Below are positions 1-64,000 of a DNA stretch of 64,000 nt, in pieces. The position numbers and the translations under genes were made by a program. The notes beneath the pieces are model-generated. The model searched no databases. It saw only the letters and a program-made list of their open reading frames with translations, and was not told the origin of the DNA. How positions within the stretch are numbered: the first letter of the stretch is position 1; each line of letters opens with the position of its first letter. The stretch spans positions 15,762,928-15,826,927 of the forward strand of contig CM037867.1 of the NCBI GenBank assembly GCA_021292105.1, given 5' to 3'. The stretch comes from Anadara kagoshimensis (Eukaryota; Mollusca; Bivalvia; Arcoida; Arcidae).

Positions 1-114
1 AGGTATAGTTCAGAGTTTAATAAATTTTATTTTAGAGTTACAAAATTTATATGGTATAATATGTCTACGTTCCAAACTACACAAAATCAGATTTAATCAA
101 TTGTCATTATAACA

Positions 115-350
115 TTAAAAAGGATCACACCGATCTATATCTAAATCACAATTTCAAAGCAAAGTAACAATCTTGACAAATGAATTTTAACAAATTACTT
201 TCCAGCAACAAATTGGTCGCCCGGAAGGATAAACGCCTCCTGCTTAGCTACCTACATCACTATATTGATAATGAAAGGATTATGGGATACTTGGGATACA
301 GAGGTATATTATGTACCAACAATATTGCCATGGTGGCCCAAACACTTTTT
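115..350 (+). repeat. Dispersed element M, diverged copy
   Basis: Contains the ordered landmarks of element M: CTAAATCACAATTTCAAAGC, AAAGTAACAATCTTGACAAA, a degenerate CCAGCAAC...GCCCGGAAGGATAAAC, CTGCTTAGCTACCTACATCA, GGATTATGGGATACTTGGGA and TACCAACAATATTGCC. These landmarks recur in the same order in introns of the gene to the right. Confidence 0.6.
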
Positions 351-452
351 GAGGATGAGCCCGAGACTTGCAATATACCTAAAACATATGACTTTAACTT
401 AATTGTTTTTAACTTCACTAACTGTATTTGCAGTTATAAATAATGTTGTGTT

Positions 453-631
453 TAAAGTCAAACCTGCCTTAAAGTCACTTATATATAACGGACATATTCT
501 TTAACAGGTCAGTAATTGTTACACAAATCGTGTTTAAATCAGGTAATTCGAACACGTATATGGGAGCCACCTGACCATAGGGTCAATCGTACAGTGTCCC
601 TTGAATGACCTCTATAAACAGGTTTGACAGA
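453..631. mobile_element. TA-flanked inverted-repeat element (type ACAGTCAAACCTG), diverged
   Basis: Ends GTCAAACCTGCCTTAAAG and CTATAAACAGGTTTGAC are inverted to each other. Same family as 14230-14410 and 20740-20918, but internally diverged. Confidence 0.6.
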
Positions 632-644
632 ATTTCTTTTTTTA

Positions 645-743
645 TTAACCTTGTGTACATCCGCCGATAGATAATGTTATGTTGTTTATACTTATCTGAC
701 CCACGTTATTAAGGTCGTCAATGATATATAACTCAAATATAAT
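645..743 (-). CDS. Exon 13: end of MAM domain 3 and probable stop
   Basis: Acceptor TATATTTTCAG, phase 0. Peptide IIFELYIIDDLN, VGQISINNITLSIGGCTQG then TAA. The G.I.I..I.L..G.C ending matches exons 7 and 10. In those exons the equivalent position is a phase-1 donor; here the sequence is CAA G|GTTAAT, so this is either the true last exon (the stop overlaps an AATAAA) or an exon whose weak donor continues to exons left of the window. Confidence 0.72.
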   Translation of the reverse strand: MIFELYIIDDLNNVGQISINNITLSIGGCTQG

Positions 744-3700
744 CTGAAAATATATAAAAAAAATCATATATATATATAAAAAAGAATAAACGAATTTGTA
801 ATGCTTTGATTGACAATAACCATACATCAAAAAACAAAAAAGCAAAAAAAAAAAAAAAAAAAAAAAAAAGCACCAAAACAAATAGTAAATTATATTATTT
901 GATTCATATAAGTATCATGCACGGATTTGTTAATTACTTGTTTTAATACAATTACCTTTAACCTGTTGCAGTTTGGGTAAATTTGGTAATTGTACAGGTC
1001 ATATATGTACTTTATTAAAGAACTGCATATATTTTTGTAGCCCATACAAAGTAAACATACTTATCGATCAAATTGCAAGATATAACTTGGCAAAATTTAA
1101 TAAACATGTTTTGAAAGTAAAAAATAATAATTTCACTATGCCAGGTGACATTGTGACAGAGATCAACATAAGATGATTTTTTAAATGGGGAAAATTCGAA
1201 CTATGGAATTGCAAAGGGTGAATGAATATATATGTACAGCCACACACATTGGACCTGTCTGCTAAGAGGAAAAGTTTAATATTTATTATGGTCCCGTTTG
1301 TAATGATATGGCAGACAGGTGTTCATTGCCCATTGTCTCTGTACATTATGGGGAACCTGCAATGTTTGTGTATTTATTGTAACAATATGCATGTATTAGG
1401 TAGATCGCCTCGTATCTGTTTTCCTAATGACTAAGCAGAGAAGTTAATGTTGTTTGACTACTGTATAGTTGTTTAATTCTGTGGGGATAAAATTTCACGG
1501 TCAGGACACTGGAACTTATTCGCGGGTAAAAAATTCGCGGTGCAGTGGCCAGTGTGAACAATTTTCTGTACGAATTACCTACCGTATATATCCATAGATA
1601 CCTCGGATCTCAGATAAATTTCCCTCTTTATTGAATTCTTGTTATTATTATTTGTAATATTTTTTTATCAAAAGTGAGCAATAAAGTCTTTGAAATTAAA
1701 TAAATAATTAATTAATTAAGGTAAGTATGAGTTTTTCTCTACATACTCAATTGTCATGTGTAATAGAATAGCCTTCGGCAAAGAATCAAATCTTCCCGGT
1801 AACACCTCGCGTGTGTCTTGTTTGTTTAATTATTAACGCCATTCCCCATTCCTTTTTCATTGATATAATCGTCCCATCGTCCATGTTTACCGGTACCTTT
1901 ATATGGTAAACAAGAAAGCGCCGCCATTACAAAAGAGGTAATACGGCACCTTCGTATCTGCCGATACAGAAGTGACAGGATTTGACGATCGCTAATCGCG
2001 ATATAATAAACTTTATTTAAATTTAATTTGCAATTCCAGCGGCATGTTTAGATTTCAAATGCAACAAAATAATGAATACGAATAAACGGAGAAATACAGT
2101 AAGTAAAAGTTTATTGATTGTTACATGAAGATATCCACTTGGTATTTAAATTGGCGCTATTAAGTCAAACCGCGAATATAGCGAAATTAAACCCCAGTGA
2201 ATAAAAGCAACTATACAGTATATATGTGGAAATACAAACCCACCAAAAGAAATTTTACCTCGTTAGTCCGATGTTAAAGTCGTATTTGCCAAATCAATAT
2301 AATTACGTTTATTATACCTTTTGTAAATTTCTCGAAATATGATTGGTTAAGAAGCGGTTGGGTAAATTCAATGTCACCTTCGGATTTCAAAGAATCTTAC
2401 GTCACAGACAGAGTGACATTATCTAAGCAGTTGACATTACGAAAAATGTTACATGCGTAGAAGAACTGAGTATGCGGTTCGAACTCATTCTTCTTCTAAA
2501 GTCGTAATACGCTTTTCTAAAGTAAAGTTAAATATGATTAATATTACAAGCGTCTCACAAGTTGATTACAGACAGTTTTTCTCGAGAACTTCTATCAGGG
2601 AAGCCAGGCATGTGTTTTTCTTGTTTTAATATATTCTAACCTGAAAATCTTCAGTTGACAAAACATTCAAAACATTTAATGTCTTATTATTGTTTCCAAA
2701 GGTAGAATCGTCTAACAATGTTCTCGTTACATTAGTGTTACCATCAACTATCCGAGATATATGTATCTTTTTACCAACAACAGTAGAATTTGATGAATAA
2801 TAAAACTGTAGACAAAACTTTGAAGTTTTCTGTGTGCTTATTACTTTACTAATCAGCCTTGTACCATCATTTCTCTTTAATTTTTTTGGTAATTGTGCAT
2901 AGATGTGTCGCTTTGCTGAAATAAGAAAAAGACACTATAAATAAGTGAACCAAACACAAGCATGAGAAAAAGACACTATAAATAAGTGAACCAAACACAA
3001 GCATGAGAAAAAGACACTATAAATAAGTGAACCAAACACAAGCATAAGAAAAAGACAGTATAAATAAGTGAACCAAACACAAGCATGAGAAAAAGACACT
3101 ATAAATAAGTGAACCAAACACAAGGATGAGAAAAAGACATTATAAATAAGTGAACCAAACACAAAATAAGAAAAAGACATTATGAATAAGTGAACCAAAC
3201 ACAAGGATGAGAAAAAGACACTATAAATAAGTGAACCTAACACAAATATAAAAAAAGACACTATAAATAAGTGAACCAAACACAAATATAAGAAAAAGAC
3301 ACTATAAATAAGTGAACCAAACACAAGCATAAGAAAAAGACAGTATAAATAAGTGAACCAAACACAAGCATAAGAAAAAGCCACTATAAATAAGTGAACC
3401 AAACACAAGCATAAGAAAAAGACACTACAAATAAGTGAACCAAACACAAGCATGAGAAAAAGACGCAATAAATAAGTGAACCAAACACAAGCATGAGAAA
3501 AAGACAGTATAAATAAGTGAACCAAACACAAGCATGAGAAATAGACATTATAAATAAGTGAACCAAACACAAGCATGAGAAAAAGACAGTATAAATAAGT
3601 GAACCAGACAAAAGCATAAGAAAAAGACACTATAAATAAGTGAACCAAACACAAGCATGAGAAAAAGACAGTATAAATAAGTGAACCAAACACAAACACG

Positions 3701-6700
3701 AGAAAAAGACACTATAAATAAGGGAACCAAACACAAGCATGAGAAAAAAAGACACTATAAAAAGTGAACCAAACACAAGCATGAGAAAAATACACTATAA
3801 ATAAGTGAACCAAACACAAGCATGAGAAAAAGACAATATAAATAAGTGAACCAAACATAAGCATGAGAAAAAGACACTATAAATAAGTGAACCAAACACA
3901 AGCATGAGAATAAGACAGTATAAATAAGTGAACCAAACACAAATATAAGAAAAAGACGCTATAAATAAGTGAACCAAACGCAAGCATAAGAAAAAGACAC
4001 TTTAAATAAGCGAACCAAACACAAGCACGAGAAAAATACACTATAAATAAGTGAACCAAACACAAGCATGAGAAAAAGACAGTATAAATAAGTGAACCAA
4101 ACACAAGCATGAGAAAAAGACAGTATAAATAAGTGAACCAAACACAGGCATAAGAAAAAGACACTACAAATAAGTGAACCAAACACAAGCATGAGAAAAA
4201 TACACTACAGATTAGTGAACCAAACACAAACATGAGAAAAAGACACTATAAAAAAGGGAACCAAACACAAGCATCAGAAAAAGATACTATAATTAAATGA
4301 ACCAAACACAAGCATAAGAAAAAGACACTATAAATAAGTGAACCAAACACAAACATGAGAAAAAGACACTATAAAAAAGGGAACCAAACACAAGCATCAG
4401 AAAAAGATACTATAAATAAGTGAACCAAACACAAGCATGAGAAAAAGACACTATAAATAAGTGAACCAAACACAAGGATGAGAAAAAGACATTATAAATA
4501 AGTGAACCAAACACAAATATAAGAAAAAGACATTATGAATAAGTGAACCAAACACAAGGATGAGAAAAAGACACTATAAATAAGTGAACCTAACACAAAT
4601 ATAAGAAAAAGACACTATAAATAAGTGAACCAAACACAAATATAAGAAAAAGACACTATAAATAAGTGAACCAAACACAAGCATAAGAAAAAGACAGTAT
4701 AAATAAGTGAACCAAACACAAGCATAAGAAAAAGCCACTATAAATAAGTGAACCAAACACAAGCATAAGAAAAAGACACTACAAATAAGTGAACCAAACA
4801 CAAGCATGAGAAAAAGACGCAATAAATAAGTGAACCAAACACAAGCATGAGAAAAAGACAGTATAAATAAGTGAACCAAACACAAGCATGAGAAATAGAC
4901 ATTATAAATAAGTGAACCAAACACAAGCATGAGAAAAAGACAGTATAAATAAGTGAACCAGACAAAAGCATAAGAAAAAGACACTATAAATAAGTGAACC
5001 AAACACAAGCATGAGAAAAAGACAGTATAAATAAGTGAACCAAACACAAACACGAGAAAAAGACACTATAAATAAGGGAACCAAACACAAGCATGAGAAA
5101 AAAAGACACTATAAAAAGTGAACCAAACACAAGCATGAGAAAAATACACTATAAATAAGTGAACCAAACACAAGCATGAGAAAAAGACAATATAAATAAG
5201 TGAACCAAACATAAGCATGAGAAAAAGACACTATAAATAAGTGAACCAAACACAAGCATGAGAATAAGACAGTATAAATAAGTGAACCAAACACAAATAT
5301 AAGAAAAAGACGCTATAAATAAGTGAACCAAACGCAAGCATAAGAAAAAGACACTTTAAATAAGCGAACCAAACACAAGCACGAGAAAAATACACTATAA
5401 ATAAGTGAACCAAACACAAGCATGAGAAAAAGACAGTATAAATAAGTGAACCAAACACAAGCATGAGAAAAAGACAGTATAAATAAGTGAACCAAACACA
5501 GGCATAAGAAAAAGACACTACAAATAAGTGAACCAAACACAAGCATGAGAAAAATACACTACAGATTAGTGAACCAAACACAAACATGAGAAAAAGACAC
5601 TATAAAAAAAGGGAACCAAACACAAGCATCAGAAAAAGATACTATAATTAAATGAACCAAACACAAGCATAGAAAAAGACACTATAAATAAGTGAACCAA
5701 ACACAAACATGAGAAAAAGACACTATAAAAAAGGGAAACCAAACACAAGCATCAAAAAGATACTATAATTAAATGAACCAAACACAAGCATTAGAAAAAG
5801 ACACTATAAATAAGTGAACCAAACATAAGCATGAGAAAAAGACACTATAAATAAGTGAACCAAACACAAGCATGAGAAAAAGACAATATAAATAAGTGAA
5901 CCAAACATAAGCATGAGAAAAAGACACTATAAATAAGTGAACCAAACACAAGCATGAGAATAAGACAGTATAAATAAGTGAACCAAACACAAATATAAGA
6001 AAAAGACGCTATAAATAAGTGAACCAAACGCAAGCATAAGAAAAAGACACTTTAAATAAGCGAACCAAACACAAGCACGAGAAAAATACACTATAAATAA
6101 GTGAACCAAACACAAGCATGAGAAAAAGACAGTATAAATAAGTGAACCAAACACAAGCATGAGAAAAAGACAGTATAAATAAGTGAACCAAACACAGGCA
6201 TAAGAAAAAGACACTATAAATAAGTGAACCAAACACAAGCATGAGAAAAATACACTACAGATTAGTGAACCAAACACAAACATGAGAAAAAGACACTATA
6301 AAAAAAGGGAACCAAACACAAGCATCAGAAAAAGATACTATAATTAAATGAACCAAACACAAGCATAAGAAAAAGACACTATAAATAAGTGAACCAAACA
6401 CAAACATGAGAAAAAGACACTATAAAAAAGGGAACCAAACACAAGCATCAGAAAAAGATACTATAATTAAATTAACCAAACACAAGCATTAGAAAAAGAC
6501 ACTATAAATAAGTGAACCAAACACAAGCATGAGAAAAAGACTTTATAAATACGTGAACCAAACGCAAGCATTAGAAAAAGACACTATAAATAAGTGAACC
6601 AAACGCAAGCATTAGAAAAAGACACTATAAAAAAGTGAACCAAACGCAAGCATTAGAAAAAGACACTATAAATAAGTGAACCAAACACAAGCATGAGAAA

Positions 6701-9700
6701 AAGACATTATAAATAAGGTGAACCAAAAACAAGCATGAGAAAAAGACACTATAAATAAGTGAACCAAACACAAGCATAAGAAAAATACACTATAAATAAG
6801 TGAACCAAACACAAGCATGAGAAAAAGACATTATAAATAAGTGAACCAAACACAAACATGAGAAAAAGACAGTATAAATAAGTGAACCAAACACAAACAT
6901 GAGAAAAAACACTACAAATAAGGTAACCAAACACAAGCATCAGAAAAAGATACTATAATTAAATGAACCAAATCCACAAGCATAAGAAAAAGACACTATA
7001 AATAAGTGAACCAAACACAAGTATGAGCAAAAGACATTATAAATAAGTGAACCAAACACAAGCATAAGAAAAAGACACTGCAAATAAGTGAACCAAACAC
7101 AAGCATAAGAAAAAGACACTACAAATAAGTGAACTAAACTATGCTTTCTTAGCTGACCAGTTTAAATAACAAACTGCTATCAAATTTGAAAAAGGAGCCT
7201 TTAAGTGGGTAGATTGGTGTGTCTCAAAATTCAGAGAACGTCTCTGATCAATTTGAATGAAGATATTTGAGTGTGAAACAGGTCATAACTCAAGGAAGAG
7301 TTCAATCCTCGGTGTTCTTTGGATATATATAACCAAACTCTGTTGCTAATACATACTCCCTATAAGTGAAAACAGGTCATAAGCCAGTCGCTTGCCAAAT
7401 TGCTTCTAATTTGTCATTGTGATGGATTCAGTTGTAATTGATGAGAAGATGGAATACGAGTACATATCAAGTCTACCTGATGCATTTTATAATGACATCA
7501 TTAGCTCTATAAAGACAAGAAGTTTCAAAGTGACGCGGTCAAGATGCAAAAACAAAGTCAGTCATTGATCTCAACAACATGTTTCTTTTGTTACCATGGA
7601 CAGCAAGGGTAGTTTGAGCTTACATTGAAATGGGTTCTGTTCTTTTTTCACTTGTGGATGAAAATGGTTGTCATTGAAAAGGCATGAAGTCAGCTTTAGA
7701 CAAATGGCTTTGTGTAGTACATTCATCAAAAACTCTTTAGCACACAATCACAATGATTTACAGATTTTTACCGCATCGCATGCATGATAACATGGCGATA
7801 ACCCATAAGATTCCATAGCATTAATCCAAAATGTTCATTTTGGTTTCCACACTTCAAAGAAAATCTTGTTTTTTTCGACAAATAGCATATCATATCTGCT
7901 AGGTTCCATGACAAAGGAAACAACACAGGAATATGTATGCAATTGTGGATTCGGCCATGATTAATCCTGGTTAACTATGGTATTGTATGTTCTCCAGGCT
8001 GGACAAACAGGTCATAATATCATTTGTGTGCTGATTGACGACACAGGTGTTTTTGTTTTGATAGTGCATTAGGTGTATAAGCATGTATACGATGGGATGA
8101 CGATGTAAAGATTGAGCGATAAGATAAAACAGTTTTGAACCTCAATGCAACTTGCCATGATCTTGGTTCGAGATGTCTTGAACTGCCAGTCATGCATACT
8201 CTTAGTGTCATGGTCTTGGTTTTAGATGTCTTGAACTGCCAGGCATGCATGTTCTAAGTGCCATGATCTTGGTTCGAGATGTCTTGAACTGCCGTCATGC
8301 ATACTCTAAGTGTCATGGTCTTGTTTTGAGATGTCTTGAACTGCCAGGCATGCATGTTCTAAGTGCCATGGTTTTAGTTTGAGATGTCTTGAACTGCCAC
8401 AGTGTTATGGTCTTGGTTTGAGAAGTCTTGAACTGCCAGGCATGCATGTTCTAAGTGTTATGGTCTTGGTTTGAGAAGTCTTGAACTGCCAGGCATGCAT
8501 GTCTAAGTGCCATGGTTTTGGCTTGAGATGTCTTGAACTGCCAGACATGCATGTTGTAAGTGTCATGGTCTTGGCTCCAGATGTCTTGAATTGCCAGGCA
8601 TGAATGCTCCTAGGGACATGATCTTCGTTCTAGATCTCTTGAGCTGCTAGGCATACATGTTCTTAGCGGTTGTGATACACCATCTTATCTTTTTGGAAAA
8701 GGGAATCTATCAGCATTACAAACTCTTCTTCCTCATTTAGTGTATTTAATTGATGTTCTTGTTAACAAAAGGCACAAATAACTTGGTGGCATCTGAACCA
8801 TTCTTTGTTGTTCTAAGTGACTAGCCAGCAGGAAAAACTGTGGCATTTCCTCGCTACATGTCTTCATAAACAACATCAAAGCCTAATAGTTATGACTTTG
8901 TTTCCAACATCATGTTCTGTTGTCTCACCTTAAGTTAATGCTGTGGAAGGGAACCGACAGCAAAGATCTTCCTCAAGAGTGTAAGGTGATAACCGACTTC
9001 GGATTGGAATTCAATGACTAATTTTCATTACAGGTAATAGCTAAAGGGGACCCCGGTACCACCAGAACGTTTTATGTCATGTTTTGTCAATGTAAGACTC
9101 CAAATCATAAGTACAACACACAAGAATATGTTTGCCTTAAGGATATACATCCTGTACATAATTTTGTAACTGTTCTAGAGATAGGGAGTGTTACAAGTTT
9201 CACACCAAATTACCTATTGTTATCCAAGGATGAATAGTTGTTTGACACATATAATCGGTTATTATAGAAATGGTGTTATTTGATGTAAAACTAATGTCTG
9301 AATTGGGTTCCTCATGCCTAAATTCCCCTACAAAGATATATCACAACCTATTATAAATTTGCTTTTGTATAGAATCAGTATTTCAAGATGGTGTCCGTCG
9401 GCCATCTTGAATTTATAGCTTATTGTGCGAGTCAGGTGTATCGTATGTAACAATTAACACCAGAAATGGGTTTCTCATATCTGAACACATCTAAAAGGAT
9501 ATAAAGGATTAAAAGCTATTGGAAGATATTTTATATCGCAGTATGTACTTCAATTCGGCGTTTTGGCGGCCATTTCGGATTTATGTATATTGTGCAAGTT
9601 GTCCAAATTTGCCCAAGGGCAACTTAGTTAGTTTTGTTCAAAGACCCATGAGAAAAACAAAACGGCAAAAAACTTCACAGGAATGAACATTTCTAGGTTC

Positions 9701-12700
9701 ATAAAATGCCTACTCGACTAAGACAGCCGTTTTGAATACAATTCCTCAATGTTACTGCCTGGACCGAAATTGTGAAACCACTCAAGGGATTGAAAAAATA
9801 TCCAAAGTTAAATGTATTGAACCAAATTTAGGAAGTATACCTTATTTTTAAGTATATTGGCTTAATTATCCGTTGTTATTAATTTACAAATTATACTAGA
9901 TTTAATTTTACAGCACTTAACGGCCGTTTCGGAATAACGCTTTTTTGGCCAACCATTATCCAACCAGAATACTGTGGTCATGTGCTTTAGAAGCATATGA
10001 AAGAAACGTGAAACAATGGGGTTCGCCGCCGTACCACGTGATCAATAGCTCTTAACGTTTGTGCGGAACATTTTGGAAAATGTCAACGTTACAAAATACC
10101 GGAATAACGTCTTTTTTACGGGAAAGCGTCACATTGTGCGATTCCATGTCCATTGGAAACAAGCGTTTCACAGACACGTTAGAATGTATCACGTGGTACA
10201 GCGGCGAACCCCATTGGACGTCAATATATTCAGGATAATTTGGGATAAAGAGTCATCGTACAAATGAGTATTTCTCAATTTTGCCATATTTGCCAGCATA
10301 ATTAATTATATGTGGCTAAGGTTGTGAATTGATCTTTCAATATTAATTGATTTATATCCTGTGTTTGACTGAACTCTACAAGTTAAAAAATATAAAAGAC
10401 AATTACTTGTGACAGTGCTCGTTCAAGTTGAGAGCAAAGGGGTTGAATTAATTATAAAATTGATCATTAAGAAAAGGTTTATGATTATGACTGTAACTTT
10501 CGTAACGTTTTTCCTTCTTTTTGATTCCATCACTTGTTTCATTGTACACGTATTTGTTACAAAACGCATTTTTATTGCAAATCATATTTGTCCCATTTAA
10601 TGCAATATTCGAATAATAAAGAAATAAGAAATTTGTAACATACCTGGGTCCTTTTTCCATTTTATAGAAGAATTGGAGTCAACCTTGAAGCCACATAGAT
10701 CGTCTTCCTTCTCAAAGTCGCAGTCAATTATGGTCACTGTAAATGGAGAAAATTATTTAAAATATTTCAAATACTTCCCAGTGTTAATTGTGGCATTTTG
10801 CAAATTATAGTCATTGTAAATGGAACAAAAATATTGTAAACGGGTAATGCGATTTTTTTCTCATACAATTAAAAGTAAAAAAAACCATAGTGTCATAGTC
10901 AAAATACATTGCAATTATTGATAGTTAAAATTATTACGAAAGAATGATTAAATAACATAAAAACAAAGCAAGTGCTACTCAGTGTTCATTGCTGTGTAGT
11001 GACTATCATAGTAAGAGTAAATCAATGCGGTTAATCCGCATTATTTTCGTTTAATTAATCATCAACATAATTTGCAAGTATTGGTAGTTTAAATAAATAA
11101 AAAAGAATATTAAAAAACATAAAAAAACCAAAGCAAGTGTTAGTGTTGTTTATTGCTGTGTAATGCCGATTATAGTAACTGTAAAATAAAACAATTTAAA
11201 ACGGATTAATTTATGTGTGACGGCGTGACCGTTAAGAAAGCCCAGCAGACAAAGTCTATAACAGAGGTTTTTATTCTAATAACAGCATAGCCATGGACAA
11301 AATGCAGATCATTTACTAGGTCAAACCTTTCGAAAAATCTAATCTACTTTTCTATATTTCGTGGGCAAAAACTGAAATAATTCAATGGTTTTAGTTACAG
11401 ACAGTGTACGCATAGTCTCATCTTACACTGTTAACAGTGGTGCGCCAGACAGTGACGGGATCTCTGAAAGAAAAGAATGACTCGCGAGATCATGTTTTGT
11501 TCGTGTTTCAATATGACGACGTATTGCGGGAAAATTCACGTGAATTCGACACGAATTGTTCAACTCACCAGATATACGTATTGTTGTGTTGAATTAATGG
11601 ACTTTTTTGTAATTTGATTGATTTAAGAATTCTATACACACGTTGTCTATAGTAAAAGCTATTAAAAAAAATAAAACACAAAAAAAACCAACAAAACACA
11701 AAACAGGTGTTAGTGATGTTTTTTTTTTACTTTGTAGTGTCTATTATAGTAGTTGCAAAGGGAACAAAATAATTAAAAAAAACAGTTAATCCGAATTATT
11801 CTGGTTTTTATTCAGTTATAGTGTTATTATCGATATAATTTATGGTAGTTTAAATAATTAAGGAAGAATATTAAATAACATTAAAAACACAAGAATAAAA
11901 CAAAATGAGTGTTACTCAGTGTTTATTGCTGTGTAGCGCCAATTACAGTCAGTGTAAATGGAAGAAAAATATTTAAAATGGATTCTCCGATTTATCCTTA
12001 TATATATTTAATGTCTAGTGTAATTAATAAACAATGCATCGTGCCGATTTAAATTGCGAGTATTTGCAGGTTCAAGTACTGTAAACGTATTTAATTTCGC
12101 GTGTATTTATTTTCGCGATATAGAAAATTTAGACATATTCGAGTAGTTAAATTTTTGCGTATTTAAGATGTGCACCATAACATAATAAGCATAATATTAT
12201 TTTCGCTTGGTATTAATTTTCGCGCAAAACAAACGACCGCGAAATAAGCGAAAATTAGTACACCGCGAAAATATATACGTTTTCAGTATTAAGAAAAAGA
12301 TTAAATAGTATGATTAAAAAGAAATAAGGAAGTGTTACTCAGTATTGATCATGAGGATTTACTGGTCAGCTAAGATCACTAATGTGGAGCTCTATAAAAA
12401 AGCAAACACAGACGATATGAGAACAGTTCTGGCAAGATAAAATGGATAGGCCATGTGCTAAGATAGCCAGCTAAATAATGTCACTAGAGTTGCTCTCAGA
12501 TGGACGCCTGAAGGAAAAAGGAAGCAAGACAGACCCAAAACACCTGGAGGAGGATTGCGGAGAAAGAAATAAAGGTACATCAAATAACTTGGGGAGAACT
12601 GGAGAAGATGGCACAAGACAGAGACAGGTGGAAAACTCTAGCCCTTGTCCTTTGCGCTCCCGGGCGTAATAAGGACTAGGTAGGTAGGTAGGTACTCAGT

Positions 12701-15700
12701 ATTTAATACAGTGATTCTGCTCCTATGACATACTCACTTTCTTTTAATACAGTGTGGAGTAGCTAAAATCATTACCAATATATGTGTACGATGTCATTTT
12801 TCATTTGATTTAAGAACACCTTCACTTGTCATTTTAAATTAAAAAAAAAGAATTTCATTTGCTCTATTATGTTATCCGATGGCAAATTCATAGCCAGATT
12901 TTGGTCATATAAAATAAAAAATAAACATACTAATCCATTTTCGAATCACAATTCAAAAGCAAAGTAAAAACTTTGGAACTTACAAGTTAGATAACCTTTA
13001 AGTTTGTATTATTATTGTTAAATGGTTTCCCTCTTGCCATGCAAACAATACACTTTACTTTTAGGAAAATATTAAATAGTTGTAAACGTTTTTTTTCATT
13101 TTATCATTTCTCAAATTTCTTTAACTGAATTGCTAGGCTAGGGTGTTTACTTACTTGTGGTAAAAAACCATTTTATGTTATACTAAAAGACAATGGTTGA
13201 TTATTGAATAGCTTTAACGTCTCATATTTCACCGATGCGTCACAAATTATAGGTATAATAACTGAAAGTTTTACCTTAGAACAGGTCCAGGGCAATTAGC
13301 ATTAGAAGGACCCCTTAACTTGCATTGTTTGGCGAAAAATCGTAAAATATATTTAGGGTAATTTATGGATATATATTTACAATAGAAAAATAATTTCTAC
13401 GTTGAACCCAGTTCGTTTTTTTTAAGATTCGCATAAACGTCGGTTTTTTCACATCGCGCATGAATACCAATACTTCCGAGTCGAATACCAATCCGCAAGT
13501 TCAAATGTCGAGCACTCTATCGTCTATTAAGTCTGGTTTTTTACAAGCTCTACCTTCAAAAACTGTAACTTGACCATAAATATGAATATGTAATTTCTTG
13601 TCATTGACTGAAATAAAATTTGTTTAAAATATTATCCTAGATTGATGACCTATTTTGTTTCTTCCAGACATGACGTCAAATGGGTGGGGCTTAATGTTTC
13701 TGAACAGCTGTTCCATGTCCAGGTCACGTTCGCCGTTAAAAATTCTTTTTCAAAACATTGAAATTTATTTCATTCAACGGAATTTATATAAGAATTGACT
13801 GTCATTTTGCCTGGTTCATTAAGTAATGAACCATATTTTAAAACTAGCAAATCTAAAATGAACTGCTTCGCAATTCATCAGATTTGCTAGTTTTAAAATT
13901 CTTAAATAAACATCATATGTATCAACAATATTGTGACGATAGTCATAACTTTTTGAAGGCCTTGATCAGTCTAGATTTACAATAGTCTTAGGCTAACAAT
14001 AAATTAATTAGTTCAATAGTTTTTAAGACTTACGTCCATCGCATCTTCCATCAGACAAGGAAATATCATCTATGGCAATGCCCCTGGAATTTTGTGTCGT
14101 CGCTAATATTTTGATCTAAAATGCAAAAATCAAGTATATAATACATGTATGTAATAAGAGAAGTCGATTTGTTACATGTATGAACAAGAAGAATGACCAA
14201 CTCGGCCAATAGTTTTTGTAAAAAAATTACAGTCAAACCTGTCTATAAAGGTTATCCAAAGAAACCAGTAAAAGCAGCCTTTGTGGACAGGTGGCCTTTA
14301 TATACAGGTTCATATAATATGAATAAAGAACAATTGGGCAGCAAATCAATATCCGCCTTTATAAGCAGGTGGTCATTATATAGATGTGGTCTTTAAGGCA
14401 GGTTAGACTGTATACGTGATTTATACAAGATTGAAATTTGTAGTATTGGCTCGTTAAAATTGAATTCCTCTTGCAAATACTAATACATGAAGCGGATATA
14501 AAAACGAACACAGAGATACTTGAATCAAATGATTACAAGCTGCACATAAAATAAACACTAAACCAAATAAATGAATATTCAGAAAACAAAAACTTTTTTT
14601 ACATTTCAAGACAGTAGAACAAACGTACGACACCACAATCCTAAAAAAGAATAACCAATTGAAATTAAGTTAAACAATTAAACTTCTTCCAGGGAGAAGA
14701 AGTCAAGTGCTCTTGAAAAGTTCACCTCCTGTTTAGCTAGCTATACTCACCACGCGTGAAATAAAAAAAAATACTGTTTTACCGTGATTTATAATTACTT
14801 TATTATTACTTAATCACTTACAAGGAATAGTGACGAATTTTTAATATCAAAGGAGACTTGTTTCCATTCAGACTCTGAATCTTCTATTTTCTTCTCAAAC
14901 AGTGTAGTAAAAGTTCCATTGCTGGTTTTGAAAATCGTCACACGATGTTTATTTTTGAAATACCAGAATCTAAAGCAGTAATCTCTTGGCGTCTTTGTAG
15001 ATATAATTGGGCTGTAAAGTGTGGCGTCAGCTTTAGCATACAAACAATATCCACCTTGATAAAAATAAATTTACCTATTCAATTTCAATGTAATTTCAGG
15101 TGATAAACATTTAGACTATTATCTTTAATGAGTACATGGTCATTTTATATGAGCAACATCATGGGTTCTCTAAATGCAAAGGTTTAGATACAAATAAGTA
15201 AAACTTAAAATTCACGCAAAAACGACCAGTGACTATCTTATATTTGAAAAGTGAAGTCGGTGTATAGCAATTAAAATTTTACTAATATTCAGCAAATGGG
15301 GTCAAAGGTCAGTTTTATGACCTCATTTAAAACGGTGTCAGTAACTAAGCATTTAAATTCCACATTGAAATATTTTCAAAAATAGTAACAAAAGCACTAC
15401 GGCAAGTACTAGGACATTGCCTTGACGTGGATGCACTGCGACATAATCTACCCAAATTGTCTTTCACACTAAGCAAAATTATGTTAAAATCCTAATTTCG
15501 ATCGTACAGTCTCGTATGATTAAGGTTTATAAAACATAAAACACCAAAATTATACCTGCAATCATATATCTTCAAGCATAAAAGCAAAACTAGAAAGATA
15601 AAAACTATGCCTTGACCTTGAATTCATTGCAAAGGGTATTTAAAAAATGTCAGTTCTTAAAATACACATGACATTATCTCTTCATGATTTAGCTTTATAA

Positions 15701-18700
15701 TGTTATTTCAAGTTTTCGAATTTAATAAATTAGTTTACAAACAACACTGCATGAACAAAGTAGAAAACTAACACTGAAAGTACAAGTTATATATAAAGAC
15801 TTAAGAATAAGTATAATTTTACATTTTAGCATTGAAATAATGAAGCAGCTATAATGATTTCTGGTTTATTTTTTGTTTTATATTATCTTCAGGTTCAGTT
15901 CACTTGACCTTGGTTATTAGATTATATATGTACTATGTATTAATTACTTGGAACAGTGTCTCCTTTCACAGATCTCTTACGTCTACTTGGACAATTGCCG
16001 ATCACCATAATTGGTCCGCCTATACTTGTCCATTTCCTGGTTGCATTATAGACCTGCCACCATCCACACATGTCTCTCTCAAAAGAACAATCAAATCCTT
16101 CTGTGTCTAAAAAGAGAAAAATAAGGTGTTTTCTATTATTTTGCCGGCGCTAAGTGGTGAATAGGATATTAAAATTGGATTCAGTTTATTTCATTTAGCT
16201 TAAATGTCATATAAAATGCAATGGCTGTAGGGTTTCAAAATATTCATACACAGATATACGTTATTTTGTATTTAGCGAGAATGTTTGTAGTGTAGTGCTT
16301 TTGATTTGTTCTACATGCATCCCTACAGTATTAGTATACAATTACTTACATTTAACTACAAAGTACAACTACTTACCACGATTTAATAAACACTGTCCAT
16401 TTACCACTGTGAGATCATCAATCGCCATATAACTTTCAAAATCCGGTAAAATACTTGGTGTGACCTCGCCTGCTACAACAATCTACAAAATGAATAAGCG
16501 GTCTATTTATATGAAATAAACATACCAATTCATGTCTAAACCACAATGACAAAGCAAAGTAAAATATTTAAAGCTGGCAAATTAGGTTTGACACATGAAC
16601 GTTCACAAGGGAAGTGTGGCTAGATGCTCTGGAAGGTTAGCACGTCCTGTAAAGCTAGCTACGCCCACCATGTGTGTAATCAAAATTAGGAATGAAAGTA
16701 ACATGGAATTATGGGATGTCAAAGTTGTCCAGGGTATTTTTGGATACAGAGACATTATATGTATCATCAATATTGTTATTGTTAGGTCTTGATAAATCTC
16801 GGCCTACAAAATCCTTGTGTCAACAATTTAATTGTAAGCAGCCTGCTTCGTTGTATAAAGCTTCAGTGATGTTAATGTTTTTTTGCATGCTTAAACTCCA
16901 AACAGTTCCAATCCAAAATATATTTTTTCCTATTCAGTTTATTTGTTATTGTTTCCTTTATTTCTATGATGGTTGTTTTTTGGTTTCAAAATATTCGAAT
17001 CAATAAAAAAAACTGATAATAATTGAATAAAGATAAATAAGAAATAAGAATAACTTATATAATATTCACTAACGTAAGTTATTAAATATAACGGTTTTAC
17101 ATCATGTTTTTTTTTATTTTTAAGTTTAGAATTTGTTGTGGTTTGGTTATATATAATATTCAATAATAAAATCACTATCCAAAGCTAAGTTAAAACTAAA
17201 GAATTAGATTCAAAACTTAATTTTCCACTAGGAAAGTGAGACCAGGTGCTATGGAAGAGTAAACACCTGTTTAGCTATAGCTACACCCGCCATGTGTAAA
17301 AACCGTTTCTTATTCACTCTGTTTGTATACAGTTTCAACAATGTACGATCGTTGTGCTTTAATTTAAAAATATAAAACTTAACAAAAAATAAATAAATTT
17401 CGCATCATATTCGATAATATTAGTAGTTAAATGAAAAAAAAACTATTATTTATTATGGCTCTATTTACCTTGACAAAATCTAGGTTTCTAATATTTATTT
17501 GCGCCTTTTTCCATATGTTTCCGTGGTTGCCATTTACCCTCCATACCGGATCGTATCCAATGACACTATCATTATTATTCCTTAGTAAATATACAACTAA
17601 ATCTTTAATGGCATTACCATTCATGTAGTACATAAAGGTCAAACATTTGGGGTCCTTTTCTGAGTTGACAGTGAAATTGATAAAGGCTAGTTCGTTCATG
17701 GATCGATTATTAGATTTGATGACCATACACTTTTTGTCTGAAAATATAAACATCATTGGCTTAAAATAATTAATGCTAAAGATTTATACGGTTTGTAAGC
17801 AACCCGGCCTCAATTCCATGGTGGAACTTCACGTGTTCAACCTAGCACCCGGCCTCAATTCCATGGTGGAACTTCACGTGTTTAACCTAGCACCCGGCCT
17901 CAATTCCATAATGGAACTTCACGTGTTTAACCTAATTCGTCAGTTTTAATATTTTACTTTGTTTTGGGATATTGTGATTTGGACATGGATTGTTATGATC
18001 AAAAACAAACATACTAATTCATGTCCGAATCACAATCTAGAAGCAAAGTAAAAACTTTTGAACTGACAAGTCAGGTTAGCCACGTAAACTTCCACCATTT
18101 TGAAGCAAAAACAAACAATCCAATCCAAAAAGCAAAGTATCAATCAAATAGGCAAAGTAAAAATGTTAAAACTGACGAATTAAGTTAAACACGCGAAGTT
18201 ACCACTAGGGAAGTCAGCATCTTCTGTTTAGCTATCTACATCCTCCAGGTGTGATATTAAAATTGATAAATGAAAGACTTGAGTTTTGTAATTGTGTTTA
18301 ACGTCACAGTCAAGAATATTTCACTTACATCGAGACGTCGCCAGCTATTAGCGAAGGTACAGACATTTTGCCTGTGCGTTGCGCTGATGGCATTATACAA
18401 CAGGGTTCTTCATCGTACCAAGCCCACCGTGGCACGAGTCCTCGTTTATTATAAGTTCCCATCCCAAAGAACCGTGAATTTCATTTCGTAATGCCTAGTG
18501 CTTGGCGAAAGAACAATCACTACTCACTTTCCTGTCTTGGGTCAGACCCAGTCGGGGTATGAATCCCCTCCCACTTACGGAGCGAGCACTCTATCATCTG
18601 AACTACCGCAGTGGTTGGTAATGAATGGAACATAAAACTATGGAACATTAAATATATCAAGGGTAGTTTTTAATACAGAGGCATTGTATTTAAACAATTG

Positions 18701-20112
18701 AACATTAACAACAATATACTTATTAAGACGTTTAAATTTTAAGGATCCGTATAGAAAATTTAGACATATCCGAGTAGTTAAATTTTCGCGTATTTTAAAT
18801 GTGCACCATAACACAATAAGCATAATATTATTTTCGTTTGATATTAATTTTCGCACAAAACAAACGACCGCGAAATAAGCGAAAATTAGTACACCGCAAA
18901 AATAAAAACGTTTTCAGTAAATCCTTACGCTCGTTGTCGCTTAGATTATCACCGCTTATTTCGTGAGTTCCAGGACAAATTTCGCTCTTCCAAAGACTAT
19001 CATGTGTCATTTCGGTGTCGTTACATCTACAATCATCATCAAATGTACATCTCAACAGTAAACCTATAAAGACATAAAATACGGAAATAGGAATTACAAT
19101 GGTAACGAAGTCAAAACAAAATAAACGAAATACGAAACACAGATTTGTTACAATAAGCTACTATAAACAAGATCTTCAACAAAACGTTATATGGTTGAAC
19201 TCAAACTATAAAAATTATCGGTTCATGGTCAAATCATAATACAGACATAAAGCATGTATTCTACGGTAACTCCGAGAAACACAACAGAATCAACGACATA
19301 AAATGCACCCTGCAAGCTAGAGTTCGGACACAAACGTTGAAGGAAACAAAATACTAGCTATAAGCTATATAAACTGTATATGTACTGTAAATGCATAAAT
19401 CTTAGCGTGTAAACATTTTCATGCTAATTAAAATTATGGGTAAATTCTCATTGATCGCCTTTTGCACAATGGTCGTATTTAGTTTGTTGGTAGATTTGAA
19501 TAAGACAAAACAAGAACACACAAACATATATTTAGACAACTAAGTAAAACAAACTCTTTTGCAAGAACACTGGGTAAAGGACTGGTGTTTTGAAGGTGCC
19601 TACCCCGGAAAACCTGGTCTCACATGGTGAAACTAACGTGTTGAACTTTATTTGCTGTGTTAAATTTTTAGCTTTCCTTTGATATTAAGGTTTGGTCATA
19701 GATTGACATGTATGTTATTTTGACTACAAGGCACCATTGGAGGACCTATTACGTGCAGAAGCAATTATATTGCAAATCCTGTTAAAAGACAATTCGGGTT
19801 ATGGCCCTTGGCGTGTATCAATTTTCCCGCAATATTACTTCATGTCCCTCACAGGGGGGTCACGTGGTCATGTGATCTCGCATGGCTAAAAACCCTTTCT
19901 CACACCAGCAGGTATGGACGAAATAGCGCCAAGGTTTGAAACAAATATGGGTACAAAATATTCATTAAAAGTCAGAATTGTAAATATAAGAAATGACATT
20001 TCTGCTTATGGTATTTCAAGAGGTAATGCAAGATATTGCGGCATGTGCCACACTATCTTCCTTTACCCTTTGAAATACCATTTCTTAATTGAAACATCAA
20101 TTCTAGCATTTA

Positions 20113-20151
<39 letters not shown>

Positions 20152-20353
20152 TCAATCAAAACTGGGTATAAAAACGTGAAACAATATATCCTATAAAACC
20201 AACCATTGCAAATGGTCGTCAAATAAAAACAAACATATTAATTCATGTCCAATCATAATCCAAAAGGAAACTGGCAAATTAACACGTAAATTCCACCAGG
20301 ATATTTTATAGTTATAAGTCGCTCACCCACTTTTTAACATGACATCAACTGTG

Positions 20354-20410
<57 letters not shown>

Positions 20411-23021
20411 ATTACCGATTGAGTAAACAGTATAACTGCCAGATGGACAAGGTTCTTGTCGATAATCTATGCTTTTACTGTCAAAACAGATACACTCATC
20501 ATGCTAAAATCAAACATAATATCATCATAATTATACCATTGTAGTTTTGACCAATTATTAACTTCCGTTATTGCCGAAAAAAAATGTAAAAATCGAAATA
20601 AACATATCAATCCATGTCCAAACCGCGATCCAAAAGCAAGAAGATCAAGAAGGGTAAGCACCTAATGTTAAGGTAACTATAATCGCTACGTGCGAAAACA
20701 GAGAATGAAAGAAACATAGAATTATGGGACATCAAAGTACAGTCTAACCTGCCTTAAAGCCAACCTCTATATAAGGGTCACCTGCTTATAAAAGCCAGTA
20801 GAATTATATACCAATTGTTCTTTATTCCTATTGTTTGATTCTGTATATAAAGGCCATCTGTCCATAAAGGCCACTTTTATTGGTTCCCTTTGGTGACCTT
20901 TATAGACAGATTTGACTGTATAGCCATTGCATTTTTTATACAGAGATCAGATCTCATACTTATCAACAATATTGTGATGACAGCCATAAGCCTAGTCTTG
21001 AAAAGGTATTTTCTAACTTTAATTACGGCACCTCGTAAGGCATTGTTTGCAGCTACATGATAAACGTGATGACTTTAAATTTTCTATTGTCTACTTTTCA
21101 TTTCTTTGCAGCAATACACCTGCTTCTCCTGCTTATGGTGTATTTGTTTCACTTTACATATTATACTAATTTTAATTTTACAGCACTAGAAAGTCGTTTC
21201 GGAATACAATTCCTGATCAGTAATGTTTGGACCAAAATTATGAAACCAAATTTATTTCCCAAGATGTTGAAAAGATATCCAAAGGACCAAAATATTGTCA
21301 CAACATACGCTATGGTAGAGCTTGTTCACACTACGGGGACTTTACTCAGGGCATTGCAAGCCTAGGGTTATCAAGACCCTAAAAACGCAATACGGTCGTT
21401 ATCACGATATTTTTATATATGCAGAAATCTGTCTGATCTGGTACTTCTTAGGATCGATGCGAGTGTATTGGCGAGCAGACACATACCAGTGCTTAAACAT
21501 TAAATTCAGTGAATTAGAATCCCCCACCAGCAGGTTTTTTTGTGATTTGCACTTATGTCCAAAGAGCCATAACTCCAAGGAATATGGACAAACCAACTCG
21601 GGTTAACGATATGTCCATCTCCTATCTATGTGAATACTTTGCACCAAGTTTGGTGAAGAAGTGCTTCATAGTTTTTTTGAGAATTAGCGCATACAAGAGT
21701 TTCGGAGAGAAGGAAACTCGAATTTAATATCCCCTCTTTCTTCGAAAATTGGGGTATAACAAGTGTGACGAGTTACCTTGACAGCGAAGTACATATGTCC
21801 TTGGCATATCTTCTTACAAAGGATTGGAGAAACTTCATTAGGAAATTTGTAGGTATTACGTCCGTTTTCTGTATTCTTGCCTGTACATCCTACAAGGAAA
21901 ATGTTAAAAGGAACTAGTAGTGTTTTTTATTTAACATGTCTTAAAAGCTATAGATTCACTGACTGGAAAATAAATATTGCCCTAAAAATCTAGAAATCTG
22001 AAATACCGAATTAAAAGTAATAATGTTTTGTTGTTTTGAAAACTATCCATTATTAGTAACTTGTAGCACAAGTATCAGAAAAATCTGAAACAGGGTCAAT
22101 TTTGCCAGTTAATGAACCTAACTGCAGCACTACACAGTCGTTTTGGAATTACATTTCTCATTAGTAGTGCTCGGACAAAGATCGTGGAAATCCAAATACA
22201 TGTATATTCAATATGTTAAAATAAGAAAAAAAAATGAAAGACAAAAACGTATTTTACTAAAATAACAAAAAAACACAATCTCATCGTAAGGACCAATTCT
22301 TCACATTTTTTTAAATTTAAAAATTGTATCAGCATTTCCATAAGGTCATGAATTAATGTTAGTATAGAGATTTGCTTCCAAGTCAAGAATATATTCTTTA
22401 TATCGAGACGTCACCTGCTATGGGTGAAGTGGCTTTTGCAGTGGGCCCAGGGCAATGTGCAAGAAGGGTTCTTTAATGGATCTGACAAAGACTTGGAAAA
22501 GGAAGTTACTTTCTTTCGCCAAACACTCGGCATTTAGAAATGAAAGCCACGGGGCACTTCGAAAGAGACCTTAAAAACTGATGTCCTGTATCACGTCAGG
22601 TGTGGCGCGTTAAAGAACACTCCCTGCTTATTGTCCTCAGCGCACTGCAAAGGTAAAAACTTTCTGCCACTTCACCTATAGCTGCTGACGTTTCGATATA
22701 AGTGTAATATTCTTGACTGGGAGGTAAAATCTCATTCATTCAATCAATCTATTAAGGGTATGAGAGTAAATGTTATATTACCTTCAAATGAAAAGCTTCC
22801 GTCGGATTCGCTATAATTTCCTATCCAGAAGCTTTGGTCCGAATAATTCTTGGAAACTTCTTTCACGAGGTTTTCACGTATATCCTTATCCCATTGAACT
22901 AGTCTTCCATTGCACTTTTCACAATTGCTCTTTGCATCATTCCAGTTGGCACTTGGTGAACCAATCCATATATCCCTTCCAATACCTAATTCAGAAAAAT
23001 TAAGACAAACTCAAACTCTCT

Positions 23022-23058
<37 letters not shown>

Positions 23059-23060
23059 AC

Positions 23061-23115
<55 letters not shown>

Positions 23116-23382
23116 AGAAACAACAACAATAGCACACAGTGTTACTTTACATGTTCATATTATGAAACTTCTATTGTGAATGTGATGATTTAACTAAATG
23201 CTTTAAATGCGCTCTGGATAATACCAAACTGTATCTCTGGGTGAGAAAAACATATATTTTGTTGTACTGGTATATCCCTCTGTACATAAAGTTGATAACT
23301 TACCATCCGATTGCTGAATATGTAACGCCAAAAATAAACCGAAAAAGCTCCATACATTAATATGATGGTCCTTCAATTTCAT
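645..23382 (-). CDS. Secreted C-type-lectin-like/WSC/3xMAM domain protein, 13 exons
   Basis: Spliced minus-strand gene. Exons in transcript order: 23382-23304, 22985-22782, 21889-21777, 20503-20416, 19063-18929, 17737-17469, 16482-16377, 16106-15981, 15054-14822, 14115-14034, 10736-10644, 2915-2641, 743-645. They sum to 1,902 nt in one open frame (633 residues). Every internal boundary has AG at the acceptor and GT at the donor, mostly GTAAGT-like. Order in the protein: signal peptide (residues 1-26), C-type-lectin-like segment (27-94), WSC-like cysteine module (95-161), MAM 1 (162-331), MAM 2 (332-478), MAM 3 (479-633). MAM domains are extracellular adhesion or dimerisation modules and WSC modules are putative carbohydrate binders, so a secreted recognition or matrix protein is inferred. 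No transmembrane segment or further domain follows MAM 3, though its last exon could have lost a donor. The 22.7-kb span is mostly intronic repeats. Confidence 0.85.
744..2640 (-). other. Intron 12 of the MAM gene
   Basis: Holds a poly-A run near 843-869 and a 758-bp inverted-repeat element (1461-2218). Nothing else coding was recognised. Confidence 0.6.
1461..2218. mobile_element. Inverted-repeat DNA element, TA target duplication
   Basis: Left end CTGTATAGTTGTTTAATTC and right end (inverted) CTGTATAGTTGCTTTTATTC, each flanked by TA (1459-1460, 2219-2220). CGCG-containing subterminal sequence (TTCGCGGGTAAAAAATTCGC on the left, CCGCGAATATAGCG on the right). No transposase is visible inside. 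Confidence 0.65.
2641..2915 (-). CDS. Exon 12: core of MAM domain 3
   Basis: 275 nt, phase 1 to 0. Peptide RLISKVISTQKTSKFCLQFY, VGKKIHISRIVDGNT, with the FCL.FYY strand and the following strands of a MAM core. Donor CAG|GTTAGA is weak but reading through meets TAA within six codons. The acceptor TTATTTCAG sits at the edge of the 41-bp satellite array, whose last unit supplies the pyrimidine tract. Confidence 0.82.
2925..7135. repeat. 41-bp satellite array in intron 11
   Basis: About 100 tandem copies of a 41-bp unit with core AGTGAACCAAACACAAGCAT followed by GAGAAAAAGAC and ACTATAAATA. Unit 41 is not a multiple of three and is stop-free on the minus strand, which produces overlapping artefactual open frames. 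Blocks are duplicated within the array at offsets of 1,354 bp (33 units) and 696 bp (17 units). Confidence 0.95.
7136..8150. other. Intron 11 sequence without recognised features
   Basis: Single-copy-looking sequence. A short open stretch at about 7,421-7,570 beginning ATGGATTCAGTTG is not similar to anything I recognise and has no splice context. Confidence 0.4.
8153..8680. repeat. 53-bp tandem repeat, about 10 copies
   Basis: Unit contains ATCTTGGTTCGAGATGTCTT, GAACTGCCAGGCATGCATG and TTCTAAGTGCC. Copies start at 8153, 8206 and onward with period 53 and increasing divergence toward the right end. Confidence 0.9.
8681..10014. other. Intron 11 sequence, mostly unrecognised
   Basis: Contains copies of a dispersed repeat (type N) at about 9,720-9,840 and 9,895-9,940 (CAGCACTTAACGGCCGTTTC, GGAATACAATTCCT-like and CCGAAATTGTGAAACCA). 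Otherwise nothing recognised. Confidence 0.4.
10015..10215. mobile_element. 201-bp element with 28-bp terminal inverted repeats
   Basis: Left arm 10015-10042 starts AATGGGGTTCGCCGCCGTAC and the right arm 10188-10215 is its inverse with one mismatch (CACGTGGTACAGCGGCGAAC). Interior is non-coding. Typical of a non-autonomous DNA transposon. Confidence 0.75.
10644..10736 (-). CDS. Exon 11: start of MAM domain 3
   Basis: 93 nt, phase 1 to 1, acceptor TTTACAG, donor G|GTATGT. Peptide IIDCDFEKEDDLCGFKVDSN, the third MAM start, then KWKKDPG. Intron sequence upstream of the acceptor contains several diverged copies of the acceptor-proximal segment. Confidence 0.88.
10737..12060. repeat. Degenerate tandem copies of an acceptor-proximal intron segment
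   Basis: Copies with GTCACTGTAAATGGAG-like and TTGCTGTGTAGTG-like landmarks at about 10733, 10812, 11010, 11176, 11750 and 11949. The first begins at the exon 11 acceptor. An unrelated stretch at about 11,215-11,570 interrupts them. Confidence 0.55.
12080..12296. mobile_element. CGCG-rich inverted-repeat element (type TACTGTAAACGT)
   Basis: Left end TACTGTAAACGTATTTAATT with TTCGCG, right end CGCGAAAATATATACGTTTT then CAGTA. A second copy is at 18740-18919. Confidence 0.7.
12347..12692 (+). pseudogene. 5'-truncated LINE 3' end (reverse transcriptase C-terminus)
   Basis: Plus strand reads KWIGHVL, RVALRWTPEGKRK, then after a frameshift TWRRIAEKEIK and GELEKMAQDRDRWKTL. This is the familiar C-terminal tail of RTE/CR1-like LINE ORF2 proteins (WIGHVLR...GRPK.TWRR...). 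It ends in a (TAGG)n tail and is flanked by an 11-bp duplication TACTCAGTATT at 12336-12346 and 12693-12703, marking a truncated retrotransposition event. Frameshifted, hence dead. Confidence 0.8.
12905..13015 (+). repeat. Element M fragment
   Basis: AATAAACATACTAATCCATT, CGAATCACAATTCAAAAGC, AAAGTAAAAACTTTGGAAC and ACAAGTTAGATAACC match the first half of element M. Confidence 0.65.
13016..13811. other. Intron 10 sequence without recognised features
   Basis: No coding signature or repeat copy recognised. Confidence 0.4.
13812..13898. repeat. Two adjacent perfect palindromes
   Basis: TGGTTCATTA-AG-TAATGAACCA (13812-13833) followed by TTTTAAAACTAGCAAATCT (13836-13854) and its exact inverse (13880-13898) around a 25-bp loop. 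Possibly the core of an inverted-repeat element. Confidence 0.7.
13905..13985 (+). repeat. Element M 3' fragment
   Basis: CATATGTATCAACAATATTG then TGACGATAGTCATAA and TTGAAGGCCTTGATC match the distal part of element M seen at 16740 and 20960. Confidence 0.5.
14034..14115 (-). CDS. Exon 10: end of MAM domain 2
   Basis: 82 nt, phase 0 to 1, acceptor CATTTTAG, donor C|GTAAGT. Peptide IKILATTQNSRGIAIDDISL then SDGRCDG, the MAM terminal signature. Confidence 0.9.
14230..14410. mobile_element. 181-bp inverted-repeat element (type ACAGTCAAACCTG), TA-flanked
   Basis: Starts CAGTCAAACCTGTCTATAAA and ends with the inverse TTTAAGGCAGGTTAGACTG; flanked by TA on both sides. Internal repeats of GTGGACAGGTGGCCTTTATA. 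Second copy at 20740-20918. Confidence 0.85.
14500..14750 (+). repeat. Element M, diverged copy
   Basis: TTAAGTTAAACAATTAAACT, CCAGGGAGAAGAAGTCAAGT, GCTCTTGAAAAGTTCACCTC and CTGTTTAGCTAGCTATACTC match element M; the proximal half is poorly preserved. Confidence 0.5.
14822..15054 (-). CDS. Exon 9: core of MAM domain 2
   Basis: 233 nt, phase 1 to 0, donor CTT|GTAAGT. Peptide begins GGYCLYAKADATLYSPIIST (the G.Y..... region with a stripped surface loop), then YCFRFWYF and SEWKQVSFDIKN. Confidence 0.9.
15055..15980 (-). other. Intron 8, nothing recognised
   Basis: 926-bp intron between exons 8 and 9; no repeat copy or coding signature seen. Confidence 0.5.
15981..16106 (-). CDS. Exon 8: start of MAM domain 2
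   Basis: 126 nt, phase 1 to 1, donor C|GTAAGA. Peptide FDCSFERDMCGWWQVYNATR, with the C.FE...CGW.Q start of a MAM domain, followed by KWTSIGGP. Confidence 0.88.
16377..16482 (-). CDS. Exon 7: end of MAM domain 1
   Basis: 106 nt, phase 0 to 1. Peptide IVVAGEVTPS, then YMAIDDLTVVNGQC. The AIDD..v..G.C ending is diagnostic for MAM domains. Confidence 0.9.
16505..16850 (+). repeat. Element M, long copy
   Basis: AAACATACCAATTCATGTCT, AACCACAATGACAAAGCAAA, CAAGGGAAGTGTGGCTAGAT, GCTCTGGAAGGTTAGCACGT, GAATTATGGGATGTCAAAGT, TTGGATACAGAGACATTATA and ATCAATATTG appear in order. This is one of the longest copies of the family. Confidence 0.65.
17155..17300 (+). repeat. Element M fragment
   Basis: ATCCAAAGCTAAGTTAAAAC, CCACTAGGAAAGTGAGACCA, GGTGCTATGGAAGAGTAAAC and CACCTGTTTAGCTATAGCTA. 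Confidence 0.6.
17469..17737 (-). CDS. Exon 6: core of MAM domain 1
   Basis: 269 nt, phase 1 to 0, acceptor ATTTTCAG, donor AAG|GTAAAT. Contains CLTFMYYMNG, LVVYLLRNNN, VWRVNGNHGNIWKKAQINIR, the central MAM strands (CL.F.Y.M.G, then W...W..A.i.i). Confidence 0.9.
17802..17936. repeat. 45-bp tandem triplicate derived from element M
   Basis: Three copies starting at 17802, 17847 and 17892 of a unit with ACCCGGCCTCAATTCCATGG and TGGAACTTCACGTGTTCAAC. The unit is the inverse of the GAAGTTCCAC...GTGAGACCAGGTGC part of element M. Confidence 0.85.
17937..18260. repeat. Element M copies in opposite orientations
   Basis: An inverted segment (ATTTTACTTTGTTTTGGGAT, TGTGATTTGGACATGGATTG) is followed at about 17,999 by a direct copy (AAAACAAACATACTAATTCA, CCGAATCACAATCTAGAAGC, AAAGTAAAAACTTTTGAACT) and a second direct copy from about 18,105. 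The last copy is interrupted at about 18,268 by the tRNA-like element and resumes at about 18,620 to 18,730. Confidence 0.65.
18268..18618 (-). mobile_element. SINE-like element with tRNA-like head, inside element M
   Basis: The minus strand at 18609-18541 begins GCGGTAGTTCAGATGATAGA, has a T-arm GGGGATTCATACCCC and an anticodon-like arm CTCCGTAAGTGGGAG. There is no matching acceptor stem, so it is a tRNA-derived repeat rather than a tRNA gene. The rest (CAGTCAAGAATATTTCACTT, CATCGAGACGTCGCCAGCTA) resembles one arm of the palindromic element at 22,384-22,722. Confidence 0.5.
18740..18919. mobile_element. CGCG-rich inverted-repeat element abutting exon 5 donor
   Basis: Near-copy of 12120-12296: TAGAAAATTTAGACATATCC, GTTAAATTTTCGCGTATTTT, GCGAAATAAGCGAAAATTAG, ACCGC, ending AAAAACGTTTTCAGTA. 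Its end is 9 bp from the exon 5 splice donor. Confidence 0.7.
18929..19063 (-). CDS. Exon 5: start of MAM domain 1
   Basis: 135 nt, phase 1 to 1. Contains LLLRCTFDDDCRCND, the C.F....C start of a MAM domain, then LWKSEICPG. The donor C|GTAAGG lies 9 bp from the end of an inverted-repeat element inserted in the intron. Confidence 0.78.
19064..19590 (-). other. Intron 4, proximal part, nothing recognised
   Basis: No coding signature; AT-rich intron sequence. Confidence 0.4.
19600..19735 (-). repeat. Element M, inverted copy
   Basis: AAACCTGGTCTCACATGGTG, AACTAACGTGTTGAACTTTA and AAGGTTTGGTCATAGATTGA, CATGTATG read as the inverse of element M. Confidence 0.55.
20117..20149. repeat. (GT)n microsatellite
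   Basis: About 16 GT units in intron 4. Confidence 0.95.
20215..20300 (+). repeat. Element M fragment
   Basis: AATAAAAACAAACATATTAA, TTCATGTCCAATCATAATCC and AACACGTAAATTCCACCAGG. Confidence 0.6.
20359..20410. repeat. (GA)n microsatellite next to exon 4 donor
   Basis: GA repeat with one interruption; on the sense strand it is a (CT)n tract starting 5 bp inside the intron after exon 4. Confidence 0.95.
20416..20503 (-). CDS. Exon 4: second half of WSC-like module
   Basis: 88 nt, phase 0 to 1. Peptide HDECICFDSKSIDYRQ, EPCPSGSYTVYSIG supplies the CIC pair and the CPSG...VY end typical of WSC modules. The donor GTAATT is followed after only 5 bp by a (CT)n tract on the sense strand. Confidence 0.8.
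20585..21010 (+). repeat. Element M interrupted by a TA-flanked element
   Basis: GAAATAAACATATCAATCCA, TGTCCAAACCGCGATCCAAA, GAATTATGGGACATCAAAG, then the 20740-20918 insertion, then TACAGAGATCAGATCTCATA, TATCAACAATATTGTGATGA and CAGCCATAAGCCTAG. The element M order is restored when the insertion is ignored. Confidence 0.7.
20740..20918. mobile_element. 179-bp inverted-repeat element nested in element M
   Basis: Starts CAGTCTAACCTGCCTTAAAG and ends TATAGACAGATTTGACTG, with TA on both sides (20738-20739, 20919-20920). Same family as 14230-14410, opposite orientation. Confidence 0.85.
21170..21300. repeat. Dispersed repeat N, copy in intron 3
   Basis: TTTTACAGCACTAGAAAGTC, GTTTCGGAATACAATTCCTG and GGACCAAAATTATGAAACCA recur at 9,720-9,940 and 22,115-22,220. 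Confidence 0.55.
21301..21776 (-). other. Intron 3, donor-proximal part
   Basis: Contains CACCAAGTTTGGTGAAGAAG and ATTGGGGTATAACAAG, of a type common in mollusc dispersed repeats, but no boundaries could be set. Confidence 0.35.
21777..21889 (-). CDS. Exon 3: first half of WSC-like module
   Basis: 113 nt, phase 1 to 0, acceptor CTTGTAG, donor AAG|GTAACT. The peptide begins GCTGKNTENG and ends ILCKKICQGHMYFAVK, matching the WSC layout of an opening GC, then C...C..H.YFAV before the C.C motif in the next exon. Confidence 0.8.
22384..22722. mobile_element. Palindromic (long inverted repeat) element in intron 2
   Basis: Left arm AGTCAAGAATATATTCTTTA, TATCGAGACGTCACCTGCTA, TGGGTGAAGTGGC is mirrored by the right arm GCCACTTCACCTATAGCTGC, TGACGTTTCGATATAAGTGT, AATATTCTTGACT. 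Followed by CATTCATTCAATCAATC. No open frame inside. Confidence 0.75.
22782..22985 (-). CDS. Exon 2: C-type-lectin-like segment
   Basis: 204 nt, phase 1 to 1, acceptor GAATTAG, donor G|GTAATA. The peptide contains WNDAKSNCEKCNGRLVQW and later SFWIGNYSESDG. This follows the C-type lectin pattern of W..A...C...GG.L then FWIG, but the C-terminal half of a full lectin fold (WND and the final cysteines) is absent, so it is a lectin-like half-domain leading directly into the WSC module. Confidence 0.75.
23010..23115. repeat. (CT)n then (CA)n compound microsatellite in intron 1
   Basis: CT repeats to about 23059 followed by about 22 CA units. Confidence 0.95.
23304..23382 (-). CDS. Exon 1: start codon and signal peptide
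   Basis: Encodes 26 residues, starting MKLKDHH, followed by a hydrophobic run WSFFGLFLALHI and a polar end QQSD, a typical secretory signal. The donor is G|GTAAGT in phase 1. Ten bases upstream of the ATG is TTTTAG|GTG, which could be the acceptor of an intron in the 5' UTR. No in-frame upstream coding sequence was recognised. Confidence 0.8.
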
Positions 23383-23645
23383 GTCTTTACACCTAAAATG
23401 ATGGATAACTAAATAAATAATGATTCTTATAAATTAAGTTTAACAAAGGAAAAGACGAATGATACTATTTCTTACATTAAAAACAGAATGATCGGATCAT
23501 CCGACCATGATTGGTTGTTGGGTGTGACCGTCGACCACTGGGCTACAAAGACGGTTTATCCGACAGCGAGTGCCGTAGGTATACAATAAAAAGCAAAATA
23601 AAATTGAATAAAGATTGATATTTTTCACTTATCTGTCTTGTACCT

Positions 23646-23923
23646 AGTCGTAACAGAAAATATGTATGCGCATCAGCGATTGTCATAAAGTATGTCTGTA
23701 GAAAGGAAAATGTTGGCGTTATAAGGGGATTTTACATGGTGAAAATGGCGAAGTTTACACCAGAAGTGATGTCCTTGGTGACGTTTACGTCATATGCGCA
23801 ACAGAGTCCGCCATTTGCCTGGTTTTTCAACATGTTAAATCCTCATGACGTCAACGTTTTACCCTTTGCAGATATATTTTAGGCTAATCACGCATGCGCC
23901 TACAGATTTCCTGTTACGACGAG
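23646..23923. mobile_element. Foldback element in the 5' flank of the MAM gene
   Basis: About 110-bp imperfect inverted arms: left CGTAACAGAAAATATGTATG, CGCATCAGCGATTGTC; right (inverted) CGTAACAGGAAATCTGTAGG, CGCATGCGTGATTAGC. Inner arms contain ATGTTGGCGTTATAAGG and its counterpart ACGTTGACGTCATGAGG. The centre has TGACGTTTACGTCA, a near-palindrome. Confidence 0.7.
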
Positions 23924-24342
23924 GAATATTCAAATTTATTTGATTTTTATGGAGATGAAGAGTATTTCATGGCCACTAACAGAGTGATTCCTACAGTAGT
24001 AATTATCTGTATGTAGAGTGAATGATTTGGCGACAGTCTTCTCTCCAGATTTAACAAGTTTCTGCAAAATTTCAAAACTTCATAAGAATTAACCAACAAA
24101 TCAGCAAGCAATGATACCCGTTGGTATACCGATTTTTTGCCATAAAATGGTATTACCAAACACAACAAATACGTTGTCTGTCAAAAATTCCAATATTTTG
24201 TCGATGTTATTTTCAGTATATTTTTGTTTGGAATCCCGATGGTGCTTGGCAAAATAACCAGAATCCAACTGCAATGTATAATGAATTATCCTATCGGGAA
24301 GCTAGGTTTCTGGTGACCAAGGTGTTTGTCATAAAATTCCGT
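23924..24342. other. Unannotated sequence between the foldback and the LINE
   Basis: No coding or repeat signature was recognised. Confidence 0.4.
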
Positions 24343-24500
24343 GCTCCGTAATTTTTTTTTTTTTTATATTTTTTTTATTTTTGTAAAGCAAACATGAAAT
24401 ATCATAATTCTACATAATTGTTATATACATTCATAATACAATATATACAATATACAGATTTTCTGCATGGTTATCAATACATGTAAATAGTGAAAAAAAA

Positions 24501-27500
24501 TTAAATTAGAACACTGTAAATATATTTCCAAAACCTATCAAAAATTTCCAATTTTCCCAAATTGCTTAATCTTATTCTTTCTAATGCTATATTATAGTTC
24601 AATTTTGTTTTTAAACTGTTAAAATTTAATTTGCTATCATTTGATCTGGCGTTGTATATATAATTTCTTACTAGGATAAATATGAAGTTTAAAGGTTTTA
24701 ATTTTTCCGAAATGTATGGGTTACCGAAAATAGCCGTTTTAGGATTTATTTCTAAATTTATTCCATTATTTTCAAATAAATTTTCTAATTTCTCCCAAAG
24801 ATTATAAACATGTTGACACTCCCAAAACAAATGTACTATATTTTCCGCAAATGTGTTACAAAATTTACATTTATCATCTGTTCTTATTCCAATTTTTTTC
24901 AGATAACTATTTGTTGCTAAAATGTTATTATTTATTCTATACTGAAACCATTGGAGATAAGTATTTTTGGTTGTATAAAAAGGTATACTATTGTAAATTT
25001 TCCATTCTTTATCTCCAATGTTAAACTCTGATTTCCATTTTATTTCACTTGTCTGTATTTTGTTTGTCTTAATTAAACATAAGTACATGTCTTTAGCGCC
25101 TTTTTTAGATTTAAAAATTATTTTTAAGTGAAACGGTATAAACGGGTTTATTGTTTTAATGTTGTTGGGGTGTATCTTAAGTGTTTTTATATACTCTTTA
25201 ATTGAATTTATAAGACTTTTATACTCTAGAAAATTTGTTTTGATGTTGTATTTTAGTTTAAAAGTTTCATAATTCAGTAATTGTTGGTTTTCATCTATTA
25301 AATCTTTTATGAAAACGATATTATTTTTCAAATATTCTTTATAAAGTATTGTTTCATTGTTTATTTTTATTTTATATTACACATATGCACGAAGATTCAA
25401 TGTCGTTCCAGTTTTGAGGACTGATTTTTATTTGTAAAATAGACCATGCTTCCAAAACATCTTTCCAAAATGTATTTTTATTATGTATTTTCTTATTTAA
25501 ATATCCACTCCCATAGTGGCAATGTCATTACTTTGAAAATTAAAACTTCTAGATAACCTTAAACATTTAGAATCACTTTGTAAGAGTCTTCGTATCCAGG
25601 TCATTTTTAAGGCTTTGATGAAAGATGTAAGATCGATCATTTTTAACCCTCCCTTCTGATAATTTTGAATTATTATATCTCTTTTGATTCTGTCAATTTT
25701 ATTGTTCCAGATAAAGTCATAAAATAAAGTGTTTAATTTATATATTAACTCATTTGTAGGATTAGGTAAACTTATGAATAAGTGATTGAATTTTGAAATA
25801 ACAAGCGATTTTATTAAAGTAATTTTACCGAGTGGTGTCAAACTTCTCGTTTTCCATATTTGAATTAATTTTTTGCTTGTTTAACTTTTCCATCATAGTT
25901 TAAAGATATCATTTTATCTAAATCTACATGAAATTTTATTCCTAATAAAGTAAAAGTATGTCCCCACTCCAGTTTTAATCGATGATTAAATGTTTCTCCA
26001 GAAAATTTTTTGCAACCTATCCAAACTGTTTTACATTTATTTATATTGGTATTCAATCCAGAAATGTTGGCAAAGAAATTTAAAGTTTTTAAAGATTCAT
26101 CTATAGATTTATAAGACCCATCTAAAATAAGAGATGTGTCATCAGCAAATTGTGAAATTTTAAATTCTTCTTTATTTATTGTAATACCTTTGATTTCTTT
26201 ATTATTTTTTATCATAATACTTAGTATTTCGGCACATATTAAAAAAAGGTAACTTGAAATTGGGTCCCCTTGTCTCACTCCCCTGCCTACCGCAAAAAAT
26301 TCTGAGACAATGTTGTTTTGCACTACTGCAGAAGAAATATTTGTATATAAGATTTTTATCCATCTTTTAATAGACTCCCCAAAATTGAAAAAATCAAGAA
26401 CCTCGAATAAAAAATCCCACGATACCGAATCATATGCTTTTTGAAAATCAATCAAATATAACATACCAGGTATGTTATGGTTTCAGTATATGTCATTATA
26501 TCAGCGATTAGCCTAATATTTTCAGCTATGTGTCTACCACTTAAAAAACCAGTTTGGTCCTCTGATATTATTTTATTTAAGACAGATTTAAAACGCTCTG
26601 CTATACAACCAGAAGCTATTTTATATACAACATTTAGTAAAGTGATCGGTCTCCAGTTTTGTAAATATTCTCTCGGCTTATCTCCTTTGGGTATACACAT
26701 AATAATTCCTTGTTTCTGAGTTATAGACAATTCCCCCTTTATGTAACCTTCATTTATTGACCTTAGTACATATATTCCCAAATCTTTCCAAAAAATTTAA
26801 AAAATTCTACCGTAAACCCATCAGACCCCGGACTCTTGTTATTTTTCATTTTCTTTAATACAGACAATACTTCATTATTACTTATTTCTCCTCCAGTTTT
26901 AAATTGTCATTTTGGTTTAGTTTATTTATATCTATCAGTTTAAATTCATTTTTTAAATCTATTTTTTCTGTCTTTTTTTCTTCATAGAGTTTTGCATAAA
27001 ATGATTTAACTTCATTAAGAATTTCTTTTTGATTAGTTATTTCGTTTCCACTTTTATCTATTAGTCTACTAATCGTTTTATTTTCGAAATTATGATTTTC
27101 CAAATTAAGAAAGTATTTATTTGGTTTTTCCCCTTCCTCGATCCACTGCACTCTTGATCTTATTATACTACCTTTTAATTTTTCATTTCTAACGGTTTCC
27201 AAATTTTCTTTTAAATCCTGCAACACCGATAGGTCTTCTTGGTTTAAATTATTTTTATTTTCTAACTTTAATATTTGATTTTTTAAATTAGTTTCTACTT
27301 TATTTTTTTCCTTTTTAATGAAAGATGAGTGTGCAATACATTTTCCTCGGATTTCCATTAAAAGTGTTTCTAGGAATAGTTGGTCAGATATTGTAAACTG
27401 TATATTATCTATATTATTTAAATTATCTAAGTTATATAAAGGTACCATGTATTGTTTAACAGTATCTTTTATACATCGTTTAATTTTATCAATGAACACC

Positions 27501-28300
27501 TGATCGCGTAATAAGTTGGCGTTAAATTTCCAAAGGCCCCTACCCTTAACAAAATTATTTGGCTTAGAGACAAGATTACCATAGAATGATCCGACCTATA
27601 ACTGGGTTCAATTTGAACTTTACATACTTGATTAAATATACTGTCACTTATTAGAAAAAAGTCCAATCTAGATTGTTTAAGAGGTTTACTTCTTCTCCAT
27701 GTATACCTTTTTAAATTAGGATACAGTTTTCTAAAAGGATCAGTCAAATTGTACGTATCTTTAATTTCCAAAACCTTTTTTCTAGCCCTTGGGTTATTTA
27801 TATTTTTATATATCCATATCAAGATCAGGTTCTTGTATCAAATTAAAATCTCCACATATAATATTTGTTGTGCAACTAAGTGTCTCTATATGTCTAACTA
27901 ATTTTGTATAAAAATCAGGTGAATCATTATTAGGGCCATATAAATTCAGTAAATTAAATCTGAAATTATTCATTTCTACATCTAATATTAAAAAATTACC
28001 ATCGGTATCTGTTATTTCTTTATGTATTTTAACATCTGAACCCTTTTGAAAAAGAATACAAACACCCCTAGCGTTTGATGTATATGCGGAAAAAAATTTT
28101 ACCATCCCATTGACTTTTACTGTATTTTCAATTGCACTCGAAAAATGTACATCTTGTAAGCAATAAATATGACAATTCATATCTTTAAGGTAACTAAAAA
28201 CATCGTGCCGTTTCTTAAAATCGGATAAACCTCTACAATTATAAGACAATATTCTAATTACAGTGTCAAACGTTTTATCATCGCTTTTATCTACACTCAT
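24501..28300 (-). pseudogene. LINE ORF2 (endonuclease + reverse transcriptase), frameshifted
   Basis: Read in order: 28300-27806 EEP endonuclease start (ILSYNCRGL, YCLQDVHFS, IICGDFNLI); 27822-27469 endonuclease end (KQSRLDFFLIS, YRSDHSMV); 27499-26882 linker (RVQWIEEGEKPNKYFLNLE); 26781-26452 RT fingers (NWRPITLLNVVYKIA, DQTGFLSGRHI); 26464-25865 RT palm (LIDFQKAYDSVSW, GVRQGDPIS, QFADDTSLI); 25841-25497 thumb; 25331-24501 C-terminal region with CKFCNTFAENIVHLFWEC. Adjacent pieces lie in different frames or are separated by stops, so at least six indels are needed to restore one frame. The usual Glu of the LQE motif is Asp. Non-functional as it stands; indels fall in A/T runs, so some could be sequencing errors. 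Confidence 0.85.
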
Positions 28301-28434
28301 GATTTAAATGATATAATAACAATGCGTTGTAATATATAACAAAAACTTATACATATAATCTACATGCAGTATGAAAGATAACTTATTTACAAAAATACAA
28401 CTACGTATTTGACTATTCATGTTTGCTTGCATTA

Positions 28435-28479
<45 letters not shown>

Positions 28480-29571
28480 TGGAAGTGGAAGAATTGTATT
28501 AACAATAAGGTGTTGCTAATACAGGCGCCTTTCCCTAGAATAACGGGATACATTAAGTATTTGATAGTGTGCTTATATACAAGTAAAATATCTATACAAA
28601 CAAAATCATGTCATTTCGGCCGCAAGGATAACATAACAAAGGGTAAATCAGTTAATACTTGATACAAGTATTACAGTAAGTATTACTTATTATATAACCT
28701 ATTATGATATACGCGTACTTCAAGAAAACAATAAATGTATACATATACCTATATACATACACTTGTGTGCGCGAGTGTATGTGTGTGAGTGCGCGTATGT
28801 GTATGTGTGCGCGCATTTCGGGCCGATATTACTCTATCCTTTTTTGTGTAGTACTATCTTTTGTATGTGCAAATTTTGAATATTTACAAAATAGTACAAA
28901 AGTAGCACATAACAATTATGATAGATAAATTGATATTTGTATATGAAGAGGAGAAAAAAACAATATTAAAAAACCGCAACGTACATGTGCGCGCGCATTT
29001 CGGGCCGATATTACTCTATCCTTTTTACTATCTTTTGTATGTGCAAATTTTGAATATTTACAAAATAGTACAAAAGTAGCACATAACAATTATGATAGAT
29101 AAATTGATATTTGTATATGAAGAGGGGAAAAACAATATTAAAAAACCAACGTACATGTGCGCGCGCATTTCGGGCCGATATTACTCTATCCTTTTTAGTG
29201 TAGTACTATCTTTTGTATGTGCAAATTTTGAATATTTACAAAATAGTACAAAAGTAGCACATAACAATTATGATAGATAAATTGATAGTTGCATATGAAG
29301 AGGGAAAAAAGTATATAAGGAATATACAAAATAATGTATAATAGCGCTTGCACTTAGTGTCTATGCAATGTATTTTCCGGGATTATAAGTCACTTGTACT
29401 GTTATGATCAACTCAGATACATGTATTATTACTAAACATTGTACATCATAAGTGTATTACAGAATACAAATAATAGCATAATAATTCTAAAAAGTATAAT
29501 ACACATTTATATGAGAGAAAAAAAACGCGCATAGACACAGTACAAGAACCAGAAGAAGGGTAAGATAGCAC

Positions 29572-29604
<33 letters not shown>

Positions 29605-29692
29605 CTTTTAAAGCATCATAAATAAGTATAAATATATATTTTTACATAAGTAGTACAAAGTTTCAATTTGTGAATACTGTGTATCATTGTGT
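28301..29692 (-). other. LINE spacer between ORF1 and ORF2
   Basis: 1.39 kb without a coding signature. Holds a (GA)n tract at 28436-28474, alternating purine-pyrimidine sequence near 28755-28812, three large tandem repeats (28814-29310) and an (AT)n run at 29572-29600. Confidence 0.6.
28814..29310. repeat. Three tandem copies of a 170-182-bp repeat inside the LINE spacer
   Basis: Copies start at 28814, 28996 and 29166. Each has CATTTCGGGCCGATATTACT, TTTTGTATGTGCAAATTTTG, AAAATAGTACAAAAGTAGCA and ATAACAATTATGATAGATAA. The copies are nearly identical, suggesting recent duplication. Confidence 0.9.
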
Positions 29693-30952
29693 CTATAGTT
29701 GTGTTATCAGATTTTGGACGATGTCTTGCATGTAAGCAAAACGCTTTGGACCTAACCTCCTGTGGCTAGCCTTTCGGGTAATTACTGCCGCAAAGTTGTC
29801 CATTGTATATTGTCTCATATGATTTATTAATTGTCGTCCTGCTCCGATCTCTCCATCATCATCAAATCCTTCGTGTAATTGTCCACTCTGGTCGTAAAAT
29901 CTGTACACTACAATATTGTGTGTCGCACTCGCGTTTACAGGATTTTGCAAGATCATTTTGCTGAAATTCCTAATGTCATTGAAACATGACACTTTAGTAC
30001 CGCTGCCCCAAAACTCGTTTCCTGCGTCAATAATCGGTTTTGCCGTTACACATGGAATTTTTTCCAACAGCTGTCGTTCCGGTTCTTCCGTGTTCAATAT
30101 CTGTTCAGCTTTTGGTGTTTTGACCTTATCTCTGTATACGGACCCATTTTCAAAAACAAGCTTGTTACCAAGAACACGCGTTTTTACATTCTGTTCGTTA
30201 TAGGTTTTTTGTAGATCGTACAACATTCGACGTCGTTCTAATACTTCTGTTGGTGATTGTGGTGTAAGGTGAAATGAAAATTTTGACCCGTTATCTTTCT
30301 TTGTTTTATATGTTTGTAACACGTTTTCTTTTTTGGTATAATCTGCTAATCTAGCAACAATTGTACGTGTTTTATTGTTTGAGAATGGACCTATGCGATG
30401 TATTCTGTCTATCTGTATATCAGTCATTTCTAACTCTTTTTCTAATGTCGTTCTCATATCCATGTATAATTTCTCCCCCTTTTTCTCCTGATATCCATGT
30501 ATTAGGATATTATTTCGCATTGACCTACCTTTTAAATCTAACAACTGCTTAGATTGTTGTGTAACGGTTCTATCTAGCTTAATTATAATAGCCGTCATTA
30601 AGTTAATCTCCTTTCGTAACTTTATATTTTCTGCTTTAATGGTAGTCATGTCGGACAGAGTATCGTCTGCTTGATGTGAAAATAGTTGAAGTCTTTCATC
30701 AACCCCGTCCTTACCCCAAATATCTTCTCTTAACCCTTTCATTTCAAATTCCATTTCATCTACTTTTTCTAATTTTTTGTTAATGTCTTTTAAAGTTTGT
30801 GATATTATAGGTAAAGCTGATAGTGCTTTACTCACCTCTTCCATGTTTACATTTTGTTCAGGTGTAGCCATTGTATGTGAATATATACTGTCTTCCTGCT
30901 CGTTTTCACTTATTTTTCTTTTTGCATAGGCTCTTCTTTCGTTCAATGACAT
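29693..30952 (-). CDS. LINE ORF1 protein with C-terminal IMPACT/UPF0029-like domain
   Basis: 419 residues, intact from ATG to stop. Residues about 40-140 are heptad-rich (coiled coil for trimerisation). Residues about 143-215 contain RSMRNNILIHGYQEKKGEKL and TRTIVARLADYTKKENVL, the L1 ORF1p RNA-recognition fold. Residues about 220-280 (FSFHLTPQSPTEVLERRRML) match the ORF1p C-terminal domain that binds nucleic acid. Residues 311-419 are extra: GSGTKVSCF, ATHNIVVYRF (343-352), GFDDDGEIGAGRQLINHM (362-379) and VITRKASHRRLGPKRF (390-405). This order matches the IMPACT/YigZ family (ATHN..AYR, DDGE..AG..LL, VV.R..GG..LGP.RF). The usual aromatic-Gly-Gly after the Arg is KASH here. Function of the extra domain is unknown; IMPACT/YIH1 proteins act on translation control through GCN1, but that is mediated by a separate RWD domain not present here. 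Confidence 0.85.
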   Translation of the reverse strand: MSLNERRAYAKRKISENEQEDSIYSHTMATPEQNVNMEEVSKALSALPIISQTLKDINKKLEKVDEMEFEMKGLREDIWGKDGVDERLQLFSHQADDTLSDMTTIKAENIKLRKEINLMTAIIIKLDRTVTQQSKQLLDLKGRSMRNNILIHGYQEKKGEKLYMDMRTTLEKELEMTDIQIDRIHRIGPFSNNKTRTIVARLADYTKKENVLQTYKTKKDNGSKFSFHLTPQSPTEVLERRRMLYDLQKTYNEQNVKTRVLGNKLVFENGSVYRDKVKTPKAEQILNTEEPERQLLEKIPCVTAKPIIDAGNEFWGSGTKVSCFNDIRNFSKMILQNPVNASATHNIVVYRFYDQSGQLHEGFDDDGEIGAGRQLINHMRQYTMDNFAAVITRKASHRRLGPKRFAYMQDIVQNLITQL

Positions 30953-31119
30953 AATTACCGTCCATTCAATGCAATATCATGTTATAAGCACCATCCATCT
31001 TCAGAATTCCATAAACTTACATGTATACCCACTATTACAAGGGAAAAAACCTGGAGGTGATTAAAACCGCCTGAGTGTTATGAGCGCCATATTTAACTCC
31101 TTAATTAAGCTCCGTAATT

Positions 31120-31630
31120 AATGAGCCTTGAATAATGACATATAAAAGGGTGTTAAGTTCGGATTGTGATTTCGACATGAATTAGAATGTTTGTTTTTGA
31201 TAAGTTAAGAATTTATTGTGAAGCCAGGTTCGGGTTTCACAATCATTCATTAACTAAGATTTTCCTGAATTGAAATTAAGCAATTTTTGGCAATCACTTA
31301 TTTCACTACGACTTAACAGTTTTGACAAAGCTAAATTAACTTTTTATTATTGCTGGTGAGATACCATATATACACATGTAGAGTTAAAAAGAAAAAGCTG
31401 AGTTTATTTATGATGCAAAATATTATCCTTCAAAACTTTGTTGTTGTTATTAAATGATCATGGTGTATAACCTTTGTTGCTGTCTATTGATGTATTATAT
31501 ATGTAAAATTATAACATTTATCATTAAGTACCTTTCTATGCCAATAAACATAAACATTATAAAAAATAAACGACACATTTGTTCTAAGATTGATTAGTTT
31601 AATCAATTCAATAGTCAAAGTTTGTTTTTT
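31120..31630. other. Boundary between LINE and satellite region
   Basis: Contains one isolated 49-bp satellite-like unit at about 31,160-31,200 (GGATTGTGATTTCGACATGA, ATGTTTGTTTTTGA) and, at 31,230-31,275, half of a CCCAGTTTCAC-type inverted-repeat end (GGTTTCACAATCATTCATTA). Confidence 0.5.
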
Positions 31631-32203
31631 GCACTACAACAAATGTCTTTGTTAAAAACACGAAAAGTGAATAGAAATTCATCAAATTGAAACACTGTTT
31701 TAAAACTGTTGACTCAATAATGATATGTTAATTTTTATCGGTGCTTTAAATGTATGACAATCACTTATTAAATAAATTAAGCTTCAATTAACTAGGTCCA
31801 GATGTTATAAGCTTGAAAAATCTTCAAAATGACTTCTTAAAGTCATAAATATTTTAAATACTAGCAAAATCATCAGGATTTTAAATAAGACAGATTTAAG
31901 TAAAGGAGTAAACGAAACAATTTATAAAGGAATATTGTGAACTTGTGCCATGACAAGAAGTAATTAATCTATCCCAATCATGAATGCCACATCGACATTT
32001 AGTCCAACAAAAGAGCTTGTATATAGTTTTAAAATTTGGACTTTAAATTTAGATTAATTTTCCATAAATACGAACATCTAGCAATACAAAATTTTAATGA
32101 ATTATTGTATCATTTCAGTATTATTTATATTTTTAAGTGAAACACTCAAAATTATACAATGTACTTATTAAAACGGGGGAGGGATTATTTTACAACTGTA
32201 AAT

Positions 32204-32422
32204 ATACAGTACAGATCTGTTGAGAGTTTAACACTAAGCTAACGAATTCATGCTGGATCGCCAGTTCAAAGCGACTTCATATCTCAACAGCATTTTGGCA
32301 GCTGCTATATATCTATCGGTACATTTTTGGCTTATAGCTATCCGTATCACAGTCACTCGGCAGCCGAACTCTGACTCGTTTTAGTTAAGGCGTGTTAAAC
32401 TTCCGACAGGTCTGTACAGTAT
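32204..32422. mobile_element. Inverted-repeat element, short form A, copy 1
   Basis: Ends ATACAGTACAGATCTGTTGA (left) and the inverted right end ATACTGTACAGACCTGTCGG. Interior has about three degenerate 34-bp-like units (CAGCATTTTGGCAGCTGCTA, TATAGCTATCCGTAT). Confidence 0.75.
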
Positions 32423-32558
32423 TTTAACGGAAACTGCTATATATAGCAACGATGTTAATTTAAAGTAGGGGGAATAAAGCCCCATTCATCTTCACACGAT
32501 CTTTTTGACATATATGGGTTTAGCGTTTATAAAATCCTACAATGTGTATATGTAATTT

Positions 32559-32602
32559 CTCTCTCTCATCTCTCTCTCTTCTCTCTCTCTTTCTCTCTCT
32601 CT
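32559..32602. repeat. (CT)n tract
   Basis: Interrupted CT repeat following form A; equivalent tracts follow every A and B element (38690-38738, 40050-40101, 44527-44583, 45898-45942, 50313-50340, 60107-60163). Confidence 0.9.
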
Positions 32603-32684
32603 TGGTGTCTTTACTTGACTAACAGATAAAAAACGACAACGATAATTGTAGATTTCAGATCTAAGTAAAGGAAACCCCTCCGGA

Positions 32685-32765
32685 GCACCCGGTCTCATTT
32701 CCCCTATGGAAGTTCGCTCGTTAAACTTTATATGCCAGTTTGAAACTATTTACTTTGTTTTTGGG
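32685..32765 (-). repeat. Element M remnant at the edge of 49-bp array 1
   Basis: GGAGCACCCGGTCTCATTTC, CCTATGGAAGTTCGCTCGTT, AAACTTTATATGCCAGTTTG, ACTATTTACTTTGTTTTTGG is the inverse of element M and leads directly into the satellite. Confidence 0.75.
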
Positions 32766-35700
32766 TTATGGTTTGAAATGGAATAGTATGTGTGTTTTTG
32801 GTTTGCTTTTGGATTGTGATTTGGACATGGAATAGTATGTTTGTTATTGCTTTGCTTTTTGGATTGTGATTTGGACATGGAATAGTATGTTTGTTATTGC
32901 TTTGCTTTTTTGATTGTGATTTGGACATGGAATGTATGTTTGTTTTTTCTTTGCTTTTGGATTGTGATTTGGACATGGAATAGTATGTTTGTTTTTGCTT
33001 TGCTTTTGGATGGTGATTTCGGCATGGAATAGTATGTTTGTTTTTGCTTTGCTTTTAGATTGTGACTTGGACATGGAATAGTATGTTTGTTTTTTCTTTG
33101 CTTTTTTGATTGTGATTTGGGCATGGAATAGTTTGTTTGTTTTTGCTTTGCTTTTTTGATTGTGATTTCGGCATAGAATAGTATGTTTGTTTTTGCTTTG
33201 CTTTTGGATTGTGATTTGGACATGGACCGGTATGTTTGTTTTTGCTTTGCTTTTAGATTGTGACTTGGACATGGAATAGTATGTTTGTTTTTGCTTTGCT
33301 TTTGGATTGTGATTTGAACATGGAATAGTATGTTTGTTTTTTCGTTGCTTTTGGATGGTGATTTGGACATGGAATAGTATGTTTGTTTTTTCTTTGCTTT
33401 TGGATTGTGACTTGGACATGGAATAGTATGTTTGTTTTTTCTTTGCTTTTTTGATTGTGATTTGGACATAGAATAGTATGTTTGTTTTTTCTTTGCTTTT
33501 GGATTGTGATTTGGACATGGACCGGTATGTTTGTTTTTGCTTTGCTTTTAGATTGTGACTTGGACATGGAATAGTATGTTTGTTTTTGCTTTGCTTTTGG
33601 ATTGTGATTTGAACATGGAATAGTATGTTTGTTTTTTCGTTGCTTTTGGATGGTGATTTGGACATGGAATAGTATGTTTGTTTTTTCGTTGCTTTTGGAT
33701 GGTGATTTGGACATGGAATAGTATGTTTGTTTTTGCTTTGCTTTTAGATTGTGACTTAGACATAGAATAGTATGTTTGTTTTTTCTTTGCTTTTTTGATT
33801 GTGATTTGGGCATGGAATAGTATGTTTGTTTTTGCTTTGCTTTTGGATGGTGATTTCGGCATGGAATAGTATGTTTGTTTTTGCTTTGCTTTTTTGATTG
33901 TGATTTCGGCATGGAATAGTATGTTTGTTTTTGCTTTGCTTTTTTGATTGTGATTTCGGCATAGAATAGTATGTTTGTTTTTGCTTTGCTTTTTTGATTG
34001 TGATTTCGGCATGGAATAGTATGTTTGTTTTTGCTTTGCTTTTTTGATTGTGATTTGGGCATGGAATAGTATGTTTGTTTTTGCTTTGCTTTTTTGATTG
34101 TGATTTCGGCATAGAATAGTATGTTTGTTTTTGCTTTGCTTTTTTGATTGTGATTTGGGCATGGAATAGTATGTTTGTTTTTGCTTTGCTTTTGGTTTGT
34201 GATTTGAACATGGAATAGTATGTTTGATTTTCTTTGCTTTTGGATGGTGATTTGGACATGGAATAGTATGTTTGTGTTTTCTTTGCTTTTGGATGGTGAT
34301 TTGGACATAGAATAGTATGTTTGTTTTTGCTTTGCTTTCTGATTGTGACTTCGACATGAAATAGTATGTTTGATTTTTCTTTGCTTTTTGATTGTGATTT
34401 GGACATGGAATAGTATGTTTGTTTTTGCTTTGCTTTTGGATTTATATTTGGACATGGAATAGTATGTTTGTTTTTACTTTGCTTTTCTATTGATATTTGG
34501 ACATGAAATAGTATGTTTGTTTTTGATTTGCTTTTGGATTGTGATTTGGACATGGAATCGTATGTTTGTTTTTGATTTGCTTTTGGATTGATATTTGGAC
34601 ATGGAATAGTATGTTTGATTTTGCTTTGCTTTTGGACTGTGATTTTGACATGGAATAGTATGTTTGTTTTTGCTTTGCTATAGTATTGTGATTTGGACAT
34701 GGAATAGTATGTTTTTTTTTTTTGCTTTTGGATTGTGATTTGGACATGGAATAGTATGTTTGTTTTTGCTTTGTTTTTGGACTGTGATTTGGACATGGAA
34801 TAGTATCTTTGTTTTTGCTTTGCTTTAGTATTGTGATTTGGACATGAAATAGTATGTCTGTTTTTGCTTTGCTTTTGGATTGTGATTTCGACATGGAATA
34901 GTATGTTTGTTTTTGCTTTGCTTTTGTATTGTGATTTGGACATGGAATTTCTATGTTTGTTTTTGCTTTGGTTTTGGTCAGTGATTTGGATATGAAATAG
35001 TATGTTTGTTTTTGCTTTGCTTTTGTATTGTGATTTGGACATGGAGTTTCTATGTTTGTTTTTGCTTTGCTTTTGGACTGTGATTTGGCCATGGAGTTTC
35101 TATGTTTGTTTTTGCTTTGCTTTTGGATTGTGATTTGGACATGAAATAGTATGTTTGTTTTTGCTTTGCTTTTGGACTGTGATTTGGACATGGAGTTTCT
35201 ATGTTTTTTTTGCTTTGCTTTTGGACTGTGATTTGGACATGGAGTTTCTATGTTTGTTTTTGCTTCGCTTTTGTGTTGTGGTTTCGACATGGAATAGTAT
35301 GTTTGTTTTTGCTTTGCTTTTGTATTGTGATTTCGACATGGAATAGTATGTTTGTTTTTGCTTTGCTTTTGTATTGTGATTTGGACATGGAGTTTCTATG
35401 TTTGTTTTTGCTTTGCTTTTGGATTGTGATTTGGACATGGAGTTTCTATGTTTGTTTTTTGCTTTGCTTTTGGACTGTGATTTGGACATAAAATAGTATG
35501 TTTGTTTTTGCTTTGCTTTTGTATTCTGATTTGGACATGGAGTTTCTATGATTGTTTTTGCTTCGCTTTTGTATTGTGATTTCGACATGGAATAGTATGT
35601 TTGTTTTTGTTTTGCTTTTGTATTGTGATTTCGACATGGAATAGTATGTTTGTTTTTGCTTTGCTTTTGTATTGTGATTTGAACATGGAGTTTCTATGTT

Positions 35701-36815
35701 TGTTTTTGCTTTGCTTTTGTATTGTGATTTGGACATGGAGTTTCTATGTTTGTTTTTGCTTTGCTTTTGGACTGTGATTTGGACATGGAGTTTCTATGTT
35801 TGTTTTTACTTTGCTTTTGTATTGTGATTTGGACATGAAATAGTATGTTTGTTTTTGCTTTGTTTTTGTATTTTGATTTGGACATGGAGTTTCTATGTTT
35901 GTTTTTGCTTTGCTTTTGGACTGTGATTTGGACATGGAGTTTCTATGTTTGTTTTTGCTTTGCTTTTGGACTGTGATTTGGACATGGAGTTTCTATGTTT
36001 GTTTTTGCTTTGATTTTGGATTATGACTTGGACATGAAATAGTATGTTTGTTTTTGCTTTGCTTTTGTATTGTGATTTGGACATGGAGTTTCTATGTTTG
36101 TTTTTGCTTTGGTTTTGGACTGTGATTTGGACATGGAGTTTCTATGTTTGTTTCTGCTTTGCTTTTGGATTGTGATTTGGACATGAAATAGTATGTTTGT
36201 TTTTGCTTTTTATTTGGACTGTGATTTGGACATGGGGTTTCTATGTTTGTTTTTGCTTTGCTTTTGTAATGTGATTTGCACATGGAGTTTCTATGTTTGT
36301 TTTTGCTTCGCTTTTGTATTGTGATTTCGACATGGAATAGTATGTTTGTTTTTGCTTTGCTTTTGTATTGTGATTTCGTCATGGAATAGTATGTTTGTTT
36401 TTGCTTTGCTTTTGTATTGTGATTTGAACATGGAGTTTCTATGTTTGTTTTTGCTTTGCTTTTGGATTGTGATTTGGACATGAAATAGTATGTTTGTTTT
36501 TGCTTTGCTTTTCGATTGTGATTTGGACATGGAATAGTATGTTTGTTTTTGCTTTGTTTTTTGACTGTGATTTGGACATGGAGTTTCTATGTTTGTTTTT
36601 GCTTTGCGTTTGTATTGTGATTTCGACATGGAATAGTATGTTTGTTTTTGCTTTGTTTTTGTATTGTGATTTCGACATTGAATAGCATGTTTGTTTTTGC
36701 TTTGCTTTTGTATTGTGATTTGGACATGAAATAGTATGTTTGTTTTTGCTTTGCTTTTGGACTGTGATTTGGACATGGAGTTTCTATGATTGTTTTTCCT
36801 TTGCTCTTGGATTAT
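32766..36815. repeat. 49-bp satellite array 1, about 82 copies
   Basis: Unit GGAATAGTATGTTTGTTTTT, GCTTTGCTTTTGGATTGTGA, TTTGGACAT. A second 50-bp variant replaces AATAGTATG by GTTTCTATG and is interspersed mainly at 35.0-36.8 kb. Stop-free frames on both strands here are artefacts of the repeat. Confidence 0.95.
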
Positions 36816-37092
36816 TATTAGTACGCTTTTTATTAGTTAAGAAATGATTATGAAACCAGAACAAGTATGAATCCATGCAATTATGCATGTCACTTTAACA
36901 TCTAGTCAAACAAAAGAGCTTGTTTATTGTTTTAATATTTGGATTTTAAATTAAGATTTAATTTCCATAAATACGAACACTTAGAAATAACTGTGTATTA
37001 TTACATCATTTGTGTACTATTTATATTTTTAAGTGAAACACTCAAAATACTTATTTAAACGGGGGAAAGGGATTTCTCTTACCACTTTAGAT
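36816..37092. repeat. Flank between 49-bp array and form B element, copy 1
   Basis: Starts TTAGTTAAGAAATGATTATG, AAACCAGAAC, a diverged half of the CCCAGTTTCAC element; the rest recurs at 42,770-43,038 and 47,765-48,043. Confidence 0.75.
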
Positions 37093-38553
37093 ATACAGTA
37101 CAGACCTGTCGAAAGTTTAACACTAAGCTAACAAATCAATCGGCAGCTCATCTCGAGTGCTCAATACCTCTATCTCGGCAGCTTCTCGGCAGCAACTATC
37201 AATACATCTCGACAGCTTTTCAGCAGTGGCTATCAATATATCTCGACAGCTTTTCAGCAGTGGCTATCAATATATCTCGACAGCTTTTCGGCAGCGGCTA
37301 TCAAGATATCTCGACAGCTTTTCGGCAGCGGCTATCAATATATCTTGACAGCTTTTCAGCAGTAGCTATCAATATATCTCGACAGCTTTTCGGCAGCGGC
37401 TATCAATATATCTTGACAGCTTTTCGACAGCGGCTACCAATATATCTCGACAGCTTTTCGGCAGCGGCTATCAATATATCTCGACAGCTTTTTAGCAGTG
37501 GCTATCAATATATCTTGACAGCTTTTCAGCAGTGGCTATCAATATATCTCGACAGTTTTTCGGCAGTGGCTATCAATATATCTCGACAGCTTTTTAGCAG
37601 TGGCTATCAATATATCTCGACAGCTTTTCGGCAGCGGCTATCAATATATCTCGACAGCTTTTCGGCAGTGGCTAGCAATATATCTCGACAGCTTTTCGGC
37701 AGCGGCTATCAATATATCTTGACAGCTTTTCAGCAGTGGATATCAATATATCTCGACAGCTTTTCGGCAGTGGCTATCAATATATCTCGACAGCTTTTCG
37801 GCAGAGGCTATCAATATATCTCGATAGCTTTTCAGCAGCGGCTAACAATATATCTTCACAGCTTTCGGCAGCGGCTAACAATATATCTTCACAGCTTTTC
37901 GGCAGCGGCTAACAATATATCTTCACAGCTTTTCGCCAGCGGCTATCAATATATCTTCACAGCTTTTCGGCAGCGGCTATCAATATATCTCGACAGCTTT
38001 TCGGCAGCGGCTATCAATATATCTCGACAGCTTTTCAGCAGCGGCTAACAATATATCTTCACAGCTTTTCGGCAGCGGCTAACAATATATCTTCACAGCT
38101 TTTCGACAGCGGCTAACAATATATCTTCACAGCTTTTCGCCAGCGGCTATCAATATATCTTCACAGCTTTTCGCCAGCGGCTATCAATATATCTCGACAG
38201 CTTTTCGGCAGCGGCTATCAATATATCTCGACAGCTTTTCAGCAGCGGCTATCAATATATCTTCACCGCTTTTCGCCAGCGGCTAACAATATATCTTCAC
38301 AGCTTTTCAGCAGCGGCTAACAATATATCTTCACAGCTTTTTGGCAGCGGCTATCAATATATCTTCACAGCTTTTCGGCAGCGGCTATCAATATATCTCG
38401 ACAGCTTTTCGGCAGCGGCTATCAATATAGCTCGGAAGCTTTTCGGCAGCGGCTATCAATATATCTTGGAAAGTTTTTGCCCGGCAGCTATCCGTATTTC
38501 CTCTTCTCAGCAGTTGACCTCGGTGTTGAACTTTCGACAAGTCTGTACAGTAT
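37093..38553. mobile_element. Inverted-repeat element, expanded form B, copy 1, with 34-bp array
   Basis: Ends ATACAGTACAGACCTGTCGA and AACTTTCGAC...GTCTGTACAGTAT are inverse. Between about 37,150 and 38,500 lie about 39 copies of the 34-bp unit TATCAATATATCTCGACAGC, TTTTCGGCAGCGGC. Confidence 0.85.
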
Positions 38554-38686
38554 TTTTACGGAAACTGTTAAATATAACAACGATGTTAATTTAAAGTGGG
38601 GGAATAAAGGCCCATTCATCTTCACTCGATCTTTTTGAAATATATGGGTTTAACGTTTTTAAGGTCCTACAAACCCTATGTGTAGT

Positions 38687-38741
<55 letters not shown>

Positions 38742-39047
38742 AGTCGTTACTTGGCTTATAGATGAAAACACGATAACACTCATTTTAAGGGCAATTACTT
38801 CACAACTTTATACATGGTATAACAAATAGATAGCATGTTCGTAAATTTGTTTTTTTTTTTGTTTTTGTTTTTTTTGCACTACATCAAATGTCTTTGTTGA
38901 AAACACGAAAAGTGAATAGAAATTCATCAAATTGAAACACTTTGTTTTAAAACTGTTAACTCAATAATGATTTGTTAATTTTCATTGTTGCTTTAAATGT
39001 ATGACAGTCACTTATTGATAACTTAAGCTTCAATTAACTGGGTCCAG

Positions 39048-39299
39048 GCCCCAGTTTCACGATCATTCCTTAGCTAAGATTTTTCTTAACTTGAATCATG
39101 CAAAATTTCAAAACGTTATAATTTTGTTTATTTTAAAGATATTCAGGACATTAAGGTGTCATTTTAAAGGTAGCTGCTAGATTAAAACATTAGCATTTAG
39201 TTTTTACAAAAATATCCATATTTCCAAAAAAGGATTACCAAAATTGGCTAAATTTAAGTTAAGGAAAATCTTAGCTAAGAAATGATTGTGAAACTGGGA
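39048..39299. mobile_element. 252-bp element with CCCAGTTTCAC ends, copy in unit 2
   Basis: Left CCCAGTTTCACGATCATTCC, TTAGCTAAGATTTTTCTTAA; right AAGTTAAGGAAAATCTTAGC, TAAGAAATGATTGTGAAACT, GGG. Flanked by CCAG at 39044-39047 and 39300-39303. Unit 1 has the uninterrupted site with a single CCAG at 31798-31801. Confidence 0.88.
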
Positions 39300-39711
39300 C
39301 CAGATGTCATAAGCTTAAAAAAATCTTCAAAATGACCTGTAAAAGTCATAAATATCTTAAGAACTACCAAAATCATCAGGATTTTAAATAAGACAGATTT
39401 AAGTAAAGGAGTAAACGAAACAATTTAGTGAAGGAATGATTGTGAACTTGTGCCATGACAAGAAGTATTTAATCTATCCCAATCATGAATGCCACATCGA
39501 CATTTAGTCCAACAAAAGAGCTTGTTTATTGTTTTAAAATTTGGACTTTAAATTTAGACTAATTTTCCATAAATACGAACATCTACCATTACAAAATTTA
39601 ACTGTGAATATTTGTATTATTTAAGTATTATTTATATTTTTAAGTGAAACACTCAAAATTATACAATGTATTTATTAAAACGGGGGAGGGATTTCTTTTA
39701 CAACTGTAAAT

Positions 39712-39930
39712 ATACAGTACAGATCTGTTGAGAGTTTAACACTAAGCTAACGAATTCATGCTGGATCGCCAGTTCAAAGCGACTTCATATCTCAACAGCA
39801 TTTTGGCAGCTGCTATATATCTATCGGTACCTTTTTGGCTTATAGCTATTCATATCACTGTCACTCGACAGCCGAACTATGGCTTGTTTTCGTTAGGGGG
39901 TTTTAAACTTCCGACAGGTTTGTACAGGAT
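39712..39930. mobile_element. Inverted-repeat element, short form A, copy 2
   Basis: Same ends and interior as 32204-32422. Confidence 0.75.
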
Positions 39931-40049
39931 ATTCACGGAAACTGCTATATATAGCAACGATGTTGGAATAAAGCCCCATTCATCTTCATACGATCTTTTT
40001 GAAATACATGAGTTTAGCGTTAATAAAATTCTACAATGTCTATAAGTAA

Positions 40050-40093
<44 letters not shown>

Positions 40094-40179
40094 CTCTCTT
40101 GGTGTCATTACTTGGCTAACAGATAAAAACGATAACGATAATTATAGATTTCAGATTTAAGTTAAGGAAACCCCTCCGG

Positions 40180-40280
40180 AGCACCCGGTCTCACTTCCCT
40201 AATGGAAGTTCCCTTGTTAAACTTTATTTGCCAGTTTGAAACTATTTACTTTGTTTTTGGGTTTTGGTTTGGAAATGGAA
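40180..40280 (-). repeat. Element M remnant at the edge of 49-bp array 2
   Basis: GAGCACCCGGTCTCACTTCC, CTAATGGAAGTTCCCTTGTT and TGCCAGTTTGAAACTATTTA, continuous with the array except for the pogo-like insertion. Confidence 0.75.
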
Positions 40281-40282
40281 TA

Positions 40283-40469
40283 CAGTAAAACCTCGATTCA
40301 TCGCCACCATTTGTTCAGTCAAATTTTGGCGTTATAAAGGGGTTTGGCGATAAATCGGGGGAGGCCGATAAAGAAAAACATAAACAAAATGGATTTTGGT
40401 ACTTCAAAATAGAGTGGCGTTAAGCGAGGTGGGAAAGTTATCGAGGGGCATTATAACTAGGTTTTACTG
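40283..40469. mobile_element. 187-bp pogo/Tigger-like non-autonomous element
   Basis: Starts CAGTAAAACCTCGATTCATC and ends AACTAGGTTTTACTG, flanked by TA on both sides. The same site is uninterrupted in units 1 and 3 (GGAATAGTATGTGTG). No coding sequence. Confidence 0.9.
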
Positions 40470-42770
40470 TAGTATGTGTGTTTTTGGTTTGCTTTTGGAT
40501 TGTGATTTGGACATAGAATAGTATGTTTGTTATTGCTTTGCTTTTGGATTGTGATTTGGACATGGAATAGTATTTGTGTTTTGGGTTTGCTTTTGGATTG
40601 TGATTTGGACGTGGAATAGTATGTTTGCTTTTTGCTTTGCTTTTGGATGGTGATTTGGGCATGGAATAGTATGTTTGTTTTTGCTTTGCTTTTAGATTGT
40701 GACTTGGACATAGAATAGTATGTTTGTTTTTTCTTTGCTTTTGGATTGTGATTTGGACATGGAATGTATGTTTGTTTTTTTCTTTGCTTTTGGATTGTGA
40801 TTTGGACATGGAATAGTATGTTTATTTTTTCTTTGCTTTTGGATGGTGATTTGGACATGGAATAGTATGTTTGTTTTTGTTTTGCTTTTGGATTGTGACT
40901 TGGACATGAAATAGTATGTTTGTTTTTTCTTTGCTTTTTGATTGTGATTTGGACATAGAATAGTATGTTTGTTTTTTCTTTGCTTTTGGATTGTGATTTG
41001 GACATGGAATAGTATGTTTGTTTTTGCTTTGCTTTTAGAATGTGACTTGGACATGAAATAGTATGTTTGTTTTTTCTTTGCTTTTGGATTGTGATTTGGG
41101 CATGGAATAGTATGTTTGTTTTTTCTTTGCTTTTTTGATTGTGATTTGGACATAGAATAGTATGTTTGTTTTTTCTTTGCTTTTGGATTGTGATTTGGAC
41201 ATGGAATGTATGTTTGTTTTTTTCTTTGCTTTTGGATTGTGATTTGGACATGGAATAGTATGTTTATTTTTTCTTTGCTTTTGGATGGTGATTTGGACAT
41301 GGAATAGTATGTTTGTTTTTGTTTTGCTTTTGGATTGTGACTTGGACATGAAATAGTATGTTTGTTTTTTCTTTGCTTTTTGATTGTGATTTGGACATAG
41401 AATAGTATGTTTGTTTTTTCTTTGCTTTTGGATTGTGATTTGGACATGGAATAGTATGTTTGTTTTTGCTTTGCTTTTAGAATGTGACTTGGACATGAAA
41501 TAGTATGTTTGTTTTTTCTTTGCTTTTTGATTGTGATTTGGACATAGAATAGTATGTTTGTTTTTTCTTTGCTTTTGGATTGTGATTTGGACATGGAATA
41601 GTATGTTTCTTTTTGCTTTGCTTTTGGATTTATATTTGGACATGGAATAGTATGTTTGTTTTTTCTTTGCTTTTGGATTGTCATTTGGACATGGAATAGT
41701 ATGTTTGTTTTTACTTTGCTTTTCTATTGATATTTGGACATAGAATAGTATGTTTGTTTTTGATTTGCTTTTGGATTGTGATTTGGACATGGAATAGTAT
41801 GTTTGTTTTTGCTTTGCTTTTGTATTGATATTTCAACATGGAATAGTATGTTAGTTTTTGCTTTGCTTTTGGATTGTGATTTGGACATGGAATAGTATGT
41901 TTGATTTTGCTTTGCTTTTGGGCTGTGCTTTGGACATGGAATAGTATGTTTGTTTTTGCTTTGCTATAGTTTTGTGATTTGGACATGGAATAGTATGTTG
42001 TTTTTTTTTGCTGTTGGATTGTGATTTGGACATGGAATAGTATGTAAGTTTTTGCTTCCTTTTTGGACTGTGATTTGGACATGGAATAGTATGTTTGTTT
42101 TTGCTTTGCTTTTGGATTGTGATTTTGACATGGAATAGTATGTTTGTTTTTGCTTTGCTTTTCTATTTTGATTTCGACATGGAATAGTTTGTTTGTTTTT
42201 GCTTTGCTTTTAGACTGTGATTTGGACATGGAATTTCTATGTTTGTTTTTCCTTTGCTTTTGGACTGTGATTTGGACATGGAATAGTTTGTTTGTTTTTC
42301 CTTTGCTTTTGGACTGTGATTTGGACATGAAATTTCTATGTTTGTTTTTCCTTTGCTTTTGGACTGTGATTTAGACATGGAATTTCTATGTTTGTTTTTC
42401 CTTTGCTTTTGGGCTGTGATTTGGACATGGAATAGTATGTTTGTTTTTGCTTTGCTTTTGTATTGTGATTTCGACATGGAATAGTTTGTTTGTTTTTGCT
42501 TTGCTTTTGTATTTTGATTTCGACATGGAATAGTTTGTTTGTTTTTCCTTTGCTTTTGGACTGTGCTTTGGACATGGAATAGTATGTTTGTTTTTGCTTT
42601 GCTTTTGGACTGTGATTTGGACATGGAATAGTATGTTTGTTTTTGCTTTGCTTTTGGACTGTGATTTGGACATGGAATAGTATGTTTGTTTTTGCTTTGC
42701 TTTTGGACTGTGATTTGGACATGGAGTTTCTATGTTTGTTTTTGCTTTGCTCTTGGATTATTATTAGTAT
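40470..42770. repeat. 49-bp satellite array 2, about 47 copies
   Basis: Same unit as array 1, with more TTTTTTCTTTGC variants at the left and GGACTGTG variants at the right. Confidence 0.95.
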
Positions 42771-43038
42771 GCTTTTTATTAGTTAAGAAATGATTATGAA
42801 ACCAGAACAAGTATGAGTCCATGCAATTATGCATGTCACTTTAACATCTAGTCAAACAAAATAGCTTGTTTATTTTTTTAATATTTGGATTTTAAATTAA
42901 GATTTAATTTCCATAAATACGAACACTTAGAAATAACTGTGTATTATTATATCATTTGAGTATTATTTATATTTTTAAGTGAAACACTCAAAATACTTAT
43001 TTAAACAGGGGAGAGGGATTTCTCTTACCACTTTAGAT

Positions 43039-44391
43039 ATACAGTACAGACCTGTCGAAAGTTTAACACTAAGCTAACAAATCAATCGGCAGCTCATCTC
43101 GAGTGCTCATTACCTCTATCTCGGCAGCTTCTCGGCAGCAACTATCAATACATCTCGACAGCTTTTCAGCAGTGAATATCAATATATCTGGACAGCTTTT
43201 CGGCAGCGGCTATCAATATATCTGGACAGCTTTTCGGCAGCGGCTATCAATATATCTCGGCAGCTTTTCAGCAGTGGCTATCAATATATCTCGACAGCTT
43301 TTCGGCAGCGGCTATCAATATATGTCGACAGCTTTTCAGCAGCGGCTATCAATATATCTCGACAGCTTTTCAGCAGTGGCTATCAATATATCTCGACAGC
43401 TTTTCAGCAGCGGCTATCAATATATCTCGACAGCTTTTCGCAGCGGCTATCAATATATCTCGACAGCTTTTCATATCAATATATCGATAGCTTTTCGGCA
43501 GCAGCTATCAGTATATCATGACAGGTGTTCGGCAGCGGTTATCAATATCTCGACAGCTTTTCGGCAGCGGCTATCAATATATCTCGACAGCTTTTCGGCA
43601 GCGGCTATCAATATATCTCGACAGCTTTTCAGCAGTGGCTATCAATATATCTCGACAGCTTTTCGGCAGCGGCTATCAATATATCTCGACAGCTTTTCAG
43701 CAGCGGCTATCAATATATCTCGACAGCTTTTCAGCAGTGGCTATCAATATATATCGATAGCTTTTCGGCAGCATCTATCAGTATATCATGACAGGTGTTC
43801 GGCAGCGGTTATCAATATATTTCGACAGCTTTTCGGCAGCGGCTATCAATATAAAATTATCTTGGCAGTTTTTCGGCAGCGGCTATTAATATATCTCGAC
43901 AGCTTTTCGGCAGCTACTATCCATATATCTCGACAGCTTTTCGGCAGCGTCTATCAATATATCTCGATAGCTTTTCGGCAGTAGCCATCAATATAGCTTG
44001 GAAGCTTTTCGGCAGTGGCCATCATTATATCTCGATAGCTTTTCGACAGTGGCCATCAATATAGCTTGGAAGCTTTTCGGCAGTGGCCATCAATATATCT
44101 CGATAGCTTTTCGGCAGTGGCCATCAATATATCTCGATAGCTTTTCGGCAGCGGCTATCAATATATCTCGCAAGGTTTTTGGCAGCGGCTAACAATATAT
44201 CTGGGAAGCTTTTCGCCAGCGGCTATAAATATATCTCGATAGCTTTTTGGCAGCGGCTATCAATAAATCTCGAGAGCTTTTTAGCAGCGGCTATCAATAT
44301 ATCTTGGAAAGTTTTTGACCGGCAGCTATCCGTATCTCCTCTTCTCAGCAGTCGACCTCGGTGTCGAACTTTCGACAGGTCTGTACAGTAT
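43039..44391. mobile_element. Form B element, copy 2, with 34-bp array
   Basis: Same ends as copy 1. About 36 units between 43,093 and 44,335; some are truncated (43,440-43,500) or altered to CATCAATATAGCTTGGAAGC. Confidence 0.85.
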
Positions 44392-44524
44392 TTTTACGGA
44401 AACTGCTAAATATAACAACGATGTTAATTTAAAGTGGGGGAATAAAGGCCAATTCATCTTCACTCGATCTTTTTGACATATATGGGTTTAACGTTTTTAA
44501 AGTCCTACAAACCCTATGTGTAGT

Positions 44525-44585
<61 letters not shown>

Positions 44586-44878
44586 GTAGTCGTTACTTGG
44601 CTAACAGATGAAAACACGATAACACTCATTTTAAGGGCAATTACTTCACAACTGTATACATGGTATAACAAATAGATAGCATGTTCGTAAATTTCTTCTT
44701 TTTTTTGCACTACATCAAATTTCTTTGTTAAAACACGAAAAGTGAATAGAAATTCATCAAATTGAAACACTTTGTTTTAAAACTGTTGACTCAATAATGA
44801 TTTGCTAATTTTCATTGGTGCTTTAAATGTATGACAGTCTCTTATTAAATAAATTAAGCTTCAATTAACTGGTTCCAG

Positions 44879-45134
44879 GCCCCAGTTTCACGATCATTCC
44901 TTAGCTAAGATTTTCCTTAACTTGAATCATGCAAAATTTCAAAACGTTATAATTTTGTTTATTTTAAAGATAGTCAGGAAATTAAGCTGTCATTTTAAAG
45001 GTAGCTGCTAGATTAAAGCATTAGCATTTAGTTTTTACAAAAATATTCATCAGTATTTCCAAAAAAGGATTACCAAAATTGGCTAAATTTAAGTTAAGGA
45101 AAATCTTAGCTAAGAAATGATTGTGAAACTGATG
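44879..45134. mobile_element. CCCAGTTTCAC element, copy in unit 3
   Basis: Same insertion point as in unit 2, CCAG at 44875-44878 and 45135-45138. The right end has changed (AAACTGATG instead of AAACTGGGA). Confidence 0.85.
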
Positions 45135-45544
45135 CCAGATGTTATAAGCTTTAAAAAATCTTCAAAATGACCCCTTAAAGTCATAAATATCTTAAAAACT
45201 AGCAAAATCATCAGGATTTTAAATAAGACAGATTTAAGTAAAGGAGTACACGAAATAATTTAGTGAGGGAATGATTGTGAACTTGTGCCATGACAAGAAG
45301 TATTTCATCTATCTCAATCATGAATGCCACATCGACATTTAGTCCCAACAAAGAGCTTGTTTATTGTTTTAAAATTTGGACTTTGAATTTAAATTAATTT
45401 TCCATAAATACGAACATCTACCAATACAAAATTTAACTGTGAATTATTGTATCATTTAAGTATTATTTATATTTTTAAGTGAAACACTCAAAATTATACA
45501 ATGTATTTATTAAAACGGGGAGGGATTATTTTACAACTGTAAAT

Positions 45545-45765
45545 ATACAGTACATATCTGTTGAGAGTTTAACAATAAGCTAACGTATTCATGCCGGATC
45601 GCCAGTTCAAAGCGACTATATATATTTAAACAGCATTTTGGCAGCTGCTATATATCTATCGGTACCTTTTTGGCTTATAGCTATCCATATAACTGTCACT
45701 CGGCAGCCGAACTCTGACTTGTTTTAGTTAAGGCGTGTTAAACTTCCGACAGGTCTGTACAGTAT
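45545..45765. mobile_element. Inverted-repeat element, short form A, copy 3
   Basis: Same structure as 32204-32422 with a few substitutions. Confidence 0.75.
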
Positions 45766-45898
45766 TTTCACGGAAACTGTTACATATAGCAACGATGTTA
45801 ATTTAAAGTAGGGGGAATAAAGCCCCATTCATCTTCACACGATCTTTTTGACATATATGGGTTTAGCGTTAATAAAATCCTACAATGTGTATATGTAA

Positions 45899-45941
<43 letters not shown>

Positions 45942-46019
45942 TGGTGTCTTCACTTGGCTAACAGATGAAAAACGATAACGATAATTGTAGATTCCAGATT
46001 TAAGTTAAGGAAAACAATC

Positions 46020-46110
46020 CGGAGCACTCGGTCTCGCTTCCCTGATGGAAGTTTGCGTGTTAAACTTTATTTGCCAGTTTGAAACTATTTATTTTGCTTT
46101 GGGTATGGTT
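46020..46110 (-). repeat. Element M remnant at the edge of 49-bp array 3
   Basis: GGAGCACTCGGTCTCGCTTC, CCTGATGGAAGTTTGCGTGT and TGCCAGTTTGAAACTATTTA precede the array. Confidence 0.75.
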
Positions 46111-47765
46111 TGGAAATGGAATAGTATGTGTGTTTTTGGTTTGCTTTTGGATTGTGATTTGGACATAGAATAGTATGTTTGTTATTGCTTTGCTTTTGGA
46201 TTGTAATTGGGACATAGAATAGTATGTTTGTTATTGCTTTGCTTTAGTATTGTGATTTGGACATGGAATAGTTTGTTGTTTTTTTTTGCTTTTGGATTGT
46301 GATTTGGACATGGAATAGTATGTGTGTTTTTGGTTTGCTTTTGGATTGTGATTTGGACATGAAATAGTATGTTTGTTATTGCTTTGCTTTTGGATTGTGA
46401 TTTGGACATGGAATAGTATGTGTGTTTTTGCTTTGCCTTTGGATTGTGATTTGGACATGGAATAGTATGAGTGTTTTTGCTTTGCTTTTGGATTGTGATT
46501 TGGACATGAAATAGTATGTTGTTTTTTTTTGCTTTTGGATTGTGATTTTAACATAGAATAGTACGTTTGTTATTGCTTTGCATTTGGATTGTGATTTGGA
46601 CATGGAATAGTATGTGTGTTTTTGGTTTGCTTTTGTATTGATATTTGGACATAGAATAGTATGTGTGTTTTTGGTTTGCTTTTGGATTGTGATTTGGACA
46701 TAGAATTGTATGTTTGTTATTGCTTTGCTTTTGGATTGTGATTTGGACATGGAATAGTATGTGTGTTTTTGGTTTGCTTTTGGATTGTGATCTGTACATG
46801 GAATAGTATGTGTGTTTTTGGTTTGCTTTTGGATTGTGATTTGGACATGGAATAGTATGTTGTTTTTGGTTTGCTTTTGGATTGTGATTTTAACATAGAA
46901 TAGTATGTTTGTTTTTGGTTTGCTTTTGGATTGTGATTTGGACATGGAATTGTATGTTTGTTATTGCTTTGCTTTTGGATTGTGATTTGGACATGGAATA
47001 GTATGTGTGTTTTTGGTTTGTTTTTGGATTGTGATTTGGACATGGAATAGTATGTTTGTTATTGCTTTGCTTTTGGACTGTGATTTGGACATGGAATAGT
47101 ATGTTTGTTTTTGCTTTGCTTTTGGACTGTGATTTGGACATGGAATAGCATGTTTGTTTTTGCTTTGCTTTTAGACTGTGATTTGGACATGGAATAGTAT
47201 CGTTTTTTGCTTTGCTTTTAGGCTGTGATTTGGACATGGAATAGTATGGTTTTTTGCTTTGCTTTTAGGATGTGATTTGGACATAGAATTGTATGTTTGT
47301 TATTGCTTTGCTTTTGGACTGTGATTTGGACATGGAATAGTATGTTTGTTTGTGCTTTGCTTTTGGATTGTGATTTGGCATGGAATAGTATGTGTGTTTT
47401 TGGTTTGTTTTTGGACTGTGATTTCGACATGGAGTTTCTATGTTTGTTATTGCTTTGCTTTTGGACTGTGATTTGGACATGGAATAGTATGTTTGTTTTT
47501 GCTTTGCTTTTGGACTGTGATTTGGACATGGAATAGTATGAGTGTTTTTGCTTTGCTTTTGGATTGTGATTTGGACATGGAATAGTATGTTTGTTTTTGC
47601 TTTGCTTTTGGACTGTGATTTCGACATGGAATACTATGTTTGTTTTTGCTTTGCTTTTGGATTGTGATTATTTCGACATGGAATAGTATGTTTGTTTTTG
47701 CTTTGCTTTTGGATTGTGATTTGGACATGGAATTTCTATGTTTGTTTTTGCTTTGCTCTTGGATT
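46111..47765. repeat. 49-bp satellite array 3, about 33 copies
   Basis: Same unit; many copies carry GTGTGTTTTTGGTTTGC and GTTATTGCTTTGC variants that are rare in arrays 1 and 2. Confidence 0.95.
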
Positions 47766-48043
47766 ATTATTAGTATGTTTTTTATTAGTTAAGAAATGAT
47801 TATGAAACCAGAACAAGTATGAATTCATGCAATTATGCATGTCACTTTAACATCTAGTCAAACAAAAGAGCTTGTTTATTGTTTTAATATTTGGATTTTA
47901 AATTAAGACTTAATTTCCATAAATACGAACACTTAGAAATAACTATGTATTATTAAATCATTTGAGTATTATTTATATTTTTAAGTGAAACACTCAAAAT
48001 ACTTATTTAAACGGGGGAGAGGGATTTCTCTTACCACTTTAAA

Positions 48044-50176
48044 AACAGTACAGACCTGTCGAACGTTTAACACTAAGCTAACAAATCAATCGGCAGCTCA
48101 TCTCGAGTGCTCATTACCTCTATCTCGGCAGCTTCTCGGCAGCAACTATCAATACATCTCGACAGCTTTTCAGCAGTGAATATCAATATATCTGGACAGC
48201 TTTTCGGCAGCAACTATCAATATATCTGGACAGCTTTTCGGCAGCGGCTATCAATATATCTGGACAGCTTTTCGGCAGCGGCTATCAATATATCTGGACA
48301 GCTTTTCGGCAGCGGCTATCAATATATCTGGACAGCTTTTCGGCAGCGGCTATCAATATATCTGGACAACTTTTCAGCAGCGGCTATCAATATATCTGGA
48401 CAGCTTTTCGGCAGCGGCTATCAATATATCTCGACAGCTTTTCAGCAGCGGCTATCAATATATCTGGACAGCTTTTCGGCAGCGGCTATCAATATATCTG
48501 GACAACTTTTCAGCAGCGGCTATCAATATATCTGGACAGCTTTTCGGCAGCAACTATCAATATATCTCGACAGCTTTTCAGCAGCGGCTATCAATATATC
48601 TGGACAGCTTTTCGGCAGCGGCTATCAATATATCTCGACAGCTTTTCAGCAGCGGCTATCAATATATCTCGACAGCTTTTCAGCAGCGGCTATCAATATA
48701 TCTCGACAGCTTTTCGGCAGCAACTATCAATATATCTGGACAGCTTTTCGGCAGCGGCTATCAATATATCTGGACAGCTTTTCGGCAGCGGCTATCAATA
48801 TATCTGGACAACTTTTCAGCAGCGGCTATCAATATATCTGGACAGCTTTTCGGCAGCAACTATCAATATATCTCGACAGCTTTTCAGCAGCGGCTATCAA
48901 TATATCTGGACAGCTTTTCGGCAGCAACTATCAATATATCTCGACAGCTTTTCAGCAGCGGCTATCAATATATCTGGACAGCTTTTCGGCAGCAACTATC
49001 AATATATCTGGACAGCTTTTCGGCAGCGGCTATCAATATATCTGGACAGCTTTTCGGCAGCAACTATCAATATATCTCGACAGCTTTTCGGCAGCGGCTA
49101 TCAATATATTTCGACAGCTTTTCGGCAGCTGCTATCAATATAGCTCGGAAGCTTTTCGGCAGCGGCTATCAATATATCTCGAAAGCTTTTCGGCAGCTGC
49201 TATCAATATATCTCGGAAGGTTTTCGGCAGCTGCTATCAATATATCTCGGAAGGTTTTCGGCAGCGGCTATCAATATATCTCGAAAGCTTTTCGGCAGCT
49301 GCTATCAATATATCTCGGAAGGTTTTCGGCAGCGGCTAACAATATATCTTCACAGCTTTTCGGCAGCGGCTATCAATATATCTCCTTTTTTTTGGCAGCG
49401 GCTATCAATATAGCTCGGAAGGTTTTCGGCAGCGGCTAACATTATATCTTCACAGCTTTTCGGCAGTGGCTATCAATATATCTCCTTTTTTTTGGCAGCG
49501 GCTATCAATATATCTGGGAAGCTTTTCGGCAGCGTCTATCAATATAGCTCGGAAGCTCTTCGGCAGCGACTATCAATATATCTCGGAAGGTTTTCGGCAG
49601 CGGCTAACATTATATCTTCACAGCTTTTCGGCAGTGGCTATCAATATATCTCCTTTTTTTTGGCAGCGGCTATCAATATATCTGGGAAGCTTTTCGGCAG
49701 CGTCTATCAATATAGCTCGGAAGCTCTTCGGCAGCGGCTATCAATATATCTCGGAAGGTTTTCGGCAGCGGCTAACATTATATCTTCACAGCTTTTCGGC
49801 AGTGGCTATCAATATATCTCCTTTTTTTTGGCAGCGGCTATCAATATATCTGGACAGCTTTTCGGCAGCGGCTATCAATATATCTCGGAAGCTTTTCGGC
49901 AGCGGCTATCAATATATCTGGACAGCTTTTCGGCAGCGGCTATCAATATATCTCGACAGCTTTTCAGCAGCGGCTATCAATATATCTCGACAGCTTTTCG
50001 CCAGCGGCTATCAATATATCTCGACAGCTTTTCGACAGCGGCTATCAATATATCTCGGAAGCTTTTCGGCAGTGGCTATCAATATATCTTGGAAAGTTTT
50101 TGACCGGCAGCTATCCGTATTTTCTCTTCTCAGCAGTTTACGTCGGTGTTCAACTTTCGACAAGTCTGTACAGTAT
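48044..50176. mobile_element. Form B element, copy 3, with 34-bp array
   Basis: Both ends present (left slightly damaged, AAAAACAGTACAGACCTGTC). About 59 units. A block of about 165 bp near 49,460-49,830 is repeated (TCTCCTTTTTTTTGGCAGCG landmarks). Confidence 0.85.
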
Positions 50177-50449
50177 TTTTACGGAAACTGTTAAATATAA
50201 CAACGATGTTAATTTAAAGTGGGGGGAATAATGGCCCATTCGTCTTCACTCGATGTTTTTGACATATATGGGTTTAACGTTTTTAAACTCCTACAAACCC
50301 TATGTGTAGTTTATCTCTCTCTTTCTCTCTCTCTCTCTCCTGTTGGCTTTTTTAAGCTAACAGATGAAAACACTATAAAACTCATTTATTTAAAGGACAA
50401 TTACTACACTACTGTACACATGGTATAACACATAGATAGCTTGTTTGTA

Positions 50450-50852
50450 CTGAATGAGCTTGATTACAAGCCGAAAGCACGGAAATCTGCAGAACCTCGG
50501 CGCGTGTAGGCTCCTTAAGTGTCCTCTTCTGAAATTGTGAAAAAGGCAAAGACATTTTTGGAATCTTAGGGATTAAACAAGGCATTTCAAACATTTTTGC
50601 CACGTGTTGCTTCTCATATTGTAAGCAACAATCCCAGTTGCAGATATAGATACTGACCATGGTTTGACTGAAGCTGTTTATCTAACAGACCGAATCTGAC
50701 TATTGGATTATTTAACAGATTCATTATTTTTCAAAACAGACCTTGACCCATGATGTCATGTTAAAGCAATAGAAAAAATCAAAATATAAACAGGATCAAA
50801 ATTGACTAACAACTCCTAATGAAGTCCAGCGCCTAATGAAGTCTAAAAATTT
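50450..50852. repeat. Flank duplicated at 60,280-60,690
   Basis: CGAAAGCACGGAAATCTGCA, TCTTAGGGATTAAACAAGGC, CAGACCTTGACCCATGATGT and ACTCCTAATGAAGTCCAGCG recur in order 9.8 kb to the right. Confidence 0.85.
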
Positions 50853-53800
50853 AAGGCAGCGGCTATCAATATATCTCGATAGCTTTTCGGCAGCGGCCAT
50901 GCAATATATCTCGAGAGCTTTTTGGCAGCTGCTATCAGTATATCTCGGAAGGTTTTTGGAGGCTGCTATCAATATATCTCGACAGCGGCTATTAATATAT
51001 CTCGATAGTTTTTCGGCAGCGGACATGCAATATATCTCGACAGCTTTTTGGCAGCTGCTATCAGTATATCTCGGAAGGTTTTTGGAGGCTGCTATCAATA
51101 TATCTCGGATGGTTTTTGGAGGCTGCTATTAATATATCTCGATAGTTTTTCGGCAGCGACCATGCAATATATCTCGACAGCTTTTTGGCAGCTGCTATCA
51201 ATATATCTCGGAAGGTTTTTGGAGGCTGCTATAGATATATCTCGACAGCGGCTATTAATATATCTCGACAGCTTTTCGGCAGCGGCCATCAATATATCTC
51301 GACAGTTTTTTTGCAGCGGCTATCAATATATCTCGATAGCTTTTCGGCAGTGGCTATCAATATATCTCGATAGCGGCTATCGATATATCTCGACAGCTTT
51401 TCGGCAGCGGCCATCAATATATCTCGACAGCTTTTCGGCAGCGTCTATCAATATATCTCAACAGCTTTTCAGCAGCGACTATCAATATATCTGGACAGCT
51501 TTTCGGCACCGTCTATCAATATATCTCGACAGCTTTTCGGCAGCGTCTATCAATATATCTCAACAGCTTTTCAGCAGCGACTATCAATATATCTGGACAG
51601 CTTTTCGGCTGCGACTATCAATATATCTCGACAGCTTTTCGGCAGCGACTATCAATATATCTCGACAGTTTTTCGGCACCGTCTATCAATATATCTCGAC
51701 AGCTTTTCGGCAGCGTCTATCAATATATCTCAACAGCTTTTCAGTAGCGACTATCAATATATCTGGACAGCTTTTCGGCAGCGACTATCAATATATCTCG
51801 ACAGCTTTTCGGCAGCGACTATCAATATATCTCGACAGTTTTTCGGCAGCGACTATCAATATATCTCGACAGCTTTTCAGCAGCAGCTATCAATATATCT
51901 CGACAGCTTTTCTGCAGCAGCTATCAATATCTCGACAGTTTTTCGGCAGCGACTATCAATATATCTCGACAGTTTTTCGGCAGCGACTATCAATATATCT
52001 CGACAGTTTTTCGGCAGCGACTATCAATATATCTCGACAGCTTTTCGCAGCGACTATCAATATATCTCGACAGCTTTTCGGCAGCGACTATCAATATATC
52101 TCGACAGCTTTTCAGCAGCAGCTATCAATATATTTCGACAGCTTTTCAGCAGCGGCTACCAATATATCCCGACAGCTTTTCGGCAGCAGCTATCAATACA
52201 TCTCGACAGCTTTTCAGCAGCGGCTATCAATATATCCCGACAGCTTTTCGTCAGCGGCTATCAATATATCTCGACCCCTTTTCGACAGCAGCCATCAATA
52301 TTTCTCGACAGCTTTTCGGCAGCTACTATCAATATATCTCGACAGGTTTTCGGCAGCGGTTATCAATATATTTTACCAGCGGCTATCAATATATCTCGAC
52401 AGCTTTTCGGCAGCGGCTATCAATATATCTCGACAGCTTTTCGGCAGTGGCTATTAATATATCTCGACAGCTTTTCGGCAGCGGCTATCAATATATCTCG
52501 ACAGCTTTTCTGTAGCAGCTATCAATATATCTCGACAGCTTTTCAGCAGTGGCTATCAATATATCTCGACAGCTTTAAGGCAGTGGCTATCAATATATCT
52601 CGAGAGCTTTTCGGCAGCGGCTATCAATATATCTCGGAAGCTTTTCGGCAGCGGTTATCAATATATCTGGACAGCTTTTCAGCAGCGGCTATCAATATAT
52701 CTCGAGAGCTTTTTAGCAGCGGCTATCAATACATCTGGACAGCTTTTCAGCAGTGGCTATCAATATATCTGGACAGCTTTTCGACAGTGGCTATCAATAT
52801 ATCTCGACAGCTTTTCAGCAGCGGCTATCAATATATCTGGACAGCTTTTCGGCAGCGGCTATCAATACATCTCGACAGCTTTTCAGCAGCGGCTATCAAT
52901 ATATCTGGACAGCTTTTCGACAGTGGCTATCAATATTTCTCGACAGCTTTTCGGCAGCAGCTATCAATACATCTCGACAGCTTTTCAGCAGCGGCTATCA
53001 ATATATCTCTGAAGCTTTTCAGCAGTGGCTATCAATATATCTCGACAGCTTTAAGGCAGTGGCTATCAATATATCTCGACAGATTTTCGGCAGCAGCCAT
53101 CAATATTTCTCGACAGCTTTTCGGCAGCAGCCATCAATATTTCTCGACAGCTTTTCGGCAGCAGCTATCAATATATCTCGACTGATTTTCGGCAGCAGCC
53201 ATCAATATTTCTTGACAGCTTTTCGGCAGCAGCCATCAATATTTCTCGACAGCTTTTCGGCAGCAGCTATCAATATATCTCGACTGATTTTCGGCAGCAG
53301 CCATCAATATTTCTCGACAGCTTTTCAGCAGCGGCTATCAATATATCTCTGAAGCTTTTCAGCAGTGGCTATCAATATATCTCGACAGCTTTAAGGCAGT
53401 GGCTATCAATATATCTCGACAGCTTTTCGGCAGCGGCTATCAATATATCCCGACAGCTTTTCGGCAGCAACTATCAATATATCTCGAGAGTTTTTCGGCA
53501 GCAGCTATCAATATATCTCGAGAGTTTTTCGGCAGCAGCTATCAATATATCTCGAGAGTTTTTCGGCAGCAGCTATCAATATATCTCGAGAGTTTTTCGG
53601 CAGCAGCTATCAATATATCTCGAGAGTTTTTCGGCAGCAGCTATCAATATATCTCGACAGCTTTTCGGCAGTTGGTATCAATATATCTGGACAGCTTTTC
53701 TGTAGCAGCTATCAATATATCTCGACAGCTTTTCGGCAGCTACTATCAATATATCTCGACAGGTTTTCGGCAGCGGTTATCAATATATTTTACCAGCGGC

Positions 53801-56800
53801 TATCAATATATCTCGACAGCTTTTCGGCAGCGGCTATCAATATATCTCGACAGCTTTTCAGCAGCGGCTATCAATATATCCCGACAGCTTTTCGTCAGCG
53901 GCTATCAATATATCTCGACCCCTTTTCGACAGCAGCCATCAATATTTCTCGACAGCTTTTCGGCAGCTACTATCAATATATCTCGACAGGTTTTCGGCAG
54001 CGGTTATCAATATATTTTACCAGCGGCTATCAATATATCTCGACAGCTTTTCGGCAGCGGCTATCAATATATCTCGACAGATTTTCGGCAGCAGCCATCA
54101 ATATTTCTCGACAGCTTTTCGTCAGCGGCTATCAATATATCTCGACCCCTTTTCGACAGCAGCCATCAATATTTCTCGACAGCTTTTCGGCAGCTACTAT
54201 CAATATATCTCGACAGGTTTTCGGCAGCGGTTATCAATATATTTTACCAGCGGCTATCAATATATCTCGACAGCTTTTCGGCAGCGGCTATCAATATATC
54301 TCGACAGATTTTCGGCAGCAGCCATCAATATATCTCGACAGCTTTTCGGCAGCAGCTATCAATACATCTCGACAGGTTTTCGGCAGCGGCTATCAATATA
54401 TCTCTGAAGCTTTTCAGCAGTGGCTATCAATATATCTCGACAGCTTTAAGGCAGTGGCTATCAATATATCTGGACAGCTTTTCAGCAGCGGCTATCAATA
54501 TATCTCTGAAGCTTTTCAGCAGTGGCTATCAATATATCTCGACAGCTTTAAGGCAGTGGCTATCAATATATCTCGACAGCTTTTCGGCAGCGGCTATCAA
54601 TATATCTCTGAAGCTTTTCAGCAGTGGCTATCAATATATCTCTGAAGCTTTTCGGCAGCGGCTATCAATATATCTGGACAGCTTTTCAGCAGCGGCTATC
54701 AATATATCTCGAGAGCTTTTCAGCAGTGGCTATCAATATATCTCGACAGCTTTAAGGCAGTGGCTATCAATATATCTCGAGAGCTTTTCGGCAGCGGCTA
54801 TCAATATATCTCTGAAGCTTTTCAGCAGTGGCTATCAATATATCTCGACAGCTTTAAGGCAGTGGCTATCAATATATCTCGAGAGCTTTTCGGCAGCGGC
54901 TATCAATATATCTCGAAAGCTTTTCGGCAGCGGCTATCAATATATCTGGACAGCTTTTCAGCAGCGGCTATCAATATATCTCGAGAGCTTTTTAGCAGCG
55001 GCTATCAATACATCTGGACAGCTTTTCAGCAGTGGCTATCAATATATCTGGACAGCTTTTCGACAGTGGCTATCAATATATCTCGACAGCTTTTCAGCAG
55101 CGGCTATCAATATATCTGGACAGCTTTCCGGCAGCGGCTATCAATACATCTCGACAGCTTTTCAGCAGCGGCTATCAATATATCTGGACAGCTTTTCGAC
55201 AGTGGCTATCAATATATCTCGACAGCTTTTCGGCAGCGGCTATCAATATATCTGGACAGCTTTTCGGCAGCGGCTATCAATATATCTGGACAGCTTTTCG
55301 GCAGCGGCTATCAATATATCTCGACAGCTTTTCAGCAGCGGCTATCAATATATCTCGACAGCTTTTCGGCAGCGGCTATCAATATATCTCGAGAGCTTTT
55401 CAGCAGCGGCTATCAATATATCTGGACAGCTTTTCAGCAGCGGCTATCAATATATCTGGACAGCTTTTCGGCAGCGGCTATCAATACATCTCGACAGCTT
55501 TTCAGCAGCGGCTATCAATATATCTGGACAGCTTTTCAGCAGCGGCTATCAATATATCTGGACAGCTTTTCGGCAGCGGCTTTCAATACATGTCGACAGC
55601 TTTTCAGCAGCGGCTGTCAATATATCTGGACAGCTTTTCGACAGTGGCTATCAATATATCTCGACAGCTTTTCGGCAGCGGCTATCAATATATCTGGACA
55701 GCTTTTCGGCAGTTGGTATCAATATATCTTGACAGCTTTTCAGCAGCGGCTATCAATATATCTCGACAGCTTTTCAGCAGCGGCTATCAATATATCTGGA
55801 CAGCTTTTCGGCAGCGGCTATCAATATATCTCGAGAGCTTTTTAGCAGCGGCTATCAATACATCTCGACAGCTTTTCAGCAGCGGCTATCAATATATCTG
55901 GACAGCTTTTCGGCAGCGGCTATCAATACATCTCGACAGCTTTTCAGCAGCGGCTATCAATATATCTGGACAGCTTTTCGACAGTGGCTATCAATATATC
56001 TCGACAGCTTTTCGGCAGCGGCTATCAATATATCTGGACAGCTTTTCGGCAGCGGCTATCAATATATCTGGACAGCTTTTCGGCAGCGGCTATCAATATA
56101 TCTCGACAGCTTTTCAGCAGCGGCTATCAATATATCTCGACAGCTTTTCAGCAGCGGCTATCAATATATCTCGACAGCTTTTCGGCAGCGGCTATCAATA
56201 TATCTCGACAGCTTTTCAGCAGCGGCTATCAATATATCTCGACAGCTTTTCAGCAGCGGCTATCAATATATCTCTGAAGCTTTTCGGCAGCGGCTATCAA
56301 TATATCTCTGAAGCTTTTCGGCAGCGGCTATCAATATATCTCGACAGCTTTTCAGCAGCGGCTATCAATATATCTCGACAGCTTTTCAGCAGCGGCTATC
56401 AATATATCTCGACAGCTTTTCGGCAGCGGCTATCAATATATCTCGACAGCTTTTCAGCAGCGGCTATCAATATATCTCGGAAGCTTTACAGCAGCGGCTA
56501 TCAATATATCTCTGAAGCTTTTCGGCAGCGGCTATCAATATATCTCGACAGCTTTTCGGCAGCGGCTATCAATATATCTCGACAGCTTTTCGGCAGCGGC
56601 TATCAATATATCTCGACAGCTTTTCGGCAGTGGCTATCAATATATCTCGACAGCTTTTCAGCAGCGGCTTTCAATATATCTCTGAAGCTTTTCGGCAGCG
56701 GCTATCAATATATCTCGGAAGCTTTTCGGCAGCGGCTATCAATATATCTCGACAGCTTTTCGGCAGCGGCTATCAATATATCTCGACAGCTTTTCAGCAA

Positions 56801-59800
56801 TGGCTTTCAATATATCTCGGAAGCTTTTCAGCAGCGGCTTTCAATATATCTCTGAAGCTTTTCAGCAGCGGTTATCAATATATCTCGACAGCTTTTCAGC
56901 AGCGGCTTTCAATATATCTCGGAAGCTTTTCGGCATCGTCTATCAATATATCTCTGAAGCTTTTCAGCAGCGGTTATCAATATATCTGGACAGCTTTTCG
57001 GCAGCGTCTATCAATATATCTGGACAGCTTTTCGACAGCGGCTATCAATATATCTGGACAGCTTTTCAGCAGCGGCTATCAATATATCTGGACAGCTTTT
57101 CGGCAGCGTCTATCAATATATCTCTGAAGCTTTTCAGCAGCGGTTATCAATATATCTGGACAGCTTTTCAGCAGCGGCTATCAATATATCTGGACAGCTT
57201 TTCGACAGCGGCTATCAATATATCTGGACAGCTTTTCAGCAGCGGCTATCAATATATCTGGACAGCTTTTCGACAGCGGCTATCAATATATCTTGACAGC
57301 TTTTCGGCAGCGGCTATCAATATATCTCGACAGCTTTTCGGCAGCGGCTATCAATATATCTGGACAGCTTTTCGGCAGTTGGTATCAATATATCTGGACA
57401 GCTTTTCAGCAGCGGCTATTAATATATCTCGACAGCTTTTCGACAGTTGGTATCAATATATCTGGACAGCTTTTCGGCAGTTGGTATCAATATATCTGGA
57501 CAGCTTTTCGGCAGTTGGTATCAATATATCTGGACAGCTTTTCGGCAGCGGCTATCAATATATCTCGACAGCTTTTCGACAGCGGCTATCAATATATCTC
57601 GACAGCTTTTCGACAGCAGCTATCAATTTATCTTGACAGCTTTTCGGCAGCGGCTATCAATATATCTCGACAGCTTTTCGGCAGCGGCTATCAATATATC
57701 TGGACAGCTTTTCGGCAGTTGGTATCAATATATCTGGACAGCTTTTCAGCAGCGGCTATCAATATATCTCGACAGCTTTTCGACAGCGGCTATCAATATA
57801 TCTCGACAGCTTTTCGACAGCGGCTATCAATATATCTCGACAGCTTTTCAGCAGCGGCTATCAATATATCTCGACAGCTTTTCGGCAGCGGCTATCAATA
57901 TATCTCGGAAGCTTTTCGGCAGCGGCTATCAATATATCTCGACAGCTTTTCGGCAGTTGGTATCAATATATCTCGACAGCTTTTCAGCAGCGGCTATCAA
58001 TATATCTAGACAGCTTTTCAGCAGCGGCTATCAATATATCTCGACAGCTTTTCAGCAGCGGCTATCAATATATCTCGGAAGCTTTTCAGCAGCGGCTATC
58101 AATACATCTCTGAAGCTTTTCGGCAGCGGCTATCAATATATCTCGACAGCTTTTCGACAGTGGCTATCAATATATCTCTGAAGCTTTTCGGCAGCGGCTA
58201 TCAATATATCTCGACAGCTTTTCGGCAGCGGCTTTCAATATATCTCGGAAGCTTTTCGGCAGCGGCTATCAATATATCTCGGAAGCTTTTCAGCAGCGGC
58301 TTTCAATATATCTCTGAAGCTTTTCGACAGCGGTTATCAATATATCTCGACAGCTTTTCGACAGTGGCTATCAATATATCTCGACAGCTTCTCGGCAGCG
58401 GCTTTCAATATATCTCTGAAGCTTTTCGGCAGCGGCTATCAATATATCTAGACAGCTTTTCAGCAGCGGCTATCAATATATCTCGACAGCTTTTCAGCAG
58501 CGGCTATCAATATATCTCGGAAGCTTTTCAGCAGCGGCTATCAATATATCTCGACAGCTTTTCGGCAGCGGCTATCAATACATCTCTGAAGCTTTTCGGC
58601 AGCGGCTATCAATATATCTCGACAGCTTTTCGACAGTGGCTATCAATATATCTCTGAAGCTTTTCGGCAGCGGCTATCAATATATCTCGACAGCTTTTCG
58701 GCAGCGGCTTTCAATATATCTCGGAAGCTTTTCGGCAGCGGCTATCAATATATCTCGGAAGCTTTTCAGGAGCGGCTTTCAATATATCTCGGAAGCTTTT
58801 CGGCAGCGGCTATCAATATATCTCGGAAGCTTTTCAGCAGCGGCTATCAATATATCTCGACAGCTTTTCGACAGTGGCTATCAATATATCTCTGAAGCTT
58901 TTCGGCAGCGGCTATCAATATATCTCGACAGGTTTTCGACAGTGGCTATCAATATATCTCTGAAGCTTTTCGGCAGTGGCTATCAATATATCTCTGAAGC
59001 TTTTCGGCAGCGGCTATCAATATATCTTGACAGCTTTTCGACAGTGGCTATCAATATATATCTGAAGCTTTTCGGCAGAGGCTATCAATATATCTGGACA
59101 GGTTTTCGGCAGCGGCTATCAATATAGCTTAGAAGCTTTTCGGCATTGGCTATCAATAGATCTCGGCAGCTTTTCGGCAGTGGTTATCAATTAATCTCGG
59201 AAGCTTTTCGGCAGCGGCTATCAATATAATTATCTCGGAAGCTTTTCGGCAGTGGCTATCAATATATCTCAGTAGCTTTTCGGCAGTGGTTATCAATATA
59301 TCTCGGAAGCTTTTCGGCAGCGGCTATCAATATATCTCGGAAGCTTTTCGGCAGAGGCTATCAATATATCTCGACAGCTTTTCGGCAGCGGCTATCAATT
59401 TATCTCGGAAGCTTTTCGGCAGTGGCTATCAATATATCTCGGAAGCTTTTCGGCAGAGGCTATCAATTTATCTCGGAAGCTTTTCAGCAGCGGCTATCAA
59501 TATAGCTCAGAAGCTTTTCGGCATTGGCTATCAATAGATCTCGGCAGCTTTTCGGCAGTGGTTATCAATTTATCTCGGAAGCTTTTCGGCAGCGGCTATC
59601 AATATATCTCGGAAGCTTTTCGGCAGTGGCTATCAATATATCTCAGTAGCTTTTCGGCAGTGGTTATCAATATATCTCGGAAGCTTTTCGGCAGAGGCTA
59701 TCAATATATCTCGACAGCTTTTCGGCAGAGGCTATCAATATATCTCGACAGCTTTTCGGCAGCGGCTATCAATTTATTTCGGAAGCTTTTCGGCAGTTGC

Positions 59801-59968
59801 TATCAATATAGCTCAGAAGCTTTTCGGCAGCGGCTATCAATATAGCTCAGAAGCTTTTCGGCAGAGGTTATCAATATAGCTCAGAAGGTTTTTGGTCGGC
59901 AGCTATCCGTATCTCCTCTTCTCAGTAGCCGACCTCGATATTGAACTTTCGACAGGTCTGTACAGTAT
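50853..59968. repeat. 34-bp satellite array 4 (about 266 copies) with right element end only
   Basis: Same 34-bp unit as the form B elements and the same right end (GACAGGTCTGTACAGTAT), but no left end: the array starts abruptly after a truncated copy of the AATGAAGTCC element. Subregions differ by dominant variant (CAGC/CGGC, CTCGACAGC, CTGGACAGC, CTCTGAAGC, CTCGGAAGC). All three plus frames are open for long stretches because 34 bp x 3 is stop-free. Confidence 0.95.
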
Positions 59969-60106
59969 TTTTACGGAAACTGCTAAATATAACAACGATG
60001 TTAATTTAAAGTGGGGGAATAAAGCCCCATTCATCTTCACACGATCTTTTTGACGTATGGGTTTAACAATTTTAAAATCCTACAATATATATGTGTAGTG
60101 CATTTC

Positions 60107-60109
60107 TCC

Positions 60110-60163
<54 letters not shown>
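60107..60163. repeat. (CT)n tract after array 4
   Basis: Interrupted CT repeat in the same position as after other form B elements. Confidence 0.95.
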
Positions 60164-60165
<2 letters not shown>

Positions 60166-60279
60166 TGTTGTCTTTACTTGGCTAACAAATGAAAACACGA
60201 TAACACTCATTTTAAGGACAATTATTTCACAGTTGTATACATGGTATAACAAATGGATAGCATGTTCGTAATTTATTAG

Positions 60280-60690
60280 AATTACTAGCCGAAGGCACGA
60301 AAATCTGCAGAATTTCGACGTGTGTAGGCGTCCTCTTCGGAAATTTGTAAAATAAGCCATTTCTAGGAATCTTAGGGATTAAACAAGGCATTTCAAACAA
60401 TTTTGCCACTGTGTTGATTCTCATATTTTAAGCAACAAAATTCGTTGCAGATAAAAAATACTGACCTTGGTTTGACTGTAGCTATTCGTCAAACAGGCCG
60501 AATCCGAGCATTGGATTCTTTAACAAATTCATTATTTTTTTCAAAACAGACCTTGGCCCATGATGTAATGTTAAAGTAACAGGAAATATCAAAATAAAAA
60601 CAAGATCAAAATTGACTATAAATGTTTGTAACAACTCCTAATTAAGTCCAGCGCTTAATGAAGTCCAGCGCCTAATGAAGTCCAAAAATT
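60280..60690. repeat. Second copy of the 50.45-50.85 kb flank
   Basis: CGAAGGCACGAAAATCTGCA, TCTTAGGGATTAAACAAGGC, CAGACCTTGGCCCATGATGT. Here the AATGAAGTCC element continues instead of running into the satellite. Confidence 0.85.
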
Positions 60691-60910
60691 GAGACTCCAG
60701 ACAAGAGGGCTTTTTGATATTACAAAATAAAATAATTCTCAGAATAAAACGACTGTATTTGACCTCTCGTCGGGAGCCTCAATCTTTGGACTTCAATGGG
60801 CGTCGAAATTGGCAACGCCTAATGAAGTCCGGGCTTCATTGGACGTTGTAATTTCGATGCCTAATGAAGTCTAGTCTTCGTTAGACGTTGGACTTCATTA
60901 GGAGTTACTA
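60634..60910. mobile_element. Inverted-repeat element with AACTCCTAATGAAGTCC ends
   Basis: Left ACTCCTAATTAAGTCCAGCG, right GGACTTCATTAGGAGTTACT. Several internal direct and inverted copies of CCTAATGAAGTCC. Confidence 0.7.
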
Positions 60911-61863
60911 CAAATGTTGATTTGTATTACATCTCTTCGGATTAATTCTCATCAGTGTCGCTATCTTCCTCAAAAGTAGGAAGAAAACCATGTTTAGTCT
61001 TGCTACACCATCCATTGAGAACATTGCAAGATCATCACACAATCTGTCATCAGACAGGTTTGAAGCCGACCTATGGCTTTGACTGCAGGAGGACTCTGTT
61101 TCAAGTGATATAGCTCACGATTGGAAAAAAGATTTTGATTTTCAATCATGGTCAGTAAGTTATCAATTCTAGACATTCAAGGAAACTGGTTAATATAAGA
61201 GTTTTACTCTTGTTCCAGGATCCTGATTTGTAAAATTGTTTCATTACGTTATTTATTAATTTTAATGTTCAAAATAAAAATATTGTTTAAACTAACATTA
61301 GACAATCTAATGCTAATTTTTACCAAACTTTAACCAAGGTGCCTCAATAGCAGTGTGCTACTTTGGAATGCATTGTTTTATCCAAAAAAAAAAAATCAAA
61401 AGCAGCAGAATATGCAAACAAAAATGATTAGTTTCTGTCTGTATGTAATATTGCTACACAAATAAACCGTGCATGAAACATTGGTTTTTATTGACATTTT
61501 AATGATACGCAGATGTGACGGTATGGCCTGCAAGTTCCATGGTTACGTAAAACACTCCAACTGACTAAAAAACTACAGACATATATGCTTTGCACGGTAC
61601 ATCCAACTGATCTTTAGTGCCGCCTCACTTTTATAAGCGTACAAGATTTTAAATATCAGAGAGTTCATTTTCTGAAACTACTTGGATTAGAATTTGCATG
61701 TAATGGGAGAATATTGCCCATGTGCTACTTTTGAATAATAATGTGCAAGTACTTAGTGAGTGCATACGCATCCTAGGTGTCAATATTGATATAAGGCATC
61801 AAAAGGCACTTAAAACATTATAATAAATATAATATGAAACCAACCCGGGGTCGTACTATGTAC
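60911..61863. other. Mostly unrecognised sequence right of the satellites
   Basis: The minus strand at about 61,030-60,945 reads NGWCSKTKHGFLPTFEEDSD then TDEN and a stop, which looks like an old coding remnant, but it has no extended open frame and no recognised family. Single motifs TGTGCTACTTTTGAAT-like near 61,362 and 61,722. Confidence 0.3.
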
Positions 61864-62083
61864 CAGGGGCGGATCTAGGATGTTTGAAAGGGGGTTGAGA
61901 ATTATATCAATGCTAGGTGCGATCGCCGAAGGCGCGAGCTTCCAGAGACGTGGGGTCTAGGGCAGAGCCCCACGCATACAGAAATGGGTTGTTATATTAA
62001 CATATGGGGTCACATCAGTCAATAGCTCTCTCTCTCTCTCTCTCTCCTAAATTTTTAACCCCCCCCCCTTAAATCCGCCACTG
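61864..62083. mobile_element. Inverted-repeat element with CAGGGGCGGAT ends
   Basis: Left CAGGGGCGGATCTAGGATGT, right TTAAATCCGCCACTG, flanked by TGTAC on both sides. Interior has a (CT)n tract (62025-62046) and GGTCTAGGGCAGAGCCCCAC. This end sequence is common among small DNA elements of many invertebrates. Confidence 0.75.
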
Positions 62084-62143
62084 TGTACCACCCAGTCACT
62101 TCAGAGTTAACACAAAGGAATATGAAGAGAAACAGCAACTTAC

Positions 62144-62260
62144 CTTTATCTCTGGGAGTTTCTTGAGCGACTGGATGAAAATGACTGCATGCACATTCTG
62201 ATAACGCGGAAGAAGATTGACACGGAAATCATTAAAATATCGCACACTGTATTTAAATAA
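62144..62260 (-). other. Possible first exon of a minus-strand gene
   Basis: Minus strand has TATTTAAATACAGTG (TATA-like, about 62,260), then about 110 bp ending GAGATAAAG|GTAAGTTGC, a good splice donor. An ATG at about 62,237 runs only 28 codons before a stop. Too little to call a gene. Confidence 0.2.
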
Positions 62261-62879
62261 TTAACAAAAATTGCTTTGTGACGTATTGAGTGCGAGGGTG
62301 GTCTCCATTTATCCGGGTTTGAGATTATTTCACAACATTTGATTTTTGGACATAGTTGAAGAAATCAGAGTTTCTCGGAGAAGCGGCGAGCGAAATTAAA
62401 AAAAATCTCAGACGAGAGTTTCGATCCAGTGGGATGAACGCAGAGACCTGTAATATAAATACAAAGTGAACAATGATTAAATTGTTTTACTTTCAATTCC
62501 GTTTGTCAGATGATAAATATAAACAAATGAATTTTAGAAGCAGTCTATACTTGGGGTAGCGCAAAATTTCGGGGTGTGTTAATCATGGGAAGGGGTTGTC
62601 GGATTTGCAGCTGGTCCTTACCTGTGAACTTGAGAGTTCGGTTTTCCGGAGAAAACCACCCGCGATTTTCGGTAATATTTTAAAAATATAATGTTCCTAA
62701 ATATATTTTGATCCAGGCCATCAAGTTTATACCTAAGAAAAAAAATTAAGAGTTCATTGATCCGGTCGGGGTCTTGTTGTATACACTACATACTAAAAAC
62801 CAAAATCTTAAAAATATTCAAATCAGTCCAACAATACTGTCGTGTGCTGCTTTTGAATGTTTATGTATTATACACTGTA

Positions 62880-62941
62880 ATTGTCATGTGCTACTTTTGA
62901 ATGTATTATTTCATAAAAATTCAAAAGTAGCACATGACAAT
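62880..62941. repeat. Perfect 23-bp inverted repeat, 16-bp loop
   Basis: ATTGTCATGTGCTACTTTTG, AAT and its exact inverse. The arm sequence AAAAGTAGCACATGACAAT is nearly the same as AAAAGTAGCACATAACAAT in each LINE spacer repeat. Confidence 0.85.
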
Positions 62942-63061
62942 ACCATGGATGTATTTCTAGACTATCCCGTGTTAAAAATGCTATTGCCGCAGTAAATATG
63001 TATATATGTTGGTAATACTCGTATTCCGGTGGATTGAAACAAATATCATGAAGCCTCTATT

Positions 63062-63300
63062 TAAAACAAGAGGCCCATGGGCCTGATACGCTCACCTTAT
63101 AACTAATGTCTAGCTGATAGATTTAAAGAAAACATAAATACTAAACCCCAATGACTTTTTTCTTTACATCATGATAACCGTTGTATCAATACCTACAAAA
63201 TTCTAGTATACATGCCTATACAAAAAGTTAATAGTTTTCAAGATAATTAACCATTTCAGTATTGTTTCACACCTGTGACCTTGACCTTTGGTTAGGTCGC
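63062..63300. repeat. Dispersed bivalve-type repeat (AGAGGCCCATGGGCCTGA)
   Basis: Begins ACAAGAGGCCCATGGGCCTG, ATACGCTCACC, a motif I associate with dispersed repeats in bivalve genomes. The right boundary is uncertain. Confidence 0.5.
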
Positions 63301-63504
63301 CGCGATTTGGAGTCCGAGTAGGATTGGTGATTTCAATATTTAGACCCGAAGATGTATATTAATAGTCTAAGTATTCTCTCCAGGAAGATGTGTGTGTGTG
63401 TGTATTCGTATCTCAGAGTTGTGAACACACCATCCTAATTATTTTCGCAGTAGTGCGCTTTTCAAAGTTGATGCTTCGGGAGCCGAGTGATACACTAGAA
63501 GGGG

Positions 63505-64000
63505 GTTTTACCGGAATAATTGCGAAAATCCGGAATAATCAGACCAAATCCGGAATAAACTAAATAAATCCGGAATAATCAGGTAAAATCCGGAATAAAC
63601 CGGTAAAATCCGGTATAATCAGGCAAATCCGTAATGATTGGACAATTTTGTTACGGTAAGTTTTCCGTAATCTAAAAATTACGGTAAGTGTCTGATTATT
63701 CCGGAAAAAGACTGATTATTACGGTAAAAGTCTAAATATTCCGGCAAATGTCTAATTATTTTACCGTAATAATTGGACATTTGCCGGATAATTAGATTTT
63801 TACCGTAATAATCAGTCATTTACCGGAATAATCAGACAATTTACCGGAATAATGTGACACTTACCGGAATTTTTAGAATCCGTAAAATTTACCGTAAAAA
63901 TATTCTAATTATTCCGGATTTTGTCTGATTATTTCGGATTTGGTCTAAAAATTTCGGATTTAATCTAAATATTCCGGATTTTCGCAAAGATTACGGAAAG
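63505..64000. repeat. Foldback array of about 20-bp ACCGGAATAATCAGA-type units
   Basis: Degenerate tandem units (TCCGGAATAATCAGG, TTACCGGAATAATCAGACAA) in one orientation on the left and inverted on the right. The centre is the palindrome CCGGCAAATGTCTAATTATT / TAATTGGACATTTGCCGG at 63741-63787. The outer TTGCGAAAATCCGG (63520-63533) pairs with CCGGATTTTCGCAA (63974-63987). The right edge coincides with the window end, so it may continue. Confidence 0.85.

Follow-up and report, generated by a model that had tools for sequence, protein, structure and literature searches.

The window analysed here is a 64,000-nucleotide stretch of the genome of the bivalve Anadara kagoshimensis, and its minus strand carries a LINE whose first open reading frame, stop-free over 419 aa, ends in a UPF0029 domain of the IMPACT/YigZ type. 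The parts of this element are as follows.

31109..31119, minus strand: 5' copy of the target-site duplication, AATTACGGAGC, with TT before it; an 11-bp exact match to the sequence past the A-tail
30953..31108, minus strand: 5' untranslated region of the element, 156 bases, from the duplication to the ORF1 ATG
29693..30952, minus strand: ORF1, 419 aa, with an N-terminus, a coiled coil at ~31-142, an RRM/CTD-like part at ~134-300 and a UPF0029 part at 301-419
29711..30016, minus strand: UPF0029 (IMPACT/YigZ ancient) domain, residues 313-414; PF01205 E 1.9e-12
28301..29692, minus strand: ORF1-ORF2 spacer, ~1.39 kb, with a 178-bp tandem repeat at 28803-29310 and TA and GA repeats
24501..28300, minus strand: ORF2 with 8 frame changes; recognizable pieces are the endonuclease (27806-28300), RT (25865-26464) and zf-RVT (24501-25331)
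24354..24382, minus strand: A-rich 3' tail
24343..24353, minus strand: 3' copy of the target-site duplication, an 11-bp exact match

LINEs prefer to insert at TT/AA, and the element displays the features of target-primed reverse transcription, namely an A-tail, a target-site duplication and a TT/AATTACGGAGC site that resembles TT/AA. When both strands were scanned, AATTACGGAGC occurred at exactly two places in the window, and a comparable duplication match arose in 9 of 20000 trials on a Markov background; the same script also returned two other 11-base matches, both AT-rich and well away from the start of ORF1. Because the 11-bp duplication brackets ORF1, spacer, ORF2 and A-tail, we conclude that the stretch 31108-24354 most likely derives from a single reverse-transcribed RNA that already carried the fusion when it was inserted. 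Two separate insertions are rejected, since the duplication flanks the entire unit. Neither these element boundaries nor two further features, the length of the ORF1-ORF2 spacers and an apparent swapping of ORF1 cassettes described below, had been noticed when the locus was first read from its sequence alone (hereafter the sequence-only reading).

In the window ORF2, Pfam returned Exo_endo_phos at 22.1 bits (below its cut-off of 24.5), RVT_1 at E 1.3e-20 and zf-RVT at E 8.6e-8. The solved RTs nearest to the window RT include LINE-1 ORF2 protein entries at E ~2e-20; the highest-ranked one, 8c8j, bears the name RNA-directed DNA polymerase. With its AP endonuclease and an RT nearest L1, ORF2 appears to be of the L1 superfamily type, a placement made by the closest solved RTs. 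Its 8 frame changes were read from the open pieces, and as adjacent pieces overlap or abut, no added stop codon is needed. An intact ORF1 beside a frameshifted ORF2 had been pointed out earlier, and that contrast is real; as evidence of selection in the window copy it is weak, given that a 1260-bp ORF1 would stay intact beside such an ORF2 with P 0.07 when breaks are counted per base and 0.14 when counted per homopolymer run. For 8 frameshifts to accumulate without a single stop, P is 0.01-0.15, varying with the substitution rate assumed. We have therefore dropped this contrast as a proof of selection (P 0.07).

The spacer is also long elsewhere, measuring ~1.0-1.25 kb in four other loci (L063, L067, L086 and L088) and ~0.5-0.6 kb in L077. 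With 30 ATGs in the window spacer, ribosomes are unlikely to arrive at ORF2 by scanning alone. A 63-bp stretch of the 178-bp spacer repeat recurs at 62878-62940 with 81% identity. Downstream of the element, the minus-strand flank at 24001-24301 has no Pfam match, and we take it to read as a Penelope-like RT fragment. No Rfam families or tRNAs were found in the window. Large tandem arrays occupy 32844-36776 and 40457-46945 (minus), 37260-59127 (plus) and 2935-5053 (minus), and their repeats remain open in long frames of MSKSQSKSKAKTNILFHV-, SFSAAAINISRQLFGSGYQY- and VFGSLIYSVFF-like type, which are probably not genes.

The sequence-only reading had recognized IMPACT-family motifs at the C-terminus of ORF1 and suggested a PF01205 search of the domain; that search was significant, and the window ORF1 scored 47.5 bits versus a curated cut-off of 27, UPF0029 being the sole Pfam family over its cut-off in the 419-aa protein. 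Searched by itself, the UPF0029 part matched PF01205 at E 1.5e-13, and of NCBIfam only TIGR00257 matched the window, weakly and far below its cut-off. The best solved relative is 6bqi, a 'Protein IMPACT homolog' that we take to be fungal, with E 0.001 for the whole ORF and 2.4e-4 for the domain. Alignments with 6bqi, 2cve, 1vi7 and 32 ORF1s of the family show that the H, DDGE and LG motifs of UPF0029 are present. The R[WY][FY]GG loop of 6bqi, 2cve and 1vi7 reads RKASHRR in the window ORF1; this loop is taken as typical from five sequences (6bqi, 2cve, 1vi7, and the genomic loci L120 and L158), and membership rests on the profile score.

Ahead of the domain, residues 31-142 show a heptad periodicity (9 of 11 overlapping windows at p<0.05, uncorrected; p 0.027 over residues 39-146 as a whole). 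An L1-type CTD had been proposed to precede the domain. From the window copy alone this could not be demonstrated, as Transposase_22 gave no match to the window protein in Pfam at E<=10; two of the 32 aligned family members matched Transposase_22 only at E 0.1 or worse. The profile of the family did bear it out: the 32-ORF1 profile matched LINE-1 ORF1P (2ykp at E 1.8e-7 and 2yko at E 2.6e-7, profile positions 94-260) with IMPACT placed after it, and also matched 2ldy and 2w7a (E 1.9e-5) and 6fia (E 0.021), so that the family profile has the coiled coil, RRM and CTD of an L1-type (type II) ORF1.

Profile and protein searches covered one genome of 1,115,223,567 bases in 36 contigs. In the ORF1 search, scoring of the best 100 among 941 candidates listed 101 matches at identities of 31-100%, one of them being the window copy; 75 of the 101 extend to residue 405 or beyond, and 35 are stop-free from residue 63 or earlier to residue 405 or later. 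Since the query included the domain and scoring was confined to the best candidates, these counts are biased toward domain-bearing copies, and the genome counts are lower bounds. A UPF0029 profile search scored the best 150 of 275 candidates, all 150 of which exceeded the cut-off; the top match (L120, on contig C22) is a bacterial-type YigZ with no LINE, and most of the other 149 were counted by profile score without individual reading.

An alignment of 32 open ORF1s, comprising the window and 31 relatives, was drawn from 50 loci (L060-L109), its members being chosen for open frames and in part for the domain. A regular expression requiring the domain motif yielded 21 open frames and the longest ORF 12 more; L060 (the window itself), L087 (interrupted) and 17 loci without a single open frame were dropped, 19 of the 31 relatives were thereby selected using the domain motif, and three members (L096, L101 and L108) start late in the alignment. 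UPF0029 was detected in 32 of 32 (E<=1, best 4.4e-22), down to ~30% identity. In a less selected test, which drew ten loci from the 26 of 101 matches that end before residue 405, UPF0029 coding lay directly downstream in nine, mostly in a shifted frame and in one (L113) over only 38 aa. The tenth, L114 (C15:57449450-57451300), is an ORF1 relative with no detectable UPF0029 and an endonuclease frame ~0.5 kb downstream, which we read as a deletion derivative or a domain-losing lineage. The fusion, first noted in a single copy, is thus a trait of a family in this genome, and the domain's distribution refutes a lone fusion in the window copy.

Within the alignment E368, G401, R404 and F405 never vary, and H345 hardly does. 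The R..GG loop is full in 1 of 32 and reads R..SG in nine more, leaving 22 without R..[GS]G; two extra copies, L121 and L122, retain RWYGG. Across 15 between-subfamily pairs UPF0029 has pN 0.12-0.40 versus pS 0.67-0.93, its silent sites being saturated in 13 pairs and near saturation in the other two (dN/dS 0.09 and 0.33). This comparison among copies, one of the checks suggested for the locus, points to purifying selection on the domain. RRM-CTD in the same pairs has pN 0.14-0.42 with silent sites saturated in 15 of 15. Nine close pairs have dS of 0 to 0.04, and these copies are therefore young. Taken together, the distribution and substitution patterns make us highly confident that the fusion is widespread in the genome and under purifying selection.

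The two parts of the protein also appear to share a history. On average, pairs of ORF1s share an identity of 0.41 in UPF0029 and 0.42 in RRM-CTD, and across 496 pairs the two values correlate at r 0.92. Trees built for each domain from 19 representatives of the 32 ORF1s share an identical split of nine versus ten (support 100/100 and 91/93) with differences within the clades. The correlation and the shared split therefore argue for one old fusion, inherited jointly. Were the fusion a matter of chance, a host IMPACT exon or retrocopy would have come to lie behind ORF1 in the window copy alone, and the third positions of the UPF0029 stretch do differ from the rest of ORF1 (A 0.34 versus 0.47, p 0.018; GC 0.39 versus 0.29, p 0.049). 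We nevertheless regard this as vanishingly improbable in view of the domain's presence in every aligned copy and the congruence of the RRM-CTD and UPF0029 trees; moreover, a host-like IMPACT exon in this genome (L158) begins inside the domain, after a splice-acceptor-like TTTTCAG, and keeps RWYGG.

As to where the domain of this old fusion came from, the family profile matched 6bqi at E 1.4e-19 versus E 0.0065 and 0.069 for the bacterial 2cve and 1vi7, and the acidic loop from DGE to AG has two residues in the family and in 6bqi versus four in 2cve, L120 and 1vi7. A bacterial origin was rejected, the bacterial matches being weaker. The earlier proposal that a LINE had captured a host gene is thereby upheld to the extent that profile E value and loop length point to a eukaryotic, IMPACT-like source in preference to a bacterial one, and we infer that a spliced eukaryotic IMPACT-like sequence was probably captured by the element, host IMPACT being represented in this comparison by one exon. 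That exon is found at both L158 (C19:28009780) and L159 (C19:29488200), 1.48 Mb apart and with identical translated residues, a pair that we read as a gene or assembly duplication. The YigZ at L120 (C22:147631-147939) carries SDDGEPSGTAG and RYYGG and has a tRNA-Trp ~0.3 kb away; we suspect that C22 entered the assembly as a contig of a bacterial symbiont or contaminant. Searches of plasmids and phages by tblastn gave E 2 or worse, and a scan of a genome-contig collection gave 12 pattern matches and no relative. In viral contigs the DDDGE pattern occurred at 59 loci, with a best UPF tblastn of E 0.003, and in a protein scan one IMG/VR stretch, given without a locus, encoded an ORF1 relative.

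The association of this ORF1 with an ORF2 extends beyond the window. In a linkage test on the best 150 of 275 UPF0029 candidates and the best 150 of 4504 RT candidates, 38 of the 150 UPF0029 matches had a same-strand RT 1.5-7 kb downstream, 34 of the 38 at 2.9-3.9 kb, and none of the 150 had one of these RTs within 7 kb in any other arrangement. An endonuclease was found in the 1.5-kb flank of 16 of 30 loci, using a profile built from these same loci, some of which overlap and one of which (L060) is the window. The suggestion to look for RT near such fusions thus proved fruitful in this genome. Among the matches listed, 22 RTs had an open frame of at least 1200 aa, nine of them with an ORF1 or UPF0029 match upstream; in contrast to the broken window ORF2, RT matches elsewhere sit in open frames of ~1270 aa, and copies with both frames open exist in the genome.

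The pairing of the two frames is not constant. Five copies (L063, L086, L088, L080 and L091) have RTs that are 93-98% identical in protein and 92-98% in DNA, whereas their ORF1s are 34-59% identical, RRM-CTD and UPF0029 alike; silent differences run at pS 0.09-0.30 in RT and 0.70-0.87 in ORF1. Of eight RTs fetched, one (L168) was omitted as a sister of L164. In four of the seven RT-ORF1 pairs (L063, L086, L088 and L106) both come from one copy; in L080, L091 and L103 the RT is from another copy assigned to the same subfamily. The pairing is secure for L063, L086 and L088 because a single uninterrupted locus contains both ORF1 and the beginning of ORF2. At four loci the DNA similarity between such elements sets in 190-324 bp upstream of the ORF2 start codon, within the spacer. 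For the window copy, the RT is nearest L106 (69%, versus 62% to L063) while the ORF1 is nearest L063 (61%); RT data reject a grouping of window and L063 (p 1.7e-62) and ORF1 data reject window with L106 (p 3e-8), the groups for these tree tests having been named after the identities were known.

ORF1 is often the faster-evolving frame in LINEs, and rapid ORF1 change on a young ORF2, with no exchange at all, might be invoked to explain the discordance. We think this very improbable: ORF1 silent sites are saturated while those of RT differ at just 0.09-0.30, the DNA similarity starts ahead of ORF2 within the spacer, and the window-L063 grouping that the ORF1 tree supports is rejected by the RT tree. 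The data instead suggest that ORF1 with its UPF0029 domain has very probably passed as a cassette from one ORF2 lineage to another, the joins being located in the spacer. Such exchange is strongly indicated and clearest among the five copies; the window copy is a weaker case, because RT data do not reject its placement in a clade with the five (p 0.16). For Jockey-group LINEs, the accessible portion of PMC4120745 proposes reticulate ORF1 evolution by 5'-truncated insertion between ORF1 and ORF2, a route that a long spacer would favour.

The fold of UPF0029 proteins is of a nucleic-acid-binding type that resembles ribosomal proteins. The explanation that we favour as a whole, and hold to be probable, is that an L1-like LINE ORF1 (coiled coil, RRM and CTD) gained a C-terminal UPF0029 domain long ago from a eukaryotic IMPACT-like gene, and that the captured domain would now be a working part of the ORF1 ribonucleoprotein of an exchanged cassette. 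As a more tentative mechanism, the domain may add a second surface contacting nucleic acid or ribosomes, which would help to package the element RNA or keep it translated, ORF2 beyond the spacer included; that ORF1p aids ORF2 translation past the spacer is a guess. The kept H345, E368, G401, R404 and F405, together with the altered R..GG loop, suggest a binding surface that has been changed but retained, although the ancestral activity of the domain may have been lost, given a full loop in a single aligned member.

A passive role would make the domain a fold that serves solubility, trimer packing or decoying of host restriction, with cassettes turning over as host factors come to recognize ORF1p. 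The loop missing from 22 of 32 ORF1s and the strong divergence of ORF1 compared with ORF2 would both fit such a role; against it, the H, E and G..RF positions are invariant or almost so, which speaks for a binding surface that has been maintained, and the pN of UPF0029 is level with that of RRM-CTD across the 15 pairs. We consider a passive fold unlikely, if credible. Although speculative, the retained-surface reading can be pushed further, to a swappable translation or RNP cassette in which the domain would tether element RNA to ribosomes and so enable ORF2 translation across a spacer of 0.5-1.4 kb, with ORF2 lineages swapping cassettes by spacer joins, perhaps in an arms race with ORF1p-sensing host factors; in this full form we regard the idea as quite doubtful.

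It had also been implied that the domain acts through the GCN1/GCN2 axis. Like IMPACT, it would then act on this stress pathway, so that translation continues while the element retrotransposes; the family name and the IMPACT match are in favour of this reading. In Yih1, however, it is the RWD domain that competes for Gcn1, according to the accessible portion of PMC7140605, and RWD was neither matched in the window protein (Pfam, E<=10) nor among the best 25 of 71 Pfam families for the 32-ORF1 alignment. Because RWD was not found, GCN1/GCN2 action is unlikely, indeed improbable in our judgement, and ribosome contact is not simply transferable from IMPACT. The function of the ancient domain of Yih1/IMPACT is described as unknown in the accessible portions of PMC7140605 and PMC4503747.

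Domain gain by a LINE ORF1 is already known, and the UPF0029/IMPACT instance is new to the literature searched. The impression in the sequence-only reading that this fusion was undescribed has stood, in that the open-access literature, among the matches listed, contained no paper linking UPF0029 or IMPACT to a LINE ORF1; UPF0029 does not occur in the accessible text of PMC4120745, nor does any word starting with UPF in that of a bivalve LINE survey (PMC10294476). The fusion extends the short list of LINE ORF1 domains with a translation-linked family, and the genome serves as a natural collection of ORF1-UPF0029 proteins that have diverged strongly, in some cases on near-identical ORF2s. Two questions thereby become testable: what the IMPACT/YigZ ancient domain binds, and how freely LINE ORF1s are exchanged.

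Compared with known systems, the family resembles L1-type (type II) ORF1p in its coiled coil and its profile matches to 2ykp, 2yko, 2ldy and 2w7a, and differs in carrying ~120 further C-terminal residues, which are UPF0029. CR1/L2 ORF1s carry an esterase or PHD domain (PMC3905857 and PMC4120745, accessible portions), and so likewise have an extra domain in a LINE ORF1 that has been proposed to move between ORF2 lineages, but the domains and the LINE clades are different. In TRAS LINEs of Lepidoptera, as far as the accessible portion of PMC5563155 describes them, a non-LTR element has also gained a domain, in that case a captured helicase of viral origin within ORF2. With bacterial YigZ the LINE domain shares the UPF0029 core and its H and DDGE motifs, and differs in its weaker profile matches to 2cve and 1vi7 and in the longer acidic loop of 2cve and L120. 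Finally, it is like IMPACT/YIH1 in being a C-terminal ancient domain with the two residues between DGE and AG seen in 6bqi, and unlike them in being fused to an ORF1, intronless, without a detected RWD, and with the R..GG loop unaltered in only 1 of 32 copies.
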